Below, one piece after another: positions 1-64,000 of a stretch of DNA of 64,000 nucleotides. The position numbers were made by a program, and so were the translations under genes. The notes beneath the pieces are model-generated. The model was given only the letters and a program-made list of their open reading frames with translations. It did no database searches and was not told where the DNA came from. Position 1 is the stretch's first letter. Each line of letters begins with the position of its first letter. Source of the DNA: Oscillospiraceae bacterium (lineage in GTDB: Bacteria > Bacillota > Clostridia > UMGS1810); NCBI GenBank assembly GCA_015068975.1, contig SVJM01000007.1, positions 1 through 64,000 on the forward strand, in the 5' to 3' direction.

Positions 1-2134
1 GATTCTTATATTTATCAGGATTCTTCTGTGCATCCTTCAAGGTTTCAGAACTGAATACATTAAACTGAATACTGTGTCCGCCTCCGTCAAAATATGTCTT
101 AAGTATCCCGTAGAATGCCTCAAGACCATCACTACCCGCAACTGCGCTTGGGTGAAGAATCAAATCAAATATACCTGCATGAGGAAATAAAGTAAAATCT
201 ATATTGCATACAGAATTAATAAGTGTAGTTATCCCTGATCTGTCCATACCTACACTTGGCGAAAGATTTTTTGACAACGGTTCTCCTTTAAGTCTCCCAT
301 CAGGAGTTGCATCCATAAGTTCTCCGAATCTGATATTCTTATCAATGGAAAGAAGCCCTATCTTCCAGTATGAACCCCTGCTGTTGGGAACTTTATTAAT
401 AATATAACTTAAATAGGATGTAATGTCAAATGTAATCTCATCCGCCATTTTTGATCCGTTTCCGTATTTATCATTATCCTTTATAATACATCTTCTTAAA
501 TCTTCATACCCTCTCCAGTTGAGTTTAAGTATATTTACAAATTCATTCAGGGAAACAACCTTTTTATCATACACATATTTTTTGATAACACAAAGAGAAT
601 CAACAAGAGTTCCAAGCCCTGCAAGAGTGAACACTGTGGTATTGTATTTCATTCCGTTGGCATAACCGTCTTGTGCACATTCAAGTGAATCTGTCATTGT
701 AGCAGAAAACATATTTGAAGGGTTGATATCTTTAAGATACAGTTCCCAGTTTTCGACTATCTTTTTTGTCCTTTTCCATATGTACATAACTTGTGACTTG
801 AATGCTGAATAAAATTCATCAAAGGTCTCAAAATCATATCCTGTTTCACATCCGACTTTTTTGCCCGTTGCAAGGCATACACCATTTGTCATAGTGTATT
901 CAAGAATCCTTGGAAGAGAAACTCTCGCGGGGATTGTTTTTACTTCGTGGTTTTTCACAGTGTAGTCCCAACATCCCGACATAAGATAGGTAGTCGCCTC
1001 TTTGTCGGAAACGCCAATCTTTTTTAAAGATGTGATTGCATTATCATCGTTAATTATTGAAATACTTGAATTTCCGTTACGGATTATCTCAAGTACTCTC
1101 TTTGAAAACTCCTTCGGTGTATTCTTACCTACCTTAATCTGTAGTTTAGGATCAGGTCTCGAAAGAGTATCGTATGCATCAAGAATAAGGTACGAAAGTT
1201 CATTTACAATACATTTGCCATCCATATCAGTACCGCCAAGATACATAGGCTGCTGCTGACCTACCCTGAATGAATAAAATTCATTCATAAAGTAAATAAA
1301 CATTTCTTTGATCTCTTCTTTTGTAAATGTACCGCTTTTTATATCATTTGTGTAGAATTTAAGATACAGTTCATCAAGCCCTCCCATTGTACGGCAACGG
1401 AGTGCGTCGATATTTTCCTGGAGATACCAGTATAGCCATCCCAGAAGTAATGCTTCATAAGTGTTTGACGGAGGATTATGAGATATATTTATAAGTGCTT
1501 TCCTCATAAATTCAAGCTTTGGTTCATTTCTGTATTCAAGAGCATCAATAAGTCTTTCAAAAAATCCTGATATGGCTCTGTAGGTTATCTCAAGTGCATC
1601 AAAATATGCTTGTTGTTCTTCGTTTAACGGCGAATGCCTTTCTTTGTACACAAGAATTCTACCATATATTCCTTTTATACCAAGGGCAAAAATATCCTCC
1701 CAGCAAGGTGTGGAATGATTATAATCAATATAAAATTCATTAATGAGATAGTTTCCGGCATTATTGATAAATTCTATATCCTCATGAGGATTAAGAACAT
1801 CTTTTAATTCCTTTTGCCACTTTCTGTTAAGTCTGCCGATTACCTTTTCCAGCATACACCCCCAGGAAACCATTTTTGCAAACTTCTGCCCTTCAAGGCA
1901 TACACCAAAGATATCATCACCATTTATATAAAGAGGTGCATTTTTTAAGATATACTCAAAGCAGCTCGCCTTGATAACAGAATGAGGAATATCTCCAAGA
2001 CTTTCTGCATAACAAAGCACCTCGTCGCTGAATTTATCTATTCTCTTATGTGCGTCTTCATTGTAAAATGCATCTACATACTGCATTCCGAGTTTTTCTC
2101 TTAAAGTGTCAAATGTACCAAATACAGTATCCAC
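1..2134 (-). CDS. glycyl radical enzyme (pyruvate formate-lyase-like), C-terminus outside window
   Basis: This is a reading frame of 711 codons that runs off the left edge. It starts at a GTG at 2134 with an AAGGTG ribosome binding site six bases upstream. It is a close paralogue of the enzyme at 27217-29460, sharing FYIDYNHSTP, GGHSIQFN and MSGCWD. The candidate thiyl-radical cysteine is C388 in GCWD. It lacks the Cys-Cys pair of true pyruvate formate-lyase, and has Asp where many glycyl radical eliminases have Glu (GCxE). The C-terminal glycyl loop lies beyond the window. The gene begins 43 bases after the GH10 gene at 2178-4463, so the two are probably co-transcribed. Family membership is well supported. 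The substrate is unknown, and no activating radical-SAM enzyme is present in the window. Confidence 0.85.
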   Translation of the reverse strand, partial: MDTVFGTFDTLREKLGMQYVDAFYNEDAHKRIDKFSDEVLCYAESLGDIPHSVIKASCFEYILKNAPLYINGDDIFGVCLEGQKFAKMVSWGCMLEKVIGRLNRKWQKELKDVLNPHEDIEFINNAGNYLINEFYIDYNHSTPCWEDIFALGIKGIYGRILVYKERHSPLNEEQQAYFDALEITYRAISGFFERLIDALEYRNEPKLEFMRKALINISHNPPSNTYEALLLGWLYWYLQENIDALRCRTMGGLDELYLKFYTNDIKSGTFTKEEIKEMFIYFMNEFYSFRVGQQQPMYLGGTDMDGKCIVNELSYLILDAYDTLSRPDPKLQIKVGKNTPKEFSKRVLEIIRNGNSSISIINDDNAITSLKKIGVSDKEATTYLMSGCWDYTVKNHEVKTIPARVSLPRILEYTMTNGVCLATGKKVGCETGYDFETFDEFYSAFKSQVMYIWKRTKKIVENWELYLKDINPSNMFSATMTDSLECAQDGYANGMKYNTTVFTLAGLGTLVDSLCVIKKYVYDKKVVSLNEFVNILKLNWRGYEDLRRCIIKDNDKYGNGSKMADEITFDITSYLSYIINKVPNSRGSYWKIGLLSIDKNIRFGELMDATPDGRLKGEPLSKNLSPSVGMDRSGITTLINSVCNIDFTLFPHAGIFDLILHPSAVAGSDGLEAFYGILKTYFDGGGHSIQFNVFSSETLKDAQKNPDKYKN

Positions 2135-2177
2135 GTCATTCACCTTATTTCAAACAAATTATCTTAAAAATCTGCTA

Positions 2178-4463
2178 TTAATCTATAACTATTTCAAGTA
2201 CATTGTCGTATCCCTGATGATATGCACAGGAAACGGTCTTTGTCTTACCATTAGCATTTACCGTAACATCATAATCACCGTAAAAACCTCTTATAGATGC
2301 TTCACCATCTTTATTGGTGATTGCTTTTACATCTCTTGTCCAGAACTTATTATACATAAGATCTATAAGCTGTTCACCTGCAGGTTTGAGTCTCCACTCT
2401 TTATCAAACATCGGAGTATATTCTGCAAATGCACATCCGTCCCAAAATCCCCACATTGTGAAGCCATAGTTCTTTGGCATAGAATATGCAAGAAGGAAAT
2501 AATCTCTTGTGTATTCTGCCTGATACTGTTCATCTTTGTTATCCATGGAATATTCTGTTACAGATGTTTTGTATCCCATATCTTCAAAGGTCTTGAACAC
2601 TTGGTAATGTTCTTCAGGTGTCATAAGTCTGAATTTATTTTTGTTTGTATATATTTCCATATGTGACTGGAAACCAAGCGCATCGATATCTACATTATTA
2701 TCTTTAAAATACTGTGCATATTTGAGCAAGTTTTCATAAAGCTCACCGTCACAATCCTCATACATATGAGCAAAGTCATTGTATACCATAAGTGACTCTG
2801 GAGTAGCTTCATTTGCCCACTTAAACCAGTCAATCATCATATCGTCGCCGTGAACGCCTCTGAAAAGGAACTTCTCTGCAATCTCATTGACTACATCCCA
2901 CTCGTCAATTTCTCCTGCAAAATCATCACAAACATTGTATATCCATTCATTGATATAGTCCTGAAGTTTAGCCTTGTCGTTTATTACAGTATTATCTTCG
3001 TTAAGCACAAATGGCGGTACAAGGTAAGATTTACCGTTTGAGCCAATGGCTCTTTCCCACACAAGTGCGTGTCCTCTGAAGTGCTTCACTCCCGCTTCTT
3101 TTGCAAAGTTGAGGGTTTTTCTTGAGGATTCGGGATTTTCTACATATGGCCCCCATTTAAGAGAACCTTCGTGTACACCGGTGTTAAAGTATTTACCAAA
3201 ATTTGTTCTCAAATTCTTTGACCAGTCTATTCCGCTGATGACTGTGCCAAAGAGGTATTCTGATTCAAACATATCAAACTCTACATTTGCGTCAGGGATT
3301 ACGTTTCCGTTTGCATCCTCGACGATAACTTTGAAATCGCCTTTTTTATACTTTTCTATTCTGTCTAAAGCATCTTTTCTCCATTGTGCGTCCTTCTGAT
3401 AATAATCACCATATTTAAGGTGTCTTAATTCACCCATTGTACAACTGTCTTTAAGGTTTACAACAGAGAAATTCTTAACTTCTACCACACCCTTATACAT
3501 CCCCGGACGAAATCCCATATCGGTATAATCTGCCTGTGCGGTTATAGGGAAATAAAATCTCTGCCACTCATTTGTGATAAAAAGATATTCCCACAAAATC
3601 TTGTTAAATTTACCACTTTTGCTTTCCTGAAGCTGAATCTGTGCAAAGTGTTTGTTATTTGATGATTCAGGAACACGAATATCAAAACTTACAAGAAGTG
3701 TATCTCCTTCATTAAAGTTGTCAAGTTTTTTGAAATTATATATACATTTTGATGTGGCGGTTAAATCATTTTTTATGGTGTATCTTACGATATCTTCACT
3801 GTTGTCGTTTATCTTTTCAACCACACATGATTCTTTATCGGCAAGTTGAGGCAACGCAGAATAGAGACTGTTTGTATCTGCAATAATCACCGCATTTTGC
3901 ATCACTTCATCAAGTGACTTGGTAGGATAATATATAATATCGTCAAAAGATGATGAAGAACTGAATTCCCTTGGAATATCTCTATGGATATTGTTTGTCA
4001 AAGGTGCAAGCTTGTGGCTTATGGCAACATTTTTTACAAAATCACTTTCAATTTTAACAGTTTTCGTTGTTCCATCCCACTCAACACTTTCACCAAGCAT
4101 CTCTGAAATAAAACGAACAGGCACCATAGCACGACCATTGATGATTGTAGCAGGAACATCAAGGATAGTTTCCTGACCATTGATATATGCCATATAATCA
4201 TCTATTTTTAATTTGATAGTTTTATTATTTCTTGTACCTGTAACTGTCTTAGAATGGTCTATCCAACCGACCTTTGCACCAAGAGACTCAAATATTGCTC
4301 TCATAGGAACAAGTGTTCTGCCATCAACTATAACGGGCATAACATCGTAATTCTGTTCTTTACCATTAATAACTACACGTATGTCCTCTGCAGCCATTGT
4401 GCTTATACAAACACACGACAAAATCAGAAACACTGATAAAACTAAACAAATAAACTTTTTCAT
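2178..4463 (-). CDS. secreted GH10-type endo-xylanase with copper-amine-oxidase-N stalk
   Basis: The protein has 761 residues. A signal peptide (about 1-24) is followed by two copper-amine-oxidase-N-like repeats (about 26-140, marked by GRTLVPMR and GRAMVPVR), a carbohydrate-binding-like beta domain (about 175-335), a GH10 barrel (about 390-700) and a short C-terminal beta domain around GFYGDYDVTV. The candidate acid/base is E527 in WDVVNE and the candidate nucleophile is E637 in VTEYS. The barrel also shows FRGHALVW and the GFQSH motif. GH10 enzymes are mainly endo-1,4-beta-xylanases. The VTEY nucleophile motif and non-canonical loops put this in a divergent subfamily, so the exact glycan is inferred. 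It is divergent from an AraC regulator and followed by a glycyl radical enzyme gene. Confidence 0.85.
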   Translation of the reverse strand: MKKFICLVLSVFLILSCVCISTMAAEDIRVVINGKEQNYDVMPVIVDGRTLVPMRAIFESLGAKVGWIDHSKTVTGTRNNKTIKLKIDDYMAYINGQETILDVPATIINGRAMVPVRFISEMLGESVEWDGTTKTVKIESDFVKNVAISHKLAPLTNNIHRDIPREFSSSSSFDDIIYYPTKSLDEVMQNAVIIADTNSLYSALPQLADKESCVVEKINDNSEDIVRYTIKNDLTATSKCIYNFKKLDNFNEGDTLLVSFDIRVPESSNNKHFAQIQLQESKSGKFNKILWEYLFITNEWQRFYFPITAQADYTDMGFRPGMYKGVVEVKNFSVVNLKDSCTMGELRHLKYGDYYQKDAQWRKDALDRIEKYKKGDFKVIVEDANGNVIPDANVEFDMFESEYLFGTVISGIDWSKNLRTNFGKYFNTGVHEGSLKWGPYVENPESSRKTLNFAKEAGVKHFRGHALVWERAIGSNGKSYLVPPFVLNEDNTVINDKAKLQDYINEWIYNVCDDFAGEIDEWDVVNEIAEKFLFRGVHGDDMMIDWFKWANEATPESLMVYNDFAHMYEDCDGELYENLLKYAQYFKDNNVDIDALGFQSHMEIYTNKNKFRLMTPEEHYQVFKTFEDMGYKTSVTEYSMDNKDEQYQAEYTRDYFLLAYSMPKNYGFTMWGFWDGCAFAEYTPMFDKEWRLKPAGEQLIDLMYNKFWTRDVKAITNKDGEASIRGFYGDYDVTVNANGKTKTVSCAYHQGYDNVLEIVID

Positions 4464-4494
4464 AACTTTCTCCCTTTCTGATTGTTATGCTATA

Positions 4495-4523
4495 ATTATA
4501 TTTGCATCATATTTAATCGTCAA
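4495..4523 (-). promoter_or_regulatory. promoter of the GH10 / glycyl radical enzyme operon
   Basis: On the minus strand there is TTGACG (4518-4523), a 17-base spacer and TATAAT (4495-4500), about 30 bases before the GH10 start codon. The -35 sits 37 bases after an AraC-type half-site, as at the other GH10 promoter near 26.3 kb. Confidence 0.75.
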
Positions 4524-4560
4524 TGTGAATAGGAATACATTTTGTCATTTTCGACACAGA
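4524..4560 (-). promoter_or_regulatory. candidate AraC operator upstream of GH10
   Basis: The minus strand reads TCTGTGTCGAA at 4560-4550, exactly 37 bases upstream of the -35. The GH10 promoter at 26.3 kb has TTTGTGCCGAA at the same distance. A second, weaker copy would lie nearest the -35. The likely activator is the divergent AraC protein at 4632-5423. Its binding is inferred. Confidence 0.5.
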
Positions 4561-4575
4561 TAAAATTTTTTTCAA

Positions 4576-4604
4576 TTGACAAAATCCCTCGTGCTAAGTA
4601 TAAT
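4576..4604 (+). promoter_or_regulatory. promoter of araC-like gene
   Basis: A consensus TTGACA (4576-4581), a 17-base spacer and TATAAT (4599-4604) lie 27 bases before the AraC start. This is a strong constitutive-looking promoter. Confidence 0.8.
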
Positions 4605-4631
4605 TATCTTATATTAAAGGAGAATTTTAAT

Positions 4632-5423
4632 ATGGATAAATTTGTTAATTTCGACCACAAAATCAAAAATATATCTCTCGCAACTTATGTAAAACCCGGC
4701 ACCGGCTCCAGAGAAACAAAGAACAGACCTCACCACGGCATTGTCATGTATATAGATGATGTACATCAGGTTGATTTTGAAAATGACAAGCATATAGAAC
4801 TAAAAAAAGGAAACATTCTATACTTTCCCAAGGGTTCAAATTACGTTGCAAATAAGCCCTTGGAAAGCAAAGGTGTATATGCCATAAACTTTGAATACAT
4901 TTATGATATTGACTTCCCTCCGATTGTAATCAAAACAAAAAACACACAGAAATTCTTAAATTATTTCAAAGAAATCTCCATTATTTACAAAAAACGTTCT
5001 CCAGGATACCAAAAGCAATGTACAGCAGTACTTTATAATATATTTGCTCTTCTGGAATATGAATATAAGCTTGGATACGTACCTGAAAGCTTATATGTAT
5101 CAATCTCACCTGCTATAGAACATATTCATCTTAATTATATAAGTGAAAACATAAACATTGACCATCTTGCTTCTCTATGCAAAATAAGCACAACATACTT
5201 TAGGAGAATATTCAACCGCATCACCGGCATATCCCCAAAGAAATATATAATGCAGTTAAAGATGAACTATGCCGCAGAACAGATTCTTGCAAATGAGCAT
5301 ATTAGTGATATTGCTTATGAGATTGGATTCAATGACAGTGCCGCTTTTTCAAAAGCATTTAAACATTATCACGGTGTTACCCCAAGCGAATATAAAAATC
5401 AGAAAAGATTGGAAATAAATTAA
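4632..5423 (+). CDS. AraC-family transcriptional regulator
   Basis: The protein has 263 residues. An N-terminal cupin-like sensor half is followed by two helix-turn-helix motifs in the last 100 residues (ASLCKISTTYFRRIF and AYEIGFNDSAAFSKAFKHYHGVTPSEY). I chose the ATG at 4632 because AAAGGAG sits just upstream and the resulting N-terminus matches the other two AraC proteins here. A longer frame upstream has no ribosome binding site and would swallow the promoter. It is divergent from a GH10 gene and probably activates it in response to a sugar ligand. It is a paralogue of the regulators at 22250 and 26420. Confidence 0.9.
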   Translation: MDKFVNFDHKIKNISLATYVKPGTGSRETKNRPHHGIVMYIDDVHQVDFENDKHIELKKGNILYFPKGSNYVANKPLESKGVYAINFEYIYDIDFPPIVIKTKNTQKFLNYFKEISIIYKKRSPGYQKQCTAVLYNIFALLEYEYKLGYVPESLYVSISPAIEHIHLNYISENINIDHLASLCKISTTYFRRIFNRITGISPKKYIMQLKMNYAAEQILANEHISDIAYEIGFNDSAAFSKAFKHYHGVTPSEYKNQKRLEIN

Positions 5424-5457
5424 AAAGGATTGTAAATTTGACTTTACAATCCTTTTT
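5422..5457. terminator. bidirectional terminator between araC and manA
   Basis: A perfect 15-bp stem (5422-5436 with 5443-5457) has a 6-base loop. It is A-rich on one side and T-rich on the other, so it can end transcription from either strand. It separates the convergent AraC gene and 13-gene operon. Confidence 0.9.
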
Positions 5458-5459
5458 AT

Positions 5460-6446
5460 TTAAGGCTTACATATAAACGCTGTTGCACTGCCCTTTATAT
5501 CAAGTGTTTTTTCATTTTCAGAAATAAATATTCTGTCCCCTGCTTTTAAATTAATTCCGTTTATGATTATCTCTCCTTCCGTGACAATCATAATGCCATA
5601 AGAATCAAGGTTTAATGTATAATCACCGCTTACTGTTACTTTTGAAAAGCGGAATTTATCTGTAATATTATTATCAACGATTATCTCAAGACATTCGTCT
5701 TTTCTTTTTGGCTCGGAAAAATACGCTTTTTTTGTCTCTTCTTCACTCATTCCGTCATAGGAAAAAACATCAAACATTTTTTCAAATCCGAGTCCACCGT
5801 GGAGTTTCACTTCTGCAAGAGTATTTCCTGAAGGAGTAACCCTCTCGGGAATAACCATAAGGTCTGTAGGCTCCTGAAGTTCACAAAGGAAACAGTCTTT
5901 GCCTATAGCGTGAGGGACTCCTCCCGCTACAAATATAAAATCACCTTTTTTTACATCAAATCTGTGAAGTGCGTCAAGCATACCTTCTATGTCCTGACGT
6001 TCAAAAAGGTCTTTCCATTTCTCTTTGGTAATACCTTCCTTAAAGCCGATATACACATAACCGCCGTCATTTAAGATATACCAACACTCGGTTTTTCCAA
6101 AATCTGAATCAAAATATTCCCTTGCACACTCCACTGTAGGATGCGCCTGGATAACAAGTCTTTCGGATGAGTCAAGAAGTTTGAAAAGAAGGGACATTTT
6201 TTCTCTCTTTCCTATCATCTCTTCTTTGTTTTGTTCGATTATATCCTTAAGAAATCTTCCGTCTTCAGTTTCTGTCAGACCTTCATTTGCCACATCTCTT
6301 CCCGGATTGAAGGCTGTGGTCACAGAGCCAAGCCAGTCTTCAGGGAAGCGGTTTGTATCAGAGAAGTTCTGATTATTTAATTTATCAAGGTTATCCCCAC
6401 CAAGATATGCACGATACACTCTTGTGGGTTTTAGTTTATATATCAT
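5460..6446 (-). CDS. manA: class I mannose-6-phosphate isomerase
   Basis: The protein has 328 residues. It would interconvert mannose 6-phosphate and fructose 6-phosphate in the cytoplasm. The type I phosphomannose isomerase cupin fold is marked by the metal-site segment VIQAHP near residue 100, HRFDVKKGDFIFVAGGVPHAIG (split here: HRFDVKKGD, GGVPHAIG) and CELQEPTD. The length is typical of the short Firmicute form. It is the last gene of the operon, and its start overlaps the end of the EtfBA gene by 11 bases, implying translational coupling. Linked to NagA and NagB, it would deliver fructose 6-phosphate to glycolysis. A different hexose-phosphate substrate cannot be excluded. Confidence 0.9.
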   Translation of the reverse strand: MIYKLKPTRVYRAYLGGDNLDKLNNQNFSDTNRFPEDWLGSVTTAFNPGRDVANEGLTETEDGRFLKDIIEQNKEEMIGKREKMSLLFKLLDSSERLVIQAHPTVECAREYFDSDFGKTECWYILNDGGYVYIGFKEGITKEKWKDLFERQDIEGMLDALHRFDVKKGDFIFVAGGVPHAIGKDCFLCELQEPTDLMVIPERVTPSGNTLAEVKLHGGLGFEKMFDVFSYDGMSEEETKKAYFSEPKRKDECLEIIVDNNITDKFRFSKVTVSGDYTLNLDSYGIMIVTEGEIIINGINLKAGDRIFISENEKTLDIKGSATAFICKP

Positions 6447-7806
6447 ATATATCCTCCCAGTTTGCCACTATGCCATAGTCTGCATACTCAAATATACGTG
6501 CATCCTTATTGGGATTTATGGCAATGATTGTATCGCTTCCTTCTATTGCAGAGGTATGATGCACCGCACCGGATATTCCTATAGCAATATATATCTTAGG
6601 GCTTACGGTCTTTCCTGTAAGTCCTATCTGATGCTCATATGGTGCCTTATTCATATCCACAAGACCTCTTGATGCACCAAGCTCCGCTCTGATCTTTTTT
6701 GCAAAGTCAGATACACTGTCCATTATATCCGCTACCCCTTTACCACCTGATACTATTATATCTGAGGAGTTAACTTTTGTCCTTACTGTAGCCATTTGAG
6801 GAGTTGTAAGACACTTAATCTTAGCATATATGTTTCCCCCTTGTGCAGGTCGAAACATAAAGAGAGTATCACCATTACACTCCAGATGAGTACAGTCTGC
6901 GCAAAGTCCCGTATCAAGCTTTGATGCTACAACGGGAGCAGTTTTTCTTCCCCAAAGGTCTGCATTCCAGAGAATCACCTGTGGCTTTTCTGCCAGTGCT
7001 CTCATGCATATCTCATCAGGTGACTTTTCTTTTATCACAATCACATTTTCTGCAATTTCCGATGCCTTATGTGCTACTTCATCACCAATAGCCCATACTG
7101 AATGAAGCTTTTGTCCTGAATATGTATTTTCTTCTTTTTCTTTAGATTTGCTTTTAAGCTCATTTATTAAAGGTATAAGCTCAGTCTTTGTGATGAACTT
7201 ACACTTTCTTTTACCTGTTTCATTTTCGAAAGTCTGAATAACTCTTGTAGGAGAACCGGCAAGACCGCACTTTGAAGTATCACATTCAATATAATCATTA
7301 TCAAATACTTCCACATTGCCAGCTTTTGAAAACAGAGAAGGAAACCTTAATATATATCCCCTTTCTACTGTTACAAGTGCAGGTAAATCCACCATCTCTT
7401 CTCCAAGTCTTGTGATGCAGCTTACATTACTATCTGACACTTCCACCTTCATAGCATTTGTGATAAGATTTATACCCAATTTATCAGAGAGCATAGGTCC
7501 CACCTGTGCAGTGTCACCATCAACAGACTGTCTTCCGCAAAGGATCAGGTCATAGTCAAGTGTATTTATGTATGATGATAGTATATATGATGTGGCAAGT
7601 GTATCAGACCCTGCAAACACACTGTCAGATATAAGGTGCACCTTAGCACCAAGCCTTGTGAGAGGCAGAAGTGCATCCTTAGTACTCTCAGGTCCCATAG
7701 ATATAACTGTCACATCATCAGAAAGAGAAAATGCACATTCAAGTGCAGATTCGTCAAATGGATTTATATCACCTTTTATTACTTTTACACAAACAAGAAT
7801 TTTCAT
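6436..7806 (-). CDS. fused electron-transfer flavoprotein EtfB-EtfA
   Basis: This is a single 456-residue chain. Residues 1 to about 220 are EtfB (KILVCVKVIKG, ILCGRQSVDGDTAQVGP). From about 232 onward it is an EtfA-like part with a shortened first domain, then the C-terminal FAD-binding domain (IVSGGKG, GASRGLVD, GLTGKTV at 395-401, YIAIGISGAVHH). It would shuttle electrons from the FAD dehydrogenase of the same operon to NAD, ferredoxin or another acceptor. The ATG at 7806 overlaps the stop of the FGGY kinase. A leading TTG in the same frame is not needed. Separate EtfB and EtfA would total about 580-600 residues, so this fusion is compact. The ETF assignment is solid. Whether it bifurcates electrons is inferred. 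Confidence 0.88.
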   Translation of the reverse strand: MKILVCVKVIKGDINPFDESALECAFSLSDDVTVISMGPESTKDALLPLTRLGAKVHLISDSVFAGSDTLATSYILSSYINTLDYDLILCGRQSVDGDTAQVGPMLSDKLGINLITNAMKVEVSDSNVSCITRLGEEMVDLPALVTVERGYILRFPSLFSKAGNVEVFDNDYIECDTSKCGLAGSPTRVIQTFENETGKRKCKFITKTELIPLINELKSKSKEKEENTYSGQKLHSVWAIGDEVAHKASEIAENVIVIKEKSPDEICMRALAEKPQVILWNADLWGRKTAPVVASKLDTGLCADCTHLECNGDTLFMFRPAQGGNIYAKIKCLTTPQMATVRTKVNSSDIIVSGGKGVADIMDSVSDFAKKIRAELGASRGLVDMNKAPYEHQIGLTGKTVSPKIYIAIGISGAVHHTSAIEGSDTIIAINPNKDARIFEYADYGIVANWEDIYDI

Positions 7807-9278
7807 CAATATTCTCCGTTATATATAGGTTCAAGTGCTTTTTGCACTGCTTTGTATTTCTTAAAAAGCTTAAGATATTCTTCTCTGTTTTCTTCATTTG
7901 GTATAGTTTCCGACACTACTTCATTGCATATTTCAAGTGCAGACTGGAAGCTGTCAAATACACCTGCTGCAACTCCTGCAAGCATAGCAGAGCCAAATGA
8001 AGAATCAGCATATTTCATTTCTACAAGCTTTATTCCAAGTGCATCAGATACCATCTGTCGCCACAGTGGGCTTTTGCCACCGCCACCTATGATAGATGCA
8101 TATGAATTACACTCAATATTCTTTTCGTCAAGACACATCTTACAGTCAAGCATACTCATAGTTACACCCTCAAGCACACTTCTTGCGAAATGTCCCTTGG
8201 TATGTGATGCTCTCACACCTACGAAATCTGCACAAAGGTTTGGATTTGCATATGGTGTAAGCTCACCGTTTAAATATGGATGAAATACCATCCCGTCGCT
8301 TCCGATTGGTATGGTTTCTGCAAGGTTATCAAGCTCTTTGTAGTCTTCACCGAAGGTATCCCTGAACCATCTGTATGATGCAGCACATGATTTGGTAGCA
8401 GTACCGGGATAGAAAAGACCATCCATAATGTGTGAATAGTTAATAAGATTTACATCAGGATAAGGCTTGTCTGTAATGACACATATTCTTCCTGCAGTTG
8501 CAAGCTTAAGTGTCATTTGTCCTTTATTTACCGCACCTGAAGCAAATACCTCCATGGCAGTATCTGTAGTACCGCAAAATACTAAAGTCCCTTCACTAAG
8601 TCCTGTAAGAGCTGATGCTTCCTTTGTGATACGTCCTGCCTTGTCGGTAGGTTTAACTACTTCAGGCATCATATCTGATGATATATCAAGTATATCAAGA
8701 AGTGTTTCACTCCACTGCATACTATTTATATCAAACATCATACTTCCTTCTGCTTCTATGTAATCTGTCACATAGTCACCTGTAAGGACATGTCGCACAT
8801 AGTCTTTTGCAAAAAGGATTTTTCTTACCTTTGCCCAGTTTTTTGGCTCATTATTCTTTATCCACATAAGCTCAGGAAGTGACCATATGGTATCTGCCTT
8901 ATGAAGCACCTGTCTGTCTATTACATCTTCAAAATTTTCCCTAAGATATTTAACTTCTTCTTTGCTTCTTGTATCTGTCCAGTATATTGCAGGACGGATA
9001 ACATTGAAATCCTCATCCATTATAACCGCTGTATGAGTAGCCGCATCAAGACTGATAGCAAAGATATCTTCAGGATTGATGCTACTTTTATTAAGTACAC
9101 CTTTTATATTTTCTACAGTTGCCATCACCCAGTCAGAAGGATTTTGCTCTGCATAGCCGGGCTTTGGATAGTTTGTAGGGTATTCGCAAGTATTTGTAGC
9201 AACAATCTCCCCTTTTTCACTAAGCAGTGTTGTCTTGGAGGCACCACCTCCGAAATCTATTCCCAATAAATATTTCAT
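7806..9278 (-). CDS. FGGY-family carbohydrate kinase (xylulokinase-like)
   Basis: The protein has 490 residues, usual for the family. It has the N-terminal ATPase motif LLGIDFGGGASKTT, the substrate-loop segment YWTDTRS, and the C-terminal signature GGGGKSPLWRQMVSDALG followed by GSAMLAGVAAG. It would phosphorylate a pentose, ketose or polyol with ATP in the cytoplasm. Xylulose is the closest general match, but FGGY specificity cannot be read reliably from motifs. It sits between NagB and the EtfBA fusion, with its stop overlapping the next start. It may supply the sugar phosphate cleaved or isomerised by neighbours. Confidence 0.85.
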   Translation of the reverse strand: MKYLLGIDFGGGASKTTLLSEKGEIVATNTCEYPTNYPKPGYAEQNPSDWVMATVENIKGVLNKSSINPEDIFAISLDAATHTAVIMDEDFNVIRPAIYWTDTRSKEEVKYLRENFEDVIDRQVLHKADTIWSLPELMWIKNNEPKNWAKVRKILFAKDYVRHVLTGDYVTDYIEAEGSMMFDINSMQWSETLLDILDISSDMMPEVVKPTDKAGRITKEASALTGLSEGTLVFCGTTDTAMEVFASGAVNKGQMTLKLATAGRICVITDKPYPDVNLINYSHIMDGLFYPGTATKSCAASYRWFRDTFGEDYKELDNLAETIPIGSDGMVFHPYLNGELTPYANPNLCADFVGVRASHTKGHFARSVLEGVTMSMLDCKMCLDEKNIECNSYASIIGGGGKSPLWRQMVSDALGIKLVEMKYADSSFGSAMLAGVAAGVFDSFQSALEICNEVVSETIPNEENREEYLKLFKKYKAVQKALEPIYNGEY

Positions 9279-9305
9279 ATTTCACTCCTATAAATTAACC
9301 AATAA

Positions 9306-10103
9306 TCAAAATAATCCTTCTGCAATTTCTTTACATGCGCAAAACTCTACATTCTCACATCTTTTCAAAAGGCTTGCAGGTATTGCCGCCTGAACTTCAT
9401 CAAACAAAACATGTTTTACTATACCATGCTGCCAAGGTCTGTTAAGAGCAATATATATACGCTTTGAAGCTAAAATCTGTTTCATACCAACAGTAATACA
9501 CCATTCTGGCATACCTCTTAAATCGCCTCTCTGGTAGCCATAGGCATTTATGGTTTTTGTTTCTCTTGATATAGGAAGAACTCTTGTACCAAGAGATGCA
9601 AATTCATCTACAGTAACATTTTCACCCGGTTCTGGCGGTTCATTAAACGCAATATGTCCATTGATACCAAGACCCCCAAGACAAAGATCAACTCCGCCAA
9701 GCTCAGCTATTAGTTTTTCATATTCTTCTTCCTTGCAGGGTTCAGGAAAAAACCTTTGGTTTTCGGGCATTACAAGTTCACTGTCCACAAGCTCATAAAA
9801 CTCCTTATTCATACGGTAATGAAAACTTATAGGATCATCATAGTCTACCGATTTATCAGGAGTAAGAAGATACTCATCCATATTAAAAAACCATACATTT
9901 TTAAGCGATACTTTTAGCTGATTTACAAGTCTCGCTAAGATTGGATACTGTTGAGTTGGGCCAACAGGAACAATCATAACTGTTTTTTTGCCCAATGAAT
10001 TATTTTTCATAATTTCTTCGAGCATAACAAGTGCCATATCAAAATAGACATCCCACTCATCGTCTACAATTTTAAAGTTTATATTTTCGATTTTTCTTTC
10101 CAT
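9306..10103 (-). CDS. nagB: glucosamine-6-phosphate deaminase
   Basis: The protein has 265 residues. It would convert glucosamine 6-phosphate to fructose 6-phosphate and ammonia. The fold markers are VPVGPT (phosphate loop), NMDEYL with the candidate proton-abstracting Asp at 76, and GLGINGHIAFNEP with H150 and E155. In E. coli the residue before Gly-His is Asp; here it is Asn (N148). A tryptophan-rich loop near residue 200 replaces the usual allosteric-region sequence. With NagA just upstream it makes a standard N-acetylglucosamine 6-phosphate pathway. A relative acting on another amino sugar is possible. Confidence 0.85.
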   Translation of the reverse strand: MERKIENINFKIVDDEWDVYFDMALVMLEEIMKNNSLGKKTVMIVPVGPTQQYPILARLVNQLKVSLKNVWFFNMDEYLLTPDKSVDYDDPISFHYRMNKEFYELVDSELVMPENQRFFPEPCKEEEYEKLIAELGGVDLCLGGLGINGHIAFNEPPEPGENVTVDEFASLGTRVLPISRETKTINAYGYQRGDLRGMPEWCITVGMKQILASKRIYIALNRPWQHGIVKHVLFDEVQAAIPASLLKRCENVEFCACKEIAEGLF

Positions 10104-10132
10104 TTTCTTCTCCTATAATTATAAATACAAGT

Positions 10133-11812
10133 CTACTTATTTTTTATTCTGTTTAATGTTTCTATAACTACGGGACCGTTGGGATTGTTCTGCATTTCAA
10201 AATTCACCTTTGATAAAAACAGTTCGTAGTTTGCTTTTTCATACTCTATATCGCATAGTTGCGCAATGATTCTGGTTGCTCTGTCAATGAGTTTTTTGTT
10301 TGAAATATTGACATATACCATATAATTTCCACGGATTCTGCCCATCTTTGCCATGGTAATAGTGGACATAGTATTAATCATTATTTTCATTGCAATATGT
10401 TCAAATATATGCAATTTTGTCTGCGGAATGTCCTTACTTACACTGGAAAGCGTCATTACTGTACAAGTTTCAAATGCTTTGGCTTGCTCATAAAACTCAT
10501 CAGGAACTTTGTCGTCAAGTCCAATCCATGTTGCCAGTGTATTGTCACCCTCACGTTCTGCATTTGACTCGTAACCGATTTGAAATTCATATAATGCTTT
10601 GCAGTCAATTTGCGGAATTTTTTGTATATCTGCTTCCGTTATACCTATTTTTCTGTAATCTTCTGCAGTATAATTTATACATCTTGGAGAACGCTCAAAG
10701 CATTTTTCCCACGCTTCTTCGGTATTGAGCGTAGGATTCTTTACAAAAGACCACGATGGTACTGCATTTATCATCGACTTCGGTTTGAAAGGTGGAACGC
10801 AAAATGTAGGTCCTCTTTCAGTTGTATCAGCAAGAACGTCAAGCAAATATTCATCGGCATAATAAGTAATAAGTCCATTCTTTTCATATAATTGACATTC
10901 TGTTTCTGCTTGAGTTTTTATAGTTTCTACTACTGTATCATCAGAAACAGCAATAATGCATTTTTTGAAATCGGTGGATAATTGATTTTTATGTGCATCT
11001 TTGTTTATATCAGAATCAGAAATAATTTCCGACAAGCACATTTCGAGGCAAGATGCTATAATTGCCTGCTCTATTGTTGATGATTGCATTCTTGATGAGC
11101 CGGTAACAGCCATACCACCGCATTTCATATAAATCGCATTACAATTTGAATGACCGAAAACATCTCTTGCTCTGTCAAGTTTTTTCATAACCGGCATCGG
11201 ATCGGAACATACAATCATCCATACTTTTGCACCATCGGCAAGAGCTTGCTTTGCTGTTCCGAGAATTGATGTTGTTTCACCTGTTGCCGTAACACCTACA
11301 AGAATATCTTTTTCGCAAAGGCATAAATCTTCAGCCTGCTTTGCCCCTAATTCAATGTAGTCTTCAAATGATTCAACTGCACGGATAATAGTGTAGTCAC
11401 CGCCGGTCATCAAAGAAATAACTTTATCTTCATAAGCAGATAAATCCATTCCTGTTTTACACAAATCGGCAATAGCGCATCTCCAGGAGTTTTCAAGACG
11501 CATAGCAAGTCGTCCGGTAGAACCACAACCCGAAACAACAATTCTTCCACCGTTTATCAGCGAAGAAAGAACATTTTCATAAAACTGGTCAAAGTATTCA
11601 CTGTGAATAATTTGATTATATACATCTGCTAAATCCAAATCAACATCTAATATAGATTTTATACCGGCTTTTGTGTCCTTGACGGTTATTTCACCCAGAT
11701 GCGCTGTTTTAGGATTAGGCAACTCGGCTTCAACGAAACCAAGACGGTATTCTTTTTCGTTTTCTAGAAACTCTTTTGATCTTTGCAAGGCTTTTTCTTC
11801 AAGATTAGTCAT
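10133..11812 (-). CDS. MurQ/GCKR-like double-SIS protein (N-acetylmuramic acid 6-phosphate etherase family)
   Basis: The protein has 559 residues, roughly twice the usual MurQ length of about 300. The N-terminal half carries the sugar-phosphate SIS motifs VVSGCGSTGRLAMRLE and VGVTATGETTS, then MTGSSRMQ-type residues (GSSRMQSSTIEQAI). The C-terminal part ends with the MurQ-like block MGRIRGNYMVYVNISNKKL (19 residues). A large middle segment (about 270-480) holds a second SIS-like domain. MurQ cleaves the lactyl ether of MurNAc 6-phosphate, while the related GCKR family binds hexose phosphates as a regulator. Both roles are possible. The start at 11812 follows GGAGGG. Confidence 0.78.
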   Translation of the reverse strand: MTNLEEKALQRSKEFLENEKEYRLGFVEAELPNPKTAHLGEITVKDTKAGIKSILDVDLDLADVYNQIIHSEYFDQFYENVLSSLINGGRIVVSGCGSTGRLAMRLENSWRCAIADLCKTGMDLSAYEDKVISLMTGGDYTIIRAVESFEDYIELGAKQAEDLCLCEKDILVGVTATGETTSILGTAKQALADGAKVWMIVCSDPMPVMKKLDRARDVFGHSNCNAIYMKCGGMAVTGSSRMQSSTIEQAIIASCLEMCLSEIISDSDINKDAHKNQLSTDFKKCIIAVSDDTVVETIKTQAETECQLYEKNGLITYYADEYLLDVLADTTERGPTFCVPPFKPKSMINAVPSWSFVKNPTLNTEEAWEKCFERSPRCINYTAEDYRKIGITEADIQKIPQIDCKALYEFQIGYESNAEREGDNTLATWIGLDDKVPDEFYEQAKAFETCTVMTLSSVSKDIPQTKLHIFEHIAMKIMINTMSTITMAKMGRIRGNYMVYVNISNKKLIDRATRIIAQLCDIEYEKANYELFLSKVNFEMQNNPNGPVVIETLNRIKNK

Positions 11813-11859
11813 AATGCCTTCCCTCCGCATAGTAAAATAGTTATTAAATTCATTGAGCG

Positions 11860-13026
11860 TTAGTTTTTTAGTATTTTTCCGTTTTTTATAACATTATTAA
11901 TTTTGAGATTAGTATCAAATATAACCACATCAGCCAAAAGACCGTTTTTTATACAGCCTCTGTCTGTCATTCCCATGATTTTAGCAGGGCTTGAAGTTAA
12001 TAATTTTACTGCATCTAAAATAGAAAAATCAAAATAATTAACAAGCCTTTCAAGCATCATAGCACCTGTTGCTACACTGCCGGCAAAACGGGTTCTATCA
12101 GGAAGTTTTGCAACACCATCTTCAATTATAACAAGATTTTCCGGAACCTTTTCTCCAAGATAACTTTGTTTATCATTGGTTCCTGCAGGTCGAAGTGCAT
12201 CTGAAACAGCGCAAACCTTGTCTATACCCTTTATTTTTACAGCAAGTTTCATTGCATCTTTAGCGACATGCATTCCATCAGCAACAAGCTCTAGTGTTGT
12301 TTCATTGCTTAAGTATGCCGCTTCAACTATTCCTGCAGTTACTACCTGACCGATTTTTCTAATCGTCGGTGTTACACAGTACATATGAGTGATATGAGAA
12401 AATCCATTTTTCAACCATTTCAATGCAACATCACTTGTAGCATCGCTATGACCAATAGAAAGATGTACCCCGTTATCGCACATTTTTCTTGCAAAACATT
12501 CCATATTATCAAGCTCAGGTGCGGCAGTTATTCTTTTTATAACTCCGCTTCCAATGCTCAACAACTGTTCTATCTCTTCATTTGTAGGAGCATGAAGAAA
12601 CTTTTCGTTATGTGCACCCTTTTGAGCCACTGACAAATAGGGACCTTCTAAGTGAACACCATAAAAATTCGTGCAAGATTGTGCATACTTTTTATAACAT
12701 TCTATCATTTTAAGTGTGCTTTCAAAATCAGCAGATACTGTTGTTGGAATAATTGTGGTTGAACCATTTTTCAAGTGCACATCTGATATGGCTTTAAAAG
12801 CTTCCTCTGTGCTATCCATAAAATCAAAACCGCCACCACCATGAAGATGAATGTCAATAAATCCAGCTGATACATAATTATTATCTGCATCATAGATTTC
12901 ACAACCGTCCGGAAGTTTGCCGGAAAATGATGTATCGATAATTTTATTATCTTTTATAAGAAGATTTCTTTCAAAAATACCACTATCAAGTACTGCTTTT
13001 GCATTTTTTATAAGAAAATAACCCAT
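11860..13026 (-). CDS. nagA: N-acetylglucosamine-6-phosphate deacetylase
   Basis: The protein has 388 residues, normal length. It is an amidohydrolase with the metal-binding DIHLHGGGG motif near residue 60, EGPYLS near 130, GHSDAT and SHITHMY (His ligands), and VSDALRPAG (catalytic Asp region). It would remove acetate from GlcNAc 6-phosphate to feed NagB. The ATG at 13026 was chosen because TTGAGGT lies just upstream. The TTG four codons earlier is part of that ribosome binding site. The order NagA, MurQ-like, NagB points to amino-sugar or peptidoglycan-sugar use. Confidence 0.9.
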   Translation of the reverse strand: MGYFLIKNAKAVLDSGIFERNLLIKDNKIIDTSFSGKLPDGCEIYDADNNYVSAGFIDIHLHGGGGFDFMDSTEEAFKAISDVHLKNGSTTIIPTTVSADFESTLKMIECYKKYAQSCTNFYGVHLEGPYLSVAQKGAHNEKFLHAPTNEEIEQLLSIGSGVIKRITAAPELDNMECFARKMCDNGVHLSIGHSDATSDVALKWLKNGFSHITHMYCVTPTIRKIGQVVTAGIVEAAYLSNETTLELVADGMHVAKDAMKLAVKIKGIDKVCAVSDALRPAGTNDKQSYLGEKVPENLVIIEDGVAKLPDRTRFAGSVATGAMMLERLVNYFDFSILDAVKLLTSSPAKIMGMTDRGCIKNGLLADVVIFDTNLKINNVIKNGKILKN

Positions 13027-13034
13027 ACTATACC

Positions 13035-13685
13035 TCAATTGTATTTTATCTGATAATTTTCACCGGATATTCCGGGATATACACCCTTTTCTACAAGTGC
13101 ATTATTGTCCTTATGACAAATTACCCATTTGTTGTTTTTAAACAGTAATCTGTCACCTTTCTTTCCATCAAGCAATTCATTTGTCCCCTTCGGAAGCATC
13201 ACAATCGCTCCAAAGCCATTATCATTCACCTGACATGGAGTAAAGTGAAGTGTGGTTGCAAACACCTCTACCACATCACCTTCTTCAAGATAAAAGGCTT
13301 TGATATTTGATGAATCGAAATTATCTCCATCCATTTCACATCTCAGTCCAAGAAGAAGTACAACAGGTGTTATAGCAACATTGATTTCTGATGAATTGTG
13401 ATATTCAAGAGCATTAAGGTAACTGTTGTATCCTCTTACCATTCCTGCCTGACACTTTAGTCCACCCATAAGCATAATAGACAAATCCTCAAAAGATTTT
13501 TCTTTTTCGAGAATATTAATGCTTGGTTCGTAAAATGCTCCCTTATCGGGCATAGAAACATTTTTTGCTGTCTTTACTATATCTTTTGAATCATATTCAA
13601 TTTTTCTTCCATAATTTTTAAACTCATTGTCATTTACAGAAAAGAACTGAATTTGTGGGTTAAGTTCACGCAATTTGTTTATCAT
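13035..13685 (-). CDS. DUF4867-like protein
   Basis: The protein has 216 residues and a mostly beta, cupin-like character (MLMGGLKCQAGMVRG, YLEEGDVVEVFATTLHFTP). I recognise it as probably DUF4867, a Firmicute family often found in sugar-catabolic operons. No enzymatic function is established. The ATG at 13685 follows GAGAGGAAG. Translation upstream of it only reads through the end of the epimerase-like gene. It sits between NagA and the epimerase-like gene, and an isomerase role would fit. The fold comes from sequence texture rather than motifs, so the function stays open. Confidence 0.65.
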   Translation of the reverse strand: MINKLRELNPQIQFFSVNDNEFKNYGRKIEYDSKDIVKTAKNVSMPDKGAFYEPSINILEKEKSFEDLSIMLMGGLKCQAGMVRGYNSYLNALEYHNSSEINVAITPVVLLLGLRCEMDGDNFDSSNIKAFYLEEGDVVEVFATTLHFTPCQVNDNGFGAIVMLPKGTNELLDGKKGDRLLFKNNKWVICHKDNNALVEKGVYPGISGENYQIKYN

Positions 13686-13698
13686 ACAAATCTTCCTC

Positions 13699-14553
13699 TC
13701 AGAATGTAATCTTGTGAATATGTGAAGCACATCCGTCTTTTTTCAGACAATTTATGCCGTCTCTTTTGGTAATGTCATAATCTCCATCCTCGAAGCTTCC
13801 CATACCGCACCAGGGCTCAATGCAGATGTACTCTGCATCTTTGATTGTCCATATTACAAGATAAGGATGATCTTTAAATTCCACACTGATTTCTTCGCCT
13901 GATACATCATTTTTAAGTGTTACCTTATCTGACTTGAGAGAAGAAAAGATAACAGAATCAAAGTCAAAAAGATCGTAAGAAAGTTTAAGTTTATCTGTAT
14001 TTTCTCCAAGAGAAATACAACGTCTTGATATTAAACCGTCCAAAACAAGGTTTGACAGAAGGTTCTCCTTCTTATCAAACAAAAGTGTATAATTTCCTAT
14101 ACCACCGGGGCAAGAGTATGCCTCGTGTGAGCCTACAGAATAATACATTGGTCCGTCAGTAAGGTTTGATACCTTATATTCCACACTTAGTTCAGTGTCA
14201 TTTAACGTGTATATAATACGAAATTCAAAGTCAAATGGATATTGCTTTTTCGTTTCTTCATCAGATGAAATCATAAACACAGCCTGAGTCCGGGAATTAC
14301 TTTCAACCTTAAATTCTGATTTACGTGCAAAGCCGTGTTTCTCTATAGAGTATTCCTTGCCAAGATATGTATATATACCATCCTTCAATCCCCCACACAA
14401 AGGAAACAAGACAGGGGCTTGTCCCGCCCAAACGGACGGGTCCCCCTGCCATAACAGTTCTTTGCCATATTTTTTTACACTTGTCATCTGTGCACCCATT
14501 AAGGATATGGTCACAGACATTATGTCATTGGAAAGAATTATTTGTTCAACCAT
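13699..14553 (-). CDS. aldose 1-epimerase-like protein (galactose mutarotase superfamily)
   Basis: The protein has 284 residues. It belongs to the galactose-mutarotase-like beta-sandwich superfamily. The pattern is an N-terminal SVTISLMGAQMTSVKKYGKE segment (20 residues), an LFPLCGG loop, a central GSHEAYSCP His motif and a late CIEPWCGMG motif with the expected catalytic Glu. It would interconvert alpha and beta anomers of a sugar or sugar phosphate. Its start overlaps the end of the IolB-like gene by 16 bases. This group (LacX-like) often accompanies galactose or tagatose phosphate operons. The substrate is not resolvable here. Confidence 0.82.
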   Translation of the reverse strand: MVEQIILSNDIMSVTISLMGAQMTSVKKYGKELLWQGDPSVWAGQAPVLFPLCGGLKDGIYTYLGKEYSIEKHGFARKSEFKVESNSRTQAVFMISSDEETKKQYPFDFEFRIIYTLNDTELSVEYKVSNLTDGPMYYSVGSHEAYSCPGGIGNYTLLFDKKENLLSNLVLDGLISRRCISLGENTDKLKLSYDLFDFDSVIFSSLKSDKVTLKNDVSGEEISVEFKDHPYLVIWTIKDAEYICIEPWCGMGSFEDGDYDITKRDGINCLKKDGCASHIHKITF

Positions 14554-15323
14554 TTATGTTCCTCATCAGTGGTCATATAAAAACCTCTGTCCTCTCCTGC
14601 CATAATCCATAAATAATAGTTGTCATACCCGGGTGCTGCATGGAATGGATGATATCCTCTTGGGATTTCTACGAAATCACCTGACTTAACAGTATATGTT
14701 TCGTCGATGTCCCCTTCCATTGTATATACCTTCTGTATACCGAAGCCCTGAGGCTCTTTGAATTCATAATAGTAGATTTCTTCTGTTGCAGCTTCTGTAG
14801 GCATATTGTCATCATCGTGCTTGTGTGGAGGATAGCTCGCCCACTGACCGCCTTTTACAAATGCCTCACCGATATAGAGCATATTTGCATCCACTCTTTC
14901 ATCAAGAATGAAGTGTGCCTCTCTCTCCCAACCGGGCTTGCCAAGATTTTTGATAACAACATCTTCAGGATTGATAATAGCAGGCTTATATGCCTTATCT
15001 GAAGGAGATTTGGATACTGCTATACTTACTTCGCCTACTGCTTCTACGGTAAATGGTGTATTGGCAGGTACATAAATACATGTAGCAGGTCCGTCAAACA
15101 CATCTTTTCTCTTGCCTGCATTTTTAAACTCAAATCCTTCGCCGTATACATTACATTTACCGCCAAGAATCACAAGAGCATATTCCTTATTTTCTTCTCT
15201 GTAGGATTTTTTGTCTCCGTCAGCTAAACGAAGCATATCCATTTCTACCTTTACACAGAAGCTGTCTTCTGCTTTGTATATTTCTGATTTGCCAAATTTC
15301 TTATTCCAGGATCTTTTATACAT
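14538..15323 (-). CDS. IolB-like 5-deoxy-glucuronate isomerase
   Basis: The protein has 261 residues, matching IolB length. It is a double cupin with the IolB signature: YPPHKHDDDN with two metal-binding His, EEIYYYEF with the metal Glu, DETYTVKSGD, and RGYHPFHAAPGYDNYYL with the last His ligand. IolB interconverts 5-deoxy-D-glucuronate and 5-dehydro-2-deoxy-D-gluconate. The inositol genes IolD, IolE and IolG are absent here, so the substrate may be another uronate-like or deoxy sugar. It overlaps both neighbours. The family call is strong. Its reaction in this pathway is inferred. Confidence 0.85.
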   Translation of the reverse strand: MYKRSWNKKFGKSEIYKAEDSFCVKVEMDMLRLADGDKKSYREENKEYALVILGGKCNVYGEGFEFKNAGKRKDVFDGPATCIYVPANTPFTVEAVGEVSIAVSKSPSDKAYKPAIINPEDVVIKNLGKPGWEREAHFILDERVDANMLYIGEAFVKGGQWASYPPHKHDDDNMPTEAATEEIYYYEFKEPQGFGIQKVYTMEGDIDETYTVKSGDFVEIPRGYHPFHAAPGYDNYYLWIMAGEDRGFYMTTDEEHKWLNK

Positions 15324-16227
15324 CTGTTCCTCTCTCCTTTAAAAATTCAATAACATCATCATATGAGGGAACTGCACTTCTTGCTCCCTTTTTTGTGCAT
15401 TTAAGTGCTGAAACCGCACTTGAAAATACACACGCCTTATAGTAATCATAGCACTTTGCCATACAAAATGCAAATGCACCGTGAAATACATCACCTGAGC
15501 CGTTGGTATCCACTGCATCTACAGTAAATGCCGGATAATCCTTCATAGCATTTCCGTCATAGATTACACCACCCACTTTGCCTCTGGTGATCACTACAAC
15601 TTCAGGGGAATATGTTTCATAAAGCCACTTAGCCGCTTCGTATACATCATCTTTTCCCGAATGTGCAAGACTGAATTCTTCACTTGGGATAAGTATATCC
15701 GTAAGCGAGAGGAGATCTTCTATCCCCTCATAAAGCCCGCCTGCATCATAGAGAACCTTTGTTCCATTTTCTCTTGCAATCTTTGCACCTTCTACTGCTG
15801 CAGACATTTCGTTTCCGTCTACCATAAGTACATCTGCCTTGGCAATTTGCTTTTTTGCATCAATTGTAAGCTTGTATGGTGGTATGTCTCCCTTATGAAA
15901 AACACAGGTTCTGGAAGCAGTCTCACCGCTTAACAGTACAAATGAAGAAAAGGAAGTGCATCCGGGATAAAGGGACACATACTCAGTAGATACATTGTAT
16001 CTTTTCATATCATCCATAAGAAACTTACCTGCATTATCATCAGTAAGTACACCGATATATGCCACCTTTTCGCCAAGCTTTGATGCGGCAACAAGACCTG
16101 TTGCACAAGGTCCGCCACCTGAAATGATGGTACTTTCTGCTCTTAGCTTTGTATCTTCAGAAGGGTAATGTGATACACTGATAAGGGTATCACACACATT
16201 GGCTCCTATTCCTACGATTTTGTTCAT
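15316..16227 (-). CDS. PfkB-family sugar kinase
   Basis: The protein has 303 residues. The N-terminal ribokinase-fold motif GGGPCATGLVAASKLG and the C-terminal anion-hole/catalytic motif DTNGSGDVFHGAF mark a PfkB kinase. The catalytic base is the Asp in GSGD. Between an IolB-like isomerase and a class II aldolase, it would fill the IolC position, phosphorylating the keto-sugar before aldol cleavage. Its start shares the last base of the aldolase gene. Other PfkB substrates such as tagatose 6-phosphate remain possible. Confidence 0.87.
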   Translation of the reverse strand: MNKIVGIGANVCDTLISVSHYPSEDTKLRAESTIISGGGPCATGLVAASKLGEKVAYIGVLTDDNAGKFLMDDMKRYNVSTEYVSLYPGCTSFSSFVLLSGETASRTCVFHKGDIPPYKLTIDAKKQIAKADVLMVDGNEMSAAVEGAKIARENGTKVLYDAGGLYEGIEDLLSLTDILIPSEEFSLAHSGKDDVYEAAKWLYETYSPEVVVITRGKVGGVIYDGNAMKDYPAFTVDAVDTNGSGDVFHGAFAFCMAKCYDYYKACVFSSAVSALKCTKKGARSAVPSYDDVIEFLKERGTDV

Positions 16228-17069
16228 TATTCTGCCTTTCCGTCTGCGCCAACAAGTCTGATTTTATCCATAGCAAGTTCTTTTACTCTAATGATTGGAT
16301 GCTTCATAAACAAGTCAACTGCAAGACTTCTTTGGGGATCATTAAGGGTTTCTTTTGTACCTTCTGCGAAAGCACAGCAAACATCTGTACCGATGTTCAT
16401 CTTTCTTATACCTGCATTGATTGCGGCTTTTACCTGCTCATCAGGGATACCTGAGCCACCATGAAGTACAAGAGGTGTTCCGTTTGTTGCTTCTCTTATA
16501 GCCTTTACTCTGTCTATATCAAGACAAGGGGTCTTCTTATAATGTCCGTGTGCGTTTCCGATAAGAACAGCAAGTGTGTATACTCCTGTTTCCTCCACAA
16601 ATTTCTTTGCCTCTAAAGGATCGGTAAAATCTCCCATAGAATCGTCATTTACACTTCCTACATGACCAAGCTCACCTTCTACTGCCACACCTGCCGCAGA
16701 GCAAATTTCCACCATATGCTTTGTAATTTCTATATTCTTATCCAATGGATGAACCGAACCATCGTACATAATGCCTGTTGCACCAAGCCTTAAAGCTTTT
16801 ATCACTTCAAGCTCTGATGGTCCGTGGTCAAGGTGAAAGCATACAGGAACAGATGCATTTCTTCCGGCTGTTACTATAGCAGGAGAGAGAAATGCTCCAA
16901 CTTCTTCATTTATAAGTCTTGGATATACCTGAACGATTACAGGAGCCTTAAGCTCTTCTGCCGCCTGGATAACACCCATAAGGGTTTCTGTGTTGTATAC
17001 GTTAAAGGCTGGGATACAGTAGTTTCCCTTTTCTGCCATATGGATTATTTCTTTGTATCCTATAAGCAT
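16227..17069 (-). CDS. class II ketose-bisphosphate aldolase
   Basis: The protein has 280 residues. It has the zinc-dependent aldolase motifs CFHLDHGPS (D81 catalytic, H82 metal), GELGHVGS, GNAHGHYK and VLHGGSGIPDE, then the phosphate-binding NIGTD near the C-terminus. It would cleave a phosphorylated ketose to dihydroxyacetone phosphate plus an aldehyde. Relatives include fructose- and tagatose-bisphosphate aldolases and IolJ. The adjacent IolB-like and PfkB genes favour an IolJ-like role. The start overlaps the Fe-S protein gene by 10 bases. Confidence 0.9.
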   Translation of the reverse strand: MLIGYKEIIHMAEKGNYCIPAFNVYNTETLMGVIQAAEELKAPVIVQVYPRLINEEVGAFLSPAIVTAGRNASVPVCFHLDHGPSELEVIKALRLGATGIMYDGSVHPLDKNIEITKHMVEICSAAGVAVEGELGHVGSVNDDSMGDFTDPLEAKKFVEETGVYTLAVLIGNAHGHYKKTPCLDIDRVKAIREATNGTPLVLHGGSGIPDEQVKAAINAGIRKMNIGTDVCCAFAEGTKETLNDPQRSLAVDLFMKHPIIRVKELAMDKIRLVGADGKAE

Positions 17070-18130
17070 TTAAGAATAGCCTCCTCCAGCTTCATAAGCT
17101 CAATGCCTTCAGGCTTTGTTTCATTAAGCTTGGTATATTCTGCAAATGATGTTGTCACAAGGATTTTTGCATCGGCATTCTTTGCATTGATCCATCTGTT
17201 TTCTGCTACCTTTGTGATGACATTTGGCATATACTCATTCATAATGAGATTTCCTGCAAGCATTGTGTACTGACGGTTAAGAAGCATTTCCTTAACTGTA
17301 CCGATAGCTGATAAAATATCTCTTACAGGCTCTGTTTCTTCAAGATCTCTTGCAAGGATAGGGCTATCCTGTGGAGTGAATACAAGATCTGTCTTTTTCA
17401 CATTAAGCCTACCATCTTTGATAAGGTCAGAAACAAACTTTGTAAATGTAACCACTTCACACTTAAGCTCTATTCCCCACTCCTTGTACTCTCTCATCAT
17501 CACCTTTGCATCCTGTGGATCATAGCAGATAACTTTCTTATAGTTATTGAGAACCTTTGCACAGTTTTCCATAACTGCCTTTGTTTCTGCTGCAGCACCG
17601 ATTAAGAAGTCCATTGAATAACCGCTGTTTGGTTCATCCTTAAGGATTGTGAAGTCCACATTTGCCTTCTTCAATACTTCTGCCGCTTCCTTTGCGCAGC
17701 CCTTTGCCCTTGTATCTTCACCGATAAAGAAAAGTGTATCTGTCTCAGGGAAATCAGGGATTTTGTTCTCATTTTCCACACCATATATATTTCCCTTTTC
17801 CATAAGGTTGTTTACCATGGTCATAATATAAGGAGGAAGCTTGCCGTCAAGTGCCGCACCAAGTCTTGCTTCTTTTGTAAACATTACAGGATCCCATCCT
17901 GTAACACAGTCTGTCATACATCCGCCACAAAGTGAACATTCGTATACATTGTTAATAATATCGTCAGAATATTCCACTGCATCTCTTGCCACAAGTGACA
18001 ATCCAAGTGCTCTGGCACGAGCTGTATTTCTTTCAAGTCCTGTAGCGTTTCCTATCGGACATACATGATGACACATCCAGCAGAAACGGCATGAATCTAT
18101 ATGTTCTTTTGCTTTGTTTGAAAAATTCAT
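17060..18130 (-). CDS. GlpC/GlcF-like Fe-S subunit with degenerate CCG domain
   Basis: The protein has 356 residues. It has two 4Fe-4S ferredoxin motifs at the N-terminus (C14, C17, C20, C24 and C65, C68, C71, C75). The remainder resembles the cysteine-rich CCG domain of GlcF, GlpC and heterodisulfide reductase-like subunits, but its expected cysteines are missing: TPQDSP replaces the usual HDPC segment and YTMLAG the CCG segment. It probably carries electrons between the FAD dehydrogenase encoded just upstream and the EtfBA fusion. It is cytoplasmic, with no signal peptide. Confidence 0.85.
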   Translation of the reverse strand: MNFSNKAKEHIDSCRFCWMCHHVCPIGNATGLERNTARARALGLSLVARDAVEYSDDIINNVYECSLCGGCMTDCVTGWDPVMFTKEARLGAALDGKLPPYIMTMVNNLMEKGNIYGVENENKIPDFPETDTLFFIGEDTRAKGCAKEAAEVLKKANVDFTILKDEPNSGYSMDFLIGAAAETKAVMENCAKVLNNYKKVICYDPQDAKVMMREYKEWGIELKCEVVTFTKFVSDLIKDGRLNVKKTDLVFTPQDSPILARDLEETEPVRDILSAIGTVKEMLLNRQYTMLAGNLIMNEYMPNVITKVAENRWINAKNADAKILVTTSFAEYTKLNETKPEGIELMKLEEAILKCL

Positions 18131-18145
18131 AACATCTACCTCCTA

Positions 18146-19570
18146 TTAAAGTCCCAGCTTAAACGGATTCATGATTCCGTTAGGGTCAAGCTGCTTTTTG
18201 ATACCTTCGAATACCTGCATTGCAGGGCCATACTGTTCTTTCATAAGTCTGCCAAGCTTGATGCCAACGCCGTGGTGATCGTTTACCACACCGCCATTTT
18301 GAAGGGCAGTTCTCACACCACAGTTCCAGATAGCCTGATGAAGTCTGAATGCTTCGTGAGGATCCTTCGGTACATCCTTGCCGTCAACGATAAATCTGTC
18401 ATAAATCATACAACCCCACTCGTACCAGTGTGAGAAGTGAGCAATAAATTTTGCCTGTGGGAAGTTGGTTTCAATAGCCTTTTTCATTTCCCAGTATATC
18501 TTTTCTATCTTGTCATATGGTGCGATAGTATCCATTGTACCGAAGCACTGAGGGATATCCATCATATGTCCGGGATAGAAGAAGGTGATTTTTTCTTTCC
18601 ACCATTTTTCACCATATTCAGAGCCTAAGTCCTCTGCACCGTACTTTGCAAATGTTTCAAGAAGGATTTTCATCTCAAGGTCTGCCATTTCCTTAACACC
18701 TTCGATGGCAATATTCATAAATGCACCCTTCTTTTCCACACCTACAATCTTCTTGATAAGAGAAGCTGTTTCAGCTTCGTCATAAAGACGCATTACAGAT
18801 GGTTTGAATTTCTGCAGAAGCTCTCTTCCTGCGTTGAACGCATCTGTCATATTGTGGAAAAGAAATCCTCTGAATTGTCTTGATTCAGGCTGTTCGTAGA
18901 TTCTCATCTGTGCCTTTGTCATAACACCAAGAGTACCTTCAGAGCCGATAAATATCTGATTTAAGTCAGGGCCTGCTGCGTGCTTTGGTGCAGGAGAAGT
19001 TTCGATAATATCTCCGTTTGGAAGAACAACTTCCATCTGAAGTACCATATCATCGATTTTGCCATACTTTGTTGATGAAACACCGATACCTCTGTGTGCA
19101 AGGAAACCTCCTACCGTAGAGCATGTAAGTGATGAAGGATAATGCATTGTGGCATAGCCCTTTTCGTTTGCAGCCCATTCAATATGTTTATAGATAGCAC
19201 CTGTGCCACATTCTATGTACATACCCTGTTCGTTTACATCATAAATCTTGTTCATTCTCTTGGTATCAAGTACAATACCACCGCATACAGGAATAGCACC
19301 ACCCTGAGTACCACCGCCTGCACCCCATGTTGTTACAGGGATCTTATAATAGTTTGCAATCTTCAATACTGCAGAAACTTCCTTTGCATCCTTTGGTGCA
19401 ACAATGAAGTCACCTTCAGGCATACGGAGTCCTCTGTCTGCCCACATTCTGGAAAGCCAGAAGTAGTCAACACTGTGGGTAAGCTTGTCGATAGTTCTTG
19501 TGGAGCAGTTTTCTCTGCCTACTGCATCCTCTAATTCGGTTGCAATAACGTCAAATAAAAAGTCTGTCAT
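18146..19570 (-). CDS. GlcD-type FAD-linked dehydrogenase
   Basis: The protein has 474 residues. The N-terminal PCMH-type FAD-binding domain (TWGAGGGTQGG, CSTVGGFLAHRGIG, GSEGTLGVMT) is followed by a vanillyl-oxidase/GlcD-like cap with the active-site VNDHHGVG (H432) and the closing DPNGIMNPFKLG. Relatives oxidise 2-hydroxy acids (glycolate, lactate) or act on alkyl-glycerone phosphates. As first gene of an operon containing an Fe-S partner and an ETF, it is likely the substrate-oxidising subunit of an ETF-linked complex. The substrate is inferred to be a sugar-derived hydroxy compound. Confidence 0.88.
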   Translation of the reverse strand: MTDFLFDVIATELEDAVGRENCSTRTIDKLTHSVDYFWLSRMWADRGLRMPEGDFIVAPKDAKEVSAVLKIANYYKIPVTTWGAGGGTQGGAIPVCGGIVLDTKRMNKIYDVNEQGMYIECGTGAIYKHIEWAANEKGYATMHYPSSLTCSTVGGFLAHRGIGVSSTKYGKIDDMVLQMEVVLPNGDIIETSPAPKHAAGPDLNQIFIGSEGTLGVMTKAQMRIYEQPESRQFRGFLFHNMTDAFNAGRELLQKFKPSVMRLYDEAETASLIKKIVGVEKKGAFMNIAIEGVKEMADLEMKILLETFAKYGAEDLGSEYGEKWWKEKITFFYPGHMMDIPQCFGTMDTIAPYDKIEKIYWEMKKAIETNFPQAKFIAHFSHWYEWGCMIYDRFIVDGKDVPKDPHEAFRLHQAIWNCGVRTALQNGGVVNDHHGVGIKLGRLMKEQYGPAMQVFEGIKKQLDPNGIMNPFKLGL

Positions 19571-19592
19571 GTTATTCTTCCTTTCTCTTTTT

Positions 19593-19606
19593 TGAAAATA
19601 TTTTCA
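19593..19606. promoter_or_regulatory. candidate RpiR operator O1
   Basis: A perfect 14-bp palindrome TGAAAATATTTTCA lies between the operon promoter and its first start codon. Its sequence is close to the second site 51 bases away. RpiR-family proteins bind such AT-rich TGAAA/TTTCA palindromes. Confidence 0.6.
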
Positions 19607-19629
19607 TTTTCAAGCGTTTTTACAAAAAT

Positions 19630-19658
19630 ATAATATCACATAATGAAAATAATTTCAA
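19630..19658 (-). promoter_or_regulatory. promoter of the 13-gene operon
   Basis: On the minus strand there is TTGAAA (19653-19658), a 17-base spacer and TATTAT (19630-19635). The -35 overlaps operator candidate O2, and O1 lies downstream of the start point, a layout expected for repression. Confidence 0.65.
19644..19657. promoter_or_regulatory. candidate RpiR operator O2
   Basis: TGAAAATAATTTCA is an imperfect copy of the O1 palindrome. It overlaps the operon -35 and lies upstream of the regulator's own -35, so one site could serve both directions. Confidence 0.55.
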
Positions 19659-19674
19659 CCTTTTTTTTAAAACT

Positions 19675-19703
19675 TTGACAAAATTTTTTAACTATGATAA
19701 AAT
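19675..19703 (+). promoter_or_regulatory. promoter of rpiR-like gene
   Basis: TTGACA (19675-19680), a 17-base spacer and TAAAAT (19698-19703) are followed by a GAGGAG ribosome binding site. Confidence 0.75.
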
Positions 19704-19734
19704 GATAGCAGTTATTTTGTGAGGAGAAATTCAT

Positions 19735-20571
19735 ATGGACAAAACAACGCTTAATATTAAACTCTTGTATGACAAAATGGGAAAAGCAGAAAAACATATA
19801 GCAGACTGGATTTTTGATCATCCGGGTGAGATAATATCTTTGTCTATTGTAGATCTTGCAGAGAAGTGCGGCTGCGGTGAAGCCACAATCGTAAGATTTG
19901 CAAAGAGACTTGGATTTAATGGCTTTCAGGAGCTTAAGTTCGTTCTTGGGAATCAGGCAGGTAATAGTCAGATAAGTACAAATATCAATCCTGATGATGA
20001 TGCTTATACCATTTATGAAAAGGTCTGCAACGACATATATCTTTCATTGGAAAAGACCAAATCTTCCCTTGACAGAGAAGCTCTTTCCCTTGCCGCAGAC
20101 AAGATATGCAAAGCAAATAAAATAGTTATATTCGGTCTCGGAAACTCTGCATCTGTTGCTACAGACTTAAGTCACAAACTGTTAAGAGCAGGACTTAATG
20201 CGATAGCATACTCTGATAACCATATGCAGGTAATTGCCGCAAGTCATCTCAAAGAAGGCGATGTTGCCATAGGCATATCACATTCAGGCTCATCAAAGGA
20301 CATTGTTGAAGCACTGAAAACCGCCAGAGAACAAGGTGCCTCAACAATATCTGTTACAAACAGAGGTAAGTCCCCTATTCTTAAACATTCGGATATAGTC
20401 TTGCAGACCTCTGCAGACGAAACTCAATATTCTATCCTTGCTCTTAACTCAAGAATAGCTCAGCTTGCCATTGTAGATACCCTGTATTTCTACATAGTAT
20501 ATAACCGCTCGGAAGAAGCACAGGAATCTATCAAACAGACAGAGAAATCGTTGCTTACAAAAAAATACTAA
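19735..20571 (+). CDS. RpiR-family transcriptional regulator
   Basis: The protein has 278 residues. The N-terminal HTH (about 1-76, with EKCGCGEATIVRFAKRLGF, 19 residues) is followed by a SIS phosphosugar-binding domain (about 110-250, with IFGLGNSASVATDLSHKL and IGISHSGSSKDIVEAL). Such regulators sense sugar phosphates. It is divergent from the amino-sugar/FAD operon, and two matching palindromes lie between them. It probably controls that operon in response to a phosphosugar intermediate such as an amino-sugar 6-phosphate. The ligand is inferred. Confidence 0.92.
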   Translation: MDKTTLNIKLLYDKMGKAEKHIADWIFDHPGEIISLSIVDLAEKCGCGEATIVRFAKRLGFNGFQELKFVLGNQAGNSQISTNINPDDDAYTIYEKVCNDIYLSLEKTKSSLDREALSLAADKICKANKIVIFGLGNSASVATDLSHKLLRAGLNAIAYSDNHMQVIAASHLKEGDVAIGISHSGSSKDIVEALKTAREQGASTISVTNRGKSPILKHSDIVLQTSADETQYSILALNSRIAQLAIVDTLYFYIVYNRSEEAQESIKQTEKSLLTKKY

Positions 20572-20574
20572 AAC

Positions 20575-20608
20575 ACAAACCCTCGTTGATATTTCAACGA
20601 GGGTTTGT
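20575..20608. terminator. terminator between rpiR and DUF4434-like gene
   Basis: A perfect 15-bp stem (20575-20589 with 20594-20608) has a 4-base loop, located between two convergent genes. It could act in both directions, although the T-tails are short. Confidence 0.8.
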
Positions 20609-20616
20609 TAATTTAC

Positions 20617-21516
20617 TTATTTCAGATAATATTCCTTGTACAGATTATTAAGATTATGAGCAGAGGGATATATGGACTGCGGACTTAAGAAATGTGAAAA
20701 TTCAAATGTAATCATCTTGTCTGCATATTTGGCGTGCATATCAAGTTTTCTCTTAAGCACTCCAAAAGTTATCGGATAATACATCTTTCTTACATCTCTT
20801 TCGAAGGTTTCTACATTAACCCAATGTTCGATATTGTGTTTTTTGCAGACCTTCTCTGTATATATAAAGAATTCTTCCATATCTTCCATATATGCAGAAC
20901 CATCCTGAAATGCACAGAAATCTACATCTTTTCCCGCATAATCAAAAAGTGCATCCCATTCTTCATAATGCTCTTTTGGAGTCATAAAGGTCTTTGGTGC
21001 ACAGATATGGCTCTTGAAAAACGGACTTATAAGAACTTTCTTTTCAGGAGTTTTGTCCTTGCACATTTTGGACATATTAAGAACAATCTTTTCAAAATTA
21101 TTATGTCTGCAACAAGTTTCGTGAGGTATATACCATCCGTAAAATGATGGATAATCTCCATATCGTGACACGACTTCATCAATAAACGGCTTATTGATTC
21201 TGTATTCTGTTTCATCGTCACCGCCATTCCAGTTGATATTTGAAATGTAGAGACCAAAAATAACCTTCATATTTCTTTTTGAAGTTTCTTCAAATATAAA
21301 TCCCGCAAAATCATCCTCATAAGGTGTACCGAGGACTTTTGAAGGAAATATAGATCTGTTACCAAGACCGCCTCTGATAAAGATAACTGTATCTATACCG
21401 ATTTCCTGCATATAATCCAGGTCCTTTTTCCACTGTTCTCTCGACCAGTTGGATGAAGGAATATCGTAAGTTATTTCATCAATAAATGTACCTGTAATCG
21501 GTCCTGTCTTTATCAT
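20617..21516 (-). CDS. DUF4434-like TIM-barrel protein
   Basis: The protein has 299 residues with no signal peptide. WKKDLDYMQEIGIDTVIF near the N-terminus, an FYGWYIPHE segment near residue 125 and WVNVETFE near 230 resemble the DUF4434 family, which has a glycosidase-like barrel. Candidate acidic residues follow the barrel strands (HE and VE), as in clan GH-A enzymes. No reaction is established. Its own consensus promoter lies in the end of the truncated SGNH gene upstream. The lack of a signal peptide suggests intracellular oligosaccharide processing, which is inferred. Confidence 0.65.
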   Translation of the reverse strand: MIKTGPITGTFIDEITYDIPSSNWSREQWKKDLDYMQEIGIDTVIFIRGGLGNRSIFPSKVLGTPYEDDFAGFIFEETSKRNMKVIFGLYISNINWNGGDDETEYRINKPFIDEVVSRYGDYPSFYGWYIPHETCCRHNNFEKIVLNMSKMCKDKTPEKKVLISPFFKSHICAPKTFMTPKEHYEEWDALFDYAGKDVDFCAFQDGSAYMEDMEEFFIYTEKVCKKHNIEHWVNVETFERDVRKMYYPITFGVLKRKLDMHAKYADKMITFEFSHFLSPQSIYPSAHNLNNLYKEYYLK

Positions 21517-21571
21517 AATTCACACCACCAAACATAATAATAAAACTATACTTAATGTAAGTCTTGGGTTT

Positions 21572-21600
21572 ATTATATATTTTCACAAAATTTATGTCAA
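21572..21600 (-). promoter_or_regulatory. consensus promoter for the DUF4434-like gene
   Basis: On the minus strand there is TTGACA (21595-21600), a 17-base spacer and TATAAT (21572-21577), a full consensus match. The TGA inside the -35 hexamer is also the stop codon of the truncated SGNH gene. Confidence 0.85.
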
Positions 21601-22094
21601 GCAGAATGAAATGTTTCCGGCTTATCTTCAAGAAGCGAATATAGATCATTTATTATTACTCCTCTGTTTTTAAGCACATCGACTGCAATGTTGTTATAGA
21701 TTTTCACATCACTGTTATATCTCATTTCAAAATCTTTGATATATCCCGACTCAATGACAGGTGTACTCAAAGCGAAAACCTGCATGGCTCCCGGAAACAA
21801 AAACTCTATTCTTTCGGAAATTCTTACAAGATTTTCCTTGTAATTCTCAGGACTGGTAAGACACCCGTCATTATAAATTCTCAGAGTATCCCAATGTCCC
21901 ACATTCCAGTGAACAAGGTCAACATTACTAATTTTAAGATCATCTTTCCACTTATGAAGATACCTTAAAATATATTGGGAGAAACGACAATTTTCATCGT
22001 GATAAAAAACTTCTGCAATATCACTCATTGATTCCTTCACATATCGATCATATCCTTTTTTAATAGAATCACCGATTAAAAATACTTTTTTCAT
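21597..22094 (-). pseudogene. C-terminally truncated SGNH/GDSL hydrolase
   Basis: There are 165 codons. The N-terminal block MKKVFLIGDSI has the nucleophile Ser10, and VVHWN-like DLVHWNVGHWD is the expected Asn-containing block. Relatives of this type continue past a YHSD motif into the catalytic Asp-x-x-His and a final helix. Here the protein stops at FHSA, right where the Asp-His pair should come. No continuing homology is visible in any frame downstream, and a promoter occupies the junction. It is probably inactive as a hydrolase. A shortened functional form is a less likely alternative. Confidence 0.65.
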
Positions 22095-22153
22095 AATACC
22101 CCTCCCTGTATACTATTTTATTTCACCTCATAATATATGTAAATGTTATTATC

Positions 22154-22176
22154 CGAATCATTTGTATTTTTACGAA
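22154..22176. promoter_or_regulatory. candidate AraC half-sites between SGNH and araC genes
   Basis: Two CGAA cores (22154 and 22173) lie exactly 19 bases apart, inside similar surroundings (CCGAATCATTT and ACGAACATTTT). The same 19-base spacing occurs at the operator near 26.3 kb. They lie close to weak -35 elements in both directions. Confidence 0.4.
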
Positions 22177-22195
22177 CATTTTATACAAAATTTTA

Positions 22196-22224
22196 TTGAA
22201 ATAAAAATCAACATATGATATATT
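22196..22224 (+). promoter_or_regulatory. promoter of second araC-like gene
   Basis: TTGAAA (22196-22201), a 17-base spacer and TATATT (22219-22224) lie just before the GGAGGG ribosome binding site at 22238. Confidence 0.6.
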
Positions 22225-22249
22225 TAATTAAAGGATTGGAGGGATAGAT

Positions 22250-23032
22250 ATTAACAGAATAGATATACTTAATAATTTGTCCGTAAGCAAGATATCTTTT
22301 GTAAACATCTATGATGTAACTAAGAATCATTACCCTATGAAAAATAAAGGAAGGTATCATTGGGGTATGCTCTATACATTGGAGGGAACCGAAATATACG
22401 ACTTCTCCGGCAAAATAATATATGCAGAGCCAAATACTGTTTTGATGATTCCAAAAGACGTGGCTTACAGCATATACCTTAATGACCAAAAAAGTCTGGT
22501 TATGACAATTGACTTTGAGTTGTCTTGCAGTATGGATATATCGCCATTTATAATCAAGGCGGGTGAAAATAATTCTATTAAAAGCATCTTCAAAGAAATG
22601 TTTAACCTTTCCAAAAGTAATACGCCTTCACAACAGGCATTGCTTAAATCTTTGTTTTACAAAATAATATCGCAACTTATCTTAAGCGAAAGTTTATATA
22701 GCACTTCAACAAACTTTTTAAAAATATCGAACGCTATTGACTATATGCACAAGCATTGCCTTGAGGGTGATTTCAGAATAGAAAAACTTTCGAAAATATC
22801 AGGAATAAGCAACAGATATTTTGAAAAGCTATTTTTCAAAGAATATAAAGTATCTCCAAAGCAGTATATAATAGCCTACAAAATTGATCTTGCAAAAGAG
22901 CTTTTACAAAATGAAAAAAAATCAGTAACAGATGTTGCAACATCTTTAGGCTATAATGACATATATCATTTCAGTAAAATATTCAAAAAACACACAGGAA
23001 TGACACCCGGTGAATGTAAAAACAGAAAGTAA
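22250..23032 (+). CDS. AraC-family transcriptional regulator, probable ATT start
   Basis: The protein has 260 residues from the ATT at 22250. It has an N-terminal cupin-like sensor and two C-terminal HTH motifs (LSKISGISNRYFEKLFFKEY and ATSLGYNDIYHFSKIFKKHTG). The only conventional start, TTG at 22277, has no ribosome binding site. A strong GGAGGG lies six bases before the ATT, and the extra nine residues bring the N-terminus level with the other two AraC proteins in the window. It is divergent from the truncated SGNH gene and followed by a strong terminator. Its target may be that promoter or the esterase/GH10 operon. Confidence 0.85.
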   Translation: MNRIDILNNLSVSKISFVNIYDVTKNHYPMKNKGRYHWGMLYTLEGTEIYDFSGKIIYAEPNTVLMIPKDVAYSIYLNDQKSLVMTIDFELSCSMDISPFIIKAGENNSIKSIFKEMFNLSKSNTPSQQALLKSLFYKIISQLILSESLYSTSTNFLKISNAIDYMHKHCLEGDFRIEKLSKISGISNRYFEKLFFKEYKVSPKQYIIAYKIDLAKELLQNEKKSVTDVATSLGYNDIYHFSKIFKKHTGMTPGECKNRK

Positions 23033-23038
23033 CATACT

Positions 23039-23078
23039 AAAAAAGTAGTCAGCAGGATTTCCTGTTGACTACTTTTTT
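23039..23078 (+). terminator. terminator of second araC-like gene
   Basis: A 19-bp stem (23039-23057 with 23060-23078) has one G-T pair and ends in a T-run. It begins seven bases after the AraC stop. Confidence 0.9.
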
Positions 23079-23091
23079 CGTTAACAACAAA

Positions 23092-23131
23092 TTTTCCGTC
23101 AGAAACATTCGGTGTAACATCAAATGCTACA
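23092..23131 (-). pseudogene. relic of a large GH10 gene C-terminus
   Basis: These 40 bases differ at one position from 29891-29930, inside the giant GH10 gene at 29630-33586. On the minus strand they still read VAFDVTPNVSDGK in frame, then diverge. The flanks are two terminators, so this scrap has no function as coding sequence. It looks like the remnant of a deleted paralogue or a duplication scar. Confidence 0.75.
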
Positions 23132-23162
23132 AAAACCTCGATGAATCATCATCGAGGTTTTT
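23131..23162 (-). terminator. terminator of the GH10/esterase operon
   Basis: A perfect 14-bp stem (23131-23144 with 23149-23162) has a 4-base loop and flanking A/T runs. It lies 17 bases downstream of the esterase stop. Confidence 0.88.
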
Positions 23163-23178
23163 GTATATATTCCTGTTT

Positions 23179-23925
23179 TTACAACAATTCCATCTCTGAT
23201 CGTATTGCTGAATCTACATCGCTTTTTTCCAAAAAAACTTTATTCTTGTCTTCAAGTTTTTCAAATTCTTTATAATATCGAATGCCAAACTCTCTTAGTG
23301 ATTTAGAATTAAAATGAAGATTATCAGGGTTTGAAGTAAGGCCTTCTGCACTTACAAAGCCTGTCATAGGGTTTGTTTCAGCGATTTCCATAAGTGCCTT
23401 ATTTATGATGGGATAGTTTCCAAGATCAGGTCTTACTTTAACAAGAAAACTTCCAAGACCACCAAGTATGAATGGTACATCATAAAGATCAAGATCATTT
23501 CTTAATGAATTCATAATCTTTAAGAATTTTTCTTTATAGTATGGGTGGAAGTGTTCTTTGCAGTCAGACTCACCCTGATGCCACAAAACACCTGCAATTG
23601 TTGATGTTCTCTGTGCAAGCTTTGACATCATAACAGCGTGATCGTACAAAAGTCCGCCAACTCTCCACTGATCAAGACATGTACCACCGTCTGCACATGG
23701 AATAAGTCCCACTTCTACATTATGACTGCGCTGATATTCAAGAGCAAAGCTCTCTGCAAGAGAAACTCCCGAAAATACACGGTCATTATTTACAGGCACA
23801 TACATCTTCTGCCATCTGCCGTTTCGAAGGACCTTAAGATTTGGGTCGCTGATAGGCTCTACCTCATCCACAAATCCTCTTCCTGCCATATTTGACTGTC
23901 CAATAAGTAAAAACGAATGTATCAT
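23179..23925 (-). CDS. SASA-domain carbohydrate esterase (acetyl-xylan-esterase-like)
   Basis: The protein has 248 residues with no signal peptide. It is an SGNH-type esterase of the sialate O-acetylesterase/CE6 group. The nucleophile is Ser11 in LLIGQSNMAG, the block WHQGESD (115-121) is diagnostic, and the Asp-His pair is in NPDNLHF (D201, H204). It would remove acetyl groups from xylan-derived oligosaccharides. It follows the GH10 gene at 23948-26251 by 22 bases, with GGAGTG as ribosome binding site. The absence of a signal peptide suggests it acts on imported oligomers. Confidence 0.88.
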   Translation of the reverse strand: MIHSFLLIGQSNMAGRGFVDEVEPISDPNLKVLRNGRWQKMYVPVNNDRVFSGVSLAESFALEYQRSHNVEVGLIPCADGGTCLDQWRVGGLLYDHAVMMSKLAQRTSTIAGVLWHQGESDCKEHFHPYYKEKFLKIMNSLRNDLDLYDVPFILGGLGSFLVKVRPDLGNYPIINKALMEIAETNPMTGFVSAEGLTSNPDNLHFNSKSLREFGIRYYKEFEKLEDKNKVFLEKSDVDSAIRSEMELL

Positions 23926-23947
23926 TTATGTTTCACTCCACAACTGA

Positions 23948-26251
23948 TTAATCAATTACAAACTCAAGCACATTATCATATCCTTTATGATATGAACATG
24001 AAAGTGTCTTTGTCTTACCGTTTGCTTCTACTGTTACATCGTAGTCACCGTAGAAACCTCTTATAGCTGCTTCACCTTTTTCGTTTGTAGTAGCCTTAGC
24101 ATCATGTGTCCAGAACTTATTGTACATAAGGTCGATAAGCTGTTCACCACATGGGCTCAGTGTCCAGTCTTTGTTAAAATAAGGTGTGTTTGGCTTGTGA
24201 GATCTTCCATCCCAGAATCCCCATGTGGTAAAGCCTGTCATCTCAGGCATAGAGAATGTAAGGATAAAATAGTCTCTTGAATATTCTGCCTGAAGAATAT
24301 CATCTTCTATAGCATATGTATACTCGGTTACACTTGTTTTAAATCCCATATCGTGAATTGATTTATATTCATTATAAAGTGATTCCGGACTTCTGAGAGG
24401 CTGCCATTCCATATGTGACTGCACACCGATTGCATCTGTATCGATTTTATTTTCGTAAAGATATTTCACATATTCCATATAATCCTTATGACGCTTTTCC
24501 CATGTAGGCATATTAGTTACACCTTCGTTATAGAAGAGTCTTACGTCAGGATTTGCCATGCGAGCCCAGTCATACCAGTCTTTAATAAGTTCATTACCGT
24601 AAGTACCTCTGAAATCTGTGTTGTCTACTATTTCATTCATAACATCCCATTCGGTGATTTCTCCTGCGAATTCATCAGAAAGGTTGAGAATATGATTCTT
24701 TACTTCCTGCTGAAGCTCTTCCTTTGAAAGCTTAATTGTTCCGTCAGGATTGTAGAATATTTCAGGAGTCATATTTGTCTTTCCGTCAGAGCCGAATCTC
24801 TTTTCCCATACAAAAACATGACCTCTGATATTCTTGATACCTGCTTTTTTTGCTCCGTTGATTTCATCTCTTGCTTTCTGCGGATCAAGAAGATACGGAG
24901 CCCATTTCATATAGTGATTGTTAACTGCGGAATTAAAAATCTCACCAAGCACCTGAAGGTATTTATCTGTTGTTTTTGCATCAATTGTTACAGATGTTCC
25001 AAACATAAATTCTGATTCAAACATATCAAAATTTACCTTTGCATCAGGAATAACATTTCCCTCTTTATCCTTTACAACTACCTTGAAGTCACCTTTTCTG
25101 TGCTGTTCAATTCTTTCTAATGCTTCTTTTCTCCACTGTGCATCTTTTGAACTATATTCACGGGCATACTGAATTTTCTCAGGCTTTGGAACCTGTGATG
25201 CAGGATAGTCAGGATAATTCACAAGTGAAAAGTTTTTGATTTCTACAGTCTGCACCTCTCCGCCCGGTCTGATACCGAAATAATCATAACCGTCAAGTGC
25301 TTCTGCAACAATATAGTATGTTTCCCATTCAGATGTGATATTTACTGTTTCCCAGATATTCTTAAGATGCTTACCGGAAACCTGTTCTTCAAGCTGGAAC
25401 TGGATTACCGGAACCTGCTCTGCCTTTATTTCTGATGCCAATCTGGCATCAAATTTAAGAACCATTGCTGTTCCGTTTACATAACCGGATATAGGATCAA
25501 ATTTGTAAATACATTTTGAAGAGGAACCGGGATTTTGTGTAATGCTGAATCTGGCTACAGCGTTTCCATCCTGTTCAACTTTTTCAAGGGTAGAGAAGCC
25601 TTCATTGTTTACTTTTGATTTGAAAATATCATCAATAGTAAGGATAGTTTTTCCGTTTTTTAATGAACTGAAATCAAAAGGTTCTGCATCTTTGTGTTCA
25701 TAATATGTTATATCATCAAAGCTTGATGATGATTTAAAATCCTTTGGAATATTTCTGTGGATATTATTTGTGAGGGGCTTAAGACCCGGCTGATTTGCTA
25801 CTTTTGATGCAAAATCAGATTCTATCACAACTGTCTTTGTATCAGCATCCCACTCTACCTTTTCGCCAAGCATTTCTGAAATAAAACGAACAGGCACCAT
25901 AGTTCTGCCATTAACGATGGTAGCAGGTACATCTAAAATAAACTCTTCTCCGTCAATATACGCAAGATAATCGTCAATTTTAAGCTTGACTGTCTTATTG
26001 TTTCTTGTACCTGTAACTGTCTTTGAATAATCTACCCAGCCAACCTTTGCACCAAGTGCTTCAAAGATTCCTCTCATAGGTACAAGTGTTCTGCCATTTA
26101 CTATAATCGGCATCACATCATAGTTTTGTTTAATTCCATTAATTGTCACATTGATTTGCTCAGATGCCAAGCTAACTGATGATACTGAAAGCATCATAAC
26201 AAACATTAGTAACAATGCAACAATTATTTTCATTTTCTTCATCTTTTTCAT
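23948..26251 (-). CDS. secreted GH10-type endo-xylanase with copper-amine-oxidase-N stalk
   Basis: The protein has 767 residues and is a paralogue of the gene at 2178-4463 with the same layout. A signal peptide (about 1-30) is followed by a copper-amine-oxidase-N double repeat (about 32-147), a carbohydrate-binding-like domain (about 180-345), a GH10 barrel (about 400-705) and a short C-terminal beta domain. The candidate acid/base is E540 in WDVMNE and the nucleophile E643 in VTEYT. The stalk domain is common in Clostridia surface proteins and may anchor or space the enzyme at the wall. The gene is divergent from an AraC regulator and co-transcribed with the esterase. Confidence 0.85.
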   Translation of the reverse strand: MKKMKKMKIIVALLLMFVMMLSVSSVSLASEQINVTINGIKQNYDVMPIIVNGRTLVPMRGIFEALGAKVGWVDYSKTVTGTRNNKTVKLKIDDYLAYIDGEEFILDVPATIVNGRTMVPVRFISEMLGEKVEWDADTKTVVIESDFASKVANQPGLKPLTNNIHRNIPKDFKSSSSFDDITYYEHKDAEPFDFSSLKNGKTILTIDDIFKSKVNNEGFSTLEKVEQDGNAVARFSITQNPGSSSKCIYKFDPISGYVNGTAMVLKFDARLASEIKAEQVPVIQFQLEEQVSGKHLKNIWETVNITSEWETYYIVAEALDGYDYFGIRPGGEVQTVEIKNFSLVNYPDYPASQVPKPEKIQYAREYSSKDAQWRKEALERIEQHRKGDFKVVVKDKEGNVIPDAKVNFDMFESEFMFGTSVTIDAKTTDKYLQVLGEIFNSAVNNHYMKWAPYLLDPQKARDEINGAKKAGIKNIRGHVFVWEKRFGSDGKTNMTPEIFYNPDGTIKLSKEELQQEVKNHILNLSDEFAGEITEWDVMNEIVDNTDFRGTYGNELIKDWYDWARMANPDVRLFYNEGVTNMPTWEKRHKDYMEYVKYLYENKIDTDAIGVQSHMEWQPLRSPESLYNEYKSIHDMGFKTSVTEYTYAIEDDILQAEYSRDYFILTFSMPEMTGFTTWGFWDGRSHKPNTPYFNKDWTLSPCGEQLIDLMYNKFWTHDAKATTNEKGEAAIRGFYGDYDVTVEANGKTKTLSCSYHKGYDNVLEFVID

Positions 26252-26273
26252 CCTTTCGAATTATTATATTTTT

Positions 26274-26301
26274 ATTATATCAATTTAATATAATACATCA
26301 A
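26274..26301 (-). promoter_or_regulatory. promoter of the GH10/esterase operon
   Basis: On the minus strand there is TTGATG (26296-26301), a 16-base spacer and TATAAT (26274-26279). The weak -35 and short spacer suggest dependence on an activator. Confidence 0.75.
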
Positions 26302-26307
26302 TATCCC

Positions 26308-26338
26308 ATTCGGCACAAATACACAGATTCGGCACAAA
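26308..26338 (-). promoter_or_regulatory. candidate AraC operator, two direct half-sites
   Basis: TTTGTGCCGAAT occurs twice on the minus strand as exact copies, 19 bases apart, with the nearer one a few bases upstream of the -35. This is the classic arrangement for AraC-type activation. The divergent AraC gene at 26420 is the likely source of the activator. Confidence 0.65.
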
Positions 26339-26371
26339 AACATCAAAATACATACATATTTTCAAACCCTA

Positions 26372-26401
26372 TTGACAAATTCAATACTATTTATCTATAA
26401 T
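26372..26401 (+). promoter_or_regulatory. promoter of third araC-like gene
   Basis: TTGACA (26372-26377), an 18-base spacer and TATAAT (26396-26401), followed by GAGGTG. Confidence 0.75.
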
Positions 26402-26419
26402 ATTGTTGAGGTGATATTT

Positions 26420-27205
26420 ATGGAAAATCTTTTTGATAATAATAATCTGATTCTTTTCGATGCAAAAGCCTATCATGGCTTGATATCAAATAAGATAACA
26501 CATCACGAAGACAGAAAATATCATGGTTTTGCATTCAAGGTAAACGGAAAATGCAAATATACATTTTCAGATGGTACAGAGCTTATAACAGAAGCAAATA
26601 AAATCATTTATCTTCCAAAGCACTCAACCTATCAAATAGAGTTTATAGAGCCGGGTGATTGCTATGCTATAAACTTCGATATACTTGATGATAAGACTTA
26701 TTCTCCATTTGTAACTGAATTGAAGAATTCTTCTGTATTACTGAATATGTTTAAATCATCATATTCATCTTGGAAACAAAAGCCTCAGGGTTATCAGTAT
26801 AAATGTATGAAAAACCTCTATTCCATATTTGAAATCATATCATCGGAAATACAAAGAATGTATGTCCCGAAATATAAAGAGGCTCTACTTACACCTGCTG
26901 TGGAATTCATCAACAAGAATCTAACAAGTCATTACATCGGTATCCCGGATCTTGCTTCACTTTGCAATATCAGTGAAACATATTTCAGAAAAATTTTTAA
27001 ATCAATATACGGAATGTCACCTATCACATATATCAATTCCAAAAAAATCGAAATGGCAGAAGAACTGCTGGATTCCAATATTTACAGTATAAATGAAGTG
27101 GCTGAACTTCTGGGATATTCCAGTATATTTTCATTCTCAAGAGATTTCAAAAAATACACCGGAATAACACCCGGAAAATACAGCAAAAGATCATCCGATC
27201 TGTAA
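26420..27205 (+). CDS. AraC-family transcriptional regulator
   Basis: The protein has 261 residues. The cupin-like N-terminal half resembles the regulator at 4632. The C-terminal HTH pair is ASLCNISETYFRKIFKSIYG and AELLGYSSIFSFSRDFKKYTG. The ATG at 26420 follows GAGGTGAT. An earlier in-frame start would lie inside the promoter. It is divergent from the GH10/esterase operon and convergent with the glycyl radical enzyme gene, whose promoter shares its operator motif. It is the best candidate activator of both. Confidence 0.9.
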   Translation: MENLFDNNNLILFDAKAYHGLISNKITHHEDRKYHGFAFKVNGKCKYTFSDGTELITEANKIIYLPKHSTYQIEFIEPGDCYAINFDILDDKTYSPFVTELKNSSVLLNMFKSSYSSWKQKPQGYQYKCMKNLYSIFEIISSEIQRMYVPKYKEALLTPAVEFINKNLTSHYIGIPDLASLCNISETYFRKIFKSIYGMSPITYINSKKIEMAEELLDSNIYSINEVAELLGYSSIFSFSRDFKKYTGITPGKYSKRSSDL

Positions 27206-27216
27206 TAATTCTGATA

Positions 27217-29460
27217 TCAAAGTCCTTCGTAATGCTCACTCTGTTCAATGAATGCATCCTGGAGGACTTTTTCAAGTTCTACGAAATACACATTCCATCC
27301 GCACACTCTCACCTGGAGATTTTTGTATTGTTCAGGGTATTTCTGAGCAAGTCTCAGAGTTTCTGAACTGAATATATTGAACTGGATTGAATGTCCACCT
27401 CTTTTGAAATATGCTCTTATGATGCCTTTGAAGGCTTCAAGTCCTTCCTCCCCTGATACTGCAGACGGATGAAGCACCATATCAAGCATACCTGCATGAG
27501 GCATTTTTGTAAAATCCATACAAAGCACAGAATTCATAAGTTCTGTTGTTCCGCCTTTGTCCTTGCCTACTACAGATGAAAGATTCTTAGATAATGGTGT
27601 ACCCTCATATCTTCCATCCGGAGTTGCTTTTGTCACAGAGCCCATTCTTACATTTTTGTCAATGGAAATAAGGCCGAACTTCCAGTATCCGCCTCTGGAA
27701 TTTGGTGCTCCGTTGACCTCATCTGCCATAAAGTCCACAAGACTCTTTGTTATTTCATTTGCCAAAGAAGATCCGTTACCGTACTTATCCTTATCATTCC
27801 AAATAATTGTTCTTATGTTTTCGTAGCCTGACCAGTTATTCTTGATTGCATCAAGCATTTCCGAAAGAGTAAGAAGCTTTTTGTCATATACAAATTTCTT
27901 TATAGCACATAAGGAATCAACAGTAGTCGCAATACCCGCTGCAGAAAATACAGTAGAATTGTATTTCATACCTTTTGAATAACCGTCAATACCCAAGGAC
28001 AAACTTCTTGTATAAGTAGAAGAATAGAGATTTGAAGGGCTGATTTTATCAAGATACAGCTCCCAGTTTTCTATAATTCTCTTTCCCTTTTGCCAGATAT
28101 ACAGCCATTCCTTCTTAAATGCATCATAAAATTCTTCGTATGTTTCGAAATTGTCTCCCACATCGATACCAAGCTGCTCTCCGGAATTAAGACATACACC
28201 TTTAGTTAAAGTAAGCTCTATAATCTTCGGAAGATTTTCTCTTATTGGAATAGTCTTTACTTCTTTATCCTTAACAGAGCAATCCCAACATCCTGACATG
28301 AGAGTTGTCTTAGCATCTTCCTCTGCTACACCAAGTCGTCTGAATGCCTTATAGGTATTATCATCGTTGATGATGGATATGGAAGAATTGCCGTTTCTGA
28401 TTGTTTCACAAACCTTCTTCAAGAATTCATCAGGAGTATTTTCGTTGATTTTTGCCTGAAGCTTAGGATTTGGACGACTGAGTGTGTTATATGCATCCAA
28501 AAACAGGTAAGAAAGCTCGTTTACCACACAGTTTCCATCTTTGTCTATACCGCCTATATACATAGGCTGCTGATACATACTTCTCACTGCATTAAATTCA
28601 TTCATATAATACACAAGAAGTTCTTTTATATTTTCTTTTGTGAATGTGCCTTTTGCTATATCATTTTTATAGAAATCATAATAAAGCACATCCATAGCTC
28701 CCATACTTCTTACACGGAAGCTGTCTACAAATTCTTCAAGATTCCAGTATATCCACGAAAAAAGAAGTGCTTCGTAAATATTTGACGGAGGATTGTGTCT
28801 TAAGTTAACAATCGCCTCTCTCATGCAAACCATTTTTTCTTCTTTGTATGTTGAAAGAACCTCTGCACATCTGTCAAAATACTCAAGAACTGCATTTAAT
28901 GTGATTTCTATTCCTTGAAAAAAGCCTTTCTGATCATCAGTAAGATAATCCTCACGCGAAAGCTTTTCTTTATATTCGATAGCCCTTTTGAGAAGGCCCT
29001 CAATACCCAAAGCAAAGATATCATCCCAGTTAGGTGTGGAATGGTTGTAGTCTATATAAAATTCATCGAAAAGAACTTTTCTTGCATATTTTTCAAAATG
29101 CTTATCCTCGATACGATGAATCTTATCATCAAGCTCTCCCATCCATTTACTTATAACTGTGCTGATTGCCTTTTCGTAAGCACATCCTGCATCTCTTTCA
29201 AACATAATCTTCTGCGCATGAAGACATATACCAAACCAGTCATCAGAATTAATGTATATTTCGCCGTTTTTGGTAAGATAATCAAAGCACATAGCCTTTA
29301 CTACAGGATGAGAAAGATTTTTGTTTTCTTCTGCGATTTTTGCTACACTGGCTTTAAGAGGCTCTATTTTTTCTCTTTTTTCGTCATTGCAATACAAAGA
29401 TATATACTGCATATGCAACGCTTCTCTGTCAGCTTCAAAATTGCCCCATTTTGATTTCAT
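27217..29460 (-). CDS. glycyl radical enzyme (pyruvate formate-lyase-like), function unknown
   Basis: The protein has 747 residues and is complete. The candidate thiyl cysteine is C391 in MSGCWDC and the C-terminal glycyl radical motif is VRVCGWNVYF (G721). As in its paralogue at 1-2134, the motif after the cysteine is Trp-Asp rather than the Cys of pyruvate formate-lyase or the Glu two residues on in known eliminases. The enzyme should be oxygen-sensitive and need a radical-SAM activase, which is not in the window. The ATG at 29460 fits AGAGAGG better than the GTG three codons upstream. Its promoter shares the GH10 AraC motif. The substrate is unknown but is likely derived from the same glycan. 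Confidence 0.88.
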   Translation of the reverse strand: MKSKWGNFEADREALHMQYISLYCNDEKREKIEPLKASVAKIAEENKNLSHPVVKAMCFDYLTKNGEIYINSDDWFGICLHAQKIMFERDAGCAYEKAISTVISKWMGELDDKIHRIEDKHFEKYARKVLFDEFYIDYNHSTPNWDDIFALGIEGLLKRAIEYKEKLSREDYLTDDQKGFFQGIEITLNAVLEYFDRCAEVLSTYKEEKMVCMREAIVNLRHNPPSNIYEALLFSWIYWNLEEFVDSFRVRSMGAMDVLYYDFYKNDIAKGTFTKENIKELLVYYMNEFNAVRSMYQQPMYIGGIDKDGNCVVNELSYLFLDAYNTLSRPNPKLQAKINENTPDEFLKKVCETIRNGNSSISIINDDNTYKAFRRLGVAEEDAKTTLMSGCWDCSVKDKEVKTIPIRENLPKIIELTLTKGVCLNSGEQLGIDVGDNFETYEEFYDAFKKEWLYIWQKGKRIIENWELYLDKISPSNLYSSTYTRSLSLGIDGYSKGMKYNSTVFSAAGIATTVDSLCAIKKFVYDKKLLTLSEMLDAIKNNWSGYENIRTIIWNDKDKYGNGSSLANEITKSLVDFMADEVNGAPNSRGGYWKFGLISIDKNVRMGSVTKATPDGRYEGTPLSKNLSSVVGKDKGGTTELMNSVLCMDFTKMPHAGMLDMVLHPSAVSGEEGLEAFKGIIRAYFKRGGHSIQFNIFSSETLRLAQKYPEQYKNLQVRVCGWNVYFVELEKVLQDAFIEQSEHYEGL

Positions 29461-29527
29461 ACTAAACACCTCTCTTATAATGAAACCTGAAATAATTACA
29501 TTATAAATTAATTATCTCTGTATCTTC

Positions 29528-29555
29528 ATTATATTCAAATATATTTAATCATCAA
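29528..29555 (-). promoter_or_regulatory. promoter of glycyl radical enzyme gene
   Basis: On the minus strand there is TTGATG (29550-29555), a 16-base spacer and TATAAT (29528-29533). The -35 and spacing are identical to those of the GH10 promoter at 26274-26301. Confidence 0.72.
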
Positions 29556-29573
29556 TATCGAATTCGACAAAAC
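29556..29573 (-). promoter_or_regulatory. candidate AraC half-site upstream of glycyl radical enzyme
   Basis: GTTTTGTCGAATTCGATA abuts the -35 and aligns without gaps to the proximal half-site region at the 26.3 kb promoter (TTTGTGCCGAATGGGATA). A weaker TTTGTG-like copy lies about 19 bases further upstream. Confidence 0.5.
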
Positions 29574-29592
29574 AAACAATTTCAATACACAA

Positions 29593-29624
29593 AAAATGAT
29601 GGACAATAAAATGTCCATCATTTT
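29593..29624 (-). terminator. terminator of the giant GH10 operon
   Basis: A perfect 13-bp stem (29593-29605 with 29612-29624) has a 6-base loop. On the minus strand it is followed by a T-run. It lies just past the stop of the gene at 29630-33586. Confidence 0.85.
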
Positions 29625-29629
29625 GATCA

Positions 29630-32600
29630 TTAGTTAATATTAAAGTCTTTTGCCTTATTCAGCGGAATAGCATTTCCGTTATTAAGCCAGATAAGGATTT
29701 TTCCCTTTGTGGCACCATTTCCGATTACAACATCGGATATCTTCAGACTTTCTTTCGCTTCGCCTGTACTTGAAATGTCTACCTTCGACATAGATATAAG
29801 TCTGTTATCATCATTATATTGTGCAGTAAATACTGTGAAATCAATACCACTTCTTAAGATTTTGTTTGTAAAGTCGATTGCCACATTTACTTTTCCATCA
29901 GAAACATTCGGTGTAACATCAAATGCTACACAATCAGGGATAAATCCTATTGTATTAATAGTATCTTCAACAAGCTCCCCGTTTACATTCATTCTCACGT
30001 GACATCCGTTGACCAAAAGATCGCCATAGTCAAGATCATCCACCTTAAATTCAAACTCATATTCATCGTTTTTGTCAATTTCTACCTGTCCGATATACAT
30101 GATGGATTCAGGTGTGCCTTCTTCTTCTGAATCATTTACCACAACTACAGATGCAACATTTGCTATATAGTCAGGATCTCTGTTTATTTCAGGAAGAAGA
30201 ACCTTACCCTTTATCTGGATTTTGCCTGAATATACAAATGAGAAAATATCCTTTTCACTTCTCTTATATTCATAATCCGAAAGCTCAATTATTACATCAT
30301 TTGAACCATCTGCATTTTTGAAATGCTCAACAGGAATTGTCTCAGTATAGCCATCTTCTGTGGTAACTGTGATGTCGTATTCACCATAGTAACCTCTTGT
30401 ATCAAAGTTACCGGATGCATCTGTTGTGCCACTTTCATTGGTCCACCATTTGTTGTATACAAGGTCCTGATATACCTTACCTGCACCTCTTAAGTTCCAG
30501 TTTTTGTCATAGAATGGACTGATATCAGCAAAGAGTGCACCGTCCCAGAATCCCCAGTAAAGGAATCCGTCCATATTTTCTTCGGCAAAGGCTGCAATAA
30601 GCATATCTCGTGTATAGTTTGCCTGAAGTATTTCATCATATTTTGAGCAAGAATACTCGGTTACTTTAAGACGTTTATTATAGTCTGTTCTCAATCTTTC
30701 ATAAAGAGCAACAACCTCGGAAGGATTCCTTATAGATGAGTCATAATGTGACTGAATACCGATACCATCATAGTCTACATTTCTTTCTTCAAACATATCA
30801 AGGTATTCAAAGAAGCTGTCTTCCCATACAGGGCTTGTTTCGTTGTAATAAAGATCAGCATAAGGGTCCGCCTCTCTTGCAGCGGCAAACCAGTCTACAA
30901 ACGCCTTATCAGGATCTGAGTAGTTTTCTCTGATTTTGAAGTTTGACACAATTTCGTTTACAACATCCCAGTCACAAACCTGACCCTTGTAATGTCCTGC
31001 CGCTTCCTTAATATGCTGAATTACTCTTGCGTTTGACGCTTCTTCATCATTCAGCATCTCTTGGGTAAACATATAGTCAGGAGTAAGATTTGTAGTACCA
31101 TTTGATCCATACTGTCTTTCCCAGCTAAGTGCATGACCTCTGAAATACTTTATACCAAGTGCCTTGGTATACTGAATCAGTCTATCAGATATATCATATC
31201 CGTTCTGCTCTTCCAATGGTGCCCATTTCATATGATGCTCTGCAACCGCCGCGTTAAAGTTCTCAGATAGCTTCTCCTGGTAGGTTGAGTTCGCAAACAT
31301 TGTTGTAGTGACACAGGTACCAAACTGGAACTGATGCTCATACATATTCACATCAATCTTCGCATTATTTACAGGATATCCGTATTTGTCTGTTACTTTG
31401 ATATTGATATCACCCATACGTACATCTTTTATTCTGTCAATAGCGTCCTTTCTCCACTGAGCCCCCTGATTGAGTTCTTCATAATTGATTGTGGATGCAG
31501 GCATATCTCCCGGTCCTACTTCAAGTCCGTTGTCTTTGTATATTCCTTCGTAGTTTATAATCTCGAAATCTGCAATTTCTATTACCTGCTTGTTTGCACC
31601 TGTACGAAGTGTAATAGAATTTCTGTCTAGATAGTGTGTGAAAGGAAGGTAATGATACTCCCACTCACTTCCCGACTCTACACTTTCAAAAAGACTCTTA
31701 GGGTACTGTTTAATCCCTGTAGGAGTAGTGCGCACACCCTGTATCTGCACAATCACAGAACCTTTGCCTTCGCTGTTTCCGCCTGATATTGTACGCATAG
31801 CAAATTTTACCAGCATCAGATCATCCTGAGCTGATCCTTCAAGTGTGTTTGTAAAGGTAAGTGAGGATGAATTTGTATTTACTGAGCCTGCACTGTTAAG
31901 AACCACATCGGAGGTAGTTACTCTCAAGGCCTTTGTGAAAGGCTGTCCTGTAACTGACACTTCACTCTTCGAAGATTTACCATTTGCAGTTGTATTTGTA
32001 AACAAATCTTCTGCCTCAACATATTTCACTCCCTCAGGAAGTAATGCAAACTTCTCATCAGGATCCATATCCATTGTGAAATAATAAAGGTTATCATCAG
32101 TAAAATCAGATGATTTTTCAAACTCAGTAGGTACCTTTCTTCTGAAAACTTCATTGTATCCTGTAGGCTTCTGAATAACACTCAGATCATCGAAATATAC
32201 TGTCTTCGCAATGATTGTATCATCGGATCCGTATGTTGAAAGTGAAGCAACCTGATCAATTCTTATAGAGTTTATCATTGGATTTGATAAAGAATCTGTA
32301 CTTCCGTTATCAACCATATTATCTGTTATAAATACAGATGTCTTAATCTCGGTCCATGTGTTCCACGGAACATAAGTCGCATATGTAGATATACCATTTG
32401 CACGGTATTTATACTGCTGTCCGTTAGGGCCTGTAAGGCTCAATCTGAAATATGTGCCATCGCTTGTGATGGTAGTCAATTCTTCCAATGTTTCTTCATC
32501 ACCTGTAGCTACTCTTTTATAACCACCATCATTTTTGTCAGCATAAACCCAAAGGCTTACATCATACTTTTCTCCTACGTTTTCTTTAGTCATAGGACCA

Positions 32601-33586
32601 TTAAAAAGATCAAGAAACTTAACTGCGGTTCCTGCTGTTGCTCTGTTTTTCTGCACAAGGCTCTTTTCCCCTGTTCTTACCTTTGCTTGTGAGGAAGAGT
32701 GAGGAGCGTTATGTATATACACCTTGTTTGTAGCAGAGTTTCCGCCAAAATTTACAACCTTTGATGAAAGATATGTACATGCAGAATTATCTGCGGAAGC
32801 AGATGCACTGTGATTGTACATTTCAAAAGATTCAGTATAGTTTACATCTTTCTCTGTAATAGTGGAAGATGAATACTTTTCTACCTTTACATTATCAATA
32901 AATGTTGTCTGTGCATATGGAGATTCACCATATGAATCAATTCTTAAGCCTGCAATACCTTCATCTATCATAGTCTGTGTGATCTTAAAAGTAAAGCCTG
33001 TAGGTATCCATTTATTTACCGAAAGACTATGACCTGAAGGATAAGTGCCAAACACCTGGTCTGATGCAAGTGCATTTACTGAAGCAGATGAACCCTGCTT
33101 AGAGAGAAAATATCTTAGTTTAGGCTTGTCAGCCTCTTCAGTTACGCCTGTAACATCGCTTAAGTACACATCCATTGACACATGGTAAATGTCTCCTACT
33201 TTGGCTTTTGAAATATCAAAGATATTTTCCATTCTTGCCATTGCAGAAGATGAGCCTTTACGAATAAGCTTAATTCCATATGTTCCGTTTTTTGCGTTAT
33301 CAAGCCCTTCATAGCCAGTAATGTCAGAGTACTTAACCCACTCCGTCTTTCCTGTTGCCGCATCTGATCCGCCGTCAGTTCCGAACATTATATACTTACA
33401 TCCTGAAATATCGGCTGTTCCGTTTAGTCTATCATCATTTGCTTCAGTTTCATTTTCGAAATCTATAGAAGATACTTCAACAAATCCTTCTTCGGTATTT
33501 TTCATTGCATATGAAACATCAGGTGTCACACAAATAAGTGACATCATCATTGCAACCGTAAGCATCAGTGAAACAATTTTTTTCAT
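29630..33586 (-). CDS. giant secreted multidomain GH10-type enzyme
   Basis: The protein has 1318 residues. A signal peptide (about 1-27) is followed by two jelly-roll-like modules (about 35-240 and 255-480), a third carbohydrate-binding-like domain (about 510-690) and a GH10 barrel (about 725-1065). The acid/base candidate is E878 in WDVVNE and the nucleophile E977 in VTEYS. A short beta domain (GYYGEYDITV) and a C-terminal domain of about 190 residues (from SEKDIFSF) complete the chain. It lacks the copper-amine-oxidase-N stalk of the smaller GH10 proteins. It is the last gene of an operon with its tandem paralogue and a GH43 gene. Xylan-type substrates are inferred. Confidence 0.85.
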   Translation of the reverse strand: MKKIVSLMLTVAMMMSLICVTPDVSYAMKNTEEGFVEVSSIDFENETEANDDRLNGTADISGCKYIMFGTDGGSDAATGKTEWVKYSDITGYEGLDNAKNGTYGIKLIRKGSSSAMARMENIFDISKAKVGDIYHVSMDVYLSDVTGVTEEADKPKLRYFLSKQGSSASVNALASDQVFGTYPSGHSLSVNKWIPTGFTFKITQTMIDEGIAGLRIDSYGESPYAQTTFIDNVKVEKYSSSTITEKDVNYTESFEMYNHSASASADNSACTYLSSKVVNFGGNSATNKVYIHNAPHSSSQAKVRTGEKSLVQKNRATAGTAVKFLDLFNGPMTKENVGEKYDVSLWVYADKNDGGYKRVATGDEETLEELTTITSDGTYFRLSLTGPNGQQYKYRANGISTYATYVPWNTWTEIKTSVFITDNMVDNGSTDSLSNPMINSIRIDQVASLSTYGSDDTIIAKTVYFDDLSVIQKPTGYNEVFRRKVPTEFEKSSDFTDDNLYYFTMDMDPDEKFALLPEGVKYVEAEDLFTNTTANGKSSKSEVSVTGQPFTKALRVTTSDVVLNSAGSVNTNSSSLTFTNTLEGSAQDDLMLVKFAMRTISGGNSEGKGSVIVQIQGVRTTPTGIKQYPKSLFESVESGSEWEYHYLPFTHYLDRNSITLRTGANKQVIEIADFEIINYEGIYKDNGLEVGPGDMPASTINYEELNQGAQWRKDAIDRIKDVRMGDINIKVTDKYGYPVNNAKIDVNMYEHQFQFGTCVTTTMFANSTYQEKLSENFNAAVAEHHMKWAPLEEQNGYDISDRLIQYTKALGIKYFRGHALSWERQYGSNGTTNLTPDYMFTQEMLNDEEASNARVIQHIKEAAGHYKGQVCDWDVVNEIVSNFKIRENYSDPDKAFVDWFAAAREADPYADLYYNETSPVWEDSFFEYLDMFEERNVDYDGIGIQSHYDSSIRNPSEVVALYERLRTDYNKRLKVTEYSCSKYDEILQANYTRDMLIAAFAEENMDGFLYWGFWDGALFADISPFYDKNWNLRGAGKVYQDLVYNKWWTNESGTTDASGNFDTRGYYGEYDITVTTEDGYTETIPVEHFKNADGSNDVIIELSDYEYKRSEKDIFSFVYSGKIQIKGKVLLPEINRDPDYIANVASVVVVNDSEEEGTPESIMYIGQVEIDKNDEYEFEFKVDDLDYGDLLVNGCHVRMNVNGELVEDTINTIGFIPDCVAFDVTPNVSDGKVNVAIDFTNKILRSGIDFTVFTAQYNDDNRLISMSKVDISSTGEAKESLKISDVVIGNGATKGKILIWLNNGNAIPLNKAKDFNIN

Positions 33587-33610
33587 ATCTCGTCTCCTTA
33601 AAGCTCTTTA

Positions 33611-36600
33611 TCATCTGGCAACAGAAAATTCCTTTGCACCGGACAATGGAATCATCTTGCCATTATTAAGCCATATAATAATCTTTCCTGAATGAGCATT
33701 GCTTTTAAGTGTAATGTCTTTCAGATTAATTTCTTCTGATGGATCTCCTGTACTTGTCTTATTGACTCTTGACATAGAAATGAGATTACCTCTATCGTTG
33801 TATATTGCAGTGTAGACTGTATAGTCTATCCCACTTCTCTTAATCTTGTTTACAAAATCGATAGCCACTTTAAGCTTACCATCAGAAACAGTTGGTGTAA
33901 TATCAAACGCAACACAATCAGGAATAAGACCTACCGTTGCAATGTTATCTTCAATGATTTCGCCGTTTACATTCATAAGGACCTGACAACCTTCTACTAT
34001 AAGCTCACCATAATCAAGATTGTCCACCTTAAACTCTATCTCATATGTTCCGTCAGCTTTGACCGGTACCTGAGTGATATGGATAATGCTGTCAAAACTT
34101 CCCTTATCCTTTGAATTGTCTGTAAGAACAAGTGAAGCCTGATATGACATATGGTCAGGGTTTTTGTCTATTTCCGGAAGCAAGACCTTACCTTTTATCT
34201 GGATTTTACCTGAATGAACAAAGGAGAAGAGATCTTTTTCGCTTCTTTCTGCTTTATAATCATCAAGGGTAATTTCAACAAGATTGAACTCTTCATCATT
34301 CTTATAAAGAGGAACAGATACTGTCTCTGTATATCCATCTTCAGTTGTAACTGTAATATCATAATCACCGTAATATGCGCTTAAGTTATATCTTCCTCTG
34401 GAATTGGTCTTGCCCTCTTCTCTTGTCCACCATTTGTTGTATACAAGGTCCTGATATGCCTTACCTGCACCTCTTAAGTTCCAGTTTCTGTCATAGAATG
34501 GACTGATATCTGCAAAAAGTGATCCGTCCCAGAATCCCCAGTAAAGGAACCCGTCCATATTTTCTTCCGCAAAGGATGCAATAAGAACATCTCTTGTATA
34601 GTTTGCCTGAAGTATTTCATCAAACTTAGAGCATGAATACTCTGTTACCTTGATATGTTTTCCATAGCGTGTTCTCAATTTTTCATAAAGATCAACAATC
34701 TGGCTTGGATTTTTGATAACAGAATCATAGTGTGACTGAATACCTATTCCATCATAATCAACATTGTATTCCTTAAATGCATCAAGATATGTAAAGAATG
34801 AATCTGTCCATACAGGGCCTGTTTCGTTATAATAAAGGTCTGCATAAGGGTCTGCCTTTCTTGCAGCGGCAAACCAGTTTACAAATGCCATATATGGATC
34901 CTTGTAATTCTTTCTGATTTCATAGTTTGAAACTATTTCATTTACAACATCCCAGTCACAGAGTTTTCCTGCATATCTGCCTGCAGCCTCATTAATGTGC
35001 TGAATTACTCTTGCATTGGATGCCTCTTCGTTACTGAGCATCTCCTCTGTAAACATATAGTCAGGGGTAAGGTTTGTAGTACCGTTTGAGCCGTACTGTC
35101 TCTCCCAGCTTAATACGTGACCTCTGAAGTGCCTGATACCAAGTGCTTTGCCGTATTCAAGCATTTTATCAGCCCATTCATATCCGCCCTGTTCTTCCAG
35201 TGGAGCCCATTTCATATGATGCTCTGCAACAACAGTATTGAAGTTTTCGGACAGTTTCTCCTGATAACTTTTATTAGTGAACATAGTACCTGAAACACAT
35301 GTGCCAAACTGGAATTCATGCTCATACATATCCACCTTTACATCAGCATCTGTGATAGGATAACCATTGGCATCCCTTACCACAATCTCTACATCGCCTT
35401 TTCTTATATCTTCTATTCTGTCTATGGCAGCCTGTCTCCAACTTGAACCTTTTTTTAGTTCTGAATAATCTAGAGAAGACATTGGCATATCCGGAGGTGC
35501 TACAGCAGTACCGTCTGCCTTCACGGTATTTGCATAATTTATGATTTCAAAATCTGCAATCTCGAGTGTCTGGATAAATGTGCCTACTCTTATGGTTATT
35601 TGATTTTTACCCACACTATGAGTAAATGGCACATAATAGTATTTCCACTCAGGTGAAGCGTTTACGGTCTCAAAAAGAGTTTTGGGATATGTAGTGACCC
35701 CTGTATCACTTACTTCCACACCCTGAACCTGAAGTATAACTGATCCCCAGCCCGCATCATCTCCGCCTGAGATGTTTCTCATAGCGAATTTCACAAGCAT
35801 AAGATCACCTTCGCCGCAACCTTCCAGAGTGTTCTTAAAGCCTATTGAGGAACCTGTGGTGGTTATTATACCATTGGAATTGGTGGTTAGCTTTGATGTG
35901 GTAACCTGAAGCGCCTGGGTAAAATCCTGTCCGGTTACACTTACCAGTTTTTTTGTAGCATATCCTTTTGCAGTTGTATTGTTCAGTAAATCAGATGGTG
36001 TAATATATTTTGTGCCCTCCGGAAGAGCAGCAAACAATGTTTCAGGGTCTCTTTCCATCTCAAAATAGAGAAGATTGTCATCGGTAAATTCTTTGGAAAG
36101 TTCAAACTTAGTTGGAACAGGCCTTCTGTATCTTTCATCTGTTCCGCTAGGCTCCTGCACCACCTTAAGATCATCGAAATAAACTGTATCTGCGATCAGG
36201 CAATTGTCTGCACCGTATGTGTTCAGGGGTACACTCTGATCCACTCTTATGGAATTGATCATAGGATTTGTAAGTGCATCAGTTGAGCCGTTGTCAACAG
36301 TATCTTCTGTTACAAAATGGCTTATCTCAAGCTTTGTCCAAGTGTTCCATTTTACCTCAAAGTATGAATTCGCCTTTGCATTGGAACGGTATTTATACTG
36401 TTGTCCGTTGGGTCCTGTAAGTCCTATTCTGAAATATGTACTTTCACTCTGAGGGTTTTCTACAGTTTCGTAGGTTGTCCCTGAATCTGTCTGTATTACT
36501 TTAGTTGCGCCCTGACTTTTGTCCGCATATACCCAGAGAGAAACAGTATATTTTTCGCCGAAATTGTCTCTTTTTATTTCGCCGTTAAAAAGATCTGTAA

Positions 36601-37576
36601 ATTTAACCGAAGCTGTCTGAACAGTTCTTTCTCTCTGTACAAGGCTCTTGATACCTGTTCTTACATATGCTTCTTCTGACTTGTTTACGGGATTGAAAAG
36701 ATACACTGCATTTTTTTCTTCCCCGCCAAAACGTATCATTCTGCCTGAAAGATATGTGGCATCTGATACAGACACACTTTCTTTCATATTGTAGTATTCA
36801 TATGATTCTTCATAATCCACATCTGCTTCTTTGAGTGATTCTCCCGAATACTTCTTTACAAGGATATTGTCTATAAATGTGGTTTTGGCATAAGGGTGTG
36901 ATGTCTCGGAGGCGGAATCTATTCTTAATCCGCTTATACCTTCATCGATAAGCGCCTGTGTCACTTTGAATGTAAAACCAATACTCACCCATTCATTAGC
37001 TGTAACGGAATATGCATTGATTTTGTCTGAGCTTTTGTCCCCAAACACCTGATCGTCACTTAAAGGAGAACCTGATGCAGATGAACCCTGCTTTGACAGA
37101 AATACTCTAAGTCTGGGATTGGTGTAATCAGAGGTTACACCTTCCACATCAGAAAGATACACATCCATGGAAAGCTGAAGTATATCACCTACTGAATACT
37201 TCGTCACATCAAAGATATTTTCAATTCTTGCCATAGAATAAGCATTTCCTGATCTTAAAAGCTTGATGCCGTAAATACCCTTGGAAGGGTCGTTAAGACC
37301 TGCATAAGCTGTTTCATCAGCATATTTCACCCTGGAAAGAGTCCCCGAAGCCTCAGAATTTCCACCATTGGATGCTACTGCCTGATACGTGGTAAGAGCA
37401 GTATCAGATACACCCTTTACATTATTGGCGGCATCTTTTGTGACAGTTTCAAAGTCTATATAAGATGCATCTATCCATTGAAGCTTTGTATTTTTCATAG
37501 CAAAGGCATTAAATGGTGTAACAAAAAGAGAAAGTACTAAAGCCATCACCAGAAAAAGTGAAATAACTTTTTTCAT
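33611..37576 (-). CDS. giant secreted multidomain GH10-type enzyme, tandem paralogue
   Basis: The protein has 1321 residues and the same layout as the next gene downstream: a signal peptide, two jelly-roll-like N-terminal modules, a further binding-like domain, a GH10 barrel and the long C-terminal domain. The catalytic candidates are E880 (WDVVNE) and E979 (VTEYS). The barrel and C-terminal parts are closely similar to the neighbour, while the N-terminal modules are more diverged, suggesting duplication followed by specialisation in binding. It lies 24 bases upstream of its paralogue and 22 bases downstream of the GH43 gene, so all three are probably co-transcribed. Confidence 0.85.
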   Translation of the reverse strand: MKKVISLFLVMALVLSLFVTPFNAFAMKNTKLQWIDASYIDFETVTKDAANNVKGVSDTALTTYQAVASNGGNSEASGTLSRVKYADETAYAGLNDPSKGIYGIKLLRSGNAYSMARIENIFDVTKYSVGDILQLSMDVYLSDVEGVTSDYTNPRLRVFLSKQGSSASGSPLSDDQVFGDKSSDKINAYSVTANEWVSIGFTFKVTQALIDEGISGLRIDSASETSHPYAKTTFIDNILVKKYSGESLKEADVDYEESYEYYNMKESVSVSDATYLSGRMIRFGGEEKNAVYLFNPVNKSEEAYVRTGIKSLVQRERTVQTASVKFTDLFNGEIKRDNFGEKYTVSLWVYADKSQGATKVIQTDSGTTYETVENPQSESTYFRIGLTGPNGQQYKYRSNAKANSYFEVKWNTWTKLEISHFVTEDTVDNGSTDALTNPMINSIRVDQSVPLNTYGADNCLIADTVYFDDLKVVQEPSGTDERYRRPVPTKFELSKEFTDDNLLYFEMERDPETLFAALPEGTKYITPSDLLNNTTAKGYATKKLVSVTGQDFTQALQVTTSKLTTNSNGIITTTGSSIGFKNTLEGCGEGDLMLVKFAMRNISGGDDAGWGSVILQVQGVEVSDTGVTTYPKTLFETVNASPEWKYYYVPFTHSVGKNQITIRVGTFIQTLEIADFEIINYANTVKADGTAVAPPDMPMSSLDYSELKKGSSWRQAAIDRIEDIRKGDVEIVVRDANGYPITDADVKVDMYEHEFQFGTCVSGTMFTNKSYQEKLSENFNTVVAEHHMKWAPLEEQGGYEWADKMLEYGKALGIRHFRGHVLSWERQYGSNGTTNLTPDYMFTEEMLSNEEASNARVIQHINEAAGRYAGKLCDWDVVNEIVSNYEIRKNYKDPYMAFVNWFAAARKADPYADLYYNETGPVWTDSFFTYLDAFKEYNVDYDGIGIQSHYDSVIKNPSQIVDLYEKLRTRYGKHIKVTEYSCSKFDEILQANYTRDVLIASFAEENMDGFLYWGFWDGSLFADISPFYDRNWNLRGAGKAYQDLVYNKWWTREEGKTNSRGRYNLSAYYGDYDITVTTEDGYTETVSVPLYKNDEEFNLVEITLDDYKAERSEKDLFSFVHSGKIQIKGKVLLPEIDKNPDHMSYQASLVLTDNSKDKGSFDSIIHITQVPVKADGTYEIEFKVDNLDYGELIVEGCQVLMNVNGEIIEDNIATVGLIPDCVAFDITPTVSDGKLKVAIDFVNKIKRSGIDYTVYTAIYNDRGNLISMSRVNKTSTGDPSEEINLKDITLKSNAHSGKIIIWLNNGKMIPLSGAKEFSVAR

Positions 37577-37598
37577 TTATTAAAATCTCCCCTACAAA

Positions 37599-38477
37599 CT
37601 ATTCTTTGATCCTGATTGTATCCCCAAGATCCTCAAGATAAGTAAATCTTGCTCTTTCCTGCTGATCAAAATTTGGAGAATGCATTACAAATACAGGCTT
37701 TCCCTCAAGGTCCTCAAATATCATACCATGACCTCCGCCCTGTCCGAACAGTGGCACATCAAGGTTTGTCCAGTTACCGGTGATATCACCATTATCGGAT
37801 ACTGCAATCCCCTCTGTGTATCCACCTTCCGAAAAACCTGACCAAATCATAAGAAGTGTTCCTGTCTTTGTTCTGTAAAGGAATGGTCCGTCTGTAACGT
37901 ATCCTTCATCTATTCCTCTTGCTTTATTTGACACAGATTTCGCCCATTTAGGATCAGAACCTTTAAACAATGTGACAGGCTCTGAAACCGCCTTAGAAAG
38001 ATCCTCAGACAATTCCATATAGCAGATTGTCCCATCAGTTATCTGGACCCATTCATGACAGAATACAATGTAAGGCTTGTTGTCAGGTGATACATAAAGT
38101 GTACCATCAAGACACCACCAGTCTGAAGGTGTAACAGGACCATCAGATACAGGCTTGAAATCTCCATCAGGAGTATCGCATACAAAAATCTGTGTAGCTC
38201 TGCACTTACCTTCTGCAATCAAAGAAGCAAAAAGATAGTATTTGCCATTGTATTTATGTACTTCCGGTGCCCAGTAATCTTCATGGGACCAGAAATCCTC
38301 ATCTGCCTTAAAAATAACCTTCTCATCTGACCAATTAATAAGGTCATCACTTTCTCTTACTACAAATGTATCACAGTACCCTCTCATCAAAGGACAACCT
38401 GATGTATACATATAATATTTACCGTTTTCTTTTAAAACAAACGGATCTCTTACTCTGAATTCTTCTGTTTTTGGCAT
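37599..38477 (-). CDS. GH43-family glycosidase
   Basis: The protein has 292 residues with no signal peptide. The five-bladed propeller family is marked by RDPFVLKENGKYYMY (general base Asp), SHEDYWAPEVHKYNGKYYLF (20 residues) and a late TDGPFLYRT. In most GH43 enzymes the last motif is EGP with the Glu as general acid. Here it is DGP. Members are arabinofuranosidases or xylosidases. The ATG at 38477 follows GGGGTGA. It is first in the giant GH10 operon, which fits debranching of arabinoxylan-like oligomers inside the cell. Confidence 0.88.
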   Translation of the reverse strand: MPKTEEFRVRDPFVLKENGKYYMYTSGCPLMRGYCDTFVVRESDDLINWSDEKVIFKADEDFWSHEDYWAPEVHKYNGKYYLFASLIAEGKCRATQIFVCDTPDGDFKPVSDGPVTPSDWWCLDGTLYVSPDNKPYIVFCHEWVQITDGTICYMELSEDLSKAVSEPVTLFKGSDPKWAKSVSNKARGIDEGYVTDGPFLYRTKTGTLLMIWSGFSEGGYTEGIAVSDNGDITGNWTNLDVPLFGQGGGHGMIFEDLEGKPVFVMHSPNFDQQERARFTYLEDLGDTIRIKE

Positions 38478-38508
38478 AGTATCACCCCATAATAACAATA
38501 TATTCATA

Positions 38509-38537
38509 ATTTTAGCACATTTTTAAAAAAAAGTAAA
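38509..38537 (-). promoter_or_regulatory. promoter of the GH43/GH10 operon
   Basis: On the minus strand there is TTTACT (38532-38537), a 17-base spacer and TAAAAT (38509-38514), about 30 bases before the GH43 start. Confidence 0.65.
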
Positions 38538-38603
38538 TGATTTTATTGCAACATTGACCATTTGTATGTTAAAATTTTACTATATCAATAAGGGAGAAAT
38601 CTT

Positions 38604-39551
38604 ATGAAACTATATTTTGCACCAATGGAAGGAATTACAGGCTATGTGTTCCGCAATACACACAGAGAATACTTCGGTGAATATTGTGAATACTTTGCAC
38701 CATTTATAAACCCTACCGAATCAGAAAAACGATCATTAAAAGAGCTTCGGGATATTATGCCTGAAAAAAATAGCGGTGACATCAAGGTACAAATCCTTAC
38801 AAATTCGTCAAGCCACTTTCTCTCCACAGAAGAAAAGGTCAAGCATCTTGGATACAATGAAATTAATATAAATCTGGGATGTCCATCAAATACTGTGTGC
38901 AAAAAAGGCAGAGGTGCAGGATTTCTAAAAGACAAAGAAGGTCTTGACCGATTTTTGTATGAAGTATTCCAAAAGACTTCTTTTGAAATAACAATTAAGA
39001 CCCGTCTTGGCTTTTCTCACATTGATGAAATATATGAGCTTATGGATATATATAACAAATACCCTATAAAGGAGCTTATCATCCACCCAAGGACAAGAGA
39101 GCAGTTTTATAACGGATTACCCGAAACAGATATATTTGAAAAAGCATTATCTGTAGCAAAGATGCCTCTGTGCTACAACGGAAATATATACTCAAAGGAA
39201 GACTTCGGATATATAACGGAACGATTCAAAGGTATCTCCTCTGTAATGATAGGCAGAGGCGCTATAATGAATCAGGGGATATTTAATGAAATTATATCAG
39301 GAGAAAAAATCACTAAAGAAAAACTCACAGAATTTCTTACCATTCTTTCGGATAATTATATGGAAGTATTAAAAAGTGAGCATTATACACTTGGCAAAAT
39401 GAAGGAAATAATGCTCTATGTAATGTGGATGTTCCCTGAGGATAAAAAGGCTATAAAAAGCGTAAAGAAAGCGAATACTCTGTCAGCACTTCTTGATAGT
39501 CTTAATTATATAACTGAAATACAGTCACCGAAAAATAATTGGATAAACTAA
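38604..39551 (+). CDS. tRNA-dihydrouridine synthase family protein
   Basis: The protein has 315 residues. It is an FMN-binding TIM barrel with the family start LYFAPMEGITGYVFR, the LGCPSNTVCKKGRGAGF block (C93 the likely catalytic cysteine), TIKTRLG, the IIHPRTREQFYNG block and the phosphate-binding MIGRGAIMNQG. It reduces specific uridines in tRNA using NADPH. The chain is slightly short and ends soon after the helical tRNA-binding domain. It is the only housekeeping-type gene among secreted glycosidases and runs against them. A GGGAG ribosome binding site precedes the ATG. Confidence 0.9.
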   Translation: MKLYFAPMEGITGYVFRNTHREYFGEYCEYFAPFINPTESEKRSLKELRDIMPEKNSGDIKVQILTNSSSHFLSTEEKVKHLGYNEININLGCPSNTVCKKGRGAGFLKDKEGLDRFLYEVFQKTSFEITIKTRLGFSHIDEIYELMDIYNKYPIKELIIHPRTREQFYNGLPETDIFEKALSVAKMPLCYNGNIYSKEDFGYITERFKGISSVMIGRGAIMNQGIFNEIISGEKITKEKLTEFLTILSDNYMEVLKSEHYTLGKMKEIMLYVMWMFPEDKKAIKSVKKANTLSALLDSLNYITEIQSPKNNWIN

Positions 39552-39553
39552 TA

Positions 39554-39642
39554 TCAATATCATTAAGTTAAGAATTGTCATCCTGAGTAAGCGAAGTCGA
39601 AGAATTACGACGGTAATATACAGCTTAACTTAATGATATTGA
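39554..39642. mobile_element. MITE-like 89-bp element
   Basis: Perfect 19-bp terminal inverted repeats (39554-39572 and 39624-39642) flank a 51-base core containing GTCATCCTGAGTAAGCGAAG, a motif resembling a short repeat seen dispersed in many Clostridia genomes. It encodes nothing. It starts two bases after the dus stop and can fold into one long hairpin. Confidence 0.65.
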
Positions 39643-39647
39643 CTAAT

Positions 39648-39680
39648 AAACGGCGGTATAAATTTTTTATACCGCCGTTT
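39648..39680. terminator. bidirectional terminator after dus
   Basis: A perfect 15-bp stem (39648-39662 with 39666-39680) has a TTT loop. It is GC-rich in the middle with A and T ends. It separates convergent dus and SGNH genes. Confidence 0.92.
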
Positions 39681-39685
39681 ATTAA

Positions 39686-40354
39686 TCATAATCTTTCTAT
39701 AAACAACTCTGCAAGTAATGCCATCCCCTTATCCCCCGGGTGGACTTGTATACCCTCGTGTTCAAATTTATCAAATGCCAGGTTTGTTTTGTCCTTTGAT
39801 ACATCGCTTACATCAACAATCTCAATATTGTTTTCTTTTCCAAATTCCACGATTGCCTGAGTTTTTCTTTCGTTATTAAAGATAGATGTGCCCTGTAATA
39901 TCTTTACATTCTTGCTGTCTTTGCAAAAATATCCGTAAAAGGTTTTTAAACCTGTCTTAAACGCTTCTTTATCAAATTCACTCATAGGGATATTTGCAGA
40001 AACATTGCATATTATCATATCGGGACAAAAATCCTTTGCCAATGAAAAATGCTCATCATAATCACAGTCTTTGTAGCTTCTTTCCCAACATGATGCCTGA
40101 ACAATGCAAAATGAAGCATCGGGGAATTTATCCAGAATATGCTTCATAATAATATGCACATAGTCCTTTTCTTTGCTGCTTGCTGCCATCCCCCATTTGC
40201 CATACCATCCTATATCCTCTTTCATTCCATGATAAGTGACGGAATTACCTATAAACATAACTCTCGGACTACCATCGGGGTTTCCTTCAAAAAATATAGG
40301 CTTTTTTACCTGGTTGGCAGAGGGAACCGTATTCTTCTTTTCAAGTTCTGACAT
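39686..40354 (-). CDS. SGNH/GDSL-family hydrolase
   Basis: The protein has 222 residues with no signal peptide. The nucleophile block is FIGNSVTYHG (Ser in GNS), a central Asn is in NVSANIP, and the C-terminal His is in IQVHPGDKG. SGNH enzymes of this kind are esterases, often carbohydrate deacetylases. It is the last gene of the operon with the GH28-like and GH99-like proteins, 20 bases after the former. Deacetylation of pectin- or mannan-like oligosaccharides is a reasonable inference. It is unrelated in detail to the truncated SGNH gene at 21597-22094. Confidence 0.82.
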   Translation of the reverse strand: MSELEKKNTVPSANQVKKPIFFEGNPDGSPRVMFIGNSVTYHGMKEDIGWYGKWGMAASSKEKDYVHIIMKHILDKFPDASFCIVQASCWERSYKDCDYDEHFSLAKDFCPDMIICNVSANIPMSEFDKEAFKTGLKTFYGYFCKDSKNVKILQGTSIFNNERKTQAIVEFGKENNIEIVDVSDVSKDKTNLAFDKFEHEGIQVHPGDKGMALLAELFIERL

Positions 40355-40374
40355 TTGACCAACTTCTTTCTGTA

Positions 40375-41892
40375 TTATTTGATAGTGATATTTTCTGAAT
40401 TTTCAAAAACTGTTTCAAATTCATCAAAGCTACTTGCTTTTTTCCCGTTTACAAAGATATTTTCAAAGACAAAATTTTTGAATATCACACTGTCATCGCA
40501 GGAACGGATTTTGACAACAGGTTTTACATCCTTATCATCACAAATCACATTGATGTTTCTGTATACAACATCATGAATATTACCCCTATCTTCTCTTTCG
40601 AACACTTCTATTGCATCGGGATTTCTTTTGCGTATGGTATAGGGGAAATTGTAAGCCAATGCAAGAAATGGTGTATGTGTCCCTGCATTTTGGTCATATG
40701 GCTTGCCATCTTCCGTCTGAACCACCTCACATGGAGTACACGACTGCAATTCAACGTTGATATTTTCAAACAAAACATCATGAATATCAGCGTTGCAGCC
40801 GTTGGAGACTGTCAAAGCAGCCACGGAGTTGTGTATCAGGTCACAATTTTTAAATACTATATTTTTGTACTCAGGGCAGGCGGTTTCCACGCCTATCTCA
40901 CAGTTTTTGCCCCAACCACACCACATCACACAGTTATCTATAAGAATATTTTCGATGGGCTTGTCATATTCGTATATTCCCTTTATGGATATTGTATCGT
41001 CAAAAGACCTGATAAAAGAATTTCTGACGGTCACATTATCCGAATTCACAATATCAATACCATCGGTATTGTATCTCCAATGCCCTACGATTTTTACATT
41101 GTCAATATTGATATTTTTACAATAAAACATACTCATTACCCATGTGGATGAATTTGTAAAGATAATATCCGACACATCTATATTTTCTGAGTTGTATATC
41201 CTGAAGGTGCCTTTGGTGAAGTTTTCGTAGCAGTTTTCTGTCACCCTTTCTTCGCAGGAATTATCAAGAATACCACCACCGAATATCTTCACATTTTTTG
41301 CTCCAACAGAGTTTATAGAGCCAAAAACAATGGCCTCCTCATCAATATAAACCATGTCGTTGTCCCTTAAGTTTATTATCCCGGGGAAATGCATACCCGG
41401 ACCGTAATAATATGTAGCTTTGTCCTTATCAGGATAGTCCTTTATATGATTGAAGAATATATGTAATACATTGTGAGTATCGTCAAGCTCAAGTACATAG
41501 TTTCCCTGATTGGAAAGTGTAAAAACCGCCTCATCCTCCTGAATGCCGACTTTAATATTCTTTGAGGAAGGTTTTACTGATGCGGTTTTAAATGCTTTTT
41601 TGCTTTTAACCCTTAATGTAACCGACTCATCTGCAGAAAATGATATAAATCCTGCCGACTCTGTCTGAGAGTACTGGCGTTGTTTTCCGGGCCATGGTCT
41701 GTTGTATGGAAATGCCGACACTCTGCACTCTCTTACCTCACAATCAATGTCATTTATTGTAACTGAAAAATTGTCATTTTTCACTTTATAAATAACATTG
41801 TCTGTATCTGTGGCATAGTCCTTATAGCGTGTTCTTCCAAGACAAGCAAAACATTCGTTATTTCTAAAATTTATCTTAGGAATTTTTATCAT
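40375..41892 (-). CDS. GH28-like polygalacturonase-family protein
   Basis: The protein has 505 residues with no signal peptide. It is a right-handed beta-helix with regularly repeated ENIDVSDIIF/KNINIDNVKI/DNVTVRNSFI turns. The GH28 catalytic pattern is largely present: YNTDGIDI supplies the N-T-D, and SFDDTISIKG the paired Asp. The later GHG and RIK motifs of classical polygalacturonases are not evident. It would hydrolyse galacturonate-containing or related glycosides. The absence of a signal peptide points to intracellular oligosaccharide substrates. It lies 33 bases after the GH99-like gene. Confidence 0.8.
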   Translation of the reverse strand: MIKIPKINFRNNECFACLGRTRYKDYATDTDNVIYKVKNDNFSVTINDIDCEVRECRVSAFPYNRPWPGKQRQYSQTESAGFISFSADESVTLRVKSKKAFKTASVKPSSKNIKVGIQEDEAVFTLSNQGNYVLELDDTHNVLHIFFNHIKDYPDKDKATYYYGPGMHFPGIINLRDNDMVYIDEEAIVFGSINSVGAKNVKIFGGGILDNSCEERVTENCYENFTKGTFRIYNSENIDVSDIIFTNSSTWVMSMFYCKNINIDNVKIVGHWRYNTDGIDIVNSDNVTVRNSFIRSFDDTISIKGIYEYDKPIENILIDNCVMWCGWGKNCEIGVETACPEYKNIVFKNCDLIHNSVAALTVSNGCNADIHDVLFENINVELQSCTPCEVVQTEDGKPYDQNAGTHTPFLALAYNFPYTIRKRNPDAIEVFEREDRGNIHDVVYRNINVICDDKDVKPVVKIRSCDDSVIFKNFVFENIFVNGKKASSFDEFETVFENSENITIK

Positions 41893-41925
41893 TCATTGTC
41901 ACCCCACAATTTTCCCAAAATAGCA

Positions 41926-43026
41926 TTACTCACAAAACACATTCCTTATGGCATCAAGATAGCCGTATCCGTAAACATTGTCAGGCTCAAGATAACTGGT
42001 TTCCGTCCACTCATTCCAGCTGTTTATGGTTATAAGTGAAACATTATGCTTATCAGCATATTTCTTTGCATCCTCCAATGCTTTTTGGAAATTTTCCGGC
42101 GTGTTATTTTTAACTACGCCCTTTCTGAAATTCAAAAATCTCGGATTGTTGTCCCAACCAACAGAAACATGAGGGAAATATGGTATGTTGTATTGCTTAT
42201 GTATTTTTTCCCACTCTTTAACAACCTCAGGTATAATCTCGGTGTAATCTCTGTCAATGTTTACAAAGTGAACAAACTGATAATGAGTGAGAGAATCAAA
42301 ACCCATAGCTTCCACAAGCTCAGGGGTAGTTTCTGTAACATTTCCGTCCACACCGGTGATATTCTGGTTTGTGCCACTCCATCTTACAAATTGAAAATGT
42401 ACACCGTCAAGTCCGTTTTCCATAGCCTGCCCTCTTAACCAGTTCATTGCATCAAGGGCGTTTTCAACTCCGCCAAGCCCCGACACGAAATTGTTCATAT
42501 CATAAATGCTTACAACAGGCTTACCATCAATTTTGTAATAGTTCTCTTTGGTGAAATATTGCTCAATCCATCTTTTTCCGATTGTTTCGAATTGTTGACG
42601 GTCTACTGCGCCCTGCCATATGGTTTCATTAACAGTGTCACTGTTGCGAATGTCCCAAAGATAATTGGCATCATGATTTGCCCACATAATATAGAACTTC
42701 ATTTTGTTGCAGTTTGATGCCTTCAAAAATCCGTCATTAAGGCAATTTTCCAAAAACGGTCTGTTGTCATACCAGTACCAGTCATAAATGAACACATTCA
42801 CACCATGGTCTGATGCAGCATTTATCTGCATCTCCATAACATAAGGGTCAGCTTCATTCACATATCCCCAAAGAGGACTTCTTCCCCAATTATATCCGCA
42901 TGGCTTGGGTTTTGAATTTTTCACAGTCTGCCACTCGCCAATTCCTTCATCCCAAAACATTCTGGTTCTTGATTCGTCACCTGTGTATGCAGGCCACACA
43001 TAAGCAGCAATATCATATTTTTTCAT
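41926..43026 (-). CDS. GH99-like (WbsX-type) protein
   Basis: The protein has 366 residues. It resembles the GH99-like/WbsX family: AAYVWPAYTGD at the start, VNVFIYDWYWYDN, and the family signature SWNEWTETSYLEPD near the C-terminus. Related enzymes act on alpha-mannosides, and the WbsX group is often found with polysaccharide gene clusters. The ATG at 43026 follows GGGAGGAA. The longer upstream frame lacks a ribosome binding site. It has no signal peptide and is first in the operon with GH28-like and SGNH proteins. The exact activity is not predictable. Confidence 0.82.
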   Translation of the reverse strand: MKKYDIAAYVWPAYTGDESRTRMFWDEGIGEWQTVKNSKPKPCGYNWGRSPLWGYVNEADPYVMEMQINAASDHGVNVFIYDWYWYDNRPFLENCLNDGFLKASNCNKMKFYIMWANHDANYLWDIRNSDTVNETIWQGAVDRQQFETIGKRWIEQYFTKENYYKIDGKPVVSIYDMNNFVSGLGGVENALDAMNWLRGQAMENGLDGVHFQFVRWSGTNQNITGVDGNVTETTPELVEAMGFDSLTHYQFVHFVNIDRDYTEIIPEVVKEWEKIHKQYNIPYFPHVSVGWDNNPRFLNFRKGVVKNNTPENFQKALEDAKKYADKHNVSLITINSWNEWTETSYLEPDNVYGYGYLDAIRNVFCE

Positions 43027-43091
43027 AAAAATTCCTCCCGTTTTAAAAATGCAATATACCAAAAATCTAATTAGCTATTATAATCAAGTTA

Positions 43092-43120
43092 ATTATAACT
43101 CATACCTTTGCTTATGTAAA
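43092..43120 (-). promoter_or_regulatory. promoter of the GH99/GH28/SGNH operon
   Basis: On the minus strand there is TTTACA (43115-43120), a 17-base spacer and TATAAT (43092-43097). Confidence 0.78.
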
Positions 43121-43125
43121 GGTAT
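43102..43125. promoter_or_regulatory. candidate operator overlapping the -35
   Basis: Perfect 8-bp inverted arms ATACCTTT (43102-43109) and AAAGGTAT (43118-43125) are separated by eight bases and cover the spacer and -35. This looks like a repressor site for a dimeric regulator. No obvious regulator gene adjoins it. Confidence 0.5.
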
Positions 43126-43398
43126 AAAACTTCCGATAAAATACAGATAATTACGTTATTACCCCTTTTTTTGCAACAAATAATTTAAAAAAGACCATTC
43201 CAACAACAATTAAGACAGAAAAAACCACAAACAAAAAGGAAATATTGCATTAAAAATGCAATATTTCCTGCATGATGAAAAACTTGATAGTTTTACTTAA
43301 TTTTTGAGAAGTTATTTGTGATTCTAACTACTATTCTTCGCTTTTTCACGGTCTGGAGTTTTTTACAGCCACCATGATAAAAAAATTGTATCTTTGCC
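43126..43398. other. non-coding interval with one terminator
   Basis: This is the larger part of the 372-base gap between the GH99-like gene and the first GH50-like gene. It holds the terminator at 43237-43269 and an unassigned stretch (43270-43398). That stretch reads as a short open minus-strand frame without a start or ribosome binding site. I see no promoter for the plus strand and no recognisable RNA. Confidence 0.6.
43237..43269 (-). terminator. terminator of the GH50-like array
   Basis: A perfect 14-bp stem (43237-43250 with 43256-43269) has a 5-base loop. On the minus strand it is followed by a T-run. It lies about 130 bases after the last stop of the six-gene array. Confidence 0.88.
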
Positions 43399-46300
43399 TT
43401 AATTATCGAAATATTCGGTTAAATTATATGCGTTTATATTGATATCATTCATATGACCCAAAAGTGTATCATAAAACTCATACTCTCTGGTGATAATACC
43501 CTTATTTGCATCGATATTTGAAACATCTGAATTTGGATTTGAAGGGTCATTATCCATATACTTAAACCACTGCCATCCTACGAAGATTTTTGATTCAAGC
43601 ATAGAAAGTACAAAGCTCTGATAGTAGTATCCTCTCTCATCCTGTGTCTGGACAGTATATCCTACACCTGCCTGATTTGTAAGGGCAGATTGTTCTGTGC
43701 AGGCATCCATACCCTTAGCATACCATTCCTGATTCATAAGAGGCTTACCTGCCCATTTGTACCACTGCTCAATCTGAGCCGCATCCCCTGTCCATGCATT
43801 TCCGTAATAGTCATATCCTACGATATCACACCAGTTCTGAAGACCTCTGAATGCTCCCTGATGATGCTTATCCATCTTAGGACCTATGATCATATGGTTT
43901 CTGTCATATTTTCTTATAGCATCGGTACATACCTTCATATATCTGTCATATACAAATTCTACCCAGTCTCTCTTATCCTCATCTGTCACATCGCTGATTT
44001 CTGCATTGACACCATGACGGGATTTGAGCCATTCCCACGCAGTATAGTAGTTATATATATTCCATTGTTTATTGGGATCACAGTTTAAGTATGTCAAAAG
44101 CATATTATCATTTGCAATAGGCTCATTGTCCGTATTCCATCCGATTATATATGGACTGTCAGCATATGGCTTCACAAAGTTCTTTGCATATGCTTCACAG
44201 GCTACCACAAATTCAGGATCAAACACATTCATCATATTGTCCTCTTTGTCAGAGTCATATGTATTGATAAATGATTTGCTAAATCCTACCACATTAAGAG
44301 GTGTGACAGTGTCCGGAGAAGTAAGTAAGTTTTCTACACCTGACCAGGAGCCTGCAGAGTTGAAGCCATAGCCTCTTAACTGATCGTGAATCTTAAGCTG
44401 CCAGTTTTCCTTTGTTCCGTATACCTTTTCAAAGGCTGTCTTTGTAATGTCTGTAGATGTTCCGATAGATACTCCTGTTACACCCATAAATATAAGCTTG
44501 TATCCAAGAGGATCTATAATCCACCATCTGCCGTCAATCTCTTTTACATAGAAGAAGCCTGTGGCTTCATACTGTCCGCCATCGATCCATCCGCCATACT
44601 TTGAAAGATTTGGCATCTTATTCACAGGGGTATAATCCTTCACAGAAGAAAGTATACGTGTAGGAGTTTTCACAAAAGCATCAGCAGGTGTTTTCTTTCT
44701 TTTCATTACATCAATATAGTTAGAATAGTCATATCTTGACACCGCTTTGCTTCTTGCATCAAGTCCCAACCCTTCAAGAATAAGCTGAGGCTTAAATGAC
44801 TTCTGTGTACCTTCAAAAGACTCAAATTTAACATTTCCGTCTGATGTTTTTACCATAAAGCTTATTGCATCTTCGCCTTTGGAAAGTGCGTTATTTACTG
44901 CATCTGTTACGTCGAAGTAATATGTGATCCCCTGACCTTCTACATTTACAGAATCAATTTTATTTCCCAGCGACGGAAGGGTTGTATATATGGAGTTTTC
45001 ATCCCAGTTGTTACCTAAAGTATATATATCAAATGTACCCTTGGTTGTAAGACTGTATACATATAGTCCCACATAAGAATGACTTACAGTATTTGCAGTT
45101 TCTCTTGATATGTCAAACTTAAGAGCACCATGACGATTGGAGTTTACAGTCAATGTCGTAGTTGAATGATTTGACACCTGTGTGCTTGAAGGATCAAAAT
45201 ATGTGTCAACTGCAGGGAAATGATATGAGTTTTCTTTGTCAAAGCCAACATCTGACTCTATAGCATCCTTGTATGTGGCTTTGGATAGTCTGAGCATTTC
45301 TTTTGCATGCTCTATAGCCTCTGCCTCTGTGGTAAATCCGTATCCGGGAAGTCGCTTACCGATTTTCATCTTGGAAACGGCAGGAGTAATACCCATACCT
45401 GTAAGTACGCTTGCATAAATCTCAGAATCGTTACTTTTTGGTACATATTCCAGAAGAGAAACATTCATACTGTTTACCTGAAATCCTGTATTCACCTTAG
45501 GTCCTACCATTGCATTTAAAAGCTTACCCTCTTTGTCATACTCAGAAACAACTGTTCTTGCAATATCATTCTGAATTGAATAAAGATACTCTGTTTTTAC
45601 AGTGATTTTTTCGTCATCTCTTGCATAATCAAGCTTAGCATCCACTTCTGTTACGGAGAATTTGTCAAAATAGTAACTGTCGCATAATCCCTGATTTACA
45701 CCAAAGTTATTTCCTGTCTGATAAATACGAAGTGAATTTATGTAAGGATTTGAAAGACTGTCCTCTGAACCGTCATCAAGATACATATCATCCACAGTAT
45801 AATATATAGCTACTTCTGTCCACTCATCCCATGGCAAAAACACCTCATAGCTATGATTGTCTTCAGAGCTTGACCGACGATACTTATAGTTCTGACCGTC
45901 AGGTCCTGCAAGGACCACAGTATATCTTGTACCCACCGATTCATCAAGTTCCTCCTGACTAAAAGGCTTACAATCGGCGGTTGTTTCTCCCGTAGAACTA
46001 TATACTCCTTCACTTTTTACAGGATACATCATAAAGGAAATCCTGAAGGTTTTGCCCACATCATCCTCTGTAATATCTCTCTGAAGAAAATTGAGCACCT
46101 TAAGAGAAGCAGAAGTGTGACATATATCCGACATAAGTATTGATTTATTACCATCGTAGGCTTTTGCTTCGGTAACCTTAGGCGAACTCGAATACCCACC
46201 GAAAGCTCTGTATACACCTGAAGAAGAAGTGAATGTTTTTCCTGTTTCGTAAGTTTCAAGGTCATCAACACGGCTGGTTTTTACAGTACCGGCATTTATC

Positions 46301-47022
46301 GTCTGTAATGCTGTCACAGAGAAATTGTCCACATAGTAGGTGTTCGCAATACCCTGATTGATACTGTAATCTACACCACTCTGTATAAGTCTTAAACTGT
46401 CTATATAAGGGTTTGAAAGAGCATCCGCAGAATTGCTATCAAGAAATTCTTCAGTAACCGTATAAGCAAGCTCTACTTTATTCCATTGATTCCATTTAGC
46501 ATTGAATTCAAATTGTTCTTCTTTCTTTCCCTGACGGTATTTGTAATTCTGTCCGTCAGGCCCTGCAAGAAGCAGTCTGAATTCTGTGGAAACTGTTTCA
46601 TTAAGCATCTCTTCTGTAAATGGAGTACAAGCTTCAGGAGTATCGCCTTTTGACGAATATACACCCTTTGTTTTGTCAGGGTAAAGCATAAATGAAATGT
46701 TGAAGGTTGTTCCAACATCTGCAGAAGTAATTTTTCTCTGCAAAAAATTCAGAATCTTGAGTGATGCTGATGTGTGAGAGATACCGCTCATACAAAGGGA
46801 TTTTTCCCCCTCATATACCACATCGGTGCTTATGGTCGGTGAATTGGAATAATTACCAAATGCACGATATAATCCTGATTTGGCATTAAAAGTCTTACCA
46901 ACTTCATATCTTTCGAAGTCGTCTGCCCTTTGCACCATAAGAACTTCCTTTGCAAATATAAAAGAGGGCAAAGAACAGATTACAAGCGCTGTTGCCAGAA
47001 CTAATGAAATAAGTTTTTTCAT
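43399..47022 (-). CDS. secreted clan GH-A (GH50/agarase-like) enzyme, copy 1
   Basis: The protein has 1207 residues from the ATG at 47022, which begins a clear signal peptide (MKKLISLVLATALVICSL). Two tandem jelly-roll-like modules follow (about 30-220 and 235-450). Each ends in a YYVDNFSV or YYFDKFSV strand typical of carbohydrate-binding modules. Next come a short beta segment, a DNRLRE-like domain (about 620-760) and the catalytic domain (about 830-1207). The latter starts YEATGFFYVKEIDGRWWIID and holds candidate acid/base Glu in GWNTDNEP and nucleophile Glu in NQEWYAKG. The gene ends the array and lies 11 bases after its neighbour. Agarase-like similarity gives the fold, not the substrate. 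Confidence 0.72.
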   Translation of the reverse strand: MKKLISLVLATALVICSLPSFIFAKEVLMVQRADDFERYEVGKTFNAKSGLYRAFGNYSNSPTISTDVVYEGEKSLCMSGISHTSASLKILNFLQRKITSADVGTTFNISFMLYPDKTKGVYSSKGDTPEACTPFTEEMLNETVSTEFRLLLAGPDGQNYKYRQGKKEEQFEFNAKWNQWNKVELAYTVTEEFLDSNSADALSNPYIDSLRLIQSGVDYSINQGIANTYYVDNFSVTALQTINAGTVKTSRVDDLETYETGKTFTSSSGVYRAFGGYSSSPKVTEAKAYDGNKSILMSDICHTSASLKVLNFLQRDITEDDVGKTFRISFMMYPVKSEGVYSSTGETTADCKPFSQEELDESVGTRYTVVLAGPDGQNYKYRRSSSEDNHSYEVFLPWDEWTEVAIYYTVDDMYLDDGSEDSLSNPYINSLRIYQTGNNFGVNQGLCDSYYFDKFSVTEVDAKLDYARDDEKITVKTEYLYSIQNDIARTVVSEYDKEGKLLNAMVGPKVNTGFQVNSMNVSLLEYVPKSNDSEIYASVLTGMGITPAVSKMKIGKRLPGYGFTTEAEAIEHAKEMLRLSKATYKDAIESDVGFDKENSYHFPAVDTYFDPSSTQVSNHSTTTLTVNSNRHGALKFDISRETANTVSHSYVGLYVYSLTTKGTFDIYTLGNNWDENSIYTTLPSLGNKIDSVNVEGQGITYYFDVTDAVNNALSKGEDAISFMVKTSDGNVKFESFEGTQKSFKPQLILEGLGLDARSKAVSRYDYSNYIDVMKRKKTPADAFVKTPTRILSSVKDYTPVNKMPNLSKYGGWIDGGQYEATGFFYVKEIDGRWWIIDPLGYKLIFMGVTGVSIGTSTDITKTAFEKVYGTKENWQLKIHDQLRGYGFNSAGSWSGVENLLTSPDTVTPLNVVGFSKSFINTYDSDKEDNMMNVFDPEFVVACEAYAKNFVKPYADSPYIIGWNTDNEPIANDNMLLTYLNCDPNKQWNIYNYYTAWEWLKSRHGVNAEISDVTDEDKRDWVEFVYDRYMKVCTDAIRKYDRNHMIIGPKMDKHHQGAFRGLQNWCDIVGYDYYGNAWTGDAAQIEQWYKWAGKPLMNQEWYAKGMDACTEQSALTNQAGVGYTVQTQDERGYYYQSFVLSMLESKIFVGWQWFKYMDNDPSNPNSDVSNIDANKGIITREYEFYDTLLGHMNDININAYNLTEYFDN

Positions 47023-47032
47023 TTTCGCCTCC

Positions 47033-49981
47033 TTAATCCTTATCGAAATACTCAACAAGGGAATATGTATTTATATTCATTTCTTTCATATGTGAAAGAA
47101 ATGTATCCCAGGTTTTATATTCTCTGGTGATTATACCTTTGTTTGCATTTATATTTGAAAAATGATTGTTGGGGTATGCAGGATCATTGTCCATATATTT
47201 AAACCACTGCCATCCTACAAAGACCTTTGACTCTATCATATTAAGTACAAAACCCTGATAGTAATGGCCTCTTTCGTCCTGAGTCATAACTTCCCAGCCT
47301 ACGCCTGCTTCATTGATAAGATCTGTAATGTCGTTGCAGGCATCCTGCCCTTTTACATACCATTCTGCATTTACCATAGGTTTGCCTGACCATTTGTACC
47401 ACTGGTCAATCTGAGGCATATCACCTGTCCAGGTAGAATAATAATCATACCCTATCACATCCGACCAGTTTTTCAACGCTCTGAAGGCTCCATGATGAGG
47501 TTTATCCATTTTTGGTCCGAATATCATATGATTTTTGTCATATTTTCTAATAGCATCAGTACACACCTTCATATATCTGTCATATACAAATTCCACCCAG
47601 TCATTTTTGTCTTTCGCTGTAATATCGAGGAAAGTGACGTTTTCTCCATGACGTGATTTGAGCCATTCCCATGCGGTATAGTAGTTGTAGGGATACTCTC
47701 CGTCAGGGTCACATGTAAGATAACTAAAAAGCATATCATCGTTGGCAATAGGCTCATTATCTGTATACCATCCAATAATATATGGGCTGTCTGCATATGG
47801 TTCAATCCATGATTTGGCTCTTCTGTCTGATGTTTCTTCGAAAACCGGATCAAATACACAAAGCATATTGTCCTTTTCTGTAACAAAGGATGTTTTAAAT
47901 CCTACCTGTGCCAGAGGAATGGTATCAGACTTCGCCATAGGAAGCATCTTGTGATAATCACTCCATGGACCGCATCCGTTAAATCCATATTTGCGAAGGT
48001 CCTCGGGGATTTTGTTTGCCCAGTTTTCTTCTGTGCCGTAAACCTCTTTAAATCCCTTTACTTCATATTCTGTCTGTTGCTTTGGACAAACTTCAGCAAG
48101 TGCAATGTGAATTGTTTTATATCCTTCAGGATCTATTATCCACCATCTTCCGTCTATGAGTTCTGTACGATAAAATCCCGTTGCCTCATATTTTCCTCCA
48201 TCAAGCCAACCGCCGTATTTGTTTACTTTCGGTGCTGTGGTTTTTACCTTGTAATCCTTAAGAGATTTAATAGTTCGTGTTGGTGTGGGATAGAAGGTAT
48301 CTGTAGGGGTGATGTCCCTTTTCATAACCTTTATAAAGTTTGAGGTGTCATATGAAGATATCTTCTTTTCTCCCTCTTTCATCCCTACGCCTTCGAATAT
48401 AAGGCAAGGTTTGTTTGATTTGTTAGTTGATTCTTTTGTAATGAACTTAAGATTTGCATCATCAGTTTTTATAATTATACTTATACTCTTTCTTCCCGAA
48501 GAAAGCATCTTATTTACATATGATGATACATCAAACCAGTATTCCACAAGCTCTCCGTCAATATATTTAGATGAAATCTGCTCATTTGTCAAAGGAGCAG
48601 AAGAAAAAGTTATATCCTTTTCTCCTCTTTCATCATCAGTAGCATATATCAATACATCTCCGGGGGTTTTAAGTGAAGTAGTATAAAGTCTTATATATGC
48701 ATGGGATGTGGTGCTAAGTTTATAATCAGATATATCAAACTTCATATATGCCGAGCTGTTTTCATTGATGCTTATATCACCCTTGCTTGCCGAATTTTTG
48801 TCAGGGTTTGAGGAACTGTAGTCTGTATCATCCGTTGAGAAGAAATAAGCATTATCTGTATCCAGACCAATCTGAAGAGCATCTTTATAATCAGCTTTTG
48901 AGAGCTTAAGCATTTCCTGTGCTCTTTTTCTACCCTTTATTTCATCGATATACTCCATACTTTCAGGTCTGTCATATATTGAAGTAACAGGTGAAAGGGG
49001 ATTTAAGTAATCATCTGCGTATGTAACAGTATATATGGATGATTCATCCGATTTTCTTGTATATTTGCATTTAACAGGGAGAAACTTTCCTGTAACATCT
49101 CTTATATTGCTTTTTTCACTTATAAATGATCCGATAAGCTTGTTATCTTTGTCATATTCCATAATAAGTGTTCTGGCATATTCCTTATCTGTATCAACAA
49201 AGATATTTCTTACAGATATAGTATTGTCAGTTACAGAAAATTCTGTCTTAGCCTCTACCTCTTCCACCTTGAAATCATCCACATAGAATGTGTGACAAAG
49301 TCCCTGATCTATACCGTAATTGATTGTGTCCTGTCCAAGTCTCAGTGAATTTATATAAGGGTCAGACAGGGATTCTGTATTTCCATTGGAAAGATACTTC
49401 TCTTCCACTGTATAATACACATATACCTGATTCCACTTGTTCCATTCGGCAAATGCTGAATATTTAAGTGCATCATTATTTGCACGGTATTTGTAATTTT
49501 TGCCATTGGGGCCTGTCATAACTACAGAAAAATAAGTGCCTTTACTGTCTTTCAGCTCTTCTTCGGTATATAAGTGGTTTTTTCTCTCTGATTCTGCAAC
49601 ATCAGATACACCCTTATTGTATACTCCTGCTTTTTTGTCAGGATAAATCATAAAGGAAAGTCTGAATGTCTTCCCTATATCATCCTTTGTAAGCTCACGC
49701 TTGAAAATATCAAGGAACTTAAGCGTCGCATTACGATGACGGCGATTGGAAAACTTAATGGACTTCTCTCCGGAATATGCCACTTCATCTGATGGTTCTG
49801 CCTCATTGGCATGAGCGCCGAATGAGCAGTAGGTATTACTTTCAAACCCAAGATGATGATAGTCATATGATTCCATATCGTCATAAAGGTACTCAGATTC
49901 TTTTTGGGCAAAAGAAATACATGGAAAAACCATTACAAGCATTACAAGAATAAGCACAGTACTTATATATCTTTTCATCAT
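47033..49981 (-). CDS. secreted clan GH-A (GH50/agarase-like) enzyme, copy 2
   Basis: The protein has 982 residues from the ATG at 49981. A second ATG directly follows, and AAAGGAG precedes both. The signal peptide is about residues 1-25. This shorter form has only one N-terminal jelly-roll-like module (about 35-220), then the beta segment, the DNRLRE-like domain and the catalytic domain. Catalytic candidates are the Glu in GWYTDNEP and the Glu in NAEWYVKG. The acceptor-side sequence YDYYSTWTG differs from the YDYYGNAWT of its neighbours, a possible specificity change. It is co-transcribed with copies on both sides. Confidence 0.72.
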   Translation of the reverse strand: MMKRYISTVLILVMLVMVFPCISFAQKESEYLYDDMESYDYHHLGFESNTYCSFGAHANEAEPSDEVAYSGEKSIKFSNRRHRNATLKFLDIFKRELTKDDIGKTFRLSFMIYPDKKAGVYNKGVSDVAESERKNHLYTEEELKDSKGTYFSVVMTGPNGKNYKYRANNDALKYSAFAEWNKWNQVYVYYTVEEKYLSNGNTESLSDPYINSLRLGQDTINYGIDQGLCHTFYVDDFKVEEVEAKTEFSVTDNTISVRNIFVDTDKEYARTLIMEYDKDNKLIGSFISEKSNIRDVTGKFLPVKCKYTRKSDESSIYTVTYADDYLNPLSPVTSIYDRPESMEYIDEIKGRKRAQEMLKLSKADYKDALQIGLDTDNAYFFSTDDTDYSSSNPDKNSASKGDISINENSSAYMKFDISDYKLSTTSHAYIRLYTTSLKTPGDVLIYATDDERGEKDITFSSAPLTNEQISSKYIDGELVEYWFDVSSYVNKMLSSGRKSISIIIKTDDANLKFITKESTNKSNKPCLIFEGVGMKEGEKKISSYDTSNFIKVMKRDITPTDTFYPTPTRTIKSLKDYKVKTTAPKVNKYGGWLDGGKYEATGFYRTELIDGRWWIIDPEGYKTIHIALAEVCPKQQTEYEVKGFKEVYGTEENWANKIPEDLRKYGFNGCGPWSDYHKMLPMAKSDTIPLAQVGFKTSFVTEKDNMLCVFDPVFEETSDRRAKSWIEPYADSPYIIGWYTDNEPIANDDMLFSYLTCDPDGEYPYNYYTAWEWLKSRHGENVTFLDITAKDKNDWVEFVYDRYMKVCTDAIRKYDKNHMIFGPKMDKPHHGAFRALKNWSDVIGYDYYSTWTGDMPQIDQWYKWSGKPMVNAEWYVKGQDACNDITDLINEAGVGWEVMTQDERGHYYQGFVLNMIESKVFVGWQWFKYMDNDPAYPNNHFSNINANKGIITREYKTWDTFLSHMKEMNINTYSLVEYFDKD

Positions 49982-49991
49982 TTCTGCTCCT

Positions 49992-52961
49992 TTATTTATC
50001 AAAATACTGTGTAAGAGAATATACGTTTATATTAAGCTCCTTCATTATTGATAGGATCTCTGTCCATGGCTTATAATCTCTTGTATATATGCCCTTGTTC
50101 GCATTTTTGTCAGGTGAATATGATCCGTCAGATGCACCGCCAAGATTATCTGTATATCTGAACCATTGCCATCCTACGAATACATCTGATTCAAGCATAC
50201 TAAGTACAAAGCTCTGATAATAATAGCCTCTTTCTGCCTGAGTAGTAGCTGTCCAGCCTACGCCTGATTCATTGGTAAGGTCATTAATGCCTCTTGCATC
50301 ATCACCTTTTACATACCACTCTGTATTTATCATAGGCTTACCTGCCCATAGATACCACTGCTCAACCTGTGGGATATCTGCTGTCCACGCGTTGCCATAG
50401 TAATCATAGCCTACAATGTCAACCCATTTCTTAAGAGCTCTGAATGAACCCTGATGGTTTTTGTCAAGCTTAGGTCCTATTATCATATGATTTTTGTCAT
50501 ATTTTCTGATAGCATTTACACAGACATACATATATCTGTCATATACATACTCTACCCAGTCCATCTCATCCTTGGCTGTAATGTCTTCTAATGAGGCATC
50601 CTCACTGTAACGATCCTTAAGCCATGCCCATGCTGCATAGTAGTTGTATATGTTTCTGTCCTTGAAAGGATTACAGGTAAGATATGTTTCAAGCATATCA
50701 TTGTTTGCGATAGGTTCGTTATCTGTGATCCATCCAAGTACAAATGGATTGTCCGCATAAGGCTTGATCCATGTGGTTGCAACATTGTCTGCATGTGTCT
50801 CAAATTCAGGATCAAAAACACTTAACATATTGTCTACTTTACTGTTTTTGTCATATCCAAGTATAAATGAACCATTATACCCTGCCACAACCATAGGATC
50901 TACAGTTTTGGCATTTAAAGTATACTGATAATCACTCCATGGTCCTATTCCGTTAAAGCCGTAAGGGATAAGATCATCATTTAACTTTTCTACCCAGCCA
51001 TCGATTGAGCCGTACTTTTCGTCAAAACCCGCTGCCTGGGCTTCATTCTTTCTGTCAGGTTCAACACGGGATACTGCAATGTGCATCTGCTTGTATCCAT
51101 CAGGATCGATTATCCACCATCTGCCGTCAATAAGCTCTGTACGGAAAAATCCTGTAGCTTCATATTTGCCGCCATCAATCCAGCTGCCGTATTTATTAAG
51201 CTTTGGAGCTTGTGTAACAGGAGTATAATCCTTTATAGACGACATTATTCTTGTAGGTGTTCTGAAGAAATCCCCCTCTATACCTGATTTTCTCTTCATT
51301 ACGTCAATGTAGTTAGAATAATCAAAGGATGAAACCGCCTTTGAGCCTTCAGCCATTCCTATTCCTTCAAAAATAAGCTCAGGTTTAAATGACGCCTGAT
51401 TCATACTTCTTGAAGCAACGGTACAATGTCCTGTACCTTTTAAGCAGAAGGAAATATTGTCATCGCCATTTCTGAGGGCTTTATTTACATAAGGTGCCAC
51501 ATCAAACATATATACTACACTTTTACCGTCAACTGTCATGGTTGAAAGAGCATCACCGGCTTCAGGCATATTATTGTAAGTAATAGTTGTTTCACTCCAG
51601 TCAGAAGGACATTCATATACTGTCACTGCTCCCGGAGTTGTCAGACTATGTGTATACAAAGAAAGGTATGCATCACTTACTGATGAATAAGTGGCTGATG
51701 AAATATCAAACTTTATAAAAGTAAACATATCAGATTTAATAGCCATATCAGAAGTGTTTCTTACTTCATCAGGAGTTCTCGCTCTGGTATAGGCATCCTC
51801 TGTAGCGTGGAAATACTGATTATCCTTGTTAAGTCTTTCAGAATAGTCAAGTGCATCAGTATAATCCGCCTGAGATAATTCAAGCATTTTTTCTGCCTGA
51901 TTTTTTGCTTTGAATACAGACACTTCGCTATTTTCTACAGGTTGCTCCTGTATTTCTACCATAGGTGTAATTGGTTTTGTAAAATTGGAGGCATAAGAAA
52001 CTGCGTATATCCTGGAGTCAGACTGTTTTCTCATATATTCTTCGCTTGTAGCATTAAATGTTCCGTCATCGTCCTTGGTAGGATTTGAGCTTCCTACAGT
52101 AGCACCGCAAAGCTTACCGTCTTTGTCATATTCTATAATACATGTTCTTGCATTATCCACCTTACATTCATCAAAGAAATGTGTAACAACAGTTACTCTG
52201 TCACCTTCAAAGCCGCTCTTAAACTGAGCACCTACTTCATTTACCTTGAAATCGTCAAAGTAGAATGTATCTGTAAGTCCTTGATTTATGGAATAATCTA
52301 TATTGTCCTGATTAATTCTTATTGCATTTATATATGGGTCAGATTTTGCATCTTCCGATCCTGTGGGAAGTGTATCCGCAGTAACCTTGTAGTAAAAATT
52401 AATAAGATTCCACTTATCCCAGTAAACAAAGTAATCCACATCATCCTTTGCTCCTGTACGGTACATATATGAATTGCCGTCAGGACCAGCAGAACGGACA
52501 GTAATTTTTGTACCGATACTGTCTTTGAGTTCCTCTTCTGTATAAGCTTTTTCCGCTCTTTCTTCAGCGGTAAGACTGCCTACTCCTTCTTTGTATACTC
52601 CTGCAGATTTAAGAGGATATACATAAAACGAGATTCTAAATACCTTTCCCACATCATCTGTTGTAAGCTCTCTTCCAAATAGATTAAGCGCCTTAAGGCT
52701 TAAATTGGAGCCGTATCTTCCTGACTGCTTAATGGATTTGATACCCGAATGAGCCATTTCCTCACTTGCTACAGTACTTGCAGCAGGAGTACCAAATTCG
52801 CAGAATGCAGGATGTGATTTCACCTTGAATTTGGAACCAGTTTCATAACCTTCGATGCCATCTGACTTAAACATCTGATAGTTTACATCATTGGCTGCCA
52901 ACACCGGCATAAAACTTACGATTAAAGCCAGTATCAGAACTAAACTAACTACTTTTTTCAT
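49992..52961 (-). CDS. secreted clan GH-A (GH50/agarase-like) enzyme, copy 3
   Basis: The protein has 989 residues. A signal peptide (about 1-22) is followed by one N-terminal jelly-roll-like module (about 35-220), a beta segment, a DNRLRE-like domain (about 390-530, with SDWSETTITYNNMPEAG) and the catalytic domain from about 595. The candidate acid/base is E749 in ITDNEP and the nucleophile E881 in NTEWY. Their 132-residue spacing suits a clan GH-A barrel. It lies downstream of a 111-base gap with two hairpins, so it may begin a separately controlled transcript. Confidence 0.72.
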   Translation of the reverse strand: MKKVVSLVLILALIVSFMPVLAANDVNYQMFKSDGIEGYETGSKFKVKSHPAFCEFGTPAASTVASEEMAHSGIKSIKQSGRYGSNLSLKALNLFGRELTTDDVGKVFRISFYVYPLKSAGVYKEGVGSLTAEERAEKAYTEEELKDSIGTKITVRSAGPDGNSYMYRTGAKDDVDYFVYWDKWNLINFYYKVTADTLPTGSEDAKSDPYINAIRINQDNIDYSINQGLTDTFYFDDFKVNEVGAQFKSGFEGDRVTVVTHFFDECKVDNARTCIIEYDKDGKLCGATVGSSNPTKDDDGTFNATSEEYMRKQSDSRIYAVSYASNFTKPITPMVEIQEQPVENSEVSVFKAKNQAEKMLELSQADYTDALDYSERLNKDNQYFHATEDAYTRARTPDEVRNTSDMAIKSDMFTFIKFDISSATYSSVSDAYLSLYTHSLTTPGAVTVYECPSDWSETTITYNNMPEAGDALSTMTVDGKSVVYMFDVAPYVNKALRNGDDNISFCLKGTGHCTVASRSMNQASFKPELIFEGIGMAEGSKAVSSFDYSNYIDVMKRKSGIEGDFFRTPTRIMSSIKDYTPVTQAPKLNKYGSWIDGGKYEATGFFRTELIDGRWWIIDPDGYKQMHIAVSRVEPDRKNEAQAAGFDEKYGSIDGWVEKLNDDLIPYGFNGIGPWSDYQYTLNAKTVDPMVVAGYNGSFILGYDKNSKVDNMLSVFDPEFETHADNVATTWIKPYADNPFVLGWITDNEPIANNDMLETYLTCNPFKDRNIYNYYAAWAWLKDRYSEDASLEDITAKDEMDWVEYVYDRYMYVCVNAIRKYDKNHMIIGPKLDKNHQGSFRALKKWVDIVGYDYYGNAWTADIPQVEQWYLWAGKPMINTEWYVKGDDARGINDLTNESGVGWTATTQAERGYYYQSFVLSMLESDVFVGWQWFRYTDNLGGASDGSYSPDKNANKGIYTRDYKPWTEILSIMKELNINVYSLTQYFDK

Positions 52962-52996
52962 AACTTTGTACCTCTCTTTGTTTTAATCAGTATTTA

Positions 52997-53062
52997 CTGA
53001 CATATATGCCCTAATAGTTTAAGGCACATATGTCAGCCATCAACCCCAAATTGAGGTTGATG
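52997..53062 (-). repeat. two hairpins between copies 3 and 4
   Basis: The first is a 14-bp stem with one mismatch (52997-53010 with 53023-53036). The second is an 8-bp stem (53038-53045 with 53055-53062). Neither is followed by a clear T-run on the minus strand, so they may be an mRNA processing or stability element rather than a terminator. Confidence 0.6.
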
Positions 53063-53072
53063 ACTGTATATT

Positions 53073-56000
53073 TTAGTTGTCGAAATAATCAATAAGAGAA
53101 TATGCATTCTCATTTATAAGCTTCATCTGACTAAGAAGCTCTGTCCACGGAGTATAGAAGTTTGTATAGATACCCTTGTTTGCATTGGTATCTGCACCTT
53201 CGTCATACTTATCGTCTCCGGGATTATCTATATATCTGAACCAGTGCCATCCTACAAAGGCTCTTGACTCAAGCATATTGATAACAAAGTTCTGATAATA
53301 GTATCCTCTCTCCTTCTGTGTGGTAGCCTGATAGCCAACACCTGAGAAATTGGTGAGTCCCGTTTCTTCTGTGCAGGCATCTGCACCTTTGGCATACCAT
53401 TCGGCATTTATCATAGGCTTACCTGCCCAGCGATAGAAGCTATCCATCTGAGAATGTTCTGCTGTCCATGCATTACCATAATAGTCATACATCACAACAT
53501 CTACCCACCTGGACACTCCTCTGAAGGAGCCACGGTGTGGTTTGTCAAGCTTAGGACCGAATATGAGATGATTCTGGTCATATTTTCTGATAGCGGTAAC
53601 TACCACATTCATATATCTGTCATATACAAATTCCACCCAATCCATTTTGTCTGTATCTGTAATGTCATCTATTGTTGCATCTTCACCATGGCGATGCTTT
53701 AACCATTCCCATGCTGTATAATAACTGTATGCCTGATCTATGTTATATGGATCTGCCTCAAGGCAGGCTCTGAGCATATTATCATTTGCAGGGGGTTCAT
53801 TATCGAAGCTCCATCCTATAACATGTGGATTGTCAGCATATGTGCCAATCATATCCTTAACTCTTGCATCAGCTTTTGTATCAAAATAAGGATCAAACAC
53901 ATTCATAACATTATCATTGTAAGACTTGTCATGTCCGCTCAGAACTCCATTAAATCCTGTCTGATTTAATGGGGTTGCTTCGCTTGCATCAAGCATGAGC
54001 TTGTAGTTTCCTACAAATCCGCAACCGTTAAAGCCATAAGGTCTTAACTCATCAACAACCATATTTGCCCAATTTTCGTCTGTACCATATTTAGCGTTAA
54101 AGGCATTTATTTCTTTTTCGTTATTCTTTTCAGGTCTTACAACACCTACACCTATATGAAGCTGTTTATATCCTTCGGGGTCTATAAACCACCATCTGCC
54201 GTCAATCTGTTTCATATAGAAATAGCCTGTGGCTTCATATCTGTCCTCTGTAATTGGGCTTCCGTATTTGTTAAGCACAGGAGCCTTATCCACAGGAGTG
54301 TAATCTGTAAGGGAGGATAGGATTCTTGTAGGAGTTGGTACATAAGAGCCCTTGGTACCTCTGTTTTTCTTCTTCATGGCGGTAACATAATTTGCATAGT
54401 CAAAGGAAGATACTTCCTTCTCCCCTTCTTTCATGCCGATACCTTCAAAGATCATCGCCGCTTTGTAGCTTTTCTGTGTAGACTTCCAGGATATAAATGA
54501 AGCATTGGCATCTGTAGTCTTTAAGCAGAAGCTAAGTGTCTTTTGTCCATTTTTTACCATTTTGTTTGCGTAGGATGATATATCAAAGAAATATACTATG
54601 TCCTTATATCCCACATCAAGCTCACAGATTTTTTCCATACCTGATGAAATCTTATTGTATGTAAGGTTTTCCTCTGTCCAATCAGAATTGATTGCATACA
54701 GCCCTACCTTACCACCTGTAGCAACTGACTGTGTATAGAAAGAAAGATATGCATGGCTGAAAGACTGCATGGAAGAATCTGATATATCAAATTTCACTAC
54801 ACCTGCATAATCAGGGGATACATTAATGTATTCATCTGATATTGCTTTTGTATCAGGATTTTTTGCCGATACATACACATCTGTCGCAGACTGGAAGTAT
54901 TCATTTTCTCTGTCCGCTCTTTCATCGAAAGAAAGTGCATCTTTATATTCTGCCTTGGAAAGAGAAAGCATTTCTTTTGCTCTCTCCACCCCTATTTCGG
55001 GAGGAACAAAATTTTCAGGATTATATATTTTTGAAAACTCTGTCATAGGTGTGATTGGATTTATACCACTCCATACTGTACCGTAGACTTTTGATTCATC
55101 AGATTTCACATTATAAACCATAGAGCTTTTCTCTGTTCTGTCAGAAGGTACGGGTGCAGACTGAATCTTTGTTCCGATAAGCTTACCTGTACTATCGTAT
55201 TCCATCATCATCATCTTTGCATCTATATCAGGACATGTATCTGTGAATCTTCCTGTCATATACATTGTTCCGTCATAAAAACATGACTGAATTTCTGCTC
55301 CCACTTCATTTACAGTAATATCGTCTATATATATTGTATCGGAAAAGGCTTTGTTTATATCAGTTGTTGATCCGGCCTGTGCTACTCTTATACTGTCAAG
55401 ATATGGATCAGAAAGGTCTTCGGTAGAACCTGTGGAGATATAGCTTTCTTTTACAGTATAATAATAGGTCAAAGGTGTCCATTCATTCCATCTGACAGGA
55501 TATTTTTTGACCGTGTTTATACCATTAGATCCTGTTCGGTATTTGTAATTTTTTCCGTCAGGACCCGCCAGATAGAGCTGAAATTCACAGCCTGTACTCT
55601 CCTTGAGCTCTTCATCTGTGTACTTATACTGTTCTATTTCGGTCGCAGGGATACCTGTTACTGCCTGTTTGTATACTCCTGATTCCTTATCTGCATATAC
55701 ATACATTTTGATAAGAAATGTCCTTCCTACATCTTCCATGGTAAGCTTATTACCAAAAAGGTTGTGAATTTTCACCGTAGCACTGGGAGATGTTCTTCCT
55801 GACTGAATGATGGATTTGTTTCCGCTTCTGGAAAACTCATCTGTAATAGCAGTTCTCTTTGAATTTGCACCGAAATTGCAAAATGGTGCATCTGTATTTG
55901 CCTCAAGCTTTTCTGTAAGCTCATAAGCTTCTATATCATCGGCTTTTGCTGCCTGATAACTGAATGCACCAAGCTCTTTTACAGTAATATCATCAATATA

Positions 56001-56696
56001 GAATGTGTCACACACAGCCTGATTGATACTGTAGTCCCCACCCTGTGCTACTCTTACACTGTCAAGATAAGGGTCGGTCTTTTCTTCGGTAGAACCGGTA
56101 GAAAGGTACTTTTCCTGAACTGTATATTCGTACTTTATAAGCGACCACTCATTCCAGTTAATATCATAATTTTGTCTTGACACTGTGCCTGTACGATATT
56201 TATAGTTTTTGTCGTCGGGACCTGTAAGATATACAGAAAATAATGTAGATGTACTTTCTTTAAGCTCATCATCGCTATATTTACATGCTTCTTTATCTTC
56301 ATCTGTAAGCTTCTCTGCACTTTGTTTGTATACACCTGAATTTTTGTCAGCATATACATAGAATGAAAGCTCAAAGGTCCTGCCCACATCTTTTGAAGTG
56401 AGCTTTCTTCCAAAAAGATTGTGAATCTTAACTGTTCCTCCGGTAGAAACTCTTCCCGACTGCATTACAGATTTGTCGCCCGAACGGGAAAAGGTATCTG
56501 TAATTACAGTATTGTAAGTTCCGCTACCGAATCCGCAAAAGGATTTATGCTCAAATACAGCAAGATTGTCACTTGTGGAATACTTCTCTACAGTATCATT
56601 TTTTACTATTCTGAAATCTGCCTCGGCAAAAACACTCTGTGAAAAGCATCCACAAAGAAGTATTATGCAAAGGATAATACTTAAAACCTTTTTCAT
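53073..56696 (-). CDS. secreted clan GH-A (GH50/agarase-like) enzyme, copy 4
   Basis: The protein has 1207 residues from the ATG at 56696, which opens the signal peptide MKKVLSIILCIILLCGCFS (19 residues). The cysteine in LLCGC could allow lipid attachment. Two N-terminal jelly-roll-like modules are clearly duplicates of one another (both contain SRSGNKS or SRSGDKS, then KIHNLFG). A DNRLRE-like domain and the catalytic domain follow, with Glu in GWSFDNEP and in NAEWYAKG. The first 12 codons of the longer frame lack a ribosome binding site. It is one of the four double-module copies. Confidence 0.72.
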   Translation of the reverse strand: MKKVLSIILCIILLCGCFSQSVFAEADFRIVKNDTVEKYSTSDNLAVFEHKSFCGFGSGTYNTVITDTFSRSGDKSVMQSGRVSTGGTVKIHNLFGRKLTSKDVGRTFELSFYVYADKNSGVYKQSAEKLTDEDKEACKYSDDELKESTSTLFSVYLTGPDDKNYKYRTGTVSRQNYDINWNEWSLIKYEYTVQEKYLSTGSTEEKTDPYLDSVRVAQGGDYSINQAVCDTFYIDDITVKELGAFSYQAAKADDIEAYELTEKLEANTDAPFCNFGANSKRTAITDEFSRSGNKSIIQSGRTSPSATVKIHNLFGNKLTMEDVGRTFLIKMYVYADKESGVYKQAVTGIPATEIEQYKYTDEELKESTGCEFQLYLAGPDGKNYKYRTGSNGINTVKKYPVRWNEWTPLTYYYTVKESYISTGSTEDLSDPYLDSIRVAQAGSTTDINKAFSDTIYIDDITVNEVGAEIQSCFYDGTMYMTGRFTDTCPDIDAKMMMMEYDSTGKLIGTKIQSAPVPSDRTEKSSMVYNVKSDESKVYGTVWSGINPITPMTEFSKIYNPENFVPPEIGVERAKEMLSLSKAEYKDALSFDERADRENEYFQSATDVYVSAKNPDTKAISDEYINVSPDYAGVVKFDISDSSMQSFSHAYLSFYTQSVATGGKVGLYAINSDWTEENLTYNKISSGMEKICELDVGYKDIVYFFDISSYANKMVKNGQKTLSFCLKTTDANASFISWKSTQKSYKAAMIFEGIGMKEGEKEVSSFDYANYVTAMKKKNRGTKGSYVPTPTRILSSLTDYTPVDKAPVLNKYGSPITEDRYEATGYFYMKQIDGRWWFIDPEGYKQLHIGVGVVRPEKNNEKEINAFNAKYGTDENWANMVVDELRPYGFNGCGFVGNYKLMLDASEATPLNQTGFNGVLSGHDKSYNDNVMNVFDPYFDTKADARVKDMIGTYADNPHVIGWSFDNEPPANDNMLRACLEADPYNIDQAYSYYTAWEWLKHRHGEDATIDDITDTDKMDWVEFVYDRYMNVVVTAIRKYDQNHLIFGPKLDKPHRGSFRGVSRWVDVVMYDYYGNAWTAEHSQMDSFYRWAGKPMINAEWYAKGADACTEETGLTNFSGVGYQATTQKERGYYYQNFVINMLESRAFVGWHWFRYIDNPGDDKYDEGADTNANKGIYTNFYTPWTELLSQMKLINENAYSLIDYFDN

Positions 56697-56709
56697 ATAT
56701 GTTCCTCCG

Positions 56710-59700
56710 TTATTTGTTATCAAAGTAGTCAATCAATGAATATGTATTTTCGTTGGTGTACTTCATCTGACTGAGAAGCTCTTCCCAAGGTTCGTAATAA
56801 TTGGTATATACACCCTTATTTGCGTTGGTGTCAGCACCTTCGTCATACTTGTCATCCCCCGGATTGTCTATATATCTGAACCACTGCCATCCTACGAATG
56901 CCTTGGATTCAAGCATATCAAGTACGAAGCTCTGATAATAGTAACCTCTCTCTTTCTGAGTCTTTGCCTGCCAACCAACACCTGAGAAGTTGGTAAGACC
57001 TGTAAGTTCATTTACTGCATCCTCAGCCTTACAATACCACTCAGCATTTATGATAGGTTTACCTGCCCAGAGATACCACTGTTCTACCTGTGGCATATCA
57101 CAGGTCCACGCATTTCCGTAGTAATCATAGCATACTATATCAACCCATTTCTTGATTCCTCTGAAAGAACCCTGATGCGGTTTGTCAAGTTTAGGGCCTA
57201 ATATCATATGATTTTTGTCGTATTTTCTTATTGCATCGGTACATACCTTCATATATCTGTCATATACAAATTCCACCCAGTCCATCTTGTCCTTGTCTGT
57301 GATGTCATCTACGGAAACATCTTCACCATGACGGTCCTTAAGCCACGCCCAAGCGGTATGGTAATTGTATACATTTCCATTCTTGTATGGATCACAAGTA
57401 AGATATTTTATAAGCATATTATCCGATGCAGGAGGTTCATTGTCTGTTATCCAGCCAAGTATATGAGGATCATCGGCATAAGGTGCTATCCAGGCTTTGG
57501 CTATTCTATCTGCAGTGGATTCAAAGCTTGGATCAAACACGCCGAGTATACCCTTGTTTCGTTCTTCTTTGTTTCCGTGTGCCAGAATAAAACTTGAATT
57601 ATACCCTGCCTGATTAAGAGGTGTGACACCATCTGCATTAAGCATAAGTTTATAAGAACTCCATGGACCTGCACCGTTAAATCCGTACGGTCTTAATTCA
57701 TCTACAACCATCTTTGCCCAATTTTCATCTGTGCCATACTTTGCGTTGAAGGCGTTTGTTTCTTTTTCATTATTCTTTTCAGGTCGTACAACACTTACAG
57801 CCATGTGAATTTGTCTATAACCTTCAGGGTCTATTATCCACCATCTGCCGTCTATTAACTCTGTACGGAAAAATCCCGTAGCTTCATATCTTTCTTCTGT
57901 TATAGGGCTTCCGTATTTATTAAGCTGGGGGGCTTTTTCTACAGGTATGTAGTCCTTTACTGAACTTATTATTCTTGTGGGGGTAAGAGTAAATGAACCT
58001 TTTGTTCCTCTCTCCTGTTTTTTCCACACATCCACATAATTTGCCCTGTCAAAAGAAGATACCTTCTTTGCCTTTTCTGCCATATTGATTCCTTCAAGTA
58101 TAAGCTCGGGCTTAAATGACTTTCTTGTGGACTCTTTTGAAATAAATGTAATATCGCCCTCATCTGCTTCAAAGGAAAATGCTATATTTTTTACGTTATT
58201 TTTAAGACAGTTATTTACATAACTTGTAACATCGAAGAAATATACTATTCTGTGATAGCCGGCATTAACCGTATCAAGCCTGTCACCTTTCGATGGTATT
58301 TTGTTATATGTCAGATTACCTTCATCCCAATCCGAAGAAACTGCATATATATCCACATCATCGCCGGTGACTACAGCATCAGTATAAAGAGATACATAAG
58401 CATGTGAAACACTGTTGCACTCAGCAGAGGAAATGTCAAATTTTACCATAGAAGATGAGCTTTCAGATACCTTCATTACACCTTCAGTACCGAAGTTCTC
58501 ATCTGCTTCGTCACTTTTTACATAAGTATCATCAGATGAGAAGAAATACAAATTATCCTTTTGGAGTTTATCTTCCTTTGTTAAAGCATCTTTATAATCC
58601 GCCTGAGAAAGACTAAGCATTTCTTCTGCTCTCAGCTTTGCCACTGTAGGTGGGACAAAGTCATCTGCATTATAGCTTCTGCTTAACTCACTTAAAGGAG
58701 TCAAAGGGTGAAGATTGCTCCATACGGTTACATATACATTTGAATCATTGGCTTTAACATCATATTCAGTAATAAACTTTTTGGTTTTGTCATCGGATAC
58801 AGGTGTTGAATTTATCATTGCTCCCATTAATTTGCCTGATGGGTCATATTCAAAAATCATAGTCTTTGCATCAACAACGGGACAAGATTGTGTAAATTGG
58901 TTGAGTACAGACATTTTCCCGTCTACAAATGCACTTTTGAATGTTGAGCCAACCTCATTTACGGTAATATCATCTATGTATATAGTATCGGAAAAGGCTC
59001 TGTCGATGGAATTAGCTGATGCTGCCTGTCCTACTCTTATACTGTCAAGATATGGATCTGTAAGATTTTCTTCAGAGCCGTTTGAAAGATACTCCTCCGT
59101 CACAGTATAATATAGTTTTACGGGTGTCCACTTATTCCAGGGTACATGCTGCTTGGTGATAAAGGGATCGCTTGTGATGCCTGCTCGATGCATATATTTC
59201 TTATCATCAGGTCCTGCCATATACACACTAAAACGACATCCTGTGCTTTGTTTAAGTTCTTCATCAGTATATTTGTAATTATCTCTTTCTTCCTCGGGAA
59301 TATCCTTTACCGATTGTTTATACACTCCCGAATTTTTATCAGCATATACATAAAGCTCGATGAGAAAAGTCTTACCTATATCTTCTTCTGTAAGCTGTCT
59401 GCCAAAAAGATTGTGAATTTTCACAGTAGCACCTGATGAAACTCTTCCCGACTGCTTTATAGATTTGCTTCCCGAACGGGAGAATGTATTTGTAATGACA
59501 GTTTCTTTTGAATCAGCACCGAAATTACAGAATACGGCGGATGAATTCGCCAGAAGCTCCTCATTAAGCTCATGTGATTCTATATCATCTGTCATAACCG
59601 CATAATAAGATGATGCTCCAAGTTCTTTTACCATAACATCATCTATGTAGATTGTGTCGGATACAGCCTTATTTATTGAATAATCTCCCGACTGACCCAC

Positions 59701-60345
59701 TCTTACGCTATCCAGATATGGATCAGACTTATCTTCTTCTGTATCAGAAGGAAGATACTGTTCTTCCACCGTATACTGATATGTGATAAGTGTCCATTCA
59801 TTCCACTTCACTTCATATTTCTGAGTATTGACTGTTCCTGTACGATACTTATAGCTTTTAGCATCGGGACCTGCCATATACACAGAAAACTGCGATTGTG
59901 TGCTTTCTTTCAGCTCATCTTGGGTATATCTGTATGATTCCAACTCTGATGCACTCACATTCTCAGCCTTTTTCTTATATACTCCTGATGATTTATCCGC
60001 ATATACATAGAACGAAAGTTCAAAGGTCTTACCGATATCTTTTGAAGTAAGCTTTCTGCCGAAAAGATTATGAAGCTTTATTGTAGCACCCGTAGAGCAT
60101 CTACCTGTCTGCATAATTGATTTGTCACCTGAACGACTGAATGTGTCGGTGACAACAGTCTTACCGATCCCTGTACCAAATCCGCAGTATGAAGGATGGG
60201 AATTGACGTTAAGCTTTTCTCCCACAGTATATTTTTCTATACTGTCGTTTTTTACTATCTTGAATTCCCCTTCGGAAAAAATAATCTCGGGCATACAACT
60301 TACAAGCATTATAAAGCTTAAAAGTATTGCTAAAATCTTTTTCAT
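56710..60345 (-). CDS. secreted clan GH-A (GH50/agarase-like) enzyme, copy 5
   Basis: The protein has 1211 residues. A signal peptide (about 1-24, MKKILAILLSFIMLVSCMPE) is followed by two duplicated jelly-roll-like modules, each with a KLHNLFGR or KIHNLFGR strand, then a beta segment, a DNRLRE-like domain (SSDWDEGNLTYNKIPSKG) and the catalytic domain. The candidate Glu residues are in GWITDNEPPASD and INAEWYCKA. It is most similar to copy 4, suggesting the most recent duplication of the array. Only 13 bases separate it from copy 4, so they share a transcript. Confidence 0.72.
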   Translation of the reverse strand: MKKILAILLSFIMLVSCMPEIIFSEGEFKIVKNDSIEKYTVGEKLNVNSHPSYCGFGTGIGKTVVTDTFSRSGDKSIMQTGRCSTGATIKLHNLFGRKLTSKDIGKTFELSFYVYADKSSGVYKKKAENVSASELESYRYTQDELKESTQSQFSVYMAGPDAKSYKYRTGTVNTQKYEVKWNEWTLITYQYTVEEQYLPSDTEEDKSDPYLDSVRVGQSGDYSINKAVSDTIYIDDVMVKELGASSYYAVMTDDIESHELNEELLANSSAVFCNFGADSKETVITNTFSRSGSKSIKQSGRVSSGATVKIHNLFGRQLTEEDIGKTFLIELYVYADKNSGVYKQSVKDIPEEERDNYKYTDEELKQSTGCRFSVYMAGPDDKKYMHRAGITSDPFITKQHVPWNKWTPVKLYYTVTEEYLSNGSEENLTDPYLDSIRVGQAASANSIDRAFSDTIYIDDITVNEVGSTFKSAFVDGKMSVLNQFTQSCPVVDAKTMIFEYDPSGKLMGAMINSTPVSDDKTKKFITEYDVKANDSNVYVTVWSNLHPLTPLSELSRSYNADDFVPPTVAKLRAEEMLSLSQADYKDALTKEDKLQKDNLYFFSSDDTYVKSDEADENFGTEGVMKVSESSSSMVKFDISSAECNSVSHAYVSLYTDAVVTGDDVDIYAVSSDWDEGNLTYNKIPSKGDRLDTVNAGYHRIVYFFDVTSYVNNCLKNNVKNIAFSFEADEGDITFISKESTRKSFKPELILEGINMAEKAKKVSSFDRANYVDVWKKQERGTKGSFTLTPTRIISSVKDYIPVEKAPQLNKYGSPITEERYEATGFFRTELIDGRWWIIDPEGYRQIHMAVSVVRPEKNNEKETNAFNAKYGTDENWAKMVVDELRPYGFNGAGPWSSYKLMLNADGVTPLNQAGYNSSFILAHGNKEERNKGILGVFDPSFESTADRIAKAWIAPYADDPHILGWITDNEPPASDNMLIKYLTCDPYKNGNVYNYHTAWAWLKDRHGEDVSVDDITDKDKMDWVEFVYDRYMKVCTDAIRKYDKNHMILGPKLDKPHQGSFRGIKKWVDIVCYDYYGNAWTCDMPQVEQWYLWAGKPIINAEWYCKAEDAVNELTGLTNFSGVGWQAKTQKERGYYYQSFVLDMLESKAFVGWQWFRYIDNPGDDKYDEGADTNANKGVYTNYYEPWEELLSQMKYTNENTYSLIDYFDNK

Positions 60346-60386
60346 TTCTTCAGTCCTTTCATCCCATGAATTTCATATGAAAAATC

Positions 60387-63300
60387 TTATTTGTCGAAAT
60401 AATCTGCAAGAGAATATACATTCTTATTTACCATTTTCATCTGAGAAAGTATTTCAGGCCATGGCTCATACTTGTTTGTGTAGATACCCTTGTTTGCATT
60501 GGTATCTGCACCTTCGTCAAACTGTTTATCTTCTCTGCCCGGATTATCCACATATCTGAACCAGTGCCAACCGATAAATGCCTTTGATTCCATCATATTG
60601 AGGACAAAGTTCTGATAGTAGTATCCTCTTTCTGCCTGAGTGGTAGCCTGATAGCCTACGCCTGAGAAGTTAGTAAGACCTGATTCTTCTGTACAGGCAT
60701 CTGCACCCTTACAATACCATTCTGCATTTATCATAGGCTTACCGCCCCAACGATAAAATCTGTCTATCATAGCATGCTCTGCTGTCCATGCGTTTCCGTA
60801 ATAATCGTAAAGAATAACATCAACCCATTTTGACATACCTCTGAATGAGCCCTGATGAGGTTTGTCAAGCTTAGGTCCGAAAATCATATGATTCTGATCA
60901 TATTTTCTTATGGCAGTTACACACACATTCATATATCTGTCATATAAAAATTCCACCCAATCGCATTTATCCTTCTCGGTAACATCATCAACTGTGGCAT
61001 CCTCACCGTGACGGGACTTAAGCCACTCCCATGCTGTATAGTAATTGTACATATTCTTCTGATCGTATGGATTACACTTAAGGTATTTCATAAGCATACC
61101 GTCACTTGCATATGGCTCATTGTCAAAGCTCCATCCTACTACATGAGGATTATCGGCATAACTACCTACAAGATTCTTTGCCAGTTTATCTGCTTTTCTT
61201 TCAAAATTCGGATCAAATACATTGAGCATTTCATCACCGTATGAATATGCCTGAAGAATAGTACGGTATCCTGTCTGATTAAGAGGTGTGACACCTGAGG
61301 CTTCTGCATCAAGCATTTTTCCATATTCACCTACAAATCCGCAACCGTTGAATCCATACGGTCTTAAGTCATCCACTACCATCTTTGCCCAATTATCCAC
61401 AGTGCCGTACTTGGCTACAAATGCAGCAGTCTGTTCTTCAGTTTCTCCATATCCCTTTTCAGGTCTTACTACACCTACACCGATGTGTATCTGCTTATAA
61501 CCTTCAGGGTCTATAAACCACCATCTGCCGTCAATATTCTTGGTGTAGAAGTATCCTGTCGCTTCATACTTTTCCTCTGTTACAGGGCTTCCGTATTTAT
61601 TGAGAGTAAGCTCCTTAGTCACAGGTGTATAGTCAGTAAGAGAATCAACAACCCTTGTAGGAGTAGGGATATATTCTCCACGTGTTCCTCTGTCCTTTTT
61701 CTTATTTGCGATAATGTAGTTTGAATAATCGAAGGAGGATACCTTCTTCTCTCCCTCCTTCATACCAACACCCTCAAACACTAAAGTCGGCTTGTAGTTT
61801 TTGTGAGTGTGTTCCTTGGAAATAAATTTAAAATCTCCGTCAGGTGTTGTAATATAAAAGCTCAATTCATCTATATCCTTGGTTACTGTTTTGTTTATGT
61901 ATGAAGTGATATCAAAGAAATAAACAATGTCTTTGTAATCTATCTGAAGCTCTGATATCTTTTCTCCCTTAGAAGGACAGTTGTTGTATGTAAGCTCATC
62001 CTCAGACCAGTCGTTACTTACAGCATAAAGCTCTGCCTTACCCGGTGTAGTAACCGAATCAGTATAGAAATATACATAAGCATTACTTACAGATTTTTTC
62101 TGTGAATCTGATATATCAAATTTTACTAAACTACTGTATCCATCCTTAGCTATAAGACCTGTTGCCTCACCGCGTGTTTCAGATGGAGCATTTAATACTG
62201 TATAAGTGTCATCTGTGGTAAGGAAGTATTCATTTTCTTTGTCCACTCTTTCATCAAAGCTAAGTGCATCCTTATATTCTGCTTTTGAAAGAGCAAGCAT
62301 CTCCTTTGCTCTTGCCTTTGCCATATCAGGTGTGATATATCCCATATACTCAGGCTGTCTTATTATCTCAACCATTGGAGAAACAACCGGCGAAAATGCA
62401 CTTGCATATACAGATACATATACTCTTGATTCTTCATCATTTATATTATGGCTTACCACACAGTAACCCTCAGAATCAGTTATCTCACCCATAGTCACAC
62501 CAAGAAGCTTATTGTCCTTGTTATATTCAAGTATAATTGGTCTTGCATAAGGTATTCTGCAGTTTTCTGTAAAATATGTAATGGCCTGAACGGAATCATT
62601 TATAAATCCCCCATTGACAATGGCTCCTACCTCAGATACCTTGAAATCATCTACATAAAATGTATCAGGGAGTGGATTATCTATTGAATAATCTGCCTCT
62701 GTGCCAATTCTGACAGCATTAAGATATGGATCTGATTTTGCTGATGTATTTCCAGTAGGAAGATATTTTTCTTCTACAGTATAGTAGAAATATACTTCTG
62801 TCCATTCGTTCCATGGCACAAACATTTTAACACCCATACTGCCTATACCTGTTCGATTAGCAAAAGTATCTCCGTCAGGTCCTGCCATATAGGCTATTAC
62901 CTCTGTTCCCTTACTGTTTTTTAGTTCTTCTTCGGTATAGAGAAGTGATTTTCTTTCATCCTCATCTACTCCTGAAGGGTTCTTTTTGTAAGCACCTGCT
63001 TCTTTGTCGAAATAAACCTTAAAGGATATCATAAAGGTTTTTCCTACATCCTCTGCGTTCAACTCTCTGCCGAAGATATTTAATGCCTTTATAGTTCCAT
63101 TGTTTCCGTATCTTCCTGACTGACAGATAGACTTCTGTCCCGAATATGCATATTTATCGGACAGAGCCGTGGTTGTAAATTGATTTCCGAACTTAGAAAA
63201 AGACTCATGTCTCTTTACGAGGAATTCCTCATCCATATCATAGCTTTCAAGATCGTCATACTTCATAAGTCTGTATGGATTGTTGATAACTTCCTCAACC

Positions 63301-64000
63301 GAAGCACCAATTTCGTCAACTGTAAGATCGTCAATATAGAATGTATCACAAAGTGCATTGTCTATAGAATAGTCAACACCACTCTGACCGATTCTTATGG
63401 CATTGATATATGGATCGGAAAGCTTATCTGTAGATCCGGTAGGTAGATATGCTTCTTCCACCTTATATGTATGAGTTACTTTTGTCCACTGATTCCATGG
63501 TACAAATGAATTTCCCGAAGATGGTGTGCCTGAGCCCGCACGATATTTGTAATTATCTTCATCGGGACCGCACATAGTGAAATAAACCTTTGAACCCTTG
63601 CTGTTTTTAAGCTCATCCTTTGTGTAAAGATAATTCTTTCTCTCCTCGGCTGCAAGCTTGGAGGGGTTCTTCTTATACACACCGGCTTCCTTGTCCAGAT
63701 ATACATAGAAAGAAATCCTGAATTCCTTGCCCACATCATCTTTTGTTAGCTCTCTGTTAAAAAGATTCAGTATTTTTATTGTACCGTTGCTACCGAATCT
63801 TCCCGATTGACAGACTGACTTTTTGCCTCCGTGAAAGATTTTGTCTGACACCTTGGTGGATGTGAAATCGTTTCCGAAACGGGAAATATACTTATGGGAT
63901 TTCACATTAAATGCATCAGCTGAGGTATACCTTTCCATATTATCGGTTTTTATGGTCACATACTGTTCATTAGCATAGGATGACATAGTCACTCCCTGTA
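60387..64000 (-). CDS. secreted clan GH-A (GH50/agarase-like) enzyme, copy 6, N-terminus outside window
   Basis: About 1200 residues are visible. The frame reaches the right edge, and its first residues (VTMSSYANEQ) look like the end of a signal peptide, so the true start lies beyond 64000. Two duplicated N-terminal modules (each with ILNLFNRE or ALNIFGRE strands), a DNRLRE-like domain and the catalytic domain with GWSFDNEPYASD and INAEWYCKG follow. It lies 41 bases upstream of copy 5. The array may continue outside the window. Confidence 0.7.
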   Translation of the reverse strand, partial: QGVTMSSYANEQYVTIKTDNMERYTSADAFNVKSHKYISRFGNDFTSTKVSDKIFHGGKKSVCQSGRFGSNGTIKILNLFNRELTKDDVGKEFRISFYVYLDKEAGVYKKNPSKLAAEERKNYLYTKDELKNSKGSKVYFTMCGPDEDNYKYRAGSGTPSSGNSFVPWNQWTKVTHTYKVEEAYLPTGSTDKLSDPYINAIRIGQSGVDYSIDNALCDTFYIDDLTVDEIGASVEEVINNPYRLMKYDDLESYDMDEEFLVKRHESFSKFGNQFTTTALSDKYAYSGQKSICQSGRYGNNGTIKALNIFGRELNAEDVGKTFMISFKVYFDKEAGAYKKNPSGVDEDERKSLLYTEEELKNSKGTEVIAYMAGPDGDTFANRTGIGSMGVKMFVPWNEWTEVYFYYTVEEKYLPTGNTSAKSDPYLNAVRIGTEADYSIDNPLPDTFYVDDFKVSEVGAIVNGGFINDSVQAITYFTENCRIPYARPIILEYNKDNKLLGVTMGEITDSEGYCVVSHNINDEESRVYVSVYASAFSPVVSPMVEIIRQPEYMGYITPDMAKARAKEMLALSKAEYKDALSFDERVDKENEYFLTTDDTYTVLNAPSETRGEATGLIAKDGYSSLVKFDISDSQKKSVSNAYVYFYTDSVTTPGKAELYAVSNDWSEDELTYNNCPSKGEKISELQIDYKDIVYFFDITSYINKTVTKDIDELSFYITTPDGDFKFISKEHTHKNYKPTLVFEGVGMKEGEKKVSSFDYSNYIIANKKKDRGTRGEYIPTPTRVVDSLTDYTPVTKELTLNKYGSPVTEEKYEATGYFYTKNIDGRWWFIDPEGYKQIHIGVGVVRPEKGYGETEEQTAAFVAKYGTVDNWAKMVVDDLRPYGFNGCGFVGEYGKMLDAEASGVTPLNQTGYRTILQAYSYGDEMLNVFDPNFERKADKLAKNLVGSYADNPHVVGWSFDNEPYASDGMLMKYLKCNPYDQKNMYNYYTAWEWLKSRHGEDATVDDVTEKDKCDWVEFLYDRYMNVCVTAIRKYDQNHMIFGPKLDKPHQGSFRGMSKWVDVILYDYYGNAWTAEHAMIDRFYRWGGKPMINAEWYCKGADACTEESGLTNFSGVGYQATTQAERGYYYQNFVLNMMESKAFIGWHWFRYVDNPGREDKQFDEGADTNANKGIYTNKYEPWPEILSQMKMVNKNVYSLADYFDK

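Follow-up and report, generated by a model that had tools for sequence, protein, structure and literature searches.

A core of eight neighbouring genes, which seemingly oxidise, phosphorylate and split a sugar, recurs in hundreds of uncultured herbivore-gut bacteria, and one such operon lies within the 64,000-nucleotide stretch of Oscillospiraceae DNA analysed here (the window). We tentatively read this operon, with a little less than even confidence, as a linear anaerobic catabolic route for an unphosphorylated sugar that would end with an aldolase releasing DHAP. What the sequences themselves show is which genes are present, how well they are conserved and to which families they belong, and a literature search by gene set found no described pathway that matches, as the first-pass annotation of the window had supposed. 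A new sugar route in the herbivore gut would bear on the fermentation of plant matter and on electron fate.

Layout and distribution of the operon

Thirteen co-directional open reading frames on the minus strand fill positions 5460-19570, with adjacent frames overlapping or separated by no more than about 30 bases, which confirms the thirteen-gene operon previously described together with the families named in it. Promoter-like sites recognised by consensus scans only are located near 19630-19658, 5' of the operon, and a strong terminator-like hairpin on the minus strand, with a 16-pair stem and a T-rich tail, is located at its end (5458-5421). A divergent gene for a MurR/RpiR-family regulator (19735..20571, plus strand; PF01418+PF01380) encodes the probable controller of the operon; a gene of this type adjoins 22 of the 37 complete operons from herbivore-gut Clostridia that form our comparison set.

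Genes for the FAD protein, the Fe-S subunit, the IolB-like isomerase and the FGGY kinase are each present in all 37 operons, those for the PfkB-family kinase and the class II aldolase in 36 each, and that for the fused Etf in 35; the redox module (FAD/Fe-S/Etf) with the IolB-like isomerase, PfkB and class II aldolase is thus a conserved unit, as had been proposed. The Fe-S gene always adjoins the FAD gene. The operon is beyond chance because the core gene order recurs in dozens of genomes and across families, and no loss of this order was seen in relatives. There is also a second arrangement, with PfkB and the aldolase split off from a block of FAD, Fe-S, IolB, FGGY and ETF genes. Among 391 genomes, the FAD gene and the operon type of IolB gene occur together in 24 of 26 carriers (Fisher p ~5e-36), the two exceptions being incomplete genomes or contig edges, and the FAD gene is found in 25 of the 391 sampled genomes of its class (~6%). 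A search of the species collection matched it in 359 stretches, and its carriers among the 80 matches listed of those 359 are nearly all uncultured and from the guts of ruminants or other herbivores. No recurrent transporter or glycosidase was found near the operon in the sampled flanks, a point against the linear reading, and the flanking genes gave no pointer to the substrate.

The earlier gene inventory named its families correctly but missed a DUF4867 cupin of the SftX/SqvB family (13035..13730; PF16161, 208 bits), a protein of the aldose 1-epimerase (mutarotase) family (13699..14553; PF01263, 100 bits) and a type I phosphomannose-isomerase-like (ManA-like) protein (5460..6446; PF21621 and PF20511 above cut-off). 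The DUF4867 and mutarotase genes are frequent accessories (18/37 and 9/37 operons respectively). NagA (N-acetylglucosamine-6-phosphate deacetylase; 11860..13038; TIGR00221, 251 bits, cut-off 226) and a divergent NagB-like protein (9306..10103; TIGR00502, 98 bits, cut-off 237) are each encoded in only 6 of the 37 operons, and a GCKR-like protein (GKRP/MurQ-like SIS; 10133..11830; PF22645, 41 bits; MurQ model 122, cut-off 168) in 1, and membership of the Nag genes in the pathway is not supported. The names "NagB" and "MurQ/GCKR" are loose, since both scores fall below their family cut-offs; the nearest PDB chains of the NagB-like protein are GlcN6P deaminases. Also missed earlier were the usual first enzyme, a protein of the arabinose/fucose-isomerase fold that is encoded in 25 of the 37 operons and missing from the window's operon, and the FAD-FGGY link considered below.

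The FAD protein, its electron partners and the FGGY kinase

The FAD-dependent oxidoreductase (18146..19570; PF01565+PF02913, FAD_binding_4 + FAD-oxidase_C) belongs to the AGPS/D-LDH superfamily and is conserved about as strongly as EF-Tu, with 81-99% identity across 87 operons and never less than 81%. Recent transfer is rejected as the cause because silent sites are saturated and the partner proteins encoded alongside have diverged much further, down to 34-48% identity. As a hyperconserved protein it offers a defined, testable target. Its best solved relative is the alkyl-DHAP synthase AGPS (143 bits, versus 115 for D-lactate dehydrogenase and 100 for LctD), with which it has in common an R419-type Arg and the SHxY and HHG motifs. 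A GlcD-like action on a hydroxy acid had been suggested, and this is not supported: the protein is of the AGPS type, without the 2-hydroxyacid-dehydrogenase signature, and carries AHFSHWYEWG and NDHHGVG in place of the D-LDH/GlcD motifs HxGDGN and GEHG. AGPS binds DHAP-type phosphates. In the alignment, however, Met replaces AGPS Arg515, which we take to be the residue for the fatty alcohol, and the FAD protein further differs from AGPS in that its operon partners are redox proteins; it is therefore probably not an ether-lipid synthase. If its AGPS-like active site does serve in a redox setting, the fold would have gained a new use. An AlphaFold prediction of the FAD protein, built on a shallow alignment, has a pLDDT of 40 and was set aside.

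The 4Fe-4S dicluster subunit (17060..18130; PF13183/PF13534) is weakly GlpC-like (NF008369, 28.5 bits). The Etf domains assigned earlier are present, although not as separate EtfB and EtfA genes: they form a single fused frame of 457 aa (6436..7809), with beta and alpha ETF domains and an FAD-binding domain (two PF01012 stretches and PF00766), and the fusion is also found in relatives. Its nearest solved relatives are chains of electron-bifurcating complexes, and judging from its sequence the fused Etf is possibly bifurcating. The LctBCD lactate dehydrogenase-Etf complex (7qh2) likewise couples an FAD dehydrogenase of the same superfamily to Etf, but here the GDGN/GEHG signature is missing, an Fe-S subunit is added, the Etf is fused and the context is one of sugar enzymes.

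The FGGY sugar kinase (7806..9278) is xylulokinase-like, scoring 388 bits with TIGR01312 (XylB; cut-off 380), with only 28% identity to E. coli XylB and with a THTAV loop where the xylulokinase counterpart is MHGAT. We note that a xylose reading was tried and set aside; the window's genome has no XylA, yet carriers are not significantly XylA-depleted (4/25 vs 101/366, Fisher p 0.25). Relatives of the FAD protein in alphaproteobacteria adjoin relatives of this same FGGY kinase (324-367 bits, versus 205 for E. coli XylB), which suggests that the two proteins probably act consecutively. This alphaproteobacterial pair occurs without the rest of the operon and clusters with a sugar ABC transporter, an Fe-type alcohol dehydrogenase and an SDR, and elsewhere FAD relatives adjoin other FGGY or glycerol kinases. 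Oxidation may instead precede phosphorylation, since in Methylobacterium the neighbours of an FAD relative are PdxA and, in place of an FGGY kinase, a four-carbon acid sugar kinase. An FGGY kinase is paired with an FAD dehydrogenase in the degradation of glycerol under anaerobic conditions (GlpK-GlpABC) and of erythritol (EryA-EryB). The operon shares that pairing with these systems, here with an Fe-S subunit, but its FAD protein comes from the AGPS/D-LDH superfamily, its electron carrier is a fused Etf and it includes an aldolase branch.

Isomerases, PfkB and rival readings

The IolB-like aldose-ketose isomerase (KduI/IolB; 14538..15323) scores above the NCBI IolB cut-off (TIGR04378, 245 bits, cut-off 205), and its neighbours are the PfkB-family ketose kinase (15316..16227; PF00294) and the class II ketose-bisphosphate-type aldolase (16227..17069; PF01116, 287 bits; TIGR00167 above cut-off). 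Since IolB, IolC and a class II aldolase are also combined in inositol operons, a variant of inositol degradation, in which IolB, PfkB and the aldolase would process 5-deoxyglucuronate and its products, has to be weighed, but we consider it improbable. The metal-site residues H167, H169, E182 and H225 are kept in 59/59 operon rows and 6/6 inositol rows, and the HKHD and GYH residues are retained; the operon proteins nevertheless constitute a distinct subfamily, in a clade apart from the six inositol IolB proteins (100/100 support, at a node where long branches meet) and with six fixed differences, including R to G and N to W. The kinase resembles YihV more than IolC. IolD has no match in the window's genome and none above cut-off in 14 operon genomes (3/14 known genomes score above it in the control), in line with the absence of upper-pathway genes noted at first pass. 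The operon thus has the isomerase, kinase and aldolase families of the lower inositol pathway (IolB, IolC, IolJ), but with a separate IolB clade, a PfkB that is not IolC-like and no IolD, and it adds FAD/Fe-S/Etf, FGGY and a second isomerase.

Sulfoglycolysis of the sulfo-EMP type, on sulfoquinovose from grass sulfolipid, would suit the herbivore-gut habitat. The best PDB relative of the operon PfkB is indeed the sulfofructose kinase YihV (132 bits, versus 88 for ribokinase), but V109 and N139 in the window's PfkB replace N109 and R138 of YihV, presumably residues of its sulfonate-binding pocket. The aldolase belongs to the SqiA family, and the fucose-isomerase-like protein of other operons is distantly SftI-like, although that match, at 112 bits, falls far short of the cut-off of 700. 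DUF4867 is known in an SftX/SqvB context (PMC11968277, PMC9594981), and the operon has further components in common with sulfo-EMP and sulfo-EMP2, namely a FucI-type isomerase, a mutarotase, a ketose kinase and a class II aldolase (PMC9594981). It differs in its replaced sulfonate pocket and in the extra redox, FGGY and IolB genes, and no sulfoquinovosidase or sulfolactaldehyde enzyme was found either in its conserved gene set or in the families that recur in the flanks sampled; FAD, FGGY, IolB and ETF would all be left without a role, and we give this reading slight probability. Even less credible is an amino-sugar or muramic-acid operon in which lactate released by a MurQ-like protein would be oxidised by FAD/Etf and the sugar handled by NagA and NagB. 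The NagA, NagB-like and GCKR/MurQ-like genes do lie inside the window's operon, but they are the sporadic accessories described above, the MurQ match is below cut-off and the D-lactate-dehydrogenase motifs are missing from the FAD protein.

A putative linear route

In the linear route that we tentatively prefer, the sugar would be imported by transporters encoded elsewhere, and an aldose would be converted to a ketulose by the arabinose/fucose-isomerase-fold enzyme in most genomes and probably by the ManA-like protein here, with the mutarotase and the DUF4867 protein perhaps helping this isomerisation. The model of the arabinose/fucose-type protein, encoded upstream in other operons (pLDDT 92), matches L-arabinose isomerase with a TM of about 0.8. 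No fucose-isomerase-like gene was found in the window's genome (89% complete), which counts against the route; other operons with a ManA-like gene (n=4) likewise have none within reach, consistent with the ManA-like protein possibly standing in for the missing isomerase. The ketulose would then be phosphorylated by the FGGY kinase and the product oxidised by the AGPS-type FAD/Fe-S pair; the fused EtfBA would take up the electrons and hand them to NAD+, perhaps together with ferredoxin. A carbonyl shift by the IolB-like enzyme would give a ketose, to which PfkB would add a second phosphate, and the class II aldolase would yield DHAP and a second aldehyde. We infer the step order, the placing of oxidation after phosphorylation and the electron (energy) coupling from these assignments; a plant-derived pentose or hexose appears the most likely substrate. 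A more ambitious proposal, rather doubtful at present, is that these genes make up a widespread pathway that has gone unrecognised: a nearly invariant flavoprotein of the AGPS type would oxidise a phosphorylated sugar and power a fused Etf, possibly a bifurcating one, which would let gut Clostridia conserve energy at a sugar-oxidation step ahead of the aldol cleavage.

The two isomerases and two kinases could instead serve two arms and not one line. The arms would converge on a shared aldolase that forms DHAP and an aldehyde: FGGY with FAD/Fe-S/Etf would convert a polyol or aldonate to a ketose-1-phosphate-type compound, as GlpK and GlpABC act on glycerol, and the isomerases with PfkB would bring an aldose or uronate to the same compound. 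This alternative draws on the free-standing alphaproteobacterial FAD-FGGY pair with its transporter and dehydrogenases, on the weakly GlpC-like character of the Fe-S subunit and on the second arrangement, which shows that PfkB and aldolase can part from the other genes; in that arrangement, however, IolB goes with FAD, Fe-S, FGGY and ETF and not with PfkB and aldolase, and we regard two arms as rather unlikely. A role of the operon as a glycolysis replacement was considered and rejected, since each of 14 operon genomes searched has PFK.

Content and conservation of the operon

The operon comprises 13 minus-strand ORFs running from 19570 down to 5460 of the window, most of them overlapping and with intergenic gaps of no more than about 30 bases; a divergent RpiR-type regulator gene lies upstream, and a terminator-like hairpin closes the run. 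In order, the genes encode an FAD protein of the AGPS/D-LDH superfamily (18146-19570), a 4Fe-4S protein, a class II aldolase, a PfkB kinase, an IolB-like isomerase, a mutarotase, DUF4867, NagA, a GKRP/MurQ-like SIS protein, a NagB-like protein, an FGGY kinase, a fused EtfB-EtfA and a ManA-like protein, each a member of a known family. The gene list of the first-pass annotation was right in substance, except that Etf is a single fused ORF and three genes had gone unnamed. An initial look at 60 relatives found the fusion in several families.

Scanning the FAD protein against 84,980 species genomes gave 359 confirmed stretches, and almost all of the best 80 of these 359 belong to uncultured Clostridia from the herbivore gut and rumen. 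Gene order is the same in the neighbourhoods of relatives. In the 37 operons whose flanks extend far enough, the FAD, Fe-S, IolB and FGGY genes are present without exception (37/37), those for aldolase and PfkB in 36 operons each, ETF in 35 (the remaining two operons may extend past the stored flank) and a fucose-isomerase-like gene in 25. RpiR (22/37), DUF4867 (18/37) and mutarotase (9/37) are less frequent, and NagA and the NagB-like gene occur in six operons each and the GCKR-like gene in one. The core is therefore eight genes, and the Nag enzymes, originally read as pathway members, are passengers. Several loci have an alternative arrangement, FAD-FeS-IolB-FGGY-ETF followed by isomerase-aldolase-PfkB. 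Among 391 genomes of the class, FAD (counted at ≥83% identity) is present in 25, operon-type IolB in 25, and both in 24. One genome labelled Planctomycetia carries a complete Clostridia-type operon, reflecting either transfer or mis-binning.

We rate the operon as sugar-catabolic in kind; what appears new is the gene combination, its spread and the hyperconserved AGPS-type flavoprotein, for none of which was a description found in an open-access library, and papers outside it may contain one.

The hyperconserved FAD protein

Over 87 operons the FAD protein retains 81-99% identity, whereas every partner drops to 34-48%. Because the window and locus L176 share 99.2% identity in this protein while their fourfold-degenerate sites agree at only 39%, the conservation is due to purifying selection, and recent transfer is excluded. 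When six genomes whose EF-Tu genes are clean are compared pairwise, FAD is the more conserved of the two proteins in 12 of the 15 comparisons. Operons sharing one FAD type have mixed aldolase, IolB and isomerase types, which suggests that the FAD step behaves as if fixed, with the other enzymes adapted to the sugar.

Among solved relatives AGPS is the best match, followed by D-lactate dehydrogenase and LctD. The GDGN and GEHG motifs of D-lactate dehydrogenase are replaced by SHWYEWG and DHHGVG, which resemble AGPS; the arginine aligned with AGPS R419 is kept, but R515 is not. In Mesorhizobium, Labrenzia, Paracoccus and Shinella, FAD relatives of 29-41% identity adjoin FGGY kinases that match the window kinase at 324-367 bits, compared with 205 bits for E. 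coli XylB, and further relatives adjoin glycerol-kinase-type FGGY proteins. In Mesorhizobium the next gene resembles, by eye, an Fe-S subunit that has lost its cysteines, and one Methylobacterium relative adjoins PdxA and a four-carbon acid sugar kinase. We infer that the FAD protein and the sugar kinase act in consecutive steps. Loci L184 and L185 of other Clostridia combine an FGGY kinase, an AGPS-like FAD protein and a further FAD protein with two Etf pairs, and are possibly relatives of this pathway.

A candidate pathway and its enzymes

The best-supported reading is a linear pathway, in which an aldose would be converted to a ketulose, phosphorylated by the FGGY kinase, oxidized by the FAD/Fe-S proteins with electrons passing to EtfBA, shifted in its carbonyl by the IolB-like enzyme, phosphorylated by PfkB, and cleaved by the aldolase to yield DHAP; the middle steps probably run in this order. 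The main rival has two arms converging on a ketose-1-phosphate. Readings built on inositol, sulfoquinovose, amino sugars or lactate each failed on at least one tested feature.

The fucose-isomerase-like protein has a confident structure model matching L-arabinose isomerase (TM ~0.8) and distant similarity to SftI. Its gene is missing from the window and, within reach, from all four further operons that carry a ManA-like gene; the ManA-like protein may replace it in the window. Xylose isomerase was not detectable in the window's genome. The IolB-like protein keeps the metal-site residues but branches as a separate clade, set apart from inositol IolB proteins by six fixed differences. PfkB is closest to the sulfofructose kinase YihV, although N109 and R138 of YihV, which we take to be sulfonate-binding, are not kept. 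The Etf halves are closest to those of bifurcating complexes; two genomes belonging to the family of the window (L021) carry an Etf fusion homologue (58-59% identical) away from the operon, next to another fucose-isomerase-like gene. Relatives of the fucose-isomerase-like protein at about 40% in other Bacillota (L170-L174) neighbour transketolase halves, FGGY kinases, or DhaK and transaldolase genes (families assigned by eye), hinting at further sugar pathways.

Plant cell-wall genes in the window

GH10 xylanase-like genes lie at 2178-4463 and 23948-26251, with AraC-type regulators nearby; a copper-amine-oxidase N-terminal domain was confirmed in one of the two. A pyruvate-formate-lyase-like glycyl radical enzyme (27217-29469, minus strand) is encoded amid xylanase genes. 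At 43399-64000 (minus strand), five large secreted-type paralogues of 989-1219 aa stand in tandem, a CBM96 domain being detected in the one examined; together with nearby GH10, GH43, GH28 and SASA-esterase genes, they constitute a plant cell-wall degradation island.
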